From Craspedostauros australis (lineage: Eukaryota > Bacillariophyta > Bacillariophyceae > Mastogloiales > Achnanthaceae), in contig JAMXDE010000003.1 in assembly GCA_026770025.1 (NCBI GenBank), positions 1,178,001 through 1,242,000 on the forward strand: a stretch of DNA of 64,000 bases, given 5' to 3'. Numbering within the stretch: the stretch's first letter is position 1; every line of letters begins with the position of its first letter. The notes beneath the pieces were generated by a model that had not been told where the DNA came from, ran no database searches, and saw nothing but the letters and a program-made list of their open reading frames with translations. Below are positions 1-64,000 of the stretch, piece by piece. Made by a program: the position numbers and the translations under genes.

Positions 1-1670
1 ATATCACCAACGGTATCACCATCACCAACGTCATCATGGCTGTGCTTGTTGGAGAGATCGGTGAGGTTGGTTGTGGGAATGATTTGATGTTGAATGAAGT
101 CGAAGACGTGACGAAGCCTGACGGTGTGATTGAAGGTGAAGAACATGCCCCTGTTGAACGCAATGTGGAGGGGTGTATCGCCATCTTTGTTTTGGATGTT
201 GAGGCTTGCATCGGTCTTGCGTGACTGTAGTAATTCCTTGATGAAGCTTCGCCTCCCTCTCAAGCAAGCGATGTGGAGAGGCGTATTCCCATGGCTGTTT
301 TGAATGTTGAAGATGTCGTCGATATCGATATGGATGCCATTATCGTCGTTTTGGATGTTGAGGCGTGCCTCGCTCTCGAGTGACTGTAGCAATTCCTTAG
401 TGAAGCTTCCCCTCCCGCTCAAGTAAGCGATGTGGAGAGGCGTATTCCCATCGTTGTTCTGGGTGCGAAGCATGATGCGAGTGAGGATGCGATCATGCTT
501 CATCAGATACTCAACCGCGTCAAAGGCCAGCCAACCCCCGCAAGCGATGTGGAGCGGTGTATTCCCATCGTTGTTTTGAATGCTCCCATTGGCGGTAGCG
601 TTGGCATTGATGTTGCAGTTGACGTTGATACCAAGCATGCTGTTGATATCGATACGATCCGTTTCCATCAGACACATAATTGCATCTCTTGTCCCCCATA
701 GGCAGGCAAGATGCAGCAGCGAATCGCCACGGTGGTTTGGTCCAATCACCTCAGGACGAACATCGAGTTCATCTAAATCCAACAGATATGCGATCATTTC
801 CTTGTTTCCACGGTCACAAGCATGATGGAGTGGAGTGTTCCCATTGTTGTTTCGGACGTTGACGTCGATATCGACGCCAATCTTATCCGACTCCATCATG
901 TATCTGACAGTATCGATGCGAACGAACATACATGCAACATGCAAAGGCGTGGAACCTTCCTTGTCCTGTTTGTTGATGTAAGCGTCAACGTCGACATGAC
1001 TCGATTGCACCAAGTATTCCAGCACATCGGGTCGTTCGCTCTGGCATGCGTGATGAATCAATGTGGAACCATAATTGTCTTCCATGGTCATGGACACTCG
1101 GCCAGATTCCATTAAATACTTCACGGTCTCAGCGTTGTCGTGTCTGCAGGCATGATGAAGCGATATCTGGCCGTCGTCGTCTTTGAGATTGGCGTCCACG
1201 TCGATTCGATCGGACTCCATCAGATACTCAACAATGGTTTTGCGTCCACTCGAACAAGCGAGGTAGAGTGGTGTTTGACCAATGTCGGTTTGTATCTTGA
1301 CATCCACATCGATTTCATTCGATTCCACCAAGTATTCAACGATGCTCCTGTGTCCATTCGAGCAAGCATAATGAAATGGCGTGTGCCCTGTACTGTTTTG
1401 GAGATTGACATCCACATCGATTCGATCAGACTCCACCAGATACTTCACGATCTCCTTGGTTCCATGAGAACATGCATGATGAAACACAGTTTCGCCGCGC
1501 TTGTTTGCCGTATTGGAAGGGATGACCGCTCCGTCCGCATACGATTCAACTAGATCTTGGACCTCTGTCAAGTTCTCATAGTGGCATGCACGATGCACCT
1601 GTCTGATCCACTCACAGATGGCCTTGTTACTGCGTATGGTACATTGATTCCATTGTGAGGAAAGAGACAT
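1..1670 (-). CDS. Ankyrin-repeat protein, C-terminus beyond the left edge
   Basis: The minus-strand frame is open without a stop from an in-frame TGA just above position 1758 down to the window edge. The first ATG is at 1715 and a second at 1670; neither has a strong context, and I chose the inner one because ankyrin-free sequence before it is short. The 550-plus residues hold about twelve 33-45 residue ankyrin units, recognised by the recurring TPLHxAC motif (for example NTPLHIAC, QTPLYLAC, HTPFHYAC) followed by a G and an I/V-x-x-L helix. Inter-repeat linkers rich in Asp and Ile (ESDRIDVDVN type) are longer than in canonical ankyrins. Ankyrin stacks bind protein partners; nothing here shows which. 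The repeats become less regular near the edge, so the gene may end soon outside the window. No other domain is visible. Confidence 0.85.
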   Translation of the reverse strand, partial: MSLSSQWNQCTIRSNKAICEWIRQVHRACHYENLTEVQDLVESYADGAVIPSNTANKRGETVFHHACSHGTKEIVKYLVESDRIDVDVNLQNSTGHTPFHYACSNGHRSIVEYLVESNEIDVDVKIQTDIGQTPLYLACSSGRKTIVEYLMESDRIDVDANLKDDDGQISLHHACRHDNAETVKYLMESGRVSMTMEDNYGSTLIHHACQSERPDVLEYLVQSSHVDVDAYINKQDKEGSTPLHVACMFVRIDTVRYMMESDKIGVDIDVNVRNNNGNTPLHHACDRGNKEMIAYLLDLDELDVRPEVIGPNHRGDSLLHLACLWGTRDAIMCLMETDRIDINSMLGINVNCNINANATANGSIQNNDGNTPLHIACGGWLAFDAVEYLMKHDRILTRIMLRTQNNDGNTPLHIAYLSGRGSFTKELLQSLESEARLNIQNDDNGIHIDIDDIFNIQNSHGNTPLHIACLRGRRSFIKELLQSRKTDASLNIQNKDGDTPLHIAFNRGMFFTFNHTVRLRHVFDFIQHQIIPTTNLTDLSNKHSHDDVGDGDTVGD

Positions 1671-1715
1671 ATGGTTGGGAAGTCGAGGTTGAATTGGACC
1701 AGAGAAGGAAAGCAT

Positions 1716-2756
1716 CAGCACCAGTGTGAGTGACAAGTACGAATGCAACAAGGAGGCTCATACGCGCAGTCGTATTTGTGTACACCTCTCCAGAGATGCG
1801 GCCAAGCCAAGCCAAACCAAACCAAGACAACTCACACTTCCAATTGACCGCTGGACATGTTGATCGTTGTTCGTGTGATGCTTTTGATCCTGTCTATGTT
1901 GCTGGTTGCGTGGGTAGTGTCGATTGGATGAATCACTGTCTGATTGCAACAAGGAGTGTACTATACCGTACCAATGATTGTCTCATGTTTCCTGGGACAA
2001 CCTCAAACAGCACGACTGCGCGCCGCCGGAATAGTGGTTGCGTCCGCGAGCATGTGTCAGCAACAGTCCTTTCAGAGCAGAAGAGAACACCCAATTTCGA
2101 GGACCACAACTCGAAGCAGTAGCAACAACAGCAACAGCACCAACCAACGCTCGATAGGATCGCCTTCTGTGTGTTTTGAGGTCTTCCCTTTGCAGCACCT
2201 ACCAGTTCGCAAGCGCCAGAATCCATTCTTCGCCATCTTTGGTGTTCGTTTTCGCAAACAGAAAAGAAATTCGACAACCGGACGAATCGTTGGTGTCAAC
2301 GTTTGGGTTCTTGATGAAGTATGTCCGGATGTCCTCGTTCCAATGATACCGAAACCGTCTCCTCGAGACCAACCATGTCGCCTGTTCGCGAAAATGATGA
2401 CACGAATGGTGAATTGTTTGACGTTGATTGGCTGCAGAACAGAATTATCCATGACTCGGAAAGTCGAAAGAATCCAACAAGCTGAAGAATGGCACATCGA
2501 CGTCAACCACTCGCTGGATCGCACCACATCGCCACCTGATCCATCGTTCTTCAAAATCACATCACAACACCAGAATCTATCAATCGATCAATCAATCCAT
2601 CGATCAAACCACCGATCACTGGAGGGTGAAGGCCTTGCCATCATAACCTTCTTCTTCTTCCTAACTTGCAATCTCAGTGCAAAGCGAAGGAACATTGGCT
2701 GAGCAGAGAAGAGCAGAACAGAGCCACGCCTACCATACAGCATCTGTGCACTGAGG
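1716..2756. other. Intergenic region between divergent ankyrin and phosphatase genes
   Basis: About 1 kb with overlapping open frames on both strands (the longest 252 codons on plus, 162 on minus). Their compositions are low-complexity (runs of S, N, T or C, V) and none carries a recognisable motif, so I call no gene. It must contain the promoters of both flanking genes. A pyrimidine/purine stretch of AAGCC/AAACC units lies near 1800-1830. Confidence 0.5.
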
Positions 2757-4084
2757 ATGACACCGCAGAGGATGGAGACCCACCATGACGAGATGGCGCC
2801 GCTGAACCCGCAGAGGACTGCGCCAGATGCAGCGGAAACGGGATCCTGGCATCCGCGGCATACTGCCAGGGCCAGAAACCGCAAGGTTGCGGTGTTTTCC
2901 GTCGCTGCCATCGCCATCCTGGCTGTCATAGTCACGATGATCATGTTTGCATCCATCAGCGCCAGCCGCGATAGCAAAGACGCATCGGCCGCCTCTTCGA
3001 ACCACCACCACCACAAGACGGGGCATCACGGCAAGTACTCGACGGTGCTGTCCCTGTCAGCCTCGCCCGATATTCCGTCGGGCTGCGAGACCACCTTCCT
3101 CATCTTCCGCCACTGTGACAAGTACGGCCCCGGCACGCAAGACGAACAGGGCAACTCCCATTGTTCCTACGTGGGCTTTGAACGCAACCAGTTCATCGCG
3201 AATGAGATTTTCGGACCAGGCAACCGATGGCCGACGCCGTCGCTGGTCTATGCCTACACGACGCAGCGTGGGAATCACTTGAACTTCCGCGAAGTGGAAA
3301 CGGTGGAGCCGCTGGCGGACAAGTACCATCTTGATGTTGTCATCTCCGATGATTCTTCCGCGTTGGCGGACGATTACTTCGATCGTTTGATGAGCGGCGA
3401 GATGTGCGGCAAGGTGGCCTTGGCTAGTTGGAAGCATTCGTTGATCAGCAAGCGTAAGTGGAAGAAGAGAAGAGTAGTTGGTGTGAGATGACCTTGGTAT
3501 AATTGGACATTGGATCATGGTGAAACTTCAGTGTCTCCGAAGGTCGGAGAGCGACACATCGAGTGTGCTGCCATGATGTCTCTCTTTGTATGGTGCAATT
3601 CTATTCTGCCTCTCACATTGGTCTCATTGCATCGTTTTGGTTACATTCTGGTGGCATTTTCATGAACGACGACATGCTCCACCTTTCCAACACAGTGTGC
3701 GAAACTCTCGGCAACAACATGTGCCCCTCCGACTATCCTGAGGATTCGTTCGATCAGGTTTGGCAATTGAAGTTCGTCTACGATCCTTCGAATTCGCCAG
3801 TGATCACTCAAGCCCACTTGCGCCACTCGAACCAACCGCACAAGAAGCATGATGCGACCCTTAGCTCCAGATCTGGCAAAAAGTACGACAGCCCGGGCCA
3901 ATGGTACTCCTACCTCGCTGTGACGCAGCAAGGTTTCGATCCGTTGCAATACAGCGCCAAGTTTGGCGATTACGGTGCTGGCAATCAGCAGCATCCGGCA
4001 CTGTCGCAGCACGACACTCTGCAAGGAACGCCCGTCGCTGGCGGATGGATCACATCCACGCAAGATGAGCATGAAGAAATTTAG
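2757..4084 (+). CDS. Membrane-anchored histidine-phosphatase-like protein, copy 1 (one intron)
   Basis: Two exons, 2757-3453 and 3696-4084, joined across a 242-bp GT-AG intron in phase 1, give 361 residues. The intron position is confirmed by the paralogue at 13936, where the same codon is split. Residues 44-66 form one hydrophobic helix after a short basic N-terminus, so the protein is probably a type II membrane protein. The core resembles the histidine phosphatase (phosphoglycerate mutase-like) superfamily: IFRHCDKYG at 115-123 matches the catalytic RHG region with Cys replacing Gly, GFERNQFIA matches the helix after it, and WKHS at 225-228 stands where the second catalytic His usually lies. 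Conserved cysteines (SGCE, HCSY, EMCGK, LCE, NMCP) suggest disulphides and a secretory or luminal location. In-frame ATGs at 2772 and 2793 are alternative starts. Substrate unknown. Confidence 0.78.
3454..3695 (+). other. Intron of phosphatase-like gene, copy 1
   Basis: Begins GTAAGT after the codon for Lys and ends in CACAG. Splicing restores the frame from WKHSLISK into LCETLGNN. The intron of copy 2 (14591-14795) has the same phase and flanks but its interior is not alike by eye. Confidence 0.8.
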
Positions 4085-4224
4085 AGAGACATAAGGAGCA
4101 CGGTAGTGCAGGGCACACAGGTGGAACCATTCCGCTCTATTGACTGCCCGTACTTTCAAGGGTGATAAATATCAACATCGACTATCGAGAGCACCCCTGC
4201 GTACAGCACGTCAATTGATCCCGA

Positions 4225-5658
4225 TCAAAACCAATAGTTCACACTGATACTCGTCGTCAACGACCGAACGTAGTGCCAATGACGAGATGGAATAAACAAG
4301 CAATCTCCTGGATACAGCACAACCTCCGTGTGCTCCGCTTCCTTCGCCAACGGGCGCTTGTCGTAATCTTCGCACTCGCATTCGATGCTGCTCATGTTGC
4401 CCTGAGATGCGTACTTGTCGTCAATGCTGTCTTGCATGTTCTTCACGTACAGTTTCGACGTCCATTTGGGATCATACAGCCGCACGTACTTGACTCCCAC
4501 GATCTGGACCAGCAAGTTATCGTAGCTGTCGAAGTGGAGGGGAGTGCGCGTCCCGCCCGTTCCCATCCAAACGTTGATGCGAGATGGATGCACTCCATGC
4601 GGATGTGTCGGAACCTGTTGACTCAACCCGCTCACCTGGTCCAGCAAATGGTGTTGGGCAAGATAGGCAACGCCGCTGGTATTCGCTTCTGTAGACGCCG
4701 ACATCTTGCTATCCTCCAGCGTCCAGCATGACTGTTTCGATGCTGATGGCTCCATGTACCTGGAAACGAAGGACCGGAACGACATCAATCGTTCTGTCAT
4801 CTTGGTGTACATGGAACCAATCTCGATCGGGACCAGCCGATGGCCATGCCTGTGAACGAGCTGATTCAGATTCCTCCATTCGTCAACGGCTGCCCATTCG
4901 GATCCAAACTGCCGCAACACAAGCGGCGTTGATGTGGTCGCCAGCACTGCTTGCAGTTCCATGTTCTGCCAATCCATCTTTTCTTCAGCTGGATTTGCGA
5001 TTGGTTGCGACAGCGCCGATGACACTTCATGTTGCGTGCGGATCGCATCTAAGCGATAATCAGCGATCGAACCATGGATAGCGGGCGGACATGGCGCCGA
5101 GGCCATCCCGTTGGAATGATCCTCCACGTATTGGAAGAGCCCGCTGATGTGCTTGCGAATGGCTGCGCCACCCACGATCATGGCCTTATCCAGCAGTTTT
5201 ATCGCCACCAAGAAGCTGCCTTCCTGCGCGTACCCAACAGCACCCGTGATGCATGCCGCAATGTATACGATCTGATCCGTCGGATTTGGCCATGTCTTCT
5301 CCCGGTTCAGTAGCCCGAAGAGGATCCCTTCCAACTCGCCACCTGTCAGTCTCATCATGGAGTAGTCACGTTCTTGGATGCAGCCCGTGCACTGCTGCGC
5401 GAGCTTGACGATCGTGATTCGTTCAGGTTTGTTGTTGCTGGTGTCATCTCTATGCTGATTGCCACTATCTCCAGCTTGAGAGACGTTGTTTGCTTCCTTG
5501 GTCACATCTGCTAAGCTTTGGACGACGTACGACGAAGCCGGTGCCATGATCTTGAGTGGGATGGCACCATGGATGGACTTGTTCAGTACAGACTCCAGCC
5601 GTTCCGCAACAGCATCGAGCTTGGCTTCACCAGAGAGGCCATCGGTTTCCAATCCATG

Positions 5659-5690
<32 letters not shown>

Positions 5691-7326
5691 TGTTATCGTC
5701 ATTAGCAGCATTATCGTCGTCTTCGTCGCTGTCAGTGTCAGTGTCACCGAACAGATCATCTGTATCATATTCTACAACCTCCTCCCCCTCGGCCTCCACT
5801 CTGCCTGGCGTTTTCCCATTCTGCTCCAGCTGTTCGCGCTCGCACTTACTACACGTGCACTGAAAGCCATAGTTGTCCAATGCCGCATGCCGCTGCTCGT
5901 AGTCATCGTCCGAAATGATGTACGAGATGGCCAATTCTTCACCTGCCTGGATATCGCGCAACGCCACGCAATACGCCACCAACGGATGGTCCTGACCCCA
6001 TCCACGCGTCTTGTAGAGCAAGATGACATTAGGTTCGCAGGAATGATTCATCTTGCATGCCGTAGCGAAGAGAGCGGTGCCATCCAACGGTGTGAACAGC
6101 TCGTCCCATTCATCGTCCGCTCCGACCTTGACGGGCGGTGGGAGATCGGCCAGGAATTCTGCGATTTCGTCCACCGTATAATCCCACTCCTCGTTGTCGT
6201 TGAGTAGTCTATTTTCCAATGCAGTTGGTGTTGGTGTTGGTGTTGGTGTTGTGGCTGCGTTAGCATTTGTATCTGGTCCATCCGTTGCAATTTTGTCGTC
6301 GGACTTTGTCGTTGCTTCATCTGCACTTTGCACCTTCGTTGCTTCCTGGTCGCTCTCGTCTTCGTCGTTGCCGTTGCCATCGCCATCGTCACCGCATCCA
6401 CAATCACTGTCATCGCCACCATCACCAATCATGCCTGCACGTTCCAAACACTTGATGAGATGCTTGTGATGCGTCTTGCGCAACTCGGAATCCATGAGGA
6501 TGGATTGACGCATGGCGTGCTTGCGACGAATGCCCATGCAATTCTGTTCCAAACTTCCGACTAACTTAGACATGCCGAGCGGTGTGAGCCATGAATCCGA
6601 AATGCCTTCCCACGCCTGCTGCAGAAAAGCATGCGAATCACGACATAGTTCGCGCAACGACTTGTCCAGCTCGATGGCTTCCTGATTGTCGCTATCGTCC
6701 TTGTACGGCAAACACGCAACATCCCACCACGGATTCATGCAGAAATCGATGTAAGGATGATCCATGGACGACTCCGGAAACGACAATCGATTCAATCGAA
6801 TGCGCGCAATCCACACCGCGACGATGAGAAAGATTTCATTCGTCGTGATGGCATGATGCTTGAACTGCAACAGCGGATGGGCCTCGTCTGTGATGCGCCC
6901 CGTACACAACATCTCATGGCCGCCCCACATCCAATCATCGTCGCGACATGCGGCGCTGCAGTAGACTTGTCCACACGCATGCCGGCACGGCACGAAGGAC
7001 TCGGCTTGGTCGCTGCCTGTGATGTTTGCCAAACAGGACGGATCGGCACCGATCTCCAACGCCATTTGTGGTGTGCCGCAGAACGCCATGCAGTAATGGC
7101 AGACGAGAACGCCCGCGTGGATGTTGCCGGCCGACTGCATGTACACCATGGGGCGTTCGCAGAAGAGCAGTTCACCTTCGGTGAGACTTCGTGCTGCCAC
7201 CAGGTGCCGTCCGCGCGTTTCGGAATCGGCGCGCCGCACCGTGGGCGGCAATGCATAGAGTTTGGTGCCCGTTGGCAGTGGCCTTGAAGGTGGTGGTAGT
7301 GGAGGTGGTGACTTGAGTTGTGGCAT
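4225..7326 (-). CDS. SMYD-type SET/MYND methyltransferase fused to a JMJD5-like JmjC oxygenase
   Basis: A single uninterrupted frame of 1033 codons starting at the ATG at 7326. Residues 36-60 begin a SET domain (GRHLVAARSL, GELLFCERPMVY), split by a MYND-like zinc finger at about 76-141 (CHYC, CRHACGQVYCSAAC, HEMLC). The SET core resumes with MNHSCEPN at 426-433, GEELAISY at 462-469 and the post-SET CTCSKC at 490-495, the SMYD arrangement. After acidic linkers (poly-Asp at 533-555) the last 250-400 residues match JMJD5/KDM8: a helical N-part, then LVLRQF, VPIEIGSMY, YLAQHHLLDQ, LHFDSYDNLLVQIVG, VRLYDP, and PGDCLFIPSRHWHYVRSL. The Fe(II) ligands would be H931, D933 and H1018. Known families: SMYDs methylate protein lysines; JMJD5 is a 2-oxoglutarate oxygenase reported as an arginyl hydroxylase. 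That both activities exist in one chain is inference. Poly-Asp and PTPTPT tracts are encoded by GTC and GTTGGT microsatellites. Confidence 0.9.
5658..5690 (-). repeat. GTC trinucleotide tract encoding poly-Asp in the SET-JmjC gene
   Basis: A GTC/GAC run inside the linker between the methyltransferase and oxygenase halves; it codes for a run of Asp and is likely length-polymorphic. Confidence 0.8.
6225..6253 (-). repeat. GGTGTT hexanucleotide repeat encoding a Pro-Thr tract
   Basis: Tandem GTTGGT units inside the SET-domain insert, giving alternating Pro and Thr on the minus strand. Confidence 0.8.
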
Positions 7327-7516
7327 GCTTCCTACTATACTTGCGGGTTGCAGTTGAGCTGGTTGGAATTGTATTGTCTATGAATAATATTAGTTGCTCC
7401 TCCTATTGTGCTATGGCTTGATTTGGTTTGGTTTGGTTTGGTTTGGTGGATGGCGTTCGTAGATGGGTGGATGGAGACGAGTTGGGAAGTCGCGATCTCG
7501 GTTGACGATCTGCGGG
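7327..7516. promoter_or_regulatory. Upstream region of the SET-JmjC gene with GGTTT repeats
   Basis: The 190 bp between the start codon at 7326 and the left end of the transposon contain about five GGTTT/GGTTTG units near 7414-7445. No TATA box or initiator can be assigned with confidence. Confidence 0.4.
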
Positions 7517-7561
7517 GACACCCGGCAAAACATGACCAGAGCGGACTATTCGACTAATCGG
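7517..7561 (+). repeat. Left terminal inverted repeat of the 5.9-kb transposon
   Basis: Starts GACACCCGGCAAA and contains ATTCGACTAAT at 7548-7558; pairs with 13387-13430 in inverse orientation. Confidence 0.7.
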
Positions 7562-7778
7562 ACTAAATATTCCACGAACTCAAATTCTGTCTCACTTCAC
7601 GGAACGTGATGAAAGCGACGTTCCAAACTCTTCTATCACGTTCTATCAATGCCTTTTAGTCGTATTTCGTTCTCCTACTTAACGCCGATCCGTCCAACTT
7701 CTCCGAAAATGACCTTCGCTGTTTGCACGCCGTGTCAGTCACGATGGGTCGTGTGAAACCAGTGTTGCGACTTTTTTT

Positions 7779-7888
7779 GCACGATGCGACTTATTTTTGC
7801 CTCAGCTGCACGACAAATGCACGATGCGACTTATTTTTGCATCAGCTGCACGACAAATGCACGATGCGATTTATTTTTGCCTCAGACG
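7779..7888 (+). repeat. Subterminal 40-bp tandem repeat, 2.7 copies
   Basis: Two nearly identical 40-bp units begin at 7779 and 7819 (GCACGATGCGACTTATTTTT then GCMTCAGCTGCACGACAAAT) and a partial third begins at 7859. A single related copy starts at 13152, near the other end, in the same orientation. Such subterminal arrays often bind the transposase; here that is inference. Confidence 0.75.
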
Positions 7889-8194
7889 TTATAATGAGGT
7901 TATATAAAGTGTCTTGGCGGGACTCATCAATTAGATGTGAAGACAACACATCAACCTTGAGTTCGCCGGCACACGGCCGACATGCTCGCGTGTTGTGCGG
8001 AGTTGTTCCAGACGCGCACGGTGAAACTACGCACACTTTGTCATCGCGGGTGACTGCAGGACGGCCGGCGAGGTCCGTGTTGGGCTGGCCCGAGCTTGTC
8101 GAGTTGTGAGTCCAGTTGCTTGTTGCTGCTGACACCCGTTTTGCTTGGTGACAAAACTGTCGAGTGGTAACACATGAATAGGCCCTCGCTTCAT

Positions 8195-8270
8195 CACGAT
8201 AACACGACATACGACCTGCAGAGAATGTAAAATGGGTCACGATAACACTAGTTGTGGAGTGTTACTCGTG
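8195..8270. repeat. CACGATAACAC motif, direct and inverted, able to form a hairpin
   Basis: CACGATAACAC occurs at 8195-8205 and 8238-8248. GTGTTACTCGTG at 8259-8270 is its inverse with one extra base, so 8238-8270 can fold into a stem of about 11 bp with a 10-base loop. Confidence 0.6.
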
Positions 8271-10275
8271 ATGAGTCGTGATAAAGTAGACTAAAATAGA
8301 GCACACCCAAAACCATCCAAACAACTGCTTATGATGTTATATCTCAACAACACATCATTTAAAATTAAAACTAGACAGTTCATTCGGACGTTTGCCTATC
8401 GTTTATTCTGAATATCGAAGTTAAATTTGTATGAACTTTATTTTTAATGTCGTTTTGGCTTGCTGTCTGTCAGGTGGTGGGTGCGAAAAATTCTCGATGG
8501 CACCATGCTGCCCTACCTTCAGCACCCATGATCATCATTATCATCCCTGGCATTTTCGCAAGCTGCGCACCACATTGGCTCCGGATACCCCCCATCTATC
8601 CACTCCATGAAGATCCTGCGCAGATAGGCTCATCTCATACTCCAAAGTGTCCCTGCACTGAAAAGCAAAAATTTTGAAAACACAATTTTGATGCTGATGC
8701 CGTTCGGATTTGGATCCGTATCTTGTCGATACGATCGTTGCAGCTCCTCCACATGCTCCCCATGCGTTCCCACATTCTCTGGCGACACATTGATGTGTTC
8801 AGAATGGGTGGGGCGCTCATACCTCCAAAGGTACACCTCCATGTGATGATGCCACCATGGAGTTTTTGTGACACCCCAAAAAATCCCTTTTGTGTGCATC
8901 CCAGGCTGCAGCCTCTTCCAGACCTTTGTTTTTTCTGACGCTTCATGAACCGATCCCTGAGTTAATTTTGAACACATCTTGTATGGGTACCTTGGCGATT
9001 TGGGTGACTCGTGAACGCCACGCATCACCACCGAAGTCATGTGATGTGTCCGCCGCCACCCACCAAAAAACTCTTGCCCGCCACTTGTTTCTTGCGGAGG
9101 GCACCTTCCAGGCCACCCCCGACCCTCAAACTTCGTGTGCATCTTCATCGTATCCTCTTGGATGCGTCTTGCCCATCAATAGTCGTTGGGATGGCCTGTG
9201 CATTCCAGACAGAGACCATATCCAACAAGCAGATGTTCCTCCGAATTGTGTCATGTGCGCGTGGGCCTGCCACGGTCCCAAATCGACCACTATGGCATCC
9301 CCCTCTCGCTCATCCACCAAGCTTTCCATGGCGGTTCCGCCTATGCGCTCGGATCTTGCACTGGACCGCTGGTTGTCGCAGTGCCGATGATGCCGTTCGA
9401 CGGCGCTTGAGGAGTTTTGTTGTGTTTCTCCATTGTCATGTTGTTGTGTTGTGTTTGGTGTTCTCAAACAGTTTTTGCTGTTGGGGGCCATGGAGATTAG
9501 CCACAATTCTGCCGAATGTGCCAACCAATGAGAACACTTTGCGAGTCCCGAATTGCGCCTCCATTCCACAACACCAAAACTGTCCTCACAAAGTGGACAA
9601 CGGAAACACTGCGCATCTGGGACGAGCTGCTGTTGGTTCTTTGCTGCTTGTGGTTGTGGCTTGCACAACAATGTGGAATGACTGTGACCCTCCACATGGG
9701 AGAGAGTGGATGATACAATGCACCTTGTGCCCGTCCTCCAATGTTGCCCATGCCCCCTGTGACGTGCTGCGCCGTGCTGTGCGTCGATGGCTGGTGATAC
9801 AATGCGCTGCGTCGCTGTCCTCGTGATTCTGGTGTGCGTCGCGACATGCCTTTCAACGCAACTGCAGCCTTCATCAACACAGTACACATCATCCTGCAAT
9901 CACTGTACTCTTCACCTTGCAAGAACGCTGCGCGCTGGTGACTGTGTGAAGGTGGCATCCCACCAGAGCTCAAGTGGCAGGGTCCATGATGTTGAGTTTG
10001 CACTGAAGCTGACTGCCGATGGCGCTACGATCAAACGCGATGGGCCTCTTGCACCAGGAGAGGTGGAGATGGTCATGGTGACCCCAGTGATGGGGCAGAG
10101 CTGAATGTACGTTATGCGTGAGGATCTGTGCACGCCACACAGCCTCGCTACCTTTGCACGGACTTGCACTGCTGGTGGCCTTGCTAAGCCTTCCCTTCTT
10201 TCTCCCCAGCATCACTCCGTTGCTGTTACGTGTGTCAACAGCAAGGCTAAGCCCCCCACACCATCCCCAACTACC
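8271..10275. other. Left arm of the transposon, no gene assigned
   Basis: About 2 kb with an AT-rich portion at 8290-8450 followed by several overlapping frames on both strands. The longest with an ATG are 172 codons on minus (9148 down to 8630) and 271 on plus (from 9011); none shows a known motif. A plus frame from 9787 encodes about 104 residues with a hydrophobic, signal-peptide-like start (MRCVAVLVILVCVATCLS) and sits immediately upstream of, and in the same frame as, the transposase, ending just before it. It could be a small accessory gene or an upstream fragment; I leave it uncalled. Confidence 0.4.
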
Positions 10276-12510
10276 ATGGAATCGCAAGAAGCCAGCATCG
10301 CCGCTTTTCTCGAGGTCTCACGTCAGCAGAAAGAAATGGCAATCGCCCGTCTCAACAAGCAGATGAAGAGAGGCGCAACAACAAAAGGATGGCTACGAAA
10401 GGATGGAGGGCGTAGCAACACTAAGCCCACCAATAGAAAGAAACAACTTGATACGCAAGACAAGCACAACTACATTGTTCTCTACTTCAATTTGGGTGGG
10501 ATCCCAGCCAACACAAAATTGATCGCCCACGCCTGGGATATTGGTGCCACCACTGTTGCAAGCAACATCAAGAAATTCCAACAGAACAAACTGGAATGGA
10601 AGAAGCACAGTGATGCAGGCAGCACCATCTTCACCTGCCCCAAGAAGCAACAGCAATACTTCACGCCGCGTGCCATCTTCACGAAACAACTGTGGCTTAG
10701 GTATCCAAGACAACGGTTGACGACTGAGGACATCTCTTATGCCTTTGACCATGCTTTGCCTGAAGAGCTGGCATCCGCAAAATCCCTGTCTGATTCGTGG
10801 TTGGAGCGTGGTCCTCTCCTGCAATTTGAGTTCCAGGATATGTTGCGACAATGCAATGGCGCAATGTCGTGGGGCGATGTTGCATGCGAACTAGCAGGAA
10901 GGGGCAACGTCCAATGCGTTTGCACGAACACCATTCGAACATACGTGATGGGATTGGAGGGCAGCAACTACCGTTCTACAACGATGCTCCCCAAGATCAA
11001 GGGTGTCATCAAGGTGAAGCGCGAAATCAGGGCCAAGGACTTCTGTGTGTTCTGGGAATCAGCTAAGCGGTTCCCGAATACGCAAGTTGTCCTTGTCCAC
11101 ATGGATGAGAAGTGGTTCTACTCTATTGTCGCTCGGAAGAATCTCAAACATGTGCCCCAAATGGGAGCTAAGCCTGTGAAGCAGACTGTGCATCACAAGT
11201 GTCACATTGACAAGACCATGGCAATTGCATCAACAGCATTTGCTCCAACAGACAACCGCTTTGAGCAAGGAGGAAAGGCGTATCAGGTGAACTTCAAGCG
11301 TGTTGGGCGCATGGCTTGAGCGCAGAAGACCACGTACAAGCGAACTTGGGTCTCGCCAACCAAGTACAAGCACATTCATGATCCCAAGAAAATCTCTCGT
11401 GTGAAGCGTGAACTGTACTTCCAAGCACTGGAGATCACAGGCAGCAAGGAATCAGTTGGTGCGCCTGATAAGCCCAAGCCAAAGTATAGCCTCAAGAAAT
11501 TCTTCCACGAAAAAGAAATCCCTGCACTGGATTCGCTCGCCAGCAAAATCAAGGCCGAAACCAACAAGAACGTGGTGATTCGGTACCAGATGGATGGCGC
11601 AGGGCCACACGGAGACACGGAACTACTCAGGTTCATCAACGAGGAGTTCGACAGTCGCGGATGGCACTTACGACTGCAACCACCAAATTCTCCCATCACG
11701 AATGTGAAAGACGATGCAATATTCTCAGCGATGTCCAAACATGTGTCAGAATATCAAGGTGAGCACCACGGAAGCCGATTGCTTACCACCGAGGCGTTGT
11801 GGGGTGCTTGCGGAACCTGTTGGAAACAATTCAAGCTGGACAAGGTGGCTAGCGCATATGTTCGCCACCATCAGATTGCCTACGCAATTTGTGCTGCAAA
11901 AGGAGGTGACGAATTTGTGACGGAGCGCAAGGGACTGCACATGAATGTGCGGAAACAATCATTCACCGAAACTGACGAGGACGGCAACGAGATCGGCGTT
12001 ACTGTGTGTCACACAGACTTTGTGTTGGAGGAGGATGAGGCAACCCGCGCGACCACCAAGAAACCAACTGCAACAGGCAACAAAGGCAAATCAGCTGGCT
12101 TCAAATACGCCAAGCCCAACATCAAAGGTATATACGATGATGCCCTCAAGGTGATGGCTGTCAGTGGACTGCAGTGCCTGAAAATGAACCTGCCAGCAAC
12201 CAGCAGCCTCATTCCGTTGCTGGATAAGCAAATCGTCGCGACCACCAAAGCCAACAAGGAGGCTGAACAACGGAAGAAAGGCAAGAAGAGAAAGAAGATG
12301 CCCAGCAAGAGCAAAGCCAACATCATTGAGCCTTGCAACAACAACAGCAAAGCCAAAGCAGCACCCACCATGAACACATTTGAAGTGGCCTGTCTGGCTG
12401 GCAAGACCAAGGCAGCACCCACCATGAACACATTCGAAGTGGCCATGTTCGTTGGCAAGACCGAGCATCACTGCAAAGCAGAGCAGGATACCAACACAGC
12501 AGAGATGTAA
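10276..12510 (+). CDS. IS630/Tc1/mariner-like transposase, interrupted by one in-frame TGA
   Basis: The frame starts at the ATG at 10276 (context CTACCATGG) and runs 745 codons with one TGA at 11317-11319. The N-terminal third is basic with Lys/Arg-rich helices likely to bind DNA. Catalytic-core motifs are HMDEKWF (Asp at codon 277), QMDGAGPH (Asp at codon 440) and PPNSPITNVKDD (codons 470-480), the spacing and wording of the IS630/Tc1/mariner DDE/D family, which is common in stramenopiles. The C-terminus contains two near-identical 20-residue units (KAAPTMNTFEVA). Because the TGA lies between the first two catalytic Asp residues, the copy is probably inactive. Diatoms do read some UGA codons as selenocysteine, but nothing suggests that in this family. 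Confidence 0.78.
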
Positions 12511-13386
12511 CTGCAAATCGTTGTAGTAGTGATGATATGTGTGAGGTACACCTGTGATTCGAATGGTTGTGTGCGCATCGTCTGCTTGATGGCATGGAGG
12601 ATTGTGGTGTGATGTGTTGTGTTTGAGTTTTTGTGTGACGAGGACCGTTATTTTTGTGTCGTGGTTGGTGCGCATTTCCACACGATCGGTGTGTAGTGTC
12701 GCGGAGCCGTCACGTTGTGTTGTGGCACAGTCTGCGTGTGTTGCGGCGCGATTGGTGTGTGCTGCGCAGCCATCACGTTGTGTCGCGAAGCAAGGGCCAC
12801 GTGCTGCGAGACGCACTCACTTCTTGTGTTGTGAGTGGTTTCGAATGACGTCGAATCCGTCATGTGACGTAGAAGATGGATCAGAGAGAGACAACACGAA
12901 ATAGCTTTAAATGTACAATCGCCGTTGCTCCCAAAGCAAGCAAACCAGTGGCAACAAGGGGCCAGAAGGGGCCAAAAACTCTACAACCAGCGTTATCGTA
13001 ACCCCATTCCGCATTTGGTGCAGGTCGTAGAAACAGAGAACAACGATAACAACTAATTTCTCCCCTGTTCTGTTCGCGCGTTCTGATTGACGAAACCGAC
13101 TTCTCGTCACAATGTTTGGTCACGAGTGGTGTTCGCATGCGACTTTGTTTTGCACGATGCGACTTTCTTTTGCCTCAGACGTTATATGGACGTTATTACG
13201 GTGTCTTGGCGGGACTCGATGTGGCTGGCTGCACACGCCATATTGATAATATATTTATCCGAGATATGCCCAATGGGTTTGCTTGGGATGCACGAACCAC
13301 ATTCTTGTTGTTGCCGTTATGGCGTGATGTTGAAGGTTCTCAATGATACCGAATGTCGCGGAACACAATGATGTCATGACGGATTG
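12511..13386. other. Right arm of the 5.9-kb transposon
   Basis: A G/T-rich plus strand with frequent TGTG words (12540-12840), then sequence related in direct orientation to the left subterminal region (13110-13222). Open frames here are short and biased, and I call none. Confidence 0.45.
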
Positions 13387-13430
13387 GTCGTATTAGTCGA
13401 ATGGCGGTATGATTGGATTTGCCGGGTGTC
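13387..13430 (-). repeat. Right terminal inverted repeat of the 5.9-kb transposon
   Basis: Reads inward on the minus strand as GACACCCGGCAAA followed by ATTCGACTAAT; the partner is 7517-7561. Confidence 0.7.
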
Positions 13431-13935
13431 GCGGAAGTTGATGCATCCACATAATTCGTGACTCAAATCGATCACAACATGGGCACAATCGTTTGTTGTG
13501 TGGGTATCCTTTTGTGTTCGTGACTGATATCTACGTACAACGTACAGACTTTTTGACACCTCCGATCAAATCAACGATGTGACAAACACAAATGGGCGCT
13601 TCGCTTTCGTGAACGACAAGCAAGCGTGTGGGAAGCAGTGTTGGCGACATCGATCCTTGCTTCCTTCCTTCCTTCTTTTCTCCTTTCACAGAACTGGATA
13701 CTCTCGCCCTTTCCAGAGGTTGCGGACTATTACTCGAATGACACACCATCCACGTCGCGAGTTTGTGCTCGTGACCTCCATGTTGTGAAGGAGACAAAGC
13801 CTTTCGCACCAGAGTCATCGGCCAGCGACAGGCGTCATAATTTCCGACACCGTTCCATCCAAACGGTCAACTGTGGCACACATTGACCCTGTTAGAGCAG
13901 AAACAACGACAACTGCTCAACACCAAACGACAACC
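13431..13935. other. Upstream region of phosphatase-like copy 2
   Basis: About 500 bp between the transposon end and the start codon at 13936. It contains a TTCC-rich pyrimidine stretch near 13660-13690 that may be part of the promoter or leader. No gene seen. Confidence 0.4.
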
Positions 13936-15175
13936 ATGGGCCAGTCCAACGGAGACGAGACGATGCCGCTCATGAATGGCACAGAAGATGCAGCTGCCGA
14001 ACCAGTGGGTTTGGCGTTCGTCATGCGTCGAAAGCGACGCAGATCCTTGCTCTTCGCTGCCGCTGGCATCATTGTTTTCTCCTTCATCACCATGCTGCTG
14101 TTCATCCCAAAGAAGAAAGATCACAAAGATGAACCAGCCGCAGCCGCAGCCAAGGCCACCGAAAGCGATGCGCACCCTGGCATTCTGTCAGTACCATCGT
14201 CTCCCGACATCCCATCGGGCTGCGAAACCACTGTCCTTCTGATGCGCCACTGCGACGACTACGGTCCCGGCCGATACGACGATGTGGACAACGAGCATTG
14301 CTCCTACGTAGGATTCGAGCGCTCGCGCTACATTGCCGATGAACTGTTCGGGCCCAAGCAGCGATGGCCGATCCCATCCGTCGTCTACACGTCTACGCTA
14401 GCTCGCGTCGACCATTACAACTTTCGATTTGTCGAGACGTTGGAACCGCTTGTCGACAAGTACGATCTCGATTATCACGCCTACGAGACGACGGAGCCGT
14501 TGGCGGAGGACTTCCTTGAGCGTCTGCGCAGCGGGGAGATGTGCGGCAAGGTGACTCTTGTCATTTGGAAGCATTCGTTGATGAATGAATGTAAGTGCTG
14601 CATATGGGAGATGTCTTATTTTTGAAGCTGTTGCTATCATGTTCTATTTTGCTTTAAGTATTCCGTTCGTCTCGCAATTGCAGTCGCACGTTCTCAACCC
14701 TTCTTTCCCTCATCTTGAACGCACCCATCATCATCATACTCCTCTACTCCACTCGATTCAAATACACTCTGTTCAAACACACTCTGTTCAAACAGTGTGC
14801 AACAGCCTTGGTGGATCTTTCTGTCCCGATGAGTATCCGAGTGAGTCATTCGATCAGGTGTGGGCGCTGAAGTACGTCTACGATCCCATCCATTCGCCGG
14901 CAATCGGGCACTCCCGCTTGCGTCATTCCGACCAGCCTCACCCCAACCATGTTGCTAGTCATGATACGAAAGGCGAGGAATCGAAGCGGTGGTACACCTT
15001 CACCACGGTGACGCAGCAAGGCTTTGATCCATTGGCGTACAGCGCGAAATTTGGAGATTATGGTGCCGCCAATGAGGAAGTTCCACCGCCGCCGCCTTTC
15101 GAAGAGGGACTGCATGGGATGCCTGTCGGTGGCGGGTGGGTCATGTCCGAGGAAGATGAGCATGAAGAGATTTAG
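13936..15175 (+). CDS. Membrane-anchored histidine-phosphatase-like protein, copy 2 (one intron)
   Basis: Exons 13936-14590 and 14796-15175 are joined across a 205-bp phase-1 GT-AG intron, giving 344 residues. The ATG at 13936 (CAACCATGG) has the best context; the frame is open further upstream but without another ATG. One hydrophobic helix lies at 38-57. LMRHCDDYG (102-110) and IWKHS near the exon junction correspond to the two catalytic-His regions, as in copy 1. The C-terminal halves of the two copies are very close (SFDQVW, VTQQGFDPL, YSAKFGDYGA, a DEHEEI end), and the N-terminal cytosolic parts are unrelated. The two genes are in the same orientation about 10 kb apart, with the SET-JmjC gene and a transposon between them, so they look like an old tandem duplication later pushed apart. 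Confidence 0.78.
14591..14795 (+). other. Intron of phosphatase-like gene, copy 2
   Basis: Donor GTAAGT at 14591, acceptor AAACAG ending at 14795. It includes a doubled ACACTCTGTTCAAAC unit near the acceptor. Confidence 0.8.
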
Positions 15176-16069
15176 AATGTGGAACATGGAAGAGTGTGTC
15201 TGACTCGAAGCCTTCCTCCACATTATCATCATCATTATCGCCACTGTGCAGAGCACGACTACAAGCTCAATTAACCTCAAACCGTTGCCAAGCAGTACTT
15301 TTCATGCATATAGTAGAGCATTTCGCACATGTGATCCATAGAACGTTTGGCCTTGAGCGTCGTGCACCGAGCTCCACCCATACGTACATGACGTTCGTGA
15401 TGTTGAACTGGACTCGACGCCGTAGTATTGACATCGATCGGTATCCTTTTCGATTCGTGTGACATCGCACGCACGCCTTCCAGACAGTCTGACACATTCG
15501 ACCATATCTTTGGATCTGGCTCATAACCAGTCATCAACACACACAAAGCGGCACATCAACGAACGTCAGCCGCCGAGATACCAAACAGAGAGCAAATTGG
15601 TCGTTGGTTGGAATCGTCGCGTTCTTTGCTCGTTGACAACAAGAAGTTGATGTGAGCCATGCAACCATCCGTCTTTGCCGCCGTTGGTGCTGCTGTTGAT
15701 GTGGTGGGTGGTTCGGGAGGCAGAGAGGCAATCATGGGAACGGGATCCGACAGCCAACCACGACGGGCAACGCAGCCAACCGATCGATGGATCAAATCAG
15801 TTCTGAAGTTCGTCGCCACACCAATCGATTGTTGGGCATCAACATCACGTAGTTCTCCACGTAGTTCTTCACGTAGTTCTCCACGTAGTTCTTCACGTAG
15901 TTCTCCACCTACTTCTCCACCTACTTCTCCAGCGCGCTACAACTCTCTCCAAATACTCTCATCACTCCGCACTCCACACCACTCAACCATTCTCTGCCAT
16001 TCCCTACCATACCCTACCATAGCCTACCACACTCTACCACACTTCACAAAATAGCAGACATCCACCACA
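15176..16069. other. Intergenic region before the trigger factor gene
   Basis: About 0.9 kb. The distal half is unremarkable. The half nearer the trigger factor holds a 12-bp minisatellite (15847-15927) and then a C/A/T-rich leader with repeated CCATA/CTACCA words that runs to the ATG. No gene seen. Confidence 0.5.
15847..15927 (+). repeat. 12-bp minisatellite upstream of the trigger factor gene
   Basis: About seven tandem units of the form CACGTAGTTCTY, changing to CACCTACTTCTC in the last two. Confidence 0.85.
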
Positions 16070-18221
16070 ATGAAGATCGGTAGCTTGATCCTTCCGCTCG
16101 CCGTGCTTTCGGCATCCAGCACAGAGGCCTTCTTCGTGCCATCGACGCCCACCTTCGTCCAGAAGTGCAGCAGCGCGACGAGCAGCACCAGCCTCGATGC
16201 CTCCACACTGAAGCGGCTGCCGGAATCCGCCGTCGAGGTCGGCCTGGACGTCCCGGGATCGGCCACGAAGGCGGCCTATGAGAAGGTCTGCGCCGAGCTG
16301 TCCAAAACCGTGCAGATCCCGGGATTCCGCAAGGGCGCCCGCATCCCACCGCAGGTCCTGGAGCAGGCCATGTCTGCCAAGGGCGGACGCACCGCTCTCA
16401 AGGCGCAGGCCATCAACACGCTCTTCTCGCAGCTCATCGAGACGGCCCTCAAGGAGGATCACGGATTGGAACCCATCGGACAGCCCAGCCTCGTCACGCC
16501 GGCCGAGGAGTTGGCCAACAGCTTCGTGCCGGGCGAGGACTTCGCCATCGTCGTGCAGTGCGACGTGTGGCCCGACATCCAGTGGAAGCAGGGCCAGGAC
16601 AAGCCCTACGTCGGATTGACCGGTTCCTACAAGCGTGCGCCGTTCGACGAGGCCAAATTCAACAAGGCCCTCACGGATCTGCGGGAACGGTACGCGCAGC
16701 TCGCGCCGATCGATGACAAGTCGCACGAACTCGCCATGGGAGACTCCTGCACGGTCAACATGGATGGGTTCATGGCCACCGACGATGGCGAGAAGGGAGA
16801 GCCGCTGCCCAACGCCGCCAGCGGCGATCAAGTGGAGATCATCATGGGTGAAGGCCGTTACATGAAGGGTCTCGTAGAAGGTTTGGTCGGTGCCAAGGTC
16901 GATGAGACACGACAGGTCACTGTCACATTCCCAAATGTGAGTTCATGGTGATTGTTGGTGATTGCTGATGCTTTCAGTTTTGTTTGCGATGGTGCTCTGT
17001 CATGTGGTTGGAGGTCCTCTACCAGTACGGTGTGAAAGGTTGGGATTCATAGGGGAGATCAGTGGTGCACCTCATTCAAATCGACCGTGCGACAAATTGA
17101 CTGGAGGCAAAGATCAGCAACTCACACAGTGCTGTCTTCAATCCCTTTCTTCGGTGTTGATGATGTACCAACCCCATATTATTCATGCGATCATCTATCC
17201 AATGCGCGCATTGCATTGCGCACATCCACAGGCGCTGCGCGACAAGACGCTCGCTGGCAAGAAGGCCATCTTCGACGTCACCGTGCTCGATGCTTCCAAG
17301 CGCACCCTCCCCGAAGTCACGGATGAGTTCGCCGCTGAGGTGCGCGCCGGCTTGACCAAGGAATCCCTCGAGGAGGAGCTGCGAAAGGCCGTCGATTCGG
17401 AGGATGCCAAGGAGTTCGTCCCAGCCCGCAACGCCGCCCTGGCCAAGGCGCTGGCACAGGTCATGGACGTCGAGGTCCCCGACACCCTCGTCACGAACCA
17501 GGCTCGTGACAAGTTCGCCATGATGATGACGGACATGCGTAACAACGGCGTCTCCGATGAGGAGATCAAGAACCAGATCAATCCCGAAAACTTCAGCAAG
17601 TACAAGAACATCGTCAAGGAGGACATCGTCAACGACTTCAAGGTTTCCATGGCGACAGATGAGATTGCTCGTTTGGAGGGAATTGATGTGCCGGGATACC
17701 AGGTGGAGGAGCAGCTGGAGGCCGTCCGCAACGAGGCCTCGCAGAGCGGGGAGGAATTCGATGAGGCCCAGATCAAGAGCCGCATCGAAGCCACTCTCCA
17801 GAGGCAGCTCGTGATGGACTTTTTGGCCGAGAACTCGGAGCTCCAGATCGAGTTCACCAACGAACACGAATTCAATGAGGAGCTGATGGAGGAACTTGCG
17901 CAGAGTACCATCAAGGCTGCTGAGGAGCGAACTCCGGAAGTGATTGATGCTGTTGTGGAAGAACCAGAAGCTGCGGTTGAGCCTGAGGCCGCCGAGGAAC
18001 CAGAAGCTGAGTCAGTCGCGGAGCCAGTCGCGGAGCCAGTCGCAGAGAAGGTTGAAGAGGAGGCAGCACCGGAGCCAGTTGCGGAGCCAGCTGCGGAGAA
18101 GGAAGAAGAACCCGAGCCAGAGGCTGTTGAAGAGAAGGAAGAGGAGGTTGACTTCGCCTCAATGACGTTGGAAGAAAAGGCGTACTACTCTCTGAAGAAT
18201 GCTGGTGCGCTCGACAAGTAA
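16070..18221 (+). CDS. tig: Plastid-targeted trigger factor (ribosome-associated chaperone / FKBP-type PPIase)
   Basis: Exon 1 (16070-16936) and exon 2 (17232-18221) join in phase 0 to give 618 residues. Residues 1-20 are a signal peptide ending STEA, and the next residues FFVPS provide the aromatic +1 of the stramenopile plastid transit motif. The ribosome-binding N-domain has the trigger factor signature as GFRKGARIP at 85-93. The PPIase domain lies around 180-300 (YMKGLVEGLVGAK, VTFPN), and the helical C-domain follows (FDVTVLDASKRTLPEVTDEF). The junction VTFPN/ALRDKTLAGKKA agrees with the FPxxY...LAGK wording of bacterial homologues. After residue 520 comes a roughly 95-residue tail of Glu, Pro and Ala (EEPEAEP, AEPVAE repeats), absent from bacterial trigger factor (about 430 residues). 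It should bind nascent chains on plastid ribosomes. Confidence 0.92.
16937..17231 (+). other. Intron of the trigger factor gene
   Basis: 295 bp, GTGAGT donor and CCACAG acceptor, phase 0. The interior is open in the downstream frame but its translation lacks any trigger factor similarity, while removing it restores the conserved FPN-x-LAGK spacing. Confidence 0.85.
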
Positions 18222-18647
18222 AGAAGGACAGTGCTCACAGGTGCGTACTAGTATAGTATACCCACGAAAAGTGAGCGAGCAAGCAAACAAATAAATACAG
18301 AAACAAAGCAAATGCGCAAGCAGCGGCATACACAGAGATCAAGGCAGCAAGCAAGCAAATGCATTGTTGGTCACAATCCGGAGAGAGCCGCTCTCCTTTA
18401 GCTGAGACCCTTAGAACATGGAATGGTTGTGCTAGTACTCCATTTTATGACAGTGTTTGATTGAATGAATGGAATGAATTAAAATATGATTGCTTCTGTT
18501 TGATTTGATTTTGATTTTTGGCTTGTTTGTATGAGGAAAGTCATGAATGAATCTGTTGCGATTTCGCAATGCTGTCGCATGCTCCAATGTTCATGCTGAT
18601 TGTATTCGTGTGGTACGATTGTATGGTAGGAAATAGAGCAGAGACTC
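18222..18647. other. Convergent 3' flanks of trigger factor and CBS genes
   Basis: About 430 bp of AT-richer DNA with GCAAGCAAA words and a TTGATTTGATTTTGATTTTT stretch; it contains the 3' ends of both convergent transcripts. No gene seen. Confidence 0.5.
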
Positions 18648-19325
18648 TCATGGATTCAAGTCGGATGCAGCGTCTTCATCCACATCGACATGAGCGGCCA
18701 GTGCTCTGACCTTCTGCACCACATCCCGCATGACGTCGGTCGACGCCAATGTCCCGAGCAACATGCCATCATCGTCGACGACCGGCAGCCGGTGCAGCTG
18801 ATGCGTCGTCATGAGACCGGCCGCGGACTGCAGCGTATCGTGCGGCTTGATCGTCTTGACGTCGGTGGACATGAGGTCCTCCACCTGCCGGGCAATGACC
18901 TTGCGGGCCGCCTGGACCTCCGAGTAGATCTGCGAAATCTCCTTGGGCGACGCGCCATCGCTCGTATCGTCGAACTGTTCCATGATGATGGGCAGTAGGG
19001 CGCCGCCGCTGGCTGCCTCCCTGGGCAGAATGTCGAGCACGGAGACGAATCCCACGAGGAGGTGGTCGTCGTCCACGACCGGCGCGCCCGTGGTGCCATC
19101 GAGCCGAACCAGCTTCTCGACAGCCTCGTCGATGGTGTCCTTGATGTGCAGGGTTTGACGCGGTGTGATGACAGTCATGTAGTCCTCGACGAATCGTTGG
19201 ATGTTCTTCGACGGCGATCCCAGGAAGATGCGTTGGTGACGACCGCCATGCGCCACATAGGCAGTGGTCGAGGCGAGGGCGGCCGCGAATAAGGATGCGC
19301 GCAGGGAGGAGCGAAGGGATGGCAT
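18648..19325 (-). CDS. Tandem CBS-domain protein with a plastid-type presequence
   Basis: 225 residues from the ATG at 19325. The frame is open upstream, but this Met begins a clear signal peptide (PSLRSSLRASLFAAALAS) followed by TAYVAHGG, an aromatic transit motif of the diatom plastid type. Two CBS motifs follow: residues about 48-103 (VEDYMTVITP, TGAPVVDDDHLLVGFVSVLDIL) and 148-205 (VEDLMSTDVKTIKP, HRLPVVDDDGMLLGTLASTDVM). Paired CBS motifs bind adenosyl nucleotides; plant plastid CBSX proteins of similar size regulate thioredoxins, so a regulatory role in the plastid is a reasonable guess but not shown here. It is convergent with the trigger factor gene. Confidence 0.87.
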   Translation of the reverse strand: MPSLRSSLRASLFAAALASTTAYVAHGGRHQRIFLGSPSKNIQRFVEDYMTVITPRQTLHIKDTIDEAVEKLVRLDGTTGAPVVDDDHLLVGFVSVLDILPREAASGGALLPIIMEQFDDTSDGASPKEISQIYSEVQAARKVIARQVEDLMSTDVKTIKPHDTLQSAAGLMTTHQLHRLPVVDDDGMLLGTLASTDVMRDVVQKVRALAAHVDVDEDAASDLNP

Positions 19326-20630
19326 TGTTGCGTTGCGTGGACTGAAGTTGGCTAAAGGTGAGTTGAGATGACCTGAACGATTCGAGTTGTCCTCAATAGA
19401 TGATGACGAAGTGTCGATGGCAAATGTATTAATGCAAACAAACACTCAGTAGATGGAGCTGCAAGGTGCTTGTACAAGTTTTGAGGTCGGATTATGAATG
19501 AGAGCGAAGATTGGTGACGTTTGCAGCGAGTGTGGTGCTGGCGACAGAGTGTGACTGGTGTTGGGGAGCCCGCGAGTGCGAGCCATGGGCGAAGTTGCTC
19601 GGATGCCGCTTTGGCAGCATCGTTGACAGGCTTGTTCTTTGCGGTCCGCAGAACATTGCGTTTGCTTCCACCATGAAGAGAGACGAGAGGAACGCGAACA
19701 ACGCTCTTCTCGCCAACAACCGCAGCGAAGACGTGGGCGATGACTACACCTACGTATTTGTACTGAGAGTACAGTGACGAGCAGAGAGGCAAGCCACGTG
19801 GGTGCGTTGTCGTCTGGTATCTGTAACCAACCTGCAGCTAACGTGGAGAGAGGACGAATGATCCGCGCCATGGATGCATTCTCGTCAGGTGTCACGTACC
19901 TGGCTTCGAGAACACAATTTCAGCTTCGCTTCGCTTTTCTGATTTCCTTCCGTTCGGTGTCAACGGAATCCAATCGACTGGAACGACCCAGAACACGAAC
20001 TCGAAACAATTCCCGCACAAATTCGTGACTCATCATTCCCGTTTACGAACGTGGGTGTTCTTGGATGTATTCGTTCTGTCAGCTCGAGCCAACACAAGAA
20101 GAATGACGAGAGTGGACAGGCACACCAAGAGCAACCACAATTTCGGCACACGGTCATGTCATGTCCACGATGAGGGAACGGCAATGGACACGCTATGATA
20201 CGACTATCACTATCGTGGTAGTGTGAGAATAAATGGCAACGAGTATCTTTCGGACTTGCAAGTTGGCATTGTTGGGTTTCATCCATCCGTTTCGAGTTTT
20301 GGATGGCAATTTAATCGATCTCCACGCATGAGAGGAACATCGTGGCAGAAGCATGGTTGCTCCAGTATCATCTCGTGCGATTGCGAGGATGCAGGACGAG
20401 ATAGAATATTCGATGAGGAACGTTGCGTTCTTGACAACCTCGGTCCACAACGACCATGCTCTCGACACAGTCTTCCTTGTCGTGGTCGACGAAGCAACAT
20501 CGGAAAGGAAAGCACAGAGTCAGCACATAAAATCAGAACAAGCTCAACGAGATAGGCAGAGACACACAGCTCAAGAGAGAGTAAATCGCACAAACTTCCA
20601 CACCACATACGCTCACAAACGCAATACTCA
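19326..20630. other. Intergenic region between divergent CBS and small membrane protein genes
   Basis: About 1.3 kb with several overlapping short frames on both strands and no motif. The longest minus frames (146-149 codons near 19352-19895) overlap each other in different frames and are not credible as genes. It holds the promoters of the two divergent neighbours. Confidence 0.5.
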
Positions 20631-21185
20631 ATGACTTACTACAGTACCATCCATTCGCCCACCTGGCACGAGATCGAGGCGTCACTGAAGCGCATCAAAC
20701 CTAAGAAGAACAGGCAGCAGACCTTCAACCGTCAACAAGCCACCAAACAAGAGGCTCCACTTCCCTCATCCAGCAGTTTCGATGTGTGGATTCGCAGGCT
20801 CCAGCAAGCTGGCTACAGCATGCTGGCATTCCATTTGCTGTATTCCACGTACCACCACCAAAGCCCCCTGACGTTCAAGCAGCTATCGGTTCCATTCGAA
20901 GGCATTCCCATGGCGAGCGGTGCTCTGCAATCATTGGAGGTACCGCAATGGGTCGCTTCGATGCGACCGCACTCGGCGTTGCCCAAGCACATGATTTTTC
21001 TGGGCGCCTTTGTTGCCGGTTCAGCCGTGCTGACGCAGTGCAAGATCGCCGTCGGGCCCATGGTGCGCTGCGTGCTGGATGCCAACGTGGTGCCGCACGC
21101 CTTGTGTACAATCATGATTGCCACGCCCTTGGTGCTATGGCAGATGGTTCGGGGGCGGCCCATGTATCAGGAAAATCGATGGTAG
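20631..21185 (+). CDS. Hypothetical small membrane protein
   Basis: 184 codons from an ATG preceded by an A/C-rich, ATG-poor leader. The N-terminal 45 residues are basic and polar. Hydrophobic segments lie around 124-142 (MIFLGAFVAGSAVLTQCKIAV region) and 152-168 (HALCTIMIATPLVLW), so it is probably a two-helix membrane protein ending in a short basic tail. I recognise no family. The clean codon-like bias in the second half and the leader favour a real gene. The basic N-terminus could be a targeting sequence. Confidence 0.55.
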   Translation: MTYYSTIHSPTWHEIEASLKRIKPKKNRQQTFNRQQATKQEAPLPSSSSFDVWIRRLQQAGYSMLAFHLLYSTYHHQSPLTFKQLSVPFEGIPMASGALQSLEVPQWVASMRPHSALPKHMIFLGAFVAGSAVLTQCKIAVGPMVRCVLDANVVPHALCTIMIATPLVLWQMVRGRPMYQENRW

Positions 21186-21517
21186 GGAGGTATTACATGT
21201 TGGAAAGTAAAAGCACATCCGGCACAGTGAAGGGTGAAGAAGATTGGTTATTGGACGTTGCAGGAAGTCATCGATTGTACTCAATTCAATCCAACCCAAT
21301 CATATTAAAGTCTGCAAAATGGTATTCCAAATGACATTGCTCTCTCTCTATAGTAGTTCAGTTGACTTTCACCACATTGTCATTTCTATTGCGAATTATG
21401 GCGCTGGGCTCTGCTCTAACACATGTGTGTATGTACATCACAGAGCACCGCTGTTTGTATCCAGCATACACGTAGTATTCCCTTACTCTGCATGCTGTAC
21501 TACCATCACACCAGCTT

Positions 21518-22339
21518 TTACAGCTCCGGCTTGGTGAAAAGCGACAGCCGACCCTTGACCCATTCCTCGATTGTGGAATGGCCGCCACCCTCGCCGCCGA
21601 CGTACTTGGGCACGCTGTGCGCTGGCATGGCCTTCTTGGCATCCTCGATGGTAACGAACTGGATACGATCCAGAATCTTCTGCTTCGTGAAGACGCTGGC
21701 CACCTTGATGGTGGTGTTGATGATGACGCGCATGACGCCGCTGGCACCAGCGATACGGATGGCCTGCGGTCGCAGCGGGAAGGACTGGTAGATCTTCTGC
21801 ATCTTCTTTTCGTTGCCGATCTTGGGGCCTTCCGGTTTCTGGGATGAGTCGATGACGAACGTGATGCCGTTCTTCAATGATTTGTGATCGGCATGCACGG
21901 CCATGAAGAACATGAGGGCGGCCTGCACGTGGTGGCGCTCCTCGTCGAGGGGGACCTTGTTGCCGCCCTTGATCCACAGCACGGACAGGCCGTTGTTGTC
22001 GACGCCGGCTGGTTTGTAGGGGTAGAGCTGGTAGGCCGCTTCCGGCTTCCACAGGTCGTCGTCGATGCCCTCCGGCACGCCGCAGTCCGCCATGATGTCG
22101 AGCAGCTTCTTGTACTTCTTCGTGGCCTCCTCGACGCGCAGCTTGCTGTTGATGGTGTTCATGGCGAGGAAGCAGAGTCCGATGCGGGATTCCTCCACGC
22201 CGTGCTCCTCCATCAGGGCCGCCTTGACCTTGCGCATGGCCTCGAGCTCCTCCTCGGTGTACGTGATCAGCTGGAAGGCCTCGCTCTTTTCGTAAGGAAC
22301 GCTGGTGGCATCGTCTGTCTTTGTCGTTGGTCCGCACAT
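21518..22339 (-). CDS. CRAL-TRIO (Sec14-like) lipid-binding domain protein
   Basis: 273 residues from the ATG at 22339 (AAGATGTGC). The N-terminal 100 residues are a helical CRAL-TRIO-N-like part (FLAMNTINSKLRVEEATKKYKKLL, typical of the FLRA-KF-ve-A wording). The lipid-binding fold follows from about residue 125 (LWIKGG, ALMFFMAVHADHKSLKNGITFVID, QKIYQSFPLRPQAIRIAG, RVIINTTIKVASVFTKQKILDRIQFV). Proteins of this family carry phosphoinositides, tocopherols or other lipids between membranes. There is no GOLD domain or membrane segment, so it is probably soluble. Ligand unknown. Confidence 0.85.
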   Translation of the reverse strand: MCGPTTKTDDATSVPYEKSEAFQLITYTEEELEAMRKVKAALMEEHGVEESRIGLCFLAMNTINSKLRVEEATKKYKKLLDIMADCGVPEGIDDDLWKPEAAYQLYPYKPAGVDNNGLSVLWIKGGNKVPLDEERHHVQAALMFFMAVHADHKSLKNGITFVIDSSQKPEGPKIGNEKKMQKIYQSFPLRPQAIRIAGASGVMRVIINTTIKVASVFTKQKILDRIQFVTIEDAKKAMPAHSVPKYVGGEGGGHSTIEEWVKGRLSLFTKPEL

Positions 22340-23226
22340 CTTGCTTCTATAATACGTTGGTTCTATTCTGTTATGCTTGGATGGTGTGATGAATGTGTGG
22401 GTATTCTATTGGTCTCTTCGAGAATTGTGTGCAAAAGGAATGGATGAACAGAGGAATGGAGGAATCGACGGAGAAACGCGTTGTTGCTTGATGGATGAAA
22501 AGAGTTCTTTCGTTTGGAATTTATGAGGTCATGGAACACGTTGCGCACAAAAGCGATGACGATGCCATCGTTCTTTGGTGCGTTGTAGGTAATTGTAACC
22601 GGTGATGGTATGATGTCAGTCGTTTTCGACGATGTGGCATCTCCCAATCACACGTCACAATAAGGCTACTCATGTCTCATGCGACGCGGATAGACCACAA
22701 AAGGGTTTAGTGACATTGCCCACCACGTGTTTTTCGTTGACGTGGAGGAAATGTACTCTTTTGCAGGCCCATCTTGGACGAAGTGAGATTCGACCAGATC
22801 CAGCCAAAACTGTATGGAGGGTTGTAGGTACGCACTCCTCCTATGTAGGTACCTACGTCCATGCATTTCGCCTTGTGCCAGTGTCGACCGACGAAGTGTG
22901 GATGGATCGATGGATCGATTTCTGCAATGCCGAATTGATTCATCGATGCCGCTCCTGTTCGCAATAATGGATGAGTCAGCCCTCTTGCTTGAAGGATGCT
23001 CGCCATCCACATCATATGTTCTATTGATGCATTCATTGAGATGTCTGAAGATACGAGTTTGTACTTGGAGGAACAGAATATCTGTGGAGAGAAGATGCCG
23101 TACCTAGAATCAGGGAATAGCAAATAATTTGTTGAGATTCCAAGAGCAGGAGTACAGGCTGGCTGTAGAGATCATGCTGTCGTACTCTACTCCGTGGTAC
23201 ACCACGCCACACCATCCCACACAATC
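22340..23226. other. Intergenic region, no gene seen
   Basis: About 0.9 kb with GATGGATCGATGG-type simple sequence near 22905-22925. Minus and plus frames up to 138 codons overlap each other and have no motif. Confidence 0.5.
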
Positions 23227-24300
23227 CTATCTATTTCTGTCGTCACCACCCGTCGCATCGTCACCTTCGCCCTTCACACGACGCTTGTACTCCGCGGCCG
23301 TCTCTCGATTCGGCATGCCCCAAATGCCAACGCGTTTGCGCCGAGCCTGCTGCTCCATGTACAGATACATGGCCTTGCCTTCGGGGCCGTAGACGGCACC
23401 TTGACCTTGGTACACTTCCGCCAATCCCTTGCGCAGCATGTAGGCATCCATGTGGATGCGCTGACCGCGCCATCCCTTGATCCATACCTGTCCCACGGCG
23501 CGACCGTACTGATCCTTGCGCAGCAACCGCACGTAGACCTTGCTGTGGCCCAACATATTCTGCAGGGCCATCTTGGCCTCGGGTCCGAAGGGTTGTCCGG
23601 GTTTGCCGAACTTGGCCGTTTCGGGCGCATCGATCGTGCAGAGACGTATCGGTATGGTCTGCGATGTGAGGCTGATCTGTTTCGGCACGCGCTGCCACGG
23701 CAACGGCGTGTGGTACAGCCGAATCGTGTCGCCGTCCGTGATGGAAGCCGCACGTCCCGCCAGGACGGTGCCGAATCGTTTGCTGGGCACGTCGGAGATG
23801 GATCGGTACGATCTCCAGAATGGTTCCAAACCGCCGAGCCAGAGACCGATGAGGAAGGCCACGACGACGAGCACGCGCTGCGCCGGCGTCAGGTCGTGGA
23901 CGGCCGTCATCGTTGTGTACATGGCGAGCTGGACGTAGGGGAGGATGCGGTCCTTCCAGATGGGGTATTTGTCGAACATGGCGGATGCATACTGCAGCGC
24001 GGATTGCAACGATGCCTGTGCCATCTGCAATTTCGTCAGCTCCTGTTGGCCGCCACGCAAATGCGCCACCGTCCTCGCGGATGGTGACGAAAACAGAAGA
24101 TCCGATATTCCTGCGCAAACTTGAGACTGCGGTGACGATGACGATGCTGCTGATGACGGAGCAGTCGTTGTTTTCGTTGGTGTTGCTGCTGCGACAGTTG
24201 TCGCTGTGACAGCCACCGCCGTTTCGACCAGCGCCAACGAGATCAGCGACCAGATGAATGCAATCACCATGGATCCTGGCTTTCTATGAAGGCTTGGCAT
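23227..24300 (-). CDS. Membrane-anchored staphylococcal-nuclease-like (thermonuclease) protein
   Basis: 357 residues from the ATG at 24300 (A at -3); the upstream frame is open only through a 10-bp repeat and lacks support. A hydrophobic N-terminal segment at 11-31 is a signal peptide or anchor and a second helix lies at about 141-158 (VLVVVAFLIGLWLGGL). The SNase domain spans about 172-330: TDGDTIRL (188-195) with the metal-binding Asp, IRLCTIDAPE (218-227) supplying Arg219 and Glu227, and KDQYGRAVG with Arg267, so the three catalytic positions are kept. Layout and size resemble the LCL3-type membrane nucleases of fungi. It probably cleaves DNA and RNA with Ca2+ in an organelle or the secretory pathway; the location is not decided by the sequence. 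Confidence 0.87.
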   Translation of the reverse strand: MPSLHRKPGSMVIAFIWSLISLALVETAVAVTATTVAAATPTKTTTAPSSAASSSSPQSQVCAGISDLLFSSPSARTVAHLRGGQQELTKLQMAQASLQSALQYASAMFDKYPIWKDRILPYVQLAMYTTMTAVHDLTPAQRVLVVVAFLIGLWLGGLEPFWRSYRSISDVPSKRFGTVLAGRAASITDGDTIRLYHTPLPWQRVPKQISLTSQTIPIRLCTIDAPETAKFGKPGQPFGPEAKMALQNMLGHSKVYVRLLRKDQYGRAVGQVWIKGWRGQRIHMDAYMLRKGLAEVYQGQGAVYGPEGKAMYLYMEQQARRKRVGIWGMPNRETAAEYKRRVKGEGDDATGGDDRNR

Positions 24301-24791
24301 CCTGTGCGTCCTGTGCGTCCTGTGCGTACTGAAGGAGAGTATTAGAGAAGTGTGTTTGGATGGTACAGGAATGTTCTGTTCCACTGTTTCCTCCTTCATT
24401 CACCGATACATCAATGAACCGCGGAGTGACTTGTGTGTGTGATGGATGGATCGATGGATGGATCGATGGATCGATGGATGGATCGAATGAATGATACTGA
24501 CATGAAATTAGAGGCACCATGTTGCAGTGGGGATCTTGTGTGTTTGTGGTGGTGGTTGGCGGGTTTGGTTTTGAATTCAAGTCTGATTCACGAATGAGAC
24601 GAATCACGCTCAAACACATGACTTGATTCTGACGTCAATCACGAACATATTCTGCATTCGAAGAAGAATGAGCGATGCGTGGACACCCACCGTCATCACA
24701 ACGCATTGCTCAACACCAATGCCCATACAACTTCGAGAGTCGTCGACGGAACGAAGGTCCTACTCGTACGTGCAAGTACTCGTGCGACACC
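24301..24791. repeat. Divergent promoter region with simple repeats
   Basis: Between divergent nuclease and carrier genes. It contains three CTGTGCGTCC units at 24301-24330 and a GATGGATC/GATGG tetranucleotide-like tract at about 24440-24488. Confidence 0.7.
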
Positions 24792-25643
24792 ATGGCAACG
24801 CAGTGCAAGACGAATGAGACCGGCAGCAGCGGGAACGCAATTGCCAATAATGCTACTCGTACTCCGACCACATTGACAAAAGCGCCATCATCGGATTGGC
24901 TGCAACTCGCCATCGCAGGATGCATCGGCGGCGCGACGGCCGGCGTCGTCGCCGATGGAGTTCTGTACGCCGTCGACAGCGCCAAAGTGCAGGCGCAGAG
25001 CAAGGCCCAATTCGCGCCGCGCATGCTGCTGCGAGGACTCGTGCCGTCGCTGGCCTTTGGCACGGTGCCGTCGTTCGGCGTCTTCTTCTTCCTCTACGCG
25101 CCGCTGCGCGATGTCAGTCCACTGGCATCGGCCGCCTGCGCCATTCCAGCCACGTTGGTGGGCATTCCGGCCGACGTCATCAAGAAACGATTGGTGCTGG
25201 GCCTCGATGCATCCGTCACGGCCGCCGCACGCCACGCGATACAGCAGACCGGGTTGTTCGCTGGTTGGCACGTCAACTTAGTGCGCGATATTCCGTTCGC
25301 CGTCATCAAACTGTCGTTCTACGAGACGCTGGCGCGGCAATATCGTGCTTGGTACCAGCAGACGGTCATATCCGCGACGGGCGCGAGTATCTGTGGCATC
25401 GTGTCGGGTGTGGGCTGCGCAATCGTCACGTGTCCCCTCGATGTCATCAATACGCGCATCAAATCGGGTGATGCGCAGACCACATCCATTCGCAAGGCCG
25501 CGGCGCAGCTGATCCGCAGCGAGGGCGTCAGTTCTCTGTTTCGCGGTGTGGCATTGCGGTCGCTCATCATGGGCGTTGGCAGTTCCATCTTTTGGCCCAT
25601 CCAGACGTACGTGTCGCAAGCGATATACGTGCCGCCAAGGTGA
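24792..25643 (+). CDS. Mitochondrial carrier family (SLC25) protein
   Basis: 283 residues from the ATG at 24792 (ACACCATGG context). Three SLC25 repeats are visible. The signature P-x-D/E-x-x-K/R appears as IPADVIKKR in the second and CPLDVINTR in the third repeat; the first reads YAVDSAKVQ, with Ala in place of Pro. The glycine-rich helix starts (AGCIGGATAGVV, GIVSGVGCAIV) and R-G-L/F-R-G matrix-loop motifs (LLRGLVPSLAF, LFRGVALRSL) agree. Overall it is most like the S-adenosylmethionine carrier group by eye, but substrate assignment is not secure. The family sits in the inner mitochondrial membrane, and some members in plastids. Confidence 0.85.
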   Translation: MATQCKTNETGSSGNAIANNATRTPTTLTKAPSSDWLQLAIAGCIGGATAGVVADGVLYAVDSAKVQAQSKAQFAPRMLLRGLVPSLAFGTVPSFGVFFFLYAPLRDVSPLASAACAIPATLVGIPADVIKKRLVLGLDASVTAAARHAIQQTGLFAGWHVNLVRDIPFAVIKLSFYETLARQYRAWYQQTVISATGASICGIVSGVGCAIVTCPLDVINTRIKSGDAQTTSIRKAAAQLIRSEGVSSLFRGVALRSLIMGVGSSIFWPIQTYVSQAIYVPPR

Positions 25644-26739
25644 GATATGATCTTGATGATGACACACGTCGAGCACATTGTGGTGCGGCATTCTACTCTG
25701 GTGCACACCAGTCGTTCGGGCACGCATGCATACCAATGGTGCTGCAGGGACTGTGGTATCCATACCAACGCTATGATATGGTGTGATATGATATGAGTAC
25801 CACAGTGCAGAGATGTGGGCGCCTCTATGGAAACGTCTGAATTCTTATGCACGCGATTTGAATGCCGGCTGTGAAGCTCTCGAATTGGTTCGCCGAGAGA
25901 CAGAGTGCCATGCTGCGGATAGAGGCTGCTTCGTAGAGTCCCATTCAGCGCAGGGTGTGCCATGTAGCAACAGCCAATGACATTCGAATGGAGAGGATCG
26001 ACGGGACCCTCGTCGAATAGACGGAATGGATTGCATTTTTGCAGCCTACGGCAACTTGGCACATCGTCATTGCGAGGCAATGGGACCTACGAGTCTGAAC
26101 CCAGATATTCAGCGTCACCTTGCTCCATCCATGATGTTGCGATTGAACTTGGACTGCAACCACCATCGATTGTCTTCGCAATCCTAAATCCACTTCGACT
26201 ACTAGTATGCCGGTTGCAAGTCGTTTTTTCACTGCCGACGATTTTGGTTCCAGAGACGATCGTTGTCGCCGCACATGGTTGAAGTAAAAGGGATTTAATC
26301 ATGCTGTTGATCCAATCATAGTACTAGTACGCACCGTTGTCGGTTCCATACTCGCCCGGTTTACTCTTTTTCTGTAACTAACTATGCAACATAACAATTG
26401 TGTGTGTAATGTGGCCGTGTTACTATATGATACATTCAGCGTGATCACACTTCGGATTGCATACTCGCATGATGGAAGATACGTCGAGTACTCGAGCTCA
26501 TGGGCTTTTCGTTGCTGCGCTTGGCCATCTCAATCCGTGCCACAGATGCACGCGCGCTTGACAATGACGATGCTGTCATCTGAGAAGCACAACATAGGGC
26601 ATCGATGATACGTGCAACTGGAGCTGCGATGATCTCTCACATGGTGACTCATCCAATTCCAGAACACACTTGAGATTCTCAAGCCATCGATCCTCAATGC
26701 GGCATTGTAGGTCCTCGTTCATCTTGGTCTTGAATATGG
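25644..26739. other. Intergenic region between convergent genes, no gene seen
   Basis: About 1.1 kb separating the 3' ends of the carrier and GET1-like genes. Overlapping short frames only. AT content rises at 26280-26460. Confidence 0.5.
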
Positions 26740-27381
26740 CTATGAGCATGACAACTGCAACAGAGCCTCCACACCTTCCATGATCTTCTTGACGGTGACT
26801 TGCGACGACCAGAACACGACCAACGCACCCGTGCTGGCCTGCGGGTTGACCAGACCCCACTTGGAGAGCTTCATGCCGACCCCGATGATGGAGATTGGGA
26901 ACATGAAGGCCTTGTTCCACGTCGACACCAACCCGTAGGCCTCGTCTTCCGAAACGACGACCTTGGAGCTGCTGGGCAGCCTGGACCCGTCCAACCGCAT
27001 GATGGCGATGCCGTAGTACACGAAGAAGACGAGACCCGTCACGGCGTAGTTGGCATTGCGCACGATCCTCTGCACCAAAGCGATCTTGCGCTTGCGATCG
27101 GCGTAGATGGTCTCGAGCTCCTTTTCGGCGGCCAGCACCTGGCGCTCCAGCTTGGACGTCTCGACGAAGGCGGACGGACCCAGCTTGCGCTTCAGCGTCG
27201 TCTCGTACTGCAGCGCGTAGAGCTTGCGTTCCTGGTTCTTCAACGTGGAGGACCGGATCTGGACGGACCAGACCACGAGGCGGCGGATCAGCTCCCACGC
27301 GGCACCCACGAACAGCAGGATCATCATGTCGGTCGTTCGCAGTTCGTCGACCGGTATTTCTGGATGTGGAATCAAGCCCAT
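26740..27381 (-). CDS. GET1/WRB-like subunit of the tail-anchored protein insertase
   Basis: 213 residues from the ATG at 27381. A first membrane helix at about 18-40 is followed by a charged coiled coil at about 44-105 (ALQYETTLKRKLGPS, KLERQVLAAEKELETIYADR) and then by two further hydrophobic segments at about 109-130 (YAVTGLVFFVYYGIAIM) and 155-195. TM1, cytosolic coiled coil, TM2, TM3 is the GET1/WRB (CHD5 family) topology, and the length is typical. In yeast and animals this subunit binds the targeting ATPase GET3 through the coiled coil and inserts tail-anchored proteins into the ER. No GET2/CAML partner is seen nearby. Confidence 0.82.
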   Translation of the reverse strand: MGLIPHPEIPVDELRTTDMMILLFVGAAWELIRRLVVWSVQIRSSTLKNQERKLYALQYETTLKRKLGPSAFVETSKLERQVLAAEKELETIYADRKRKIALVQRIVRNANYAVTGLVFFVYYGIAIMRLDGSRLPSSSKVVVSEDEAYGLVSTWNKAFMFPISIIGVGMKLSKWGLVNPQASTGALVVFWSSQVTVKKIMEGVEALLQLSCS

Positions 27382-28699
27382 TGTGCTACTGCGTGGATCG
27401 TCGCTTTGCCTTCTCTTGCTTACTTTGGTTGTTGCTTTCTGTTCCGTTCAGTGCCGCCACAAGGTTGTGTGACAGTGTGTATGTAGAGTAGTTGTGTGGT
27501 AGAATATAATACTATATGACAATACCCTCCTCCATCGTTCATGGCGCTCGCATTACACGGTCAAGGGTTTGAACGGCGGCCATCATCGACTCCGCCATGG
27601 TCGAACTTTGGCAACCTCACCACTCCACTCACGCGTCTGTCAGCATGTCCGCCCATACACATTCAAATTGGAGTCATATCGGTCGATTGCACGTCTCGTT
27701 GAAACTAGTAATCTAGACTTGAGGAAGAGGTTCGACGATTTAAAACGAACAATGAAATTCGACAGGCACATATGCACATTGTCCGTCTGTTCGGTTTGTA
27801 CAGCAAACGAACAATTACGACCAACAGCTTTGTGTTCAGAAGTTGGCGTCGAAAGTTCCTCCCTTGGTGTTTCGCGCAAGCGAGGTGTTCGTGTCGAAAG
27901 AACCATGGGCGACTTTGCATTGCTACCGGATATGGTCGACAATAAGTAAACCAGAATATAGAAAACGAAATTGGAAGCGTGAATGACCTGCTGGAATACA
28001 AGCGCTGAAAAAGTCCGTATTGTCGCATGTTGGAGAAGCTGCGAAGCACAATGCTCCACCATGCAGGTACGCATGTGGGTATTGCCCGTGGTCGTTCATG
28101 TTGTTCCTTGCAGATGTTCACTGAGGTACGTACTACTACAAATATCATCACGAGCAGTTGTACTCTTGACTGGGCCAATCTCGTGTTGTGCTCGCGCTAT
28201 AGGGCCCCATTCAGCGAAGTCGAGTATTATTCTGCGGATTTGAGATACTGAAACGTGATATTTTTAGACATCAATTTTTCGTCTTGTCCATTAGGATTAG
28301 ATATATTTAGCTAGCTTCTACGACACAAATACATGGCTGGCTTGTCCTCACCGTGGACGAAAATGATGACGTCATCGACGGTCGATGCCAGACTGAGATG
28401 GTATCCAGCAGCCTCGATGGTGATGTTGTGAAAGGTTCAGTGTCACGTTCATTCCTTGTGTTGTCGATGGTTTGGCTCTGGTGTGCGTTACCTCCTTTGT
28501 GCGTGGGATGTCAAACAGCACGGTGTTGGTGGTGGCATCCCTACACGTCCACTTCCACGTTCACGGCAATAGCAACACTTGCGAATATGACACAACAGAA
28601 TATTATATCATATAGTATCATATAATAATATAGTATTGTGTTATGAAGCATAACACCAGGGACCAGGAAAACAAGCACAGTAGAAACATGTACAGATAG
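27382..28699. other. Intergenic region, no gene seen
   Basis: About 1.3 kb. Short frames on both strands overlap without motifs. An AT-rich block with ATATAGTATCATAT-type palindromic words lies at 28596-28640, just left of the decayed element. Confidence 0.5.
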
Positions 28700-31600
28700 T
28701 ATTCTACAAAATGAATGCAAACACCGAAACCGCACCGACGTCAACGGGTGTCAACCATAGAAAAGATACAGAAGTGAGGCCAACAGCAGCGACAATGGCA
28801 GGCAAAGCAATGGTAAATCATAAGGAGACTGCCAACGGCATACACGGAGGAGGACAGTCACAAACAAGGGCTGTCAAGACCATGCCAAGGAAGGCTGGGA
28901 GCAAGAAACGGGATAAGATGCTGACACTTGTGGAAGGAGAAAACGAGGAAGGAGTCTCCACTGCGCGTAAGACAACGACAAGCATGTGGAAATCTCTGCC
29001 AGGAGAAATCCACAAGGTAGCTGTTTCATTCTCCTACTGTGAAGTGATGGCAGAGGAAGGCAGGTCGATCCATATCCTGGTGAAAGGGATGATGAATCAA
29101 CAATAAAGGTGGACCGGGAAGGCGACTGCGAAAACAGGACACCATCCCGGTGCAGGAAGTGCAGGTGTTCATCAGCATGGTCATCGATGGAAGAACAAAT
29201 TTGGTGTAGCACAAGTGCCCAAAACAGACGAATGACGACAGCAGATCCAACAACTTGCTGCTGACTTGAGCATGACAGATCCAAACATGATGCTGAAAGA
29301 CATGATGATTCCCAATTCAGGAGGGCTCCTGAGGAAGACTGAGATCACCATTGCGCGGAGAGCGGCTGTGAATGTGTTGGGGTCACGGTACCCAGACATC
29401 ACGTTCGTTCCCCAAGGCAAAGATGCGGTAATGGGGGAAACCGAAAGCAGCATGATGAGCACAACCGCAGAAGGGAGCGGAAAGAAGCGAAAGACGAGAG
29501 ATAGCGACATCGTCCAACCAAGAAACCTCAAGCAGAAGAAAATCAAATTCATGACCAGCACACCAACCGCGATAGAGGTGGAGGGACAGCGTTTGGCAAA
29601 GGCGATGGAGCACAACACAAGTAGTGAGAGTGAGGAGTCCGACGAAGATGAAGAGTCATGCAAGAGTGAAGGGAGCACAATCAGTGCGAAAACGGATGAA
29701 GACAGTGATAGCGATGCATCCGTGGAGAGCAAGACCACGCATACGCTGAAGAAAGGCACTGTAGTGAAGAGATTTGACATGACAGTACTGGTCAAATCAG
29801 GCGGCAATCCAGTGAAGAGGTATCTGAAGCCACTTAACAATGGCTAGGGGCGCTCAAGGATCACGCCGACACGATCTTCCTCATGGTGTGGAAGGTGCAA
29901 GATACCACTGAGGTGATCGGCAAAGCCAACCAATTTCCAACAACTGAGAAGGAGCTGATGGTGTATGTGAGCAGGATGAAGGCAACATTGAATGGTCGAA
30001 CAGTGGCGGCACAAGTGCGTATTGTTATGACATGTGATCCAAAGGACATCATGTCAAAGTCAGGATCGCAGCTGAGTTTCTTCTACCAGTCGACTGGACA
30101 GACTCTGTACAAGAGACTGCTGGATGAAGTGGAGTACACAAAGCAAATTGGAATGCTCACCTACACGGGGAACTTTTCCAATGGACCTGCTATATGCGCC
30201 ATCATCAACAAGCATCTGAAGGCTGCAGGAGTCGAAGGCGAAGTTGGGGGAAGAGTCAGGGCGGACAGAATGATCAGTCAGGAATGGCAAGATGCTCATA
30301 AAGCTATGGGGAGGAGTTTCAAGGTGCAACCTTGGCAAGCTCTCAGGCTTGAAGCTGACAGCCGCTTCCATGTGAGAATCGCCAAAATCCTCTGTGAGAT
30401 GTTCAATGACATCTCCAAGATTGGGCCAGGAGAACTCTGCAACAGATTCATCCCCCATCCAATGGCAATGACGTTGGGCCCATATGGAGTGGCAGCCATG
30501 AAGAAGATGCTACGGAAACACAAAGTGGTACTGGGAAGGATGGTGGAAGTGCGAATCAGAGGGGTCGAAGACCTTGATGAGCTGGACACAACGGATCCAA
30601 GGAACCACTGAGATCGAACCTTGCCAATCAGGTGCATCTGATCACAAAGAGGCCGGTGTTTATCCATGTTGACAAGCAGGAGGTGCACTGGAATGGCGAG
30701 ACCGACATTGCCTACACATACATGCTCCCAGAGCATCTGGTGAGGGCAGAGGCAATCGTAAACACCCTGGCAGTGAGGTGCATGTGGGAAGTGGGAGCCA
30801 CCAGCGCGAACTGGTTCACTCTGACTGAGCTAGCCAAGGTGCATCAGGTGCAGTATGACAAGGAGACTGGGAAGTACGTGGTGGTCCAGATCGAATCGAT
30901 GTTGATGGTGGCAGACAAATTTCCGGATGTCGACATCAAAGGACTTGAAGTGGTGGAAGGATTGTCATGTTGACTGCTGACGCTTGACGACAAAAGTGCA
31001 TACTCGTTCACGACGCACACCAGTCAAAAAGGGACGGCGCTCGGCAAGCCTATCAAGTTGGTCATGAAGCGATGCATGGTGGAGGCTCCTGCGAGCATCT
31101 TACCAGGCCGTGGCGACAAGTGCAGGTATGATGCAAATCTTCCAGGCGGTAGGAAGCAAGTGGTCAATGGTGGTTCCACAGTCATGGTGGGCAAGTGTGG
31201 CCAAATAAGCATCTGCAGCACAGCTGGAAGTGCGAATGGTGGAGGATCTGATACAACCAAGGAGGCAGGGTGATCGCCCGATAATGGAAGCCATTGCGGA
31301 GCTGTGCAACAGGGAGGAAATGCGACAAGTGAATCTGTGTCGAAGGTCAATGAAGTTGTTCTGGATGTCTGGGATCGTTACGGCGGACGGAACAGGCATT
31401 CTGAAGGTGGTCCTTGAAGATGATGGAGCGATGGTGGAAGCCAGTGAAGTGAACGTGCCTACAGTTGGGCGGCTCAAGCAAGCGTATTGGGCAACATGGA
31501 GGTCCAAGCTCAAGGAGATGCTGGGTCGGAATAGCGTGCTTCAGGATCGTTTACGGCTGGGCAAGTGGAGCAGGGCAGGCAGTGTGGCCTCCATGAGGTA

Positions 31601-33240
31601 GAATAAGCAAACTGGGAAGCTTCAGGTCCATGGCGATGGATGGATGGATGGAATGGAGGGAGGTTCCAATGAAGTCAAGAAGGAAGCTGTTTTGGCAAGT
31701 GCCAGGAGTGGTGGGAAATGGAGAAGGGTCCCTGTGGATGGCTACAAGCAAGGAGATGGCATACGGATGCTGACAGTTGGTGAATGGGATGATGCCGTGG
31801 TGGCAGATACCCAGGGGACGGAGAGTGTCTGGGAGGATCTTGGCGAAGCCGAGTTGTGGGCTGTGAAACACATCAGATGCGAGGTCGACTGGAGAGATAT
31901 GGCCCAGCGTATACGAGAAGAGACAGCGGTTGGCAGAAGTGACAGGTCTGCCAGAAATGGCAAGGGAATGGCGGCATGGGTGATGGCCACTGATGAGACT
32001 CTGGAGGTGATGGTGTTTGGAACCTTTGAGGCTCCATGGAGGGAGGACCTGACATCGTCCCAGCGAGCGGAGTTGGCGGGAATTTACGGCGCGCCAATGA
32101 AGGTTTGGGAAATGAAGGAGAGGTTTGGAATACAAGACGGACGGGGGCGCTGAAGCTGTGACAACCTGTAAGCCCTGAAGGTGCTGGAGTGGGTACATGA
32201 ACCGAATCTGGCGAGTCCTGGTCACGACATGATGGTGGCTGCCATGAGGGTCCGAAGCCAGCTGAATACAACGTTTGTGGGATGACATGTGCATGGGCAT
32301 CAGGACGAGCACAAGAAGCCTGACGAACTTGATGTGTGGGAGCATATGAATGTCATTACGGACCGGATCGCAGTACAGCGATGACGAATGCTCGAAGAGG
32401 GTGATGCGTAAAGCTCTCACCAGAACACAGGGACGTGATCGTGGCACATTGCAAGACAAGGCGTTCGCAGGTCGAGCATCATGTATGCCAGTGTTGTTGG
32501 AGATGTGGTGGAGGCGGACATAGCGAGGGTCAGGGTGGAGCGAAGCATGAAGGTGATCGGTGGTGATGCCAACAAAAGCGTGCAACAACGGGTGGCAGGC
32601 AAGCTCACCAATACACAGAGGGTGCTCACCATGGAGCTCACAATACAGGAGGTGGCTGTGGGAATGCAGATGGTTTGGTAGAAGGCAAGGATGAGTGACA
32701 GCTGCCCCAGGTGCGGCAAGATGGAAACTCATGGCCACTTCTGGGTCTGCTACTCACTGGAATCGATGGCGTTTTGGAAAGTGCAGCGGAAACGGCTGAG
32801 GATCACGATGTGGAAGATGCCAACTCATCCTGCCATTGCGATAATACAGTTGAGCAATGTCAAGCAAGTGTTGAGAGGGCTGGGACCTGTTGGACGCATA
32901 TGCGCAAACTGGGCTGAGGCAAAGCTGATGGACAATCAACAGGAGGCAGGATGGGATTGGCTGGTCACGGGCGTGATCGTGGGGTCATGGACCGAGTTAC
33001 AGGAGCAGTACTATGCGCAAATTGGTCGCAGGCTGTCCACAGCAAGGTGGGCGGCATGGATCGTGCGCAAGCTCTGGAAGTTGGCATGGGAGCATTGGCA
33101 CCAACGCAATCAGGCGATGCATCGCACTGATGAGGGGCCAGAGGCTCACATGAGGCAGGTGGTGCGAGACTACAGCTCAACCCTGCAAGACGCAGCGCAA
33201 CTACGAGGGGCAAGCATGGCTATGTGGGCCTGACTACAGC
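28700..33240 (+). mobile_element. Decayed mobile-element remnant with an RNase H-like part and terminal zinc knuckle
   Basis: About 4.5 kb of plus-strand coding-like sequence, clearly broken (half a dozen or more interruptions). Parts in order: a basic Lys/Thr-rich region near 28.7-29.1 kb; an acidic, Glu/Ser-rich region near 29.3-29.8 kb; a globular unknown part at 29.9-30.6 kb; an RNase H-like part at about 31.9-32.1 kb (GKGMAAWVM, SSQRAELAGIY); and near the end a CCHC-like CPRCGKMETHGHFWVC followed by a Trp-rich tail. RNase H followed by a terminal zinc motif is the order of some non-LTR retroelements, but I see no reverse transcriptase motif, no terminal repeats and no poly-A tail. The family is therefore left open. 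Treated as a fossil. Confidence 0.55.
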
Positions 33241-34705
33241 TGTCAGGCAAAGGAGCCACAGCTATGGGAACGGTCGCAATATGGTTTGGACAAGTGCACC
33301 GAGTGCTGCAGATACCAGGCAATAAAGTTCCTGTTGAAGTCTGAACTTGGCTCCGCCGATGGCGGTAGCTGGCCATCGTGAACGAGGCTGTCCCTGGATT
33401 TCCCTGTGTGAGTACACAAATACATACACCTTACATATTACCAGAGAGCCACGAATAGTGGAGAGCAGGATAGGTGGAGGCTGTTGTGATCCCCTGAGCG
33501 TGCATACATATTGACTTGATAGCCATTCTGCCTCGTGCCCTACACGAGATAAAAGCGGGTGGCATAAAAAAGTTTACAGCGCAGGCTGGGCACACACTAA
33601 TCAGCTTAATCCATGAGCTATATGTATAGTGCAATGGAGCACAGTGACTTATCCTTTGGTATGTAAAATATATTTTATTGAAGACATAGGTTTGTTTGTA
33701 AATACAAAGTCCTGCTGAACCTGCTTTGCTCCCATGGACATGGGACGCCAAGGCCATCTACTGAGCCGTTGGCATGGTGTGGAAAGAGGCTGGTGGCGGC
33801 AGCGTTTTTACTTGTTGTTTCTGGTGTTGTGATGTGAGTGCTTGCAGGTTCACTGACACTGAAACAAGAAGTTGAGAGGAGAGCAGATGAACAACAGCCA
33901 GAAGCCAACAATGACTGTTCGCGACGACCAGCAGAGAGGAGGTCCAAGCACACAGGCAGGGAATAGACCTGAAGCAAGGACGAGGCTGTACAATTGAGTG
34001 GGTACATGGAGGGAAGGCAATGTGTGCTGAATGGGACGTGGACGAAGCTCAACCTGTTGGGCCATGAACGGTGGCAGAACCGAGAACAAGGCAGTGTGAC
34101 AGTCTTGGTGGGGGTCAGGCTTTGGATTACACACCAACCCACAACTCTGGATCTCGACAACTGATCCACAGCCCAGATAAAGCAGCAACTTCAGCATGCC
34201 TACTGCCACTGCCCAATCCTCGACATTGTTTCGCAACAACCCGCCTCACCCACGCGAAATGTGAGTGTGTCGATGAAGGACACGACTGGACATTGGTCGA
34301 AACACGACTGAGAATTTCGAATCCAAGTTTCCCCTCTACGTTCGCATGCCTCACGTGTTTAGTTGTAGACTAATGCGAAAAATATAAACTTTTTAAATAC
34401 AAGGCCCAGAAGCTTGTAAGTTCACCCATATACTATTTACAACATAATAGGATGATTTAAGTAAAAATATTAAAAATCCGCATTTGTATACTATCGTATC
34501 CTGAATGGGGTCATAGGGCGTGTCGGTTTTTGGGACAGGGGTCGAGAACCACCTCTTGTTGCCGATGCCGACAACAAGCAGTGCGTTGTTGAGCATCTGG
34601 TAGCGCAAGAGGATGCTCTTTGATCGTTTTCGAGCACAGCGGAAAGATGCGAGTGTGTGTGGGTGCAAGCGTGTGTGTGATAACTCTGAGTTCAGGGTAC
34701 CTCTG
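33241..34705. other. Intergenic region left of the duplicated block
   Basis: About 1.5 kb, partly AT-rich (33600-33700, 34370-34490). Minus frames up to 164 codons start with weak or non-ATG codons and overlap; no motif. The last 180 bp show weak similarity to 45690-46020. Confidence 0.45.
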
Positions 34706-37700
34706 CAGAGGTAGGACCTCCTCTCCGAGAGAAACGAGCAGAGGCGAGAACTCGTAGCACACGATCTTGGAGCTGCCGCAGACACATCTTCCGTTTGTGT
34801 ACTCTCCATCCTCTACGGGGACAACTCCATTGTGCACACAAGTACGACCTTCTCCCACCCTGGCCCTGCTTTGGCATCGCCATCCGCCTCGATGCCTGTA
34901 GAACCTTTTGCACCCAGTGGTGGAGAACTTCCTCATCGAGAGAAACGAGTGAATCAGTGTGTTGTTCCACATCTGCCACTCGACGATCCATTATACGTAT
35001 TCTTTCGCCTGTGCGTTATCTACGAGCCACACCCCGACTCCTGCTTTCAGGTCATCATCCACGTCGATGTTGGCATCGTTTTGGATGGAGAGGCAGTTTG
35101 CGGCGATGGGTGGCCAAGCGCGAAGGGCGACACGGCCGGCCTGGAATAGCAATTGGCATCGTGATCGAAATGCCTCGCCACATCGGTTTTAATCTTCTTT
35201 TCGGAGATGTCTTTGCTCGGGTACGCCGCTGCAGGGAGGGAAAGCGAGGACAAGGACTCTGGTGGCACAAGGGGCTCCTGTCCCGAATTGCGAGTTGCGC
35301 GAGTCTCCGTTGGAACTTCTCGGAAAGAGCACGTCTATGCACGTGCGCGTCACCATCCACGAGTGCCTGTTGGCAGCATAGGATGTCTCGCCTCTCCCCT
35401 GCTCAACAATATCGTCGGTTTGGATGTCTTGTCTTGTCTCGTCGCTGGTACGCGCGCACCTTTCCATTACATCAATTCTACACAAACGCTCTCCCCTGGT
35501 TCCGCGTCCCCCAACGTTGCATGTCTCTCTTCCATGCTCCCTCTCTGTTTTCTGCGAACTGATTTGTCGTGGCGACCACTGCAGGGAGAACACTGTATCC
35601 AAATGTTCCGAGTGGCCCACAAACCTCTGCACAAGTCTCTCCACCTCGTCATAAAATGCAAAAATCAGTAATCGCAAGAGCAACACCCACACAGCCATTA
35701 CATAACAGACCAAAACAGGACAGAACGATCCATTCACTCACTCCGTCAGACGAGACAACATGAATAGCACACACTTATCGCCGACGTTGCATGCCGCGAG
35801 ACACAACATTCCTACCTCCAAGGTCGAAGCTCTCTCCATTCAACTTGCACCAGACGAGACAACGAAGAGCAAGGAGGCACTCCCATCAACAACATCGACA
35901 ACAACAGCAACATCGTCAAAAGACAGCACGGTCACCATGGAACATGCGGAGCTCCCGTTCCGTCAGGTGGGCTTGATCGGAAGGGACAAGGAGCTTCGAA
36001 TCCTTGAGAACGCTTTCCGAACCACCTGCGCGCAAAGCAAGAGACACTCCGTGCTTGGCATCAACAACCGCAGCACAATCCATCCAAACCTCCACTCTGG
36101 CGAACTCCAGGCGCCATCCTCATCCAAGGATGTGGTCAACAAGTATCAGCCGACGTCCGCAGAAGGCACATCTTCGAAGAGGACGCTCGTGCTCATCTCA
36201 GGACATTCCGGCGGTGGAAAGACGGCACTCGCCATGCAGGTCAAGCGCTTCGCCTCCGTCCAAGACAGCGATCCACATCAACCACCATTCCATGGCTTCG
36301 CCGTGACTGGCAAATGCGAGATCTCCAAGATGAATGCCGAGCAACCGTACGCCGGCATCAAACCGGCATTGATGGAGCTCTGCAAACAGATCCTCAGCCT
36401 GGAGCCTGGTGAGGCTGATACTCCAGTCGATATCATCGACACTCCTCTGAACAAGGTTTCAGCAGCTGACTTGGCATTCCGAACACAAGAATCCGCAGCC
36501 GCCACTGTATCGTCGGCATCATCGACGTCATCATCATCGACATCATCGGCATCGTTGTTGAGCGCGACAGAAGGGGGATCGCACACAGCAACTACTGTCG
36601 GTACAAGCGCGAAGGAGGGAAGCCAACAGTTAGGTCTCCCAACACCAACACCCTCCTTCAGCGAGGATCCTAGACAACTCTCCGCCCTGCGAAAGCTGTT
36701 GAGGCGAGGCATGACGAAGGGAGAGGTCCAGGCACTGTCGAACATCATCCCGGATCTCCCACGTGTCGTCTTCGGCGACGCCCACATGAACGCCAGCGCC
36801 AACTTCCACGACGACGCCTCCGTCATGAGCGCATCGACGAACTGGTCAGGCACGCAAGGCACAGCTCGGGCGAAGAGCCATCGCATCGGATACCGCGCCC
36901 ACGGCGACCGACTCAAGTTCGCTCTGCGGAAGCTCATTCAGATCATCTGCAACTACTGCCCCCTCGTCTTCGTCATCGACGATCTGCAATGGGCAGACAA
37001 GGCATCGCTCGACATCGTGAAATCATGGATGCTGGACAACAAGAACTCATCGCTCATGATCATCGGGTGCTACCGATCCAACCTTCTGGAAGAGAACGAT
37101 GTTCTCAAGACCACGCTGACATCATTGGATGAATCCAAGCGGGAGCGTGCCCTCCGCATCGTCAAGCTTCCTGTCCAGGACTTGGAGGTGCATCACGTCA
37201 ACGAGATGCTGTGTCGGCTGTTGACTGTGTCAACGGGTGACAGCACACGCAATGTACAAGGCAGTGGCGCTGACGCCGACGCCGACGCCGAAACTGACAT
37301 GAGCCACCTGTCCAAGGTTGCAGAGGAGCTTGCTGATGTGGTACATCAAAAGACGGCTGGAAATCCCTTCTTCGTCCAGCGATTCCTTCAGTCCTTGGTT
37401 GACGAAGGCCTGCTCAAGTACAACGGATCAAAGCAATCGTCACCGCCACCGCCATCCAACACCAAGAGCAGCAGACTCGCTTGGGCATGGTCATGGGACG
37501 ATGTAGAGATACGGGCCAAGTCGCCATCCACGAGCAGCATCATCGAGCTCATGAAGGACAAGCTGCAGCAGGTGCGCAATGCTCGCCAGATCTTACCTAT
37601 CGCAGCATGTCTGGGTGCATCCTTCTCACACTCGACCATCGGCATCGTGATGCGCGGTCTGTCCATCCATTCCGCCCATTCCGCGTTCGTTCGCAAGCTA

Positions 37701-39862
37701 TTTGGCATCACCCACATCGTTTCCACCAACGATATTGAGGAGATGCTGCAAACATGCGAGCAAGAAGGTCTCATCGAGACATCCGTGGGCATCGCCGGTA
37801 CAGCGAGGCTTTCCGCTAAGTCAGGTAGAAAAGCGTTGAGCAGAACGCGCAGCAAGATGAAGACTCAGAAGAAAAAGAGGAGGGCGAAGCCATCGACCAT
37901 CTACAACTTCAGCCATGACAAGGTCCAAGAGGCGGCATTGGCCATGGTGGATGAGGAGCAGTTGTCCGAGCTGAAGTACCGAGTCGGCGAGATCCTGCTG
38001 TTCGGTCTTTCCGAAGACGAGTTGAACGAGCGCATCTTCATGATCGCCAACCTCGTCAACACGAGGCTCGATCTCATCCCAGACATCAACAAGAGCGAAC
38101 GCGGCAAGCGCGTCATGATGCTCAACTTCGGCGCCGGAATCAAGGCAGTGAGCTGCTCATCTTTCCACTTGGCGTCCCAATACTTCCGAACCGCCATCTA
38201 TCTCCTTCCCGAAAATTGCTGGGAGACCATGCAGGAGGAGACATTGCAAGCCTACACCGCCGCGGCAGAGTGCGCCTTCGTCACGTTGGAGCTTGACCGG
38301 GCCCGCAAGTACTGCAACATCATCATCGAGTCGAAGTGCGACATGGTGGACAAGATCAAAGCGTACGACACTCTCGTCGATGTGGAAATGGCGGATATGC
38401 ACAACGATGGAGATAAATACACCGCCCTCAAGCTCTGCACCCATGTGCTCGCTCAGCTTGGATACAAGTTGCCAAAGCCTGGAATCGGGCGCACGGTGCA
38501 CACTATCGTTCGCTTGCTGATGCTGAAGCGCATGAGACGCTGGTTGACGCCGAAAATGATCGCCGACATGCCGCTGGTCACGAACAGGAAAGAAGAGGCC
38601 ATCATGGCAATGATGTCGAAAATGATAACGATCTGTTTCTTGACCAAGCCGGAGCTCATCCCTTTCGTTTCGCTGCAAATCGTCGACCTCACGTTCAAGT
38701 ATGGCACTTCCGAGTATTCTCCGGGCGCCTTCTTGGGTCTGGGCGTGTTCGCAGGAATTGTGATTGGAGATGCCAAGACGCGACGGGTCCTGGGGCAGAG
38801 GGCCTTGGAACTCATGGCGAGGATGGATCATCCCATCTCAGAAGGTTTCTTCCGCGCTCAATACTACACGCTGGTGCAGCACTACTTGGGTCCCCTCGAA
38901 GACACAGCGGAGCCGCTGATGGACATATACCGTCTGGGAATGTCCGTTGGCGACGTGGACATGGCGATTTGGAGCGCCACGTCTGGCATGTCAGTGCATA
39001 TTCAGATCGGCACCACCCTGCCACAGCTCGATTCCGACCTCGCGACCTTGGCAAGGGTGGCGGCAGATTTCCACCAGGTCCTCCAGACAGCCTTTCTGAA
39101 GATCCACTGGCAGGCGATTCTGAACCTGCGCGGAGTATCGCAGCACCGCATCCTTCACATCGGCGACGCCTTCAACGAAGAAAGCGAGATGGAGGGACTC
39201 GGCGACAAAGTCAAGGGCCTCATCCAGAGCTTGACCGACATCTCCAAGGCATTCTGCTGCGCATTCTTCGGCGAATACGAGCTCGGCGCCAAGATCTCGT
39301 GCGACATGATCTTTCAGCTGATGAAGGAACACCCGAGCTCTTCAGGCTTACCGTCGGCGTTCTTCCACGCGGCAATCTGCTTCTTCGCCGCATCACACTC
39401 CAAGACGGCCACTTCGAAGTACTACAAGGTGGGGAAGAAATGCCTGCAGCAGCTGAAGCGATGGGAAGCACAGGGCAATCCCAACTGCCGCCACTACATC
39501 CTGACGCTGGAGGCCGAACAGCAGTTCTTGCGCGGCAAGCATTGTAAGGCAATGGCGTTGTACAAGGAGGCCATCAAGGTGTTTGCCCGTCATGGGTACA
39601 TCCATGATCAAGGTCTTGCACATGAGCGATTGGGGGACTGTTGCATGGCCTGTGGGCGTGAAGCAGAAGCGAAAGAGTACTACACGGAGTCGATGAAGGC
39701 CTATGACGAATGGGGTTCGATGGGGAAGGTCGACGATCTGAACAGCAAAGTGGAAGGCATCGAGTGTTAGCACACATACGCGCACCACACACAGGAGAGT
39801 GAGGCAATAGCATAATGCCAATACTCTAGATCATTCTCTTATCACTGGTGCCACTCATACAG
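34706..39862 (+). repeat. Segmental duplication, copy A (intact)
   Basis: Matches 46085-46600 (left part) plus 56900-61542 (right part) at very high identity, from TGCAGAGGTAG to the 3' flank of the ATPase gene. The first 500 bp, a more diverged middle at 35240-35480, and the whole ATPase gene are included. Copy A carries the uninterrupted junction at 35211-35230. Confidence 0.9.
35760..39770 (+). CDS. STAND/AAA_16-type predicted ATPase with helical repeat C-terminus, copy A
   Basis: 1336 codons, no intron, ATG at 35760. After a Ser/Thr-rich N-terminus, GLIGRDKELRILENAF (about 71-86) opens the AAA_16 NTPase module. Walker A is GHSGGGKTAL at 148-157 and Walker B is VFVIDDLQWAD at about 402-412. 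A poly-Ser insert (about 245-265) interrupts the module. ARQILPIAACLGASFS and YNFSHDKVQEAAL (about 714-726) match the arm region of STAND ATPases, where the equivalent reads FxHDRVQQAAY. Residues 800-1336 are helical, with TPR-like units (YFRTAIYLLP, EAKEYYTESMKAYDEWG). STAND proteins are signalling switches whose C-terminal repeats sense a ligand; these genes are numerous in diatoms. No kinase or cyclase domain is attached. The near-identical copy B lies at 57446. Confidence 0.87.
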   Translation: MNSTHLSPTLHAARHNIPTSKVEALSIQLAPDETTKSKEALPSTTSTTTATSSKDSTVTMEHAELPFRQVGLIGRDKELRILENAFRTTCAQSKRHSVLGINNRSTIHPNLHSGELQAPSSSKDVVNKYQPTSAEGTSSKRTLVLISGHSGGGKTALAMQVKRFASVQDSDPHQPPFHGFAVTGKCEISKMNAEQPYAGIKPALMELCKQILSLEPGEADTPVDIIDTPLNKVSAADLAFRTQESAAATVSSASSTSSSSTSSASLLSATEGGSHTATTVGTSAKEGSQQLGLPTPTPSFSEDPRQLSALRKLLRRGMTKGEVQALSNIIPDLPRVVFGDAHMNASANFHDDASVMSASTNWSGTQGTARAKSHRIGYRAHGDRLKFALRKLIQIICNYCPLVFVIDDLQWADKASLDIVKSWMLDNKNSSLMIIGCYRSNLLEENDVLKTTLTSLDESKRERALRIVKLPVQDLEVHHVNEMLCRLLTVSTGDSTRNVQGSGADADADAETDMSHLSKVAEELADVVHQKTAGNPFFVQRFLQSLVDEGLLKYNGSKQSSPPPPSNTKSSRLAWAWSWDDVEIRAKSPSTSSIIELMKDKLQQVRNARQILPIAACLGASFSHSTIGIVMRGLSIHSAHSAFVRKLFGITHIVSTNDIEEMLQTCEQEGLIETSVGIAGTARLSAKSGRKALSRTRSKMKTQKKKRRAKPSTIYNFSHDKVQEAALAMVDEEQLSELKYRVGEILLFGLSEDELNERIFMIANLVNTRLDLIPDINKSERGKRVMMLNFGAGIKAVSCSSFHLASQYFRTAIYLLPENCWETMQEETLQAYTAAAECAFVTLELDRARKYCNIIIESKCDMVDKIKAYDTLVDVEMADMHNDGDKYTALKLCTHVLAQLGYKLPKPGIGRTVHTIVRLLMLKRMRRWLTPKMIADMPLVTNRKEEAIMAMMSKMITICFLTKPELIPFVSLQIVDLTFKYGTSEYSPGAFLGLGVFAGIVIGDAKTRRVLGQRALELMARMDHPISEGFFRAQYYTLVQHYLGPLEDTAEPLMDIYRLGMSVGDVDMAIWSATSGMSVHIQIGTTLPQLDSDLATLARVAADFHQVLQTAFLKIHWQAILNLRGVSQHRILHIGDAFNEESEMEGLGDKVKGLIQSLTDISKAFCCAFFGEYELGAKISCDMIFQLMKEHPSSSGLPSAFFHAAICFFAASHSKTATSKYYKVGKKCLQQLKRWEAQGNPNCRHYILTLEAEQQFLRGKHCKAMALYKEAIKVFARHGYIHDQGLAHERLGDCCMACGREAEAKEYYTESMKAYDEWGSMGKVDDLNSKVEGIEC

Positions 39863-41434
39863 AGGAGCCTGATCAGTGAGTCGACCTGCACTTTGAGATG
39901 AACCTCTTCATTGTTTCCTCGGATTTCCAAACTAAGCCCATATTCGTAATCCTCGCAGATCGAAAACATATACTGATCCATTTCAGTTCTGAGGTTGGTC
40001 GTATTTTAAGTTTTATGGACCGATGGATGTGCGTATTTTTGGATCTCCTTTGGGTTTCAGCCTGTGACTACCGACTACTTCGATCCAAATTAACCCTTTG
40101 CTGTTAGTTGGATTTTCGTGTGCTGTTGTGACACGATCCGGAAGGGATGGCCTAGTTGACTGCCAGATTCGAGGAATCTGTTGGTGAAGTCAACTTGGGG
40201 CGACCGTCTGGGGATTTGTAGTGAATGACAATGAAGTAGATTAGTTTTGTTGTGCTGATCTTGAGTTGTGCTATTTGTTATCTGAATAGTATGCATTGTG
40301 AGTTGATCAGTTTCAGATGTAGGATGAAGAAACGATAGTCAGTTGAGTAGTGCGGCTCTGCACTGACCTTCAGAGGTTCAGTGCTGAGGGCGGACGGGTC
40401 CTCTCTTTCTCTCTTTCTCCAGTATCTCATCGTAGTCGTTCTACGTTTGAGTACAAAGCTTTGACACCTTGATTGAGGTTGAGATCGAGAACACAGGTTG
40501 TCAGGCAAAGGGAATTGATGTAGGATTCCCTGCATGTGTTGAAGCAGGGAAGATCTCTTGACTATTGTTGTGCAGGGCTATCAGGTTGGCTAGCTGACAA
40601 CGGAATTCAGGTTGACTGCATCGCAATAGTTCAGGAGAGCATATAGCTCCCAGGGTGCCTTGATCCCATTGACTCGAATAGTATTTGAGTCGGTGGTGAT
40701 TCATGAGTGAAAGTGGGAGAAGGAGGGAAAAGAGGGATTGTTCCGTATTTGTTGGTGGGAGGTTTCGCGCCAGAATTTCGCGCCAAAATAATTTTCATGG
40801 TGCGACAAGGAACACACTGAGTAAAAAGTAGTTCGTTCTTTAGATGAACTTCAACTGTTCTTCGTTTCAGCGAGTATGTTCCCATTTTGAATTGTTTAGT
40901 CTCTTTTCCAGTGAATCGGATCGGTCAAAATGCCAGATGTAAGATAGAGCGGTGGCCACAAAAGACTCAAGTCTTTTGTGCGCGCACTGCGAACGCGCAA
41001 CGAGAGTTTTCACCCAGGCATTGCACCACGGTTTCTCTCATACTTTTACGACACCCTTCTCGTGTCACACACACTCTTCCCTTTTCTCAACGCACGTTGT
41101 CTCATCGCCCAGCTGTGTTCACACGCAAGTACAATTGCACCACCAGATTGCTTGAGTTTATCAGCTATATCCATCGGTTGGAGAACGGAGACAAGGCGTG
41201 CAATGAGCTGAAGACAAGAGGTTGGAGTCGTTTGCACTACGCTCTGCCTGTCACTTCTGTGTACGGTCACAGAGTGCTGCACGACGCATCGACGAGCACA
41301 CCACAGGACGCTGTGGAGAGAGAAAGCAACCAGACCGTTTGGAACAGCCAGCAAGTCAGACAGTCGGAAGACTAGACAAGCAAAGGCAACAGACAGCACA
41401 TCAATCAACGCAACAATCATCAAGCAAAACCACC
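39863..41434. other. Intergenic region upstream of the copia-like remnant
   Basis: About 1.6 kb, AT-richer than the ATPase genes. No gene is seen. The part nearest 41.4 kb may include leader or terminal-repeat sequence of the decayed element, but I could not match it to a second terminal repeat. Confidence 0.4.
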
Positions 41435-43500
41435 ATGGCAGCGGACGGAGCCGCAATGCGCAGGTTGTTCACCAGGATTGGGTTCAATGCTGGTGCAGCA
41501 CATGTGCTGTTTCATGACCAGGACATCAACTTGATCGCAGAACTGGAGCCGCTCGAGGACCGTGATGTTGATGAGCTGGTCAAGGCAGTCCGACGACCAG
41601 GAGGGATGAATGCGGCTGGTGATGGACCCAACTTGGGCATCCCGGTGTCCCTTCGGGCAGCGAAGAACCTGAAGCTGACCTGCTTCACAATGCGGCACCG
41701 ACAGCGCATCAGCCAAACCATCGACCCTCCAGCAGTCACCTTGGACTTTCTTGATTGCCACCGCGTGCTAATGGCGCCCGAAGCCGCGCACAACGAGCCA
41801 GAAATGGATGTGACGGTTGACGAGCTCGATTGGCCGGCAACGATTGATGCGATCGTCGAACGGCTCGCAGAGATGCGTGGTGGGACTGGGATCCCGCTGC
41901 CATACGTCATATGTGAGGAGGCTGAGGTTGCCAACGAAGACGAGGATCTGAAGGATGCCTACAACGATGAGCAGGAGCACATGGTTGCACGGGCACCGCT
42001 TTGGAAGAACGGGATTCCTCATCCCACCTTCATTGTGGACAACCGCAAAGTATGGACATTGCTCTCTGCATTGCTGCATCCAACAATGGCATGGAGCATG
42101 ATTGCCACATGCCGGGGCAAAAGAGATGGACGTGTTGCATTCGAGGCTCTTCAAGAACATTACCTTGGACCCTCCCATTTGAGCAACATGGTTGATAAGT
42201 TGACACTTGCTCTGCAGAACTCGTCCTACCATGGCGAGAAGCGGAACTGGAACTTTGAGAAGCTGCTGCAGCTTCATTATCACCACCACCAAATCCTGAC
42301 CAACTGTGTCCCACATGGCAAGATTGGGATATCTAAATGGCAGAAAGTCAGACACCTCATCAACACCATCAAGACAGACGAGGTAGAGGTGTGTGTTGCA
42401 ATGGTGGAGGCGAGCACAGTCCTGATGCAGGACTTCACTGCAGCGGCGCGAGTATTCCAAAACAAGATCATGAGGTCATCCGTGCGGGCAGGCAAGCCAT
42501 CCGTGAAGATTGCGGCGGCACGCATCCGCACTGGACAACAGGGTGACGTCAGCGAGAAGCCAGATGGTGTGGAAGACACCTACTACACCAATGCATAGTA
42601 TCAGAAGCTGTCCAAGGCACAGCAGGACTGGCTCTGTGCGGCCCGGAAGGCCCAAGGGCATGTGCCAGGCAACAAGGGCAGTGATAGCCGCAGCAAACGG
42701 CGCAAGACCGACACATCCGCGCAACAGATCAACATCAGCGCTGTTGCCCAGGCAGTGGCGTGTGGCGTCGCTGAGGCTGCCACTTCCAGCCAGCCTGAGA
42801 AGGATAGCGCCAAGGACAAGGCCAAGACCACCAACCAAAACAATGACAATCTCACGCGGCAATGACGCCAGGTGGCTCCTTTCACCATCCAGCGGGTGCA
42901 AGCCACAGTGGCTACCATGGGAACTGCGCACAGGACGGAACTGGATTCACACGCCGACATGTGCGTGATAAGCAAGCGCGCTAAGATAGTCGACGATCTG
43001 AACCAATCCGTCTCTGTCTGTTCCTTTGATCCGTTGCTGCCTGTACAAGATTTCCGCACGGTGTTTGGAGCACTCGCATACAATGATCCTGGTACTGGCC
43101 AGGTCGTCCTTGTCGTAGTCAACCAGGCGGTGCATGTCCCATCAATGGAGCACAACCTGCTGTGCCCAATGCAGATGCGATGCAGTGACACCCACGTCAG
43201 TGAGACGCCCAAGTTCATGGCGGATGCGCCGACCGCGCTCACACATGCGATCCAGTCTGCTGTCAAGGACACCTCGGGTGCATACATGATCCCGCTTTGC
43301 CTACATGGGGTGACATCATATTCCCCACCAGGGCACCGACGGATGACGAATGGGATGACCCCGACCTGCGTCATGTCGTCCTCATGGCTCCGTCACCGAA
43401 CTGGGACCCCACCTGTTGGCAAGTTCTGTGATTGGAAGCCTACGATCATGGAAGATGGTGTTGTTGATAGTCGTTCTGTTTGCTATTTCAGTACGTTGAG
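41435..43500 (+). mobile_element. Decayed Ty1/copia-like retroelement (diatom CoDi type), partial
   Basis: A fossil of roughly 2 kb. Parts: a gag-like region from the ATG at 41435 to about 42.6 kb (EALQEHYLGPSHL and NWNFEKLLQLHYHHHQIL are typical copia-type gag wording), a short basic nucleocapsid-like stretch near 42.6-42.85 kb, and the start of a pol region with an aspartic-protease motif LDSHADMCV near 42.95 kb. Integrase, reverse transcriptase and RNase H parts are absent from this copy, and at least two interruptions are present. Paired terminal repeats were not identified. Confidence 0.75.
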
Positions 43501-43617
43501 ACTCCAATCCTCTCGGTGTCTGTTCTCTTGCCCGATGCTCTCGGCGCGTTTGTCTGTCTCGTAGATTGAGTCTCCAACTATGAGTTGGTGTGCGAGATGC
43601 TCTCTTGCTATTCTTCG

Positions 43618-43621
<4 letters not shown>

Positions 43622-43650
<29 letters not shown>
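43622..43650 (+). repeat. TC dinucleotide microsatellite
   Basis: About fourteen CT/TC units in an otherwise mixed sequence. Confidence 0.9.
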
Positions 43651-43651
<1 letters not shown>

Positions 43652-45439
43652 ATTGCGTACTCGTGCTACACGATACTTCGCATTCGATGCGTACTCCGCA
43701 TTCGACACTCTGTTCGTTCACTACGGGTTCCTACTCCATGAGTACTTACCATTTGAACTTCACCTCTAATATCCATGATCCTGATGTCCTTCGGTCATCA
43801 GATCTTCGCCTCCTGCTCAGACCTGGAGACAGATGTTGACGTGGTGACATGATGACATCCTGTCGACGTCAGTAAGCGTCCTTCTGTTCTCCAGATGTCA
43901 CGTTCTATTGGTGATGCAGTAGTCTGTCAGATGATATCGTCATCTCAGGTTTAGTTGGGAGGTACCTCGAGATTCGCTTGGTACCATACGTCTCCATTGA
44001 TGGATGGACGGACGATGTTTCTAATTCTCTCAGAAATCGTCGATTGCAAATTTCCTCCAGAAATTCTGCTCATTTTCGTGTGTTCCATTTCCGCTGTAAT
44101 TCTGACGAATCACAGCATACTATCGACACGAATGTAGTTTTACCGTCCAAATGCGTATGAGAGAATAACAGGTGAACGATGCACATACACACATACATCT
44201 CGACATATACTCACATGTACATCTCGACATTGGTAGACTCATCACACTGGTGGATCCTGACATGCTCATGCCTGACTCCATTCGCATGAGACATATCTGC
44301 AGCTACATCGATGAGAAGGACCTGATGGAGAACAACAAGATTGACACAACCAGCGAAGATTTGCCTGACCTCCTCAAAATCAACATGTCTATGTGCAGGT
44401 TGACCTCGAACCCTCTCAACGACACTGCCACGCAGAAGGCCCTCTCTACATGGAAGCAAAACCTGGAGAAATACCTTTGAGCGATGCAAAACGACAAAAA
44501 CTATGAACTGCCTCAACCAGTAGCAGCCGTCCAACGCATCCTCGCTCCACCTGCATCCCCAAGAACCCCAACAACCACGAACGTCACGTCGCATACGAAC
44601 AACCCAGCCACAGCCACTGACACATTCACACTGAACAACCGATAGCTTGGGACAATCGACGAGTCCACCGCACGTGCAGACCTGCTGAGATTCGACGACG
44701 AAGTCCAGTCCATGGCTCCCATGGATAGCATTCCAAGTCGCTTCACATTCCAAGACACCCAACAGCCGGTACCGTCGCTCACCAACCAAACCGATAGAGC
44801 ACACAACCGGAACCCCAGAAACAATGGAGGCACATCTGTTGGAAATCCAAGGTTATAGTTAGTGCTGTAATCTAATCTGCTGTTAGAAACTGTACTGTTT
44901 TAGAACTGTGAGCTCAATCTCACATTCTCTTCCAATTTCGATTTCATAGCAGGCATTTGTTGCGGTATCGACACAGGGTGTCTCTGTGTTCCCAGGTGCT
45001 TCCCTCTGCATTCATCATGCTCTGTTCTTGCATCCTTATCTTGGCATCTTTGTTGTTTGCCTCTGCATCTTCGTAGCCATCTACGTTCGCATGGTAGGAA
45101 TCTGCAGTCCTGAGTACTTGCCTGTCATGTGTTTCCGTCGTTGATATCATGACACCGTCTCACGATTGGTGTCATCCTTGGTGATGTTCCAAACCTGTGG
45201 CATGTCTTGTCCGCAGGAGGGGTGTGTGCTGCTCCCTGGAGAGGGTGCATCACTTGCCCATTGCCCATCTGTTCTGATCGACGTGGTCGTCTGCATGGTT
45301 GCCATGGTTGGTTTGGTATCATGACCTCCTGATCCGCTTTTGGTGTGGTTCTTACATTTCCTTAGGACAGACTACCCTTCTCGTGATAGGTCTGGTATCA
45401 ATCACGTTCGTGTCCTTAATCATAGTCATAATGACATGG

Positions 45440-45506
45440 TATTCAAAGATGTGACGAATAGTCTCCAAACATGTGACGAATAATATTCAAACATGTGACG
45501 AATAAT
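45440..45506 (+). repeat. 24-bp tandem repeat, about 2.7 copies
   Basis: Units contain ATGTGACGAATA followed by a short variable spacer and CAAAC. Confidence 0.8.
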
Positions 45507-46084
45507 GTTGGGAGGTGGGGCAATCATGGGTATTCCAACAAAGTCGTACCCTCGATTCCTAACAGCCGGCCATGCCAACAAATAGCCGCTCCAACCCCTC
45601 CATTGGCGTCATCGTCAGTGTTGTTTTGCAATTTCCCACGAAGGTACGCATAAATGTCTTCACGAACAAGTTGTGATCGTGCAATTTAGTGCGTGTCGGA
45701 TACCGGTGCAAGGCGGAGAACCTCCTCTTGTTGTCAATGTGGAGAACAAGTGGTGCGTGATTGGGTGTCCGATAGCGCTTTCGGATGCCCTTTGGTCGTT
45801 TTGGAGCGTGTGGGCCAAGTGTGTGTTGTTGGACAAACAGAAAATGGCGAAGTGAAAGGAAACGATCCCCAGACGACGAAGCCTGGAATGCACTAGGATT
45901 GCACCCGAAACCGGTCGTCCCTTGCCGGCTCCGTTGACAAAACGGAGTAATTGCCTACTATGCTTCAGTATTGTGAGTACCGAGTATATCATCTAATCTC
46001 CCATAATCTCACATGTGTATGATCGCGCTGGGCTCAGGGTACCTCCGCTTACCGCGCCCAACGTTCAATGCCAAACCACATCTA

Positions 46085-46602
46085 TTTGCAGAGGTAGAAC
46101 CTCCTCTCCGAGAGAAACGAGCAGAGGCGAGAACTCGTAGCACATGATCTTGGAGCTGCCGCAGACACATCTTCCGTTTGTGTACTCTCCATCCTCTACG
46201 GGGACAACTCCATTGTGCACACAAGTACGAGCTTCTTCCACCCTGGCCCTGCTTTGGCATCGCCATCCATCTCGATGCCTGTAGAACCTATTGCACCCAG
46301 TGGTGGGGAACTTCCTCATCGAGAGAAACGAGTGAAGCAGTGTGTTGTTCCACATCTGCCACTCGACGATCCATTATACGTATTCTTTTGCCTGTGCGTT
46401 ATCTACGAGCCACACTCCGACTCCTGCTTTCAGGTCATCATCCACGTCGATGTTTGCATCATTTTGGATGGAGAGGCAGTTTGTGGCCATGGGTGGCCAA
46501 GCGCGAAGGGCGACACGGCCGGCCTGAAATAGCAATTAGCGCTGTGATCGAAATGCCTCGCCACATCGGTTATGATCTTCCTTTCGGAGACGTCTTTGGT
46601 CT
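46085..46602 (+). repeat. Segmental duplication, copy B, left part
   Basis: Matches 34706-35215 with few differences, then stops abruptly at the left end of the 10.3-kb insertion. The continuation resumes at 56896. Confidence 0.88.
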
Positions 46603-46640
46603 GGGGGGGGAAGGGAAAACGGCGTTTTTTGTAAATATGA
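46603..46640 (+). repeat. Left terminal inverted repeat of the 10.3-kb element
   Basis: G run, AAGGGAAAACGGCG, T run, GTAAAT. Partner at 56861-56895. Confidence 0.82.
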
Positions 46641-48080
46641 CTCAGAAAGAATAGAAAGTGGGTCCATTGTTGCTATTTTCCAAATTTTCTTGGTCTTCGT
46701 TGCAATCAGCCATTTCACAGGTTCTGCTGTTGCTTTCCTCGTGTATTTGTGACTTGCTTTGGGTTTGGGAGAACAAGCCCATCCTCCATTGCAACTTCGT
46801 CCATAACTTGCATCCACACTTTACCACCACCCTGTAACAACTAATGGTAGTCCAGCCTACCATACGAACAATGCAAGTTGCTTCTCTCTTCCTCCCCATG
46901 CATGCTGTGTACAGATATTTTTCTGTTATTGTTGTACCATATAGACTGTATTCCAAAACTATGTGCCACCGGGTGTTTTCGTACTGCTGCATTCATTCCA
47001 CATGAACCATTCAGTGGGAATGGATCATGTTGGCAGGTCTTGCCTTGCCGTGTGGTTGCATGCCATTACATATGCCTGTACATGTATTACATACATGCAG
47101 GAGACGCACGTGGCAGTGCCAGCTGCCATTGCAGTGACTCGTGTGAGGCATGCCGGGCGTGTGGTCATGCTGGAGGATGTTGGATGCAGATGGTGAACGG
47201 TGCAGCCATGCTCCATGCTCTGGACCAACTGTGGCCTCCATATATGGCTTGCTATGTGTCATGGCAAGAAGCTGCTCTGCTAGAGTCGTCCTGGCTCCTG
47301 CTAGGTGCAGAGCCAGCTTACACATGGTGGGTAAGCATAGATCTTCGAGGCAGCTCTGCAAAGGCTTGGCAATCGGTGTCCATGCACTGAAATATGATGC
47401 CGCACTGGTCTTCTTCAAGGAGGAGGTGATTTAGGCCTGACCATTGTTGTAATGTCACGTGTCACAGCTCGTGAGTCACTTTGGTTTGCCAGTGGAAGGG
47501 TTTGTGGCGCTCTAATGACCTGGCAGGGTTTCGACCGTGCTTTCTCCACGGTCGAACTGCGCAGTCCATATCAGGCCGTCTCAGCCTGCTCCTTGCCAAA
47601 CTTCCTTGATGATGTCGATCAACATGTAGTTGCTTCCTTCTGATGGAGTGCTGCCTTACTTCAGGATGCTGAGAGCTGCAACAACGGCCTCTGCCCCCAT
47701 CTCCGTGGACCTTGATGGTTGCATGATGTGCCGGATTTGTTGGATGCAGGAGTCCAAAACTACCAGGCTATTTGCATAGTTGTTGTTCTTATGTTGTACA
47801 AGCAGCTTCTTCTTGTTCCCCCATGTGTTTGTCAACAACACAATCATGATTGCATACAAACTGCTTCGTGCCTCTGTTTCTTCTCTTCTTCCTTGTCCTT
47901 ATTCTTACCTTTGCAGACAAGGATCACTCCTTCAGTCCACCTTGGTTTGGCCTGGGATACTTTGTCTGTTGGTCCAGCCAACTGCATCAACTTTCCAGCA
48001 GTTGTGGCGAAGAATAGATTAAAAAGTGGTTGTTGTTGTTGCTATTTAAAGTTCATTGTTTTGTTGCATGTGAGTATTGC
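46641..48080. other. Left interior of the 10.3-kb element, no gene assigned
   Basis: About 1.4 kb. Plus frame of 170 codons near 46878-47390 and a minus frame of 135 codons near 47011-47418 overlap; both are Cys/His/Met-rich without a recognisable pattern. Could be part of a host-derived or element accessory gene, but unsupported. Confidence 0.4.
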
Positions 48081-49126
48081 TTATTCTTCCGGTTCCACCA
48101 GGGAATCCAACCAATCATCCGTCTCTTGGATGACCCTCATCGTTTCGGTGAGGTTAAACAGTGGATTAGTATGTTTCAGTTCCAACTGCGTGATTGTGGC
48201 AACCGAGTACATTGCATACTGGTGCTTCTCCAGTAAGTGCCGCCATTTTTGCTTCAGGCACTTCCAGTTCTTGAACCTTTTGTGTACGGTTTCATGGCGT
48301 GCACGAATCACGCCATTGCGTCGAGTGCGATCCAAGCAGCAGCTTCGCTCACCTCTGTACCCACGGTCAGCAATGACCTGTTCGAAAGGATCCAACGCAT
48401 GTAAGAGCTTCTCTCGATAAATTTTGATATCCGGCCACTCCCCACAAGGATACGGTCCGTCCACCCACACAAGGTGCCCTTTTGCAATGGAAACGCAAGT
48501 TTCGTATCGGAGCCCTGCAGCTTGGAATTTGTGGGAATACCAGCCTGGATCATACAAAACAGGCTCCATGATGAGGAAGTCAGTACCGTCTACGGATGCC
48601 ATTGTTGTTGTTCCTGGTGGACAGCCAATTTTCCGATCTTCAAAACATATCTGGGATAGGATGAACACATGTGAACATTGGAAGAGAAAGAGAATGTGAG
48701 ACGTAAGTCATGCTGCTCATCAATTGCATTGTCTATGTTGCAGTCTGGATGTTGATGTTCCAAAGTTGTGCCACTTACAAGTTCACGGCTGAGGAGACCC
48801 AACGCACGAAGAATAATCCAGGTCCACTTCTGTACAGTTTTCACATCCTTTCCCATTCGTCCTGCCAGCACGCCCCATGTCGGATATTGTTTGAGAAACA
48901 TGAGAGCGCACAGCAGGTGCTCCATTGTTGCATTCAACGGCAGTAAGTCCTCCTCATTCAGTCCGTCCCAGGCCATGGCTGCCACTTTGGTGTGGGTTCC
49001 GAAGTTGCTTCGGAAACATGTTTGCACGCCATACGATGGTGAAGTCTGGAGTGTAGGATCAAATGCCTGTCCCAGAAGCTCCATTCCCTTGCATGCAATG
49101 GCTGTCTCTGTTGTCTCTGATGCCAT
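48081..49126 (-). CDS. PIF/Harbinger-like transposase (DDE_Tnp_4 type), one intron
   Basis: Exon 1 runs from the ATG at 49126 to 48779, exon 2 from 48650 to 48081, across a 128-bp GTAAGT...CCCAG intron in phase 0, giving 305 residues. The spliced junction reads LLSRELICFEDRKIG. Exon 1 has a helix-turn-helix-like part (TMEHLLCALMFLKQYPTWGVLAGRMG, VKTVQKW). Exon 2 carries ASVDGTDF (Asp137), WPDIKIYR, IADRGYRGE (Asp211) and RARHETVHKRFKNWKCLK (Glu236), the wording of the Harbinger DDE endonuclease domain. Length is near the family's usual 300-400. The gene looks whole: no stop interrupts it and the catalytic residues are in place. It is divergent from the 1037-residue gene, as expected if both are the two genes of a Harbinger-type element. 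Confidence 0.85.
48651..48778 (-). other. Intron of the Harbinger-like transposase gene
   Basis: On the minus strand GTAAGTGG starts at 48778 and CCCAG ends at 48651. Removing it joins two halves of one transposase domain in frame. Confidence 0.82.
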
Positions 49127-49440
49127 TCTGATGTGCCTTGATGTACAAACAGGATGGCGGACAAAATTGTGACATCAAGCATTGAACTATGAAATTCAGC
49201 AACAGAGAGACGAAAATATACACGGCAAGTGCTGCTATTGTTGATTTGTTCTGAACACACAAGAACATGCAAAAATTAGCATGTTGTTCAGCTTGTTGGC
49301 ATTCGCCATCTGTGTTGGTTTGGACTGGCAAAAAACAAAATACATTCACGAACACAGAGGAGGGTTGGATGTGCTGCGTTTGATTCTGCCCGCGCAATTA
49401 TGTACGTGGGCCTCATGTCTGTGCAGTATTGTCCCAACAA
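49127..49440. other. Upstream region of the transposase gene
   Basis: About 310 bp between the transposase start and the satellite array; no gene. It should contain the transposase promoter. Confidence 0.4.
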
Positions 49441-51115
49441 ACCGAGTATGGAGTCATGGCGCACAGGGCCAACCATACAAAGTAGTAACATGTGCAACAT
49501 CAACAAGTACGGACAGATAGGCTAAATCGCAACAAACGAAAAGACCAGCACACACAGAAACAGACAAAGAGAAAGAGGGACGTGTTGGACGATGCGCGAG
49601 CGACGTTGTATGCGCGATGATTTGTTCTTCATGTCTTTTCTGACATGTCTGTGCAGTATTGCTGAAACAAACCGGGTATGGACTCATGGTACGCAGGGTT
49701 GATCGTACGAACTTGTCACATGTGCAACGTCGGCAAGAACAGACAGGTTCAATCGAAACGAACAAAAAAGAACAGCACACACAGAAACAGACCAAGAGCA
49801 GGAGGACAATGTCGGATGGTGCGCGAGTGATGTTGTACGTGGGATGATTTGTTGTTCCGCACGTCGTTTCTGGCATGTCTCTGTGCAGTGTTGCTGAAAC
49901 AAACCAGGTATGGCGTCATGACACACAGGGTCGATTGTGCAAACTTGTCACATGTGCAATGTCAGTAAGAACAGACGGGCTAAAACAAAACGAACGAAAA
50001 CGACCGGCACACACAGAAACAGACGAAGAGCAGGAGGACCGTGTCGGATGGTGCGCGAGTGATGTTGTACGCGGGATGATTTGTTCTTCATGTCGTGTCT
50101 GGTACGGTTGCAACAAACCGGGTATGTAGTAATCGAACACAGGGTTGATTGTGCACACTTGTCACATGTGCAATGTCGGTAAGAACAGATGGGCTAAATC
50201 GAAACGAACGAAAAAGAACAGCACACACAGAAACAGACCAAGAGCAGGAGGACCATGTCGGATGGTGCGCGAGTGATGTTGTACGTGGGATGATTTGTTC
50301 TTCATGTTGTATTTAGTACGGTTGCAACAAACCGGGTATGAAGTCATGACACACAGGGTCGATCGTGCGAACTTGTCACATGTGCAACGTCAGTAAGAAC
50401 AGACGGGCTAAATCGAAACGAACGAAAAAGAACAGCACACACAGAAACAGACGAAGAGCAGAAGGACCATGTTGGATGGCACGCGAGTGATGTTGTACGT
50501 GGGATGATTTGTTCTTCATGTCGTGTCTGGTACGGTTGCAACAAACCAGGTATGGAGTCATGACACACAGGGCCAACCATACAAAGTAGTAACATGTGCA
50601 ACGTCAGTAAGAACAGACGGGCTAAATCGAAACGAACGAAAAAGAACAGCACACACAGAAACAGACGAAGAGCAGAAGGACCATGTCGGATGGCACGCGA
50701 GTGATGTTGTACGCGGGATGATTTGTTCTTCATGTTGTATTTAGTACGGTTGCAACAAACCGGGTATGGAGTCATGACACACAGGGTCGATCGTGCGAAC
50801 TTGTCACATGTGCAACGTCAGTAAGAACAGACGGGCTAAATCGAAACGAACGAAAAAGAACAGCACACACAGAAACAGACGAAGAGCAGAAGGACCATGT
50901 CGGATGGCACGCGAGTGATGTTGTACGCGGGATGATTTGTTCTTCATGTCGTGTCTGACATGTGTCTGTGCAGTATTGCTGAAACAAACCGGGCATGGGG
51001 TCATGGCGCGCAGGGTCGATCGTGCGAACTTGTCACAGGCGCAATGTCAGTAAGAACAGACGGGCTAAATCGAAACGAACGAAAAAGAACAGCACACACA
51101 GAAACAGACGAAGAC
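49441..51115 (+). repeat. Tandem array of eight units in two length classes, 214 and about 230 bp
   Basis: Units anchored on ACCGGGTATG or ACCAGGTATG start at 49441, 49671, 49903, 50117, 50331, 50545, 50759 and 50988, so spacings are 230, 232, 214, 214, 214, 214 and 229. The longer class contains TGACATGTSTGTGCAGTATTGCTGAAAC-like sequence where the shorter has GTACGGTTGCAAC. Units include ACTTGTCACATGTGCAACGT and GAACAGCACACACAGAAACAG. Similar frames open in every unit reflect the repeat, not genes. The array lies between the two divergent genes of the element. Confidence 0.9.
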
Positions 51116-52150
51116 CGGCAGCGCTTTGTCACATTTATTCGTCCTGTGCGAAATTCGACCGTTACTGTTTCCCTCGGACATTCGCACCGTTTTGTCCATC
51201 TCGCCCTCGAATCGTGGAACATGTTCTCATTTGTACCATTTTTTCTGTGTTGGCCGGACCGAAACAGCGTTTCGACTGCGTCGCCTTTGGCGCATTCGCC
51301 CAACATGTTGGTCTGTTTGTACATACACTGCAGTTCTGAACGGATTACTCCCTGTGTCACGATGTGCCAGGAATATTGTGTTGGTTGTGGCAGTTCTGAA
51401 CAGGCAGTTTCAGAATGAACGGTTCGAGCAACACCATTGGGGCATTTCTTAGCCCCTTTCTATGCCAATTGACATAATTTTGAGACTATTTTATGCCTTG
51501 GTGTCGATTTCGACCAAAAAGGGCATTACTTAGACCCATTCTTGTCGATTATTGTGCAGCAAGTGACACTATTGGGGCTATCAAAGTCTTTGAAAGTGCC
51601 ATTTGGGACCAACATGTCCCGTCTTGGGTTCGCTTCGACGCTATTTAGTGTGGTTGTACACTGCAACGTGGTTCCGAGCCCATTCCTACTAGGTCGTATT
51701 CGACCGAACCAACGGACTGTCCGATCCTGCTTGGTCTTTTCGTGACATTCCAAGTCACGCGCGAATACTTCCGCGGAATGCGAAACTTCAATGTGTTCAG
51801 TTTCATCTCACCATGTGGTATTCGACCGCGCCAACGGATTGTCCGGTCCTGCTCGGTCTTTTCGCAGCATTCGAAATCATCCACGACCACTGGCGCGGAA
51901 TGCGTCGCTGCGATGGAATTGAGCCAGGTTCTGCGCGTACGCATGGCCACGAAGGACGGAATTTGCATCGCGATGGAGCGCACGACCGTGCTGGTTTGTT
52001 TCGGCACACCGGAAGAACAGAAGCAACCAAACACCCAAAGAGCAGCGTCGCAAAACAAGCGTTGCAGTGGTATTGCCTCCCAACGTGTCAAAACAACCCA
52101 CCCGAACAAATCATTGCTGTCATAAAAAACCACGACACTCACCCACACAA
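51116..52150. other. Unique spacer between the satellite and the octamer array
   Basis: About 1 kb with a roughly 58-bp sequence repeated at about 51690-51748 and 51813-51870 (TATTCGACCGMRCCAACGGA, then GTCCGRTCCTGCTYGGTCTT). No gene seen; frames overlap and extend into the octamer array. Confidence 0.5.
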
Positions 52151-53235
52151 TCCAACATCAACACATTCGAACATCAGCACATCAGCACATTCGCACATCA
52201 ACGGACTTGCACATTTGGACATCAGCACGTCCCCGCACTTGCACATCAAGACACTCTCACATTTGGACATCAGCACATCCTCGCACTTGCACATTTGGAC
52301 ATCAGCACGTCCCCGCACTTGCACATCAGCACATCCTTGCACTCGCACATTTGGACATCAGTGCATCCTCACACTCGCACATCAGCACATCCTCGCACTC
52401 GCACATTTGGACATCAGTGCATCCTCGCACTTGCACATTTGGACATCAGTGCATCCTCACACTTGCACATCAGCACATCCTCACACTCGCACATTTGGAC
52501 ATCAGTGCATCCTCGCACTTGCACAACAAGACACTTGCACATCAAGACACTCTCACATTCGGACATCAGCACTTCAGCACATCAGCACATCCTTGCGCTT
52601 GCACATTTGGACATCAGTGCATCCTTGCACTTGCACATCAGCACATCTTCGCACTCGCACATTTGGACATCAGTGCATCCTCACACTTGCACATCAGCAC
52701 ATCCTCACACTCGCACATTTGGACATCAGTGCATCCTCGCACTCGCACAACAAGACACTTGCACATCAAGACACTCTCACAATCAGACATCAGCACTTCA
52801 GCACATCAGCACATCCTTGCGCTCGCACATTTGGACATCAGTGCATCCTTGCACTTGCACTCGCACAGCAAGACACTCGCACATCCGGACATCAGCACAT
52901 TCGCACATCCTCTCACTCGCGCATCAAGACACTCTCACATTTGGACACTCTCACATTTGGACATCAACACTTCCTTGCACTCGCACGTCCCCGCACTTGC
53001 ACATCAGCACACCCTCGCACTTGTGCAAAACAGACTCTCAGATTTGGACATCAGCACATCCTCACACTTGCACATCAAGACACTGTCACATTCGGACATC
53101 AGCACATCAACACATCCTCGCACTCCCACATCAACAGACTCTCACATCCAGACATCAGCACATTTGGACAGCAACACATCAACAGACTCTCACATTTGGA
53201 CATCAGCACACTTGCACATCAACACACACCCAACA
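52151..53235 (+). repeat. Octamer-word array, about 135 units, ending at a start codon
   Basis: The whole stretch can be cut into consecutive 8-bp words such as TTGCACAT, TCGCACAT, TTGGACAT, CAGCACAT, CAGTGCAT, CCTCGCAC, CCTCACAC, CCTTGCAC, CCCCGCAC, CAAGACAC and TCTCACAT. I found only two words that break the length, a 6-mer (TTGCAC) and a 7-mer (AACAGAC). Words follow an order: TTGGACAT is usually followed by CAGCACAT or CAGTGCAT, and CCTNNCAC by TTGCACAT or TCGCACAT. The array has no ATG and stays open in all three plus frames for most of its length. It ends directly at the ATG at 53236, and one frame through it is in phase with that gene. It probably serves as the 5' leader, or less likely as an N-terminal extension. 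Confidence 0.88.
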
Positions 53236-56200
53236 ATGGTTGGCTCGGAAGCCCGTTTCTACAAAAATGGCCCTGATGCTAAGGAGCTGATCAAGGCGTT
53301 CTTGGCCGATCCAACAAAATGGCACTGGGAGGCAACGTCTCTGCGTCTTCATCACCCTTTCTTGGTCAAGTACGATGCCAAGAAGTTTGTTCGGACGCTA
53401 CGCGAATTCAAACGAACACTGGTGAAGAAGTCTTTGTTTCATCGTGAGTATCACATGCCCAGTGACATTGCCAACTTTTCATCCTGAGCATCTCTGCTTT
53501 CAACCAGGTTACTTCTCATCTGTGTTCTTATCTCTTTCCTATGACACCAACCTTTGGCCTTCATCTCTTCATCGTTTCATCCAGAGGACGGCACACCACA
53601 CAAGGTTTCAATCCAGAAGCTAGGTGCCAACCTCCGTCCTCTTGATGAACCTGCAGCTGACGACTCTGTGCTAGAAACCTCCAACCATAACTCCAACACC
53701 GCCAACCAGAACAACGCCAACACCATCAACAACAGCAGGTCAGCTGTGAGCAGACGAATCACACGGAGAAGCACACATGACAGATCCGACAAACATGGCA
53801 CCACTACCCCCAGTCAAACCAATGACACAGATGGGAGTAACAACAGTGCATGGGCTGAAGACGATGATGCATCCGATGATGTTTCAGAAACCGATTCTGA
53901 GGATGACATCGACTACCTTGGGATGGGCAACACAGCAGTCCAAAACCAAGCTTCAAGCCGCCCTCTGGACCCCATCACTGCAAGATTTGGCATCTTTTTT
54001 GAGCTATCAGAGCCCCAACGAGTTGCCAAGTTTCGGAAGCTGAGCCGCACCATCGAGGTCTTCCACACAACTCAAGTGTGGAGGCCTCGTGGTGAACGAT
54101 ATCGCATGGTTGGGGTCGACTTCCACCTGCCTGCATGTACTACAAGGAATGACGCAACCGTGACCATCGAAAGTTGGAAGGTGGGCGGAGTACCTCGGAT
54201 GTTCCTGGTGCTGCTGTACAAGCCACCAACAGCTTTCGGTCAAGATGGAAGCATCGTGGACATTCTAATCGACAAGTTGGGCCATCCATTCTCTGATGCA
54301 GGACAGAAACGTGCTGCCCATGTGCAGCAGTTTCGGAATGAAGACTTTGCGGAGTCATTCCGATCGGAAATGCTTGTGCCCATGCCATTTCCTATTGACA
54401 CCATCTTCTGTGACACACCATGCCGAAGATTGGGAGGAGTGGTCTGGCTACGTCATGCTGTGAAGGACAATGATGGCGCCACTCACAACATCCTCACAAT
54501 AACGGTACGTTTGAAGGAAGCAACCAACGTGGGTGTGACCCGGCACTTTTCTGTATGCCATGGTCTGGGCTTTGCAGATGGTGATGGAAGCCATCTGGGT
54601 GTCCGTGGTGAAGTCACTAACCCACAAAGTTGCACCACTGACATCACCACCCACAATATCAACAACACATTGACAAGCACGGTGAGCAAGACAGTGGACA
54701 CCACAGGAAATGCTGCTGGCTACAGCACAACACCTGCAATACCCACGCCCACCACCAAGCCAGGAGGCCACAGCCACATCCCAGCAGCACAAAGCCTTGC
54801 AAGCAACAACACCGGACAACTACCATCAGCAACGCCGCCAAGGCTGCACAGCCAACAAGCCAGGCCCAGGGTTTCTGCAATCAGTCATCAGCCAGCAACC
54901 CGGACTGCCACTGACGACACCATGTCGGTATTCACGGACAGTACCGACATAATACGAGACCGTATTGAGATCAAGCGGGTAGCACTTGAGATGATGGAGG
55001 CTGAACTGGCTCTCAAGGTGGAGGAAAAGCGCATAATCCGGACACGGGGGAACGCCTTACAACAGAGGCCCAGGCTGTTGGCAGATAACAATGAAGCAAG
55101 TGGACCAAGAAAGAAGCCCCGCCTTGCCATCGAAATGGCCCCAGCAGGTGGCCCCAACATCAATGTGAACGTCTCTCAAAATGCCAACAGATGGTGGGAG
55201 CATGAGGATATCTCCCTCGATGCGGCATTGGTTGATGCTGCTGGCCACTTGGCAAGCAGATCAGGTGGTGAAGATCCAGAAGCAGCAAGTGCGAGAGCCA
55301 GTGCAGACCAGAACACACACTGTCGCCCTGCTATGGACGAAAGAAGCCAGAGCAGTCGCATTCACCCATCGCTCGAACGGATCCTACCAGCCCAGGCAGG
55401 CGGTGCACAGCAAACAACACGAACAGATGCCCGAACGGAGACACAGACAATGCCACCACCACAATCACCAGCAGCCAGACGTTCGGAAGTCTTGGACAGT
55501 GGAGGAAGACGGGCATGGCCAGACGAGATGGCAACAGCAGGATCGCCCCAACGGATCCTGCCATACCAGGCAGGCGGTGTGCAGCATACAACACGAACAG
55601 ATGCCCGAACGGAGACACAGACAATGCCACCACCACAATCACCAGCAGCCAGACATTCCAAAGTCTCAGAAATTGGAAGAATAAGGGCATGGCCAGAGGA
55701 GATGGCAACAGCAGGATCACCTCAACGGATCCTACCAGCCCAGGCAGGCGGTGCACAGCAAACAACACGAACAGATGCCCAAACAGAGATGCAGACAATG
55801 ACACCACCACAATCACCAGCAGCCAGACGTTCAGAAGTCTTGGACAGTGGAAGAGGACGGGCATCAGAAGAGGTGATTGCTGTAGTGGGATCGCCCCAAC
55901 GGATCCTACCAGCCCAGGCAGGCGGTGAGCTGCAAACAACACGAACAGATGCCCAAACGGAGACACAGACAATGCCACCACCACAATCACCAGCAGCCAG
56001 ACGTTCCAAAGTCTCAGAAATTGGAAGAATAAGGGCATGGCCAGACGAGATGGCAACAGCAGGATCACCCCAACGGATCCTGCCATCCCAGGCAGGCGGT
56101 GTGCAGCATACAACACGAACAGATGCCCAAACGGAGGTGGTGATCTTGCCATCACCACTATCACTGGTGTCAACAAGAGGAGCCGAAACAGGTGGAGTCC

Positions 56201-56490
56201 AGATGCCATCGCCAAGTGCAACTCAAACATCAACTGAATCGGTCCCAAAAGATGATGCAAGAGGAGAGACAACAGAAGGAAGTATCCAACAGCCGCCGCA
56301 GGTTGCAACAGTACCAACAACAATGGCGGAAGCAACCACGAATAATCCCACAATGGCAGAACAAGCAATAGGAGACCAACAATCACAGCACCAGCATAAT
56401 GACAAAGAGAAAGCACGAAGAAAGCCGACTACTACTGGGATGAGGACCCGTGGGAGGGCTGCACGACAGAGCCGTGGTGATACAACTTAA
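53236..56490 (+). CDS. 1037-residue element protein with five 58-residue repeats, one intron
   Basis: Exon 1 (53236-53443) and exon 2 (53585-56490) join in phase 1 across a 141-bp GT-AG intron; the ATG (CAACAATGG) is the first after an ATG-free array. Residues 1-70 (AKELIKAFLADP, HPFLVKYDAKKFVRTLREFKRTL) look like a small helical, perhaps DNA-binding, module. Residues 75-200 are disordered and acidic. A globular, Trp/Phe-rich region of unknown family follows to about 400 (VWRPRGERYRMVGVDFHLP, PRMFLVLLYKPP). A Gln/Thr/Pro-rich linker and an ELALKVEEKR helix come next, then five repeats from about residue 668 to 930 (QRILPAQAGG, TTRTDA-TET, PPPQSPAARRS). The C-terminus is basic (RGRAARQSRG). 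Harbinger elements usually encode a second, DNA-binding (Myb/SANT-like) protein; this may fill that role, but I cannot name its domain. Confidence 0.72.
53444..53584 (+). other. Intron of the 1037-residue element protein
   Basis: Donor GTGAGT at 53444, pyrimidine-rich acceptor region and CCAG ending at 53584; joins KKSLFH to QDGTPHK. Confidence 0.75.
55381..56140 (+). repeat. Intragenic 174-bp tandem repeat, 4.4 copies
   Basis: ATCCTRCCA anchors lie at 55381, 55555, 55729, 55903 and 56077, exactly 174 bp (58 codons) apart. Alternate units share variants (LDSG versus SEIGR), hinting at a two-unit higher-order period. Confidence 0.9.
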
Positions 56491-56860
56491 CCGCCTCAGC
56501 AAGGCAAAGGAGAATACCATAAATAGTGGGGTCAGAATGTACAATGTTTGCTTGTTGTAACTAGACGAATCCTGCTGACGGAATGCAACAAGTGAACTGG
56601 CAAGAGAGTCGCAACAACGTCCGCAACCCCCCTTGGAAGAGAGGGGAACATGCTGGCTCTGTAGCTGTCGAATGTGTACGATGGCATGAAGAGGCGAAGG
56701 ATCTGTGGACCAGAATGAAAAAAGCCAAAAAACAACAAGATGCAGTCCGTACACAACATGAGAATCACAAGAAAAGCCACAAGTTGTTTTTGAAAATACG
56801 CAAGAATGTTTCGCCATTTGGTGGCCCGCATCCCTTTTTGACCTTCGTTTTCCTTCGTCG
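56491..56860. other. 3' flank of the element protein gene
   Basis: About 370 bp between the stop codon and the right inverted repeat. Frames here are short; no gene. Confidence 0.5.
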
Positions 56861-56895
56861 CAATTTAAAAAAAACGACGTTTTCCCTTCCCCCCC
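56861..56895 (-). repeat. Right terminal inverted repeat of the 10.3-kb element
   Basis: CAATTTAAAA, A run, CGACGTTTTCCCTT, C run; inverse of 46603-46640. Confidence 0.82.
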
Positions 56896-59800
56896 TGGGA
56901 CGCCGCTGCAGGGAGGGAAAGCTAGGACCGAGCACTTCACAACTTGTCCCAGTGGCACAAGACGTCCGTCCAGACTTGCGAGCTTCTCGATTCTATGTTG
57001 AAACTTCTCGGAAAGAACATGTCTATGTGTGTGCATGTCACCATCCAAGAGTACCTGGAGGCAACCAAGGATAGTTTGCCTCTCCTTCATTGGCTTGGTT
57101 ATCTTGTCCGTCTCGTCACAGGTCCGCGCGCACCTTCCATCATGCAAGAGGCACAAACCAACATCAATTCTACACAAACGCTCTCCCCTGGTTCTGCGTC
57201 CCCCAACATTGCATGTCTCTCTTCCATGCTCCCTCTCTGTTTTCTGCGAACTGATTTGTCGTGGCGACCGCTGCAGGGAGAACACTGTATCCAAATGTTC
57301 CGAGTGGCCCACAAACCTCTGCACAAGTCTCTCCACCTCGTCATAAATGCAAACATCAGTAATCGCAAGGGCAACACCCACACAGCCATAACAGAACAAA
57401 ACAGGACAGAACGATCCATTCACTCACTCCGTCAGACGAGACAACATGAATAGCACACACTTATCGCCGACGTTGCATGCCGCGAGACACAACATTCCTA
57501 CCTCCGAGGTCGAAGCTCTCTCCATTCAACTCGCACCAGACGAGACAACGAAGAGCAAGGAGGCACTCCCATCAACAACATCGACAACAACAGCAACATC
57601 GTCAAAAGACAGAACGGTCACCATGGAACATGCGGAGCTCCCGTTCCGTCAGGTGGGCTTGATCGGAAGGGACAAGGAACTTCGAATCCTTGAGAACGCT
57701 TTCCGAACCACCTGCGCGCAAAGCAAGAGACACTCCGTGCTTGGCATCAACAACCGCAGCACAATCCATCCAACCCTCCACTCTGGCGAACTCCAGGCGC
57801 CATCCTCACCCAAGGATGTGGTCAACAAGCATCAGCCGACGTCCGCAGAAGGCACATCTTCGAAGAGGACGCTCGTGCTCATCTCAGGACATTCCGGCGG
57901 TGGAAAGACGGCACTCGCCATGCAGGTCAAGCGCTTCGCCTCCGTCCAAGACAGCGATCCACATCAACCACCATTCCATGGCTTCGCCGTGACTGGCAAA
58001 TGCGAGATCTCCAAGATGAATGCCGAGCAACCGTACGCCGGCATCAAACCGGCATTGATGGAGCTCTGCAAACAGATCCTCAGCCTGGAGCCTGGTGAGG
58101 CTGATACTCCAGTCGATATCATCGACACTCCTCTGAACAAGGTTTCAGCAGCTGACTTGGCATTCCGAACACAAGAATCCGCAGCCGCCACTGTATCGTC
58201 GGCATCATCGACGTCATCATCATCGACATCATCGGCATCGTTGTTGAGCGCGACAGAAGGGGGGTCGCACACAGCAACTACTGTCGGTACAAGCGCGAAG
58301 GAGGGAAGCCAACAGTTAGGTCTCCCAACACCAACACCCTCCTTCAGCGAGGATCCTAGACAACTCTCCGCCCTGCGAAAGCTGTTGAGGCGAGGCATGA
58401 CGAAGGGAGAGGTCCAGGCACTGTCGAACATCATCCCGGATCTCCCACGTGTCGTCTTCGGCGACGCCCACATGAACGCCAGCGTCAACTTCCACGACGA
58501 CGCCTCCGTCATGAGCGCATCGACGAACTGGTCAGGCACGCAATGCACAGCTCGGGCGAAGAGCCATCGCATCGGATACCGCGCCCACGGCGACCGACTC
58601 AAGTTCGCTCTGCGGAAGCTCATTCAGATCATCTGCAACTACTGCCCCCTCATCTTCGTCATCGACGATCTGCAATGGGCAGACAAGGCATCGCTCGACA
58701 TCGTGAAATCATGGATGCTGGACAACAAGAACTCATCGCTCATGATCATTGGATGCTACCGATCCAACCTTCTGGAAGAGAACGATGTTCTCAAGACCAC
58801 GCTGACATCATTGGATGAATCCAAGCGGGAGCGTGCCCTCCGCATCGTCAAGCTTCCTGTCCAGGACTTGGAGGTGCATCACGTCAACGAGATGCTGTGT
58901 CGGCTGTTGACTGTGTCAACGGGTGACAGCACACGCAATGTACAAGGCAGCGGCGCCGACGCCGACGCCGAAACTGACATGAGCCACCTGTCCAAGGTTG
59001 CAGAGGAGCTTGCTGATGTGGTACATCAAAAGACGGCTGGAAATCCCTTCTTCGTCCAGCGATTCCTTCAGTCCTTGGTTGACGAAGGCCTGCTCAAGTA
59101 CAACGGGTCGAAGCAATCGTCACCGCCACCACCATCCAACACCAAGAGCAGCAGACTCACTTGGGCATGGTCATGGGACGATGCAGAGATACGGGCCAAG
59201 TCACCATCCACGAGCAGCATCATCGAGCTCATGAAGGACAAGCTGCATCAGGTGCGCAATGCTCGCCAGATCTTACCTATCGCAGCATGTCTGGGTGCAT
59301 CTTTCTCACACTCGACCATCGGCATCGTGATGCGCGGTCTGTCCATCCATTCCGCCCATTCCGCGTTCGTTCGTACGCTATTTGGCATCACCCACATCGT
59401 TTCCACCAACGATATTGAGGAGATGCTGCAAACATGCGAGCAGGAAGGTCTCATCGAGACATCCGTGGGCATCGCCGGCACATCGAGGCTTTCCGCCAAG
59501 TCAGGTAGAAAAGCGTTGAGCAGAACGCGCAGCAAGATGAAGACTCAGAAGAAAAAGAGGAGGGCGAAGCCATCGACCATCTACAACTTCAGCCATGACA
59601 AGGTCCAAGAGGCGGCATTGGACATGGTGGACGAGGAGCAGTTGTCCGAGCTGAAGTACCGAGTCGGCGAGATCCTGCTGTTCGGTCTTTCCGAAGACGA
59701 GTTGAACGAGCGCATCTTCATGATCGCCAACCTCGTCAACACGAGGCTCGATCTCATCCCAGACATCAACAAGAGCGAACGCGGCAAGCGCGTCATGATG

Positions 59801-61542
59801 CTCAACTTCGACGCCGGGAGCAAGGCAGTGAGCTGCTCATCCTTCCACTTGGCGTCCCAATACTTCCGAACCGCCATCTACCTCCTTCCCGAAAATCGCT
59901 GGGAGGCCATGCAGGAGGAGACGTTGCAAGCCTACACCGCCGCGGCAGAGTGCGCCTTCGTCACGTCGGAGCTTGACCGGGCCCGCAAGTACTGCAACAT
60001 CATCATCGAGTCGAAGTGCGACATGGTGGACAAGATCAAAGCGTACGACACTCTCGTCGATGTGGAAATGGCGGATATGCACAACGATGGAGATAAATAC
60101 ACCGCCCTCAAGCTCTGCACCCATGTGCTTGCCCAGCTTGGATACAAGTTGCCAAAGCCTGGAATCGGGCGCACGGTGCACACTATCGTTCGCTTGCTGA
60201 TGCTGAAGCGCATGAGACGCTGGTTGACGCCGAAAATGATCGCCGACATGCCTCTGATCACGAACAGGAAAGAAGAGGCCGTCATGGCGATGATGTCGAA
60301 AATGATAACGATCTGCTTCCTCACCAAGCCGGAGCTCATCCCTTTCGTTTCGCTGCAAATCGTCGACCTCACGTTCAAGTACGGTGCTTCCGAGTATTCT
60401 CCGGGCGCCTTCATGCGTCTGGGAGTGTTGGCAGGAATTGTGATTGGAGATGCCAAGACACGACGGGTCCTGGGGCAGAGGGCCTTGGAACTCATGGCGA
60501 GGATGGACCATCCCATCTCAGAAGGTGTCTTCCGCGTCCAGTACTACGCGAGGGTGCAGCACCACCTGGGTCCCCTCGAAGACATGGCGGAGCCGTTTAT
60601 GGATCTATACCGTCTGGGAATGTCTGTTGGCGACGTAGACAGGGCGCTTTGGAGCGCCACGTCCGGCATGTCAGTGCATATTCATATCGGCACCACCCTG
60701 CCACAGCTCGATTCTGACCTCGCGACATTGGCAAGGGTGGCGACAGATTTCCACCAGGTCCTCCAGACAGCCTTTCTGAAGATCTCCTGGCAAAAGGTTC
60801 TGAACCTGCGCGGAGTATCGCAGCACCGCATCCTCCACATCGGCGACGCCTTCAATGAAGAAAGCGAAATGGAGGGACTCGGTGACAAAGTCAAGGGCCT
60901 CCTCCAGAGCATGACCGACTCCTCCAAGGTATTCTGCTGCGCATTCTTCGGCGAATACGAGCTCGGCGCCAAGATCTCGTGCGACATGATCTTTCAGCTG
61001 ATGAAGGAAATTCCGGGCTCTCTGGGCTTACCGTCGGCGTTCTTCCACGCGGCAATCTGCTTCTTCGCCGCATCACACTCCAAGACGGCCAATTCGAAGT
61101 ACTACAAGGTGGGGAAGAAATGCCTGCAGCAGCTGAAGCGATGGGAAGCACAGGGCAATCCCAACTGCCGCCACTACATCCTGACGCTGAAGGCGGAACA
61201 GCAGTTCTTGCGTGGCAAGCATTGTGAGGCAATGACGTTGTACAAGGAGGCCATCAAGGTGTTTGCCCGTCATGGGTACATCCATGATCAAGGTCTTGCA
61301 CATGAGCGATTGGGGGACTGTTGCATGGCCTGTGGGCGTGAAGCAGAAGCGAAAGAGTACTACAAGGAGTCGATGAAGGCCTATGACGAATGGGGTTCGA
61401 TGGGGAAGGTCGACGATCTGAACAGCAAAGTGGAAGGCATCGAGGGTTAGCACAGATGCGCGTACCAAGCACAGGAGAGTGAGGCAATAGCATAATGCCA
61501 ATACTCTAGATCATCCCCTTGCCAATGTTGCCCCTCATACAA
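56896..61542 (+). repeat. Segmental duplication, copy B, right part
   Basis: Resumes the match to copy A at GCCGCTGCAGGGAGGG (35225 in copy A) and continues to the 3' flank of the ATPase gene. The 35240-35480 interval is the least similar part of the block. Confidence 0.9.
57446..61450 (+). CDS. STAND/AAA_16-type predicted ATPase, copy B
   Basis: 1334 codons, same architecture as copy A: GRDKELRILENAF, Walker A GHSGGGKTAL, Walker B IFVIDDLQWAD, YNFSHDKVQEAAL and a helical TPR-like C-terminal half. It lacks one Asp-Ala pair in the Asp-Ala run near residue 505. By eye about 21 substitutions separate the copies over the first 970 or so residues but about 27 over residues 980-1218. No stop or frameshift is seen, so both copies look functional. 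The 10.3-kb transposon lies 550 bp upstream and may have displaced the distal promoter. Confidence 0.87.
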   Translation: MNSTHLSPTLHAARHNIPTSEVEALSIQLAPDETTKSKEALPSTTSTTTATSSKDRTVTMEHAELPFRQVGLIGRDKELRILENAFRTTCAQSKRHSVLGINNRSTIHPTLHSGELQAPSSPKDVVNKHQPTSAEGTSSKRTLVLISGHSGGGKTALAMQVKRFASVQDSDPHQPPFHGFAVTGKCEISKMNAEQPYAGIKPALMELCKQILSLEPGEADTPVDIIDTPLNKVSAADLAFRTQESAAATVSSASSTSSSSTSSASLLSATEGGSHTATTVGTSAKEGSQQLGLPTPTPSFSEDPRQLSALRKLLRRGMTKGEVQALSNIIPDLPRVVFGDAHMNASVNFHDDASVMSASTNWSGTQCTARAKSHRIGYRAHGDRLKFALRKLIQIICNYCPLIFVIDDLQWADKASLDIVKSWMLDNKNSSLMIIGCYRSNLLEENDVLKTTLTSLDESKRERALRIVKLPVQDLEVHHVNEMLCRLLTVSTGDSTRNVQGSGADADAETDMSHLSKVAEELADVVHQKTAGNPFFVQRFLQSLVDEGLLKYNGSKQSSPPPPSNTKSSRLTWAWSWDDAEIRAKSPSTSSIIELMKDKLHQVRNARQILPIAACLGASFSHSTIGIVMRGLSIHSAHSAFVRTLFGITHIVSTNDIEEMLQTCEQEGLIETSVGIAGTSRLSAKSGRKALSRTRSKMKTQKKKRRAKPSTIYNFSHDKVQEAALDMVDEEQLSELKYRVGEILLFGLSEDELNERIFMIANLVNTRLDLIPDINKSERGKRVMMLNFDAGSKAVSCSSFHLASQYFRTAIYLLPENRWEAMQEETLQAYTAAAECAFVTSELDRARKYCNIIIESKCDMVDKIKAYDTLVDVEMADMHNDGDKYTALKLCTHVLAQLGYKLPKPGIGRTVHTIVRLLMLKRMRRWLTPKMIADMPLITNRKEEAVMAMMSKMITICFLTKPELIPFVSLQIVDLTFKYGASEYSPGAFMRLGVLAGIVIGDAKTRRVLGQRALELMARMDHPISEGVFRVQYYARVQHHLGPLEDMAEPFMDLYRLGMSVGDVDRALWSATSGMSVHIHIGTTLPQLDSDLATLARVATDFHQVLQTAFLKISWQKVLNLRGVSQHRILHIGDAFNEESEMEGLGDKVKGLLQSMTDSSKVFCCAFFGEYELGAKISCDMIFQLMKEIPGSLGLPSAFFHAAICFFAASHSKTANSKYYKVGKKCLQQLKRWEAQGNPNCRHYILTLKAEQQFLRGKHCEAMTLYKEAIKVFARHGYIHDQGLAHERLGDCCMACGREAEAKEYYKESMKAYDEWGSMGKVDDLNSKVEGIEG

Positions 61543-61744
61543 AGGTACCAAGACGTAACGAACTTTTCATGGAGCAAACGAGAATGACTGTATTACTTGG
61601 AAAGTCACATTATTGGAATGAAGGACCCTCGACCTTCTGCGATTGCTTTACTTCACTTCACTTCACTTTAACACAGGTACAGTTTATCCAACTATGTATG
61701 GTACCATTTACGCGCCCATGCATGTACACGCCCATGCTCAATGT
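61451..61744. other. Convergent 3' flank between ATPase copy B and propeller gene
   Basis: About 290 bp with a CACTTCACTT short repeat near 61650-61670. No gene seen. Confidence 0.5.
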
Positions 61745-63034
61745 CTATTCCTTGGTCATGACGGCCTTGAACTTCTCATCGCTGAGCAGAAGGATACGCG
61801 GCTGCTCGAAGTTGATGTTGATGAGGTATCCCGTTCCGTCTTCCGCCTTCAAATGCGACGTGTGCGTGACCTGCTCGTTGAAGTACTCGCGCTTGCCCAG
61901 CAGCTCGCCGTCGTCGTCGAAGATCTCACGCGCTTCGTTGTTGGCACGCGTCTGGACGAGATCGATCTCGAAATGGTAGGCATCGGCGGCCGTGCCATTC
62001 TTGTTCATGATGGCGATGCGCACAGGCTGCGGTGGTTGGTCGTCCGAGATGTAGGTGTTGGAGAAGGACAGGGAGACCTCGGGATCGAGCAGGGCCTCGC
62101 TCAGCGACTCGCCGCGCATGAAGGCGGTGGAGATTTGTGTGTAAAAGAGGAAGGCCGAGACGACGAAGTTGCGCGTCATGATCTTCTCGGCCGTCGACGT
62201 GGGCACGGTGGAGTAGGCCGGGAAGAGGATCTTGTCGTCGTCAAAGACGTCGACGTTGTCGGCCAACCACGTGCTGCCTTGCGTGTCGTGGCCCAACCAC
62301 GCCGTGCGTTCGCCGGATTTATCCTGATTGAGGGTGAAGACGTCGTAGAGCTGCGCCACCCATAGCTTGTCGTCGAGGACCTCGATGCCGGCCAGCACGT
62401 CGTAGCCCGTGCCGAACTCCTCGACCTTGGCGCACTTGTTGGTGAGATCGAGCTTGGCGGACCACACCTTGCCGTAGGCGGAGTTGGTGAAGGTGGTGCA
62501 GCAGCACGGCACGCAACGGCGGAAGGCGCCGCCTGCGACGTAGAGCTGCGTCTCGTCCTTGGGATCGATGCAGACGTCGTTGGGGGACGGCAGGTCTGGG
62601 ATCTCCATGTCGGCAGGCACGGGGATGTCGCCGTCCATCTCGTCCAGCTGTTTGAGGTCGTAGATGAGGAGGCTGTTGCGGTTGAAGCTGCAGAGGATGA
62701 GCAGACCGTCGCTGGTGAGCGCGCTGCCGAAGATGGTGACGTCGGTGGTGCTGTCTCCGGAGCCGTTGTCGGGCGTGGCCAGCGGTCCCGCCACCAGCGT
62801 GGTCTTCTTCGAGACGGAGGGCTCGATGGAGTAGACGAAGCTGAGGAGGGTGCCGTTGCTCATCTTGCGCTGGCATGGGATGTACGCCACGCCGGGCTTG
62901 TAGGCGCTGTTGTGGGCTGCGCTCTCCATGAAGATGGTGTCCTCAGGGAACTCGATGAATTCTCCACCCGCCTCTTCGTCGGACCATTGGAAGTAGTTGG
63001 GCGTGCCTGGGATTGGGGATGGGAGTGATGCCAT
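61745..63034 (-). CDS. Beta-propeller protein, SMP-30/gluconolactonase or strictosidine synthase-like fold
   Basis: 429 residues from the ATG at 63034, no intron and no signal peptide. Blade-like units recur: VTIFGSALTSDGLLILCSFNRNSLLIYDL, SPNDVCIDPKDETQLYVAGGAF, GKVWSAKLDL, AGIEVLDDKLWVAQLYDVF and STWLADNVDVFDDDKILFPAY (each given here as a short stretch of small-residue, strand-rich sequence ending in an aromatic). The PNDV-x-x-D and LWVA-x wording is that of six-bladed calcium-dependent lactonases and strictosidine synthase-like proteins. A CVPCCC cluster near residue 190 is unusual. Substrate cannot be inferred. It is probably cytosolic, since no targeting sequence is seen. Confidence 0.65.
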   Translation of the reverse strand: MASLPSPIPGTPNYFQWSDEEAGGEFIEFPEDTIFMESAAHNSAYKPGVAYIPCQRKMSNGTLLSFVYSIEPSVSKKTTLVAGPLATPDNGSGDSTTDVTIFGSALTSDGLLILCSFNRNSLLIYDLKQLDEMDGDIPVPADMEIPDLPSPNDVCIDPKDETQLYVAGGAFRRCVPCCCTTFTNSAYGKVWSAKLDLTNKCAKVEEFGTGYDVLAGIEVLDDKLWVAQLYDVFTLNQDKSGERTAWLGHDTQGSTWLADNVDVFDDDKILFPAYSTVPTSTAEKIMTRNFVVSAFLFYTQISTAFMRGESLSEALLDPEVSLSFSNTYISDDQPPQPVRIAIMNKNGTAADAYHFEIDLVQTRANNEAREIFDDDGELLGKREYFNEQVTHTSHLKAEDGTGYLININFEQPRILLLSDEKFKAVMTKE

Positions 63035-63952
63035 GCTGATGGTGTGTGTTGGTAGTGCAATGGGGTAGAGTGGTATTATAGAATATTATGTACTCTGAAT
63101 GTAATGTTACAGAATATTATTTTGTGAGTGCACAAGTGTCCAGCTGTGATTGTGGGCAATGTCGGTTGCGAACGGGTTCGATTGTGTGTAGTCGTACAAC
63201 TGTTGGATGATCTATCGCAACTGCTCCGCTTGACGATGACACGGGCAATGGCCATGCACAAAGAATTGGCGATTTGGATCGCTTTCCTCCTCTCTCTGTG
63301 TTGATTGTGTTGTTCGCTCTGTGTGCTTTCGTGTGTCGGATTCATCGTGTTGTTTCCCCAACGCACGATTCCAAAAAGATTCTGGAAGGAGAAGGATCGC
63401 GGGTGTTCCAATCCCGTTCTTGCTTCGTCAGTCACGACATTGAAAACGGAGAAAACGCTCAGAGTGCGTACAATGCATATTTCACCGCATTCCCAACATA
63501 CGATTCGATCGACTGCGGCTTGGGTTGTTCATCGTGGTGCGTCAAGTATGCAAATTAACGGACATTCGGTCTCTGATGGCGATCATGTGACGCCAACACA
63601 AGAGACATCGGACGCGGACGTTCTTCTCTGTGCGGTTTTCGGGACTGCCAAGCATCCCCAACAAAACTCTTCGTCATCATTTGTGCGCTGAAGCCATTCA
63701 CGGTTGCCCAAAAATGACTGTGCGAATTTGGACAAAGCCAGACACGATTCGTCGCGGAATTGTGAATGGAAGAAATTGCATGTCGGATTGAATCGTGAAG
63801 CCGACGACCAAGTAGACCGGCTGGGTCCTCAGGCGTGACAGATAGCAGGCATGGAGAGGACTTGGCGGAGGCGACAATAACGCCGGTCGCGTAGTCGCAG
63901 AAGCAATAGCTCAAGAGATTGTAAATCGCAGGTGCATGAGGAACATCACTCG
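63035..63952. other. Right-edge intergenic region, no gene seen
   Basis: About 0.9 kb upstream of the propeller gene. AT-rich directly upstream (63060-63120). Frames up to 128 codons exist but lack motifs or ATG starts. Confidence 0.45.
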
Positions 63953-63955
63953 CTG

Positions 63956-63999
<44 letters not shown>

Positions 64000-64000
64000 C
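63953..64000 (+). repeat. TATC tetranucleotide microsatellite at the window edge
   Basis: About eleven CTAT/TATC units; continues to, and possibly past, the right edge. Confidence 0.95.

Follow-up and report, generated by a model that had tools for sequence, protein, structure and literature searches.

What process keeps about 1.09 kb of DNA in an 8-bp register while the words that fill it vary, and leaves it without ATG or stop codons just ahead of a gene? This is the question raised by a locus on contig JAMXDE010000003.1 of Craspedostauros australis (assembly GCA_026770025.1), which we examined within a window of 64,000 nucleotides, the whole stretch of DNA analysed here and the basis of all coordinates. 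The array is striking to read, yet it is probably an ordinary minisatellite. We regard it as an octanucleotide minisatellite, old and degenerate, in which block duplications are nested and which lies in a C/A-rich leader or 5′ flank, and give this reading a probability of roughly 0.8. Features of the locus are collected in Table 1.

Table 1. Location, strand and basis of the octamer array, its internal features and the gene that follows it.
Feature	Coordinates	Strand	Basis
Degenerate 8-bp tandem array (133 complete octamers, 40 kinds)	52140–53227	+	Viterbi parse, lag-8 identity, TRF
Two adjoining 224-bp (28-word) copies, 9/224 positions different, no gap	52407–52854	+	Pair alignment; TRF period 224
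First internal register break, 6-bp unit	52858–52863	+	Viterbi parse
Second internal register break, 7-bp unit	53024–53030	+	Viterbi parse
8 bp separating the periodic part from the ATG, without fit to the word profile	53228–53235	+	Viterbi parse
Inferred exon 1, ATG at 53236, 69 codons plus one base	53236–53443	+	Sequence reading, splice sites by eye
Inferred exon 2, with 174-bp coding repeat	53585–56490	+	Sequence reading, splice sites by eye; TRF

The downstream gene, read across two exons with splice sites placed by eye, has an inferred product of 1037 residues; the repeat in exon 2 is in frame and spans 55368–56136 in 4.4 copies of 174 bp (58 residues). Neither exon piece matched a Pfam family at E ≤ 0.1, a sequence search of the PDB with the exon-2 protein gave no match at E ≤ 0.1, and a search for relatives of that protein in viral contigs returned 12 pattern stretches, of which none was confirmed. 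Rfam gave no match at gathering scores on 49000–57000, and a tRNA scan of the window under the bacterial setting found none.

Several other features were recorded in the window, whose gene content and introns point to a eukaryote and perhaps to a diatom. A 214-bp tandem array lies less than 1 kb upstream of the octamer region, at 49414–51114 (TRF: 5.6 copies from 49898 with 90% matches; blastn: further copies back to 49414), and a 90-bp near-tandem duplication, also upstream, pairs 51693–51782 with 51815–51904 at 80% identity and without gaps. A 4.4-kb duplication (35469–39865 and 57161–61545, 96.8% identical) carries an ORF of 1334–1336 residues, the first copy matching Pfam AAA_16 (E = 1.2e-14), with weak TPR matches below the cut-off. 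A dispersed duplication of 0.5 kb joins 34704–35221 and 46087–46605 (95% identical), and an ORF on the minus strand (4225–7377) has matches to SET and Cupin_8/JmjC domains in one protein.

A Viterbi parse divided the array into 133 octamers and four shorter segments (137 in all), the short ones being both ends (at 52140 and 53223) and two internal breaks. This agrees with a preliminary description of the locus, which had counted about 135 successive 8-bp segments, more than a dozen words and two exceptions in length. The octamers diverge from their consensus by a mean of 0.306 (n = 133). Because the first 88 words served to train the word profile, the parse is biased to one register; the 8-bp period itself does not depend on the trained profile, as it is shown by self-identity at lag 8, which is 0.524 in the array, whereas 1000 dinucleotide-preserving shuffles averaged 0.276 and did not exceed 0.331. 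Since the array exceeds all 1000 of these, a chance origin of the period is rejected; outside the array, the best 300-bp window reached 0.38. Position 3 of the word is C in 127 of 132 cases and position 4 is A in 124 of 132, while position 7 is mixed, its commonest base occurring in only 51 of 132. The array had been described as running exactly up to the start codon, which we do not find: the final 8 bp ahead of the ATG depart from the word profile, so the end of the array and the start codon do not coincide.

Self-identity within the array is highest at lags of 32, 56, 24, 112, 88 and 224 bp, all of them multiples of 8 and only one (24) a multiple of 3. TRF likewise reports periods of 24, 32, 56, 88, 112 and 224, with 224, 112, 56, 88 and 32 scoring best, and these periods, together with the ungapped 224-bp copies, show that the duplicated blocks consist of whole units. 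Peaks at 32, 56 and 24 and then at 112, 88 and 224 point to nested block copying and not to one expanding unit. Plain expansion of a single 24- or 32-bp unit, which the preliminary description had itself set against its interpretation, is rejected in that form because the 56-, 112- and 224-bp copies have equal or stronger TRF scores, and it holds only in spirit. The same description had proposed a mechanism that holds the 8-bp register in copying; this is borne out in the ordinary sense that duplicated blocks are whole multiples of 8 bp. It had also remarked on constrained word order, which is readily seen (of 15 occurrences of the word CACATTTG, 12 have GACATCAG as the next word) and which fits block duplications at the TRF periods of 32, 56, 88, 112 and 224.

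Joining the 40 words by a shortest tree takes 43 substitutions, a lower bound, against two length breaks, so that units differ mainly by substitution (at least 43 versus two). Seven other duplicated pairs in the window, some of which may be coding, together show 126 substitutions and 4 gap openings, a ratio of 0.032. Neither the STAND coding pair, with 111 substitutions to 1 gap opening, nor the 214-bp array entered this ratio. From 126:4, about 1.4 to 2.2 gaps would be expected for 43 to 70 substitutions, and the octamer array, with its two breaks, matches this local ratio.

Neutral simulations combined in-register block duplication, substitution and the local indel ratio, and runs were filtered on word number and divergence. 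At a ratio of 0.032, two or fewer off-length words were seen in 2421 of 8796 accepted runs, and in 1609/7276 runs with a single-word founder, 6951/16330 with a 56-bp founder and 12246/19619 with a 224-bp founder; 22–62% of matched neutral arrays were thus as regular as the one observed. A first simulation, with guessed indel ratios of 0.07 and 0.125 that were replaced by the ratio from the seven duplicated pairs, had kept off-length words to two or fewer in only 22 of the 683 runs selected, and none of the 683 was free of stops. The regularity outcome hinges on the indel ratio, and the first simulation favours the minisatellite reading less. In the neighbouring 214-bp array, copies aligned to the last copy gave 142 mismatches and 36 gap openings, a much higher gap ratio, in a count for which the aligner split one 15-base length difference shared by four copies.

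An 8-bp unit stands at the small end for minisatellites, a class whose size limits vary. In its head-to-tail units of constant length (133 octamers over ~1.09 kb, with two internal breaks) the array conforms to that class. The human minisatellite MSY1 has a 25-bp unit with base-substitution variants, and other unit lengths were 'never observed' according to the part of the source drawn on here (PMC2599865). As described there, MSY1 shares with our array constant-length tandem units and substitution variants arranged in patterns, and it differs in its A+T-rich 25-bp unit, in variants that are blocked and not interspersed, and in a predicted hairpin for each unit (PMC2599865), whereas the array has an 8-bp unit and folds worse than shuffles as RNA. 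Autosomal minisatellites characterised by MVR-PCR (variant-repeat mapping), mentioned in the same part of that source (PMC2599865), share with the array interspersed variants of one unit length; their allele turnover was measured, whereas the array is known from a single sequence. Constant length with variable content had been called abnormal for a minisatellite, a view countered by MSY1, so far as that account of it extends, and by the neutral simulations. An octamer array ahead of a start codon was not found among the titles and abstracts searched, which is no proof of its absence in print.

The array contains no ATG, as had been reported, and its forward stop triplets, reported as rare in all frames, are in fact absent from every one. 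Dinucleotide-preserving shuffles averaged 17.5 ATG and 11.3 stops, and 0/1000 were free of the former and 0/1000 of the latter; they are a weak control for such counts because shuffling destroys the repeat, and the pattern had been noticed before it was tested. The reverse strand of the array holds 81 ATG and 59 TGA. In matched neutral runs, ATG was absent from 974/8796, and from 628/7276 (single-word founder), 2433/16330 (56-bp) and 4594/19619 (224-bp), or 9–23%, and direct calculation put its absence at 0.18–0.29 for 43 events and 0.07–0.14 for 68. The lack of ATG alone is therefore unremarkable under neutrality.

Stops are moderately depleted, a deficit that is the one loose end and is unexplained. 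All stops were absent from 92/8796 matched neutral runs, and from 45/7276, 377/16330 and 797/19619 for the three founders in the same order (0.6–4%), with direct calculation giving 0.009–0.048 for 43 changes and 0.0006–0.008 for 68; ATG and stops were jointly absent from 28/8796, 12/7276, 86/16330 and 266/19619 (0.2–1.4%). The array also lacks 17 of the 64 triplets, 8 of the 17 containing TA, and at least 17 triplets were absent from 114/8796, 52/7276, 88/16330 and 176/19619 runs (0.5–1.3%). Neutral runs with at least 14 absent triplets were stop-free in 12/262, 96/627 and 245/1446 cases for the three founders. Across the window (1–64000) the TA dinucleotide is strongly under-represented (odds ratio 0.44). 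The rarity of stop absence and the low variety of triplets indicate that the array is less varied than the neutral model predicts, and limited variation, rather than selection on stops, is the simplest reading of the deficit.

Selection has nevertheless to be weighed, and the form of it that survives best, doubtful as it is, makes the array a long, weakly folded 5′ UTR from which ATG-creating mutations are purged since they would divert scanning ribosomes. The stretch from 51976 to 53235 has no ATG; the DNA is C/A-rich, with negative G–C skew from ~52000 up to the start codon, and in the 100 bp ahead of each of the window's seven presumed starts, of which two belong to near-identical paralogues, skew is likewise negative (−0.07 to −0.61). 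As RNA, 52246–53235 folds worse than 20 of 20 dinucleotide shuffles (z +2.36), and the gene's ATG has A at −3 and G at +4. Against such selection stand the neutral frequencies and calculated probabilities of ATG absence given above, and the stronger deficit is that of stops, which a leader need not avoid. The array may be an ATG-free leader, as the preliminary description suggested, and the negative skew before the six other presumed starts suggests that it may have grown inside a leader typical of this genome. A strongly folded leader is rejected, folding of 52246–53235 being weaker than that of all 20 shuffles.

Far less probable is that the stop deficit reflects real selection on an array read by ribosomes now or recently, which would result in a frame-indifferent octapeptide repeat, either as a proto-coding extension of the gene or within the overlapping upstream ORF 51813–53276. 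As 8 and 3 share no factor, octamer block copying carries each word through three phases, so that under ribosomal reading any word with a stop in one of the frames would be lost. Ohno is said to have had the idea of oligomer repeats, with a length indivisible by three, that are open in all frames; a stop-free unit of 8 bp is likewise open in all frames, with the same period in each, but the array gives no evidence of translation.

Marginally less credible again is the broader proposal that the array belongs, or once belonged, to a protein, with one or more frames read and stops selected against. All three forward frames are open through it (ORFs 51813–53276, 52067–53290 and 52207–53487), stops are missing beyond neutral expectation in both the simulations and the direct calculation, and whichever the frame, a unit of 8 bp is read as a period of 8 residues. 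The gene's own frame, however, has a TAA at 52123 and then no ATG until 53236, and the frame with an ATG start (51813) is not that of the gene. The starts of words are spread 44/44/44 over the three codon phases, with ten of the 14 commonest words in all three and four in two. Private changes in the gene's frame fall 6/9/7 over codon positions (of 22), without third-position excess, and mismatches by position class are 122, 100 and 101 of 352 each; only in the frame of ORF 52067, which lacks an ATG start, is the third position the largest class. A comparative study reports that coding regions hold a higher density of the longer units whose size is divisible by three (PMC3152781). The array has an 8-bp unit, five of its six top lags are not multiples of three, and it is unlike the same gene's coding repeat, with a period of 174 bp or 58 codons. 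It carries no coding signature, and the translated extension of 8-residue period put forward in the preliminary description is rejected on the stop at 52123 without a later ATG before 53236, the mixed word phases and the flat distribution of changes over codon positions.

Equally improbable is a protein-binding array, with the octamer as a putative recognition site and its 8-bp spacing selected: word positions 3 and 4 are far more conserved than position 7, but unevenness of this kind is seen in neutral runs too (best conserved position mean 0.92, least 0.47), and an exact 24-bp array probe had 0 matches in viral and prokaryote contigs, a poor place to expect a nuclear eukaryote array.

On the reading that we prefer, a degenerate minisatellite with nested block duplications, the founder would have been an 8-bp word near CACATCAG in C/A-rich, G-poor DNA ahead of the gene. 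This word would have been multiplied through misaligned copying, by replication slippage or unequal exchange; because misalignment on a repeat pairs whole units, blocks of 1 to ~28 words would have been duplicated in register. Point mutations would afterwards have given the 40 word types, and further block copying would have spread these variants and so constrained the order of words. The lack of ATG and stops would be due mainly to their absence from the founder word, to the disfavour of TA in the window and to the small number of independent mutations.

On this reading the array shows how ordinary block copying in register, together with point mutation, yields sequence that looks designed, with fixed word length, varied but ordered words and open frames. 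If the stop deficit were selection, the locus would offer a natural test of the capacity of repeats with periods indivisible by three to turn into frame-tolerant coding sequence.
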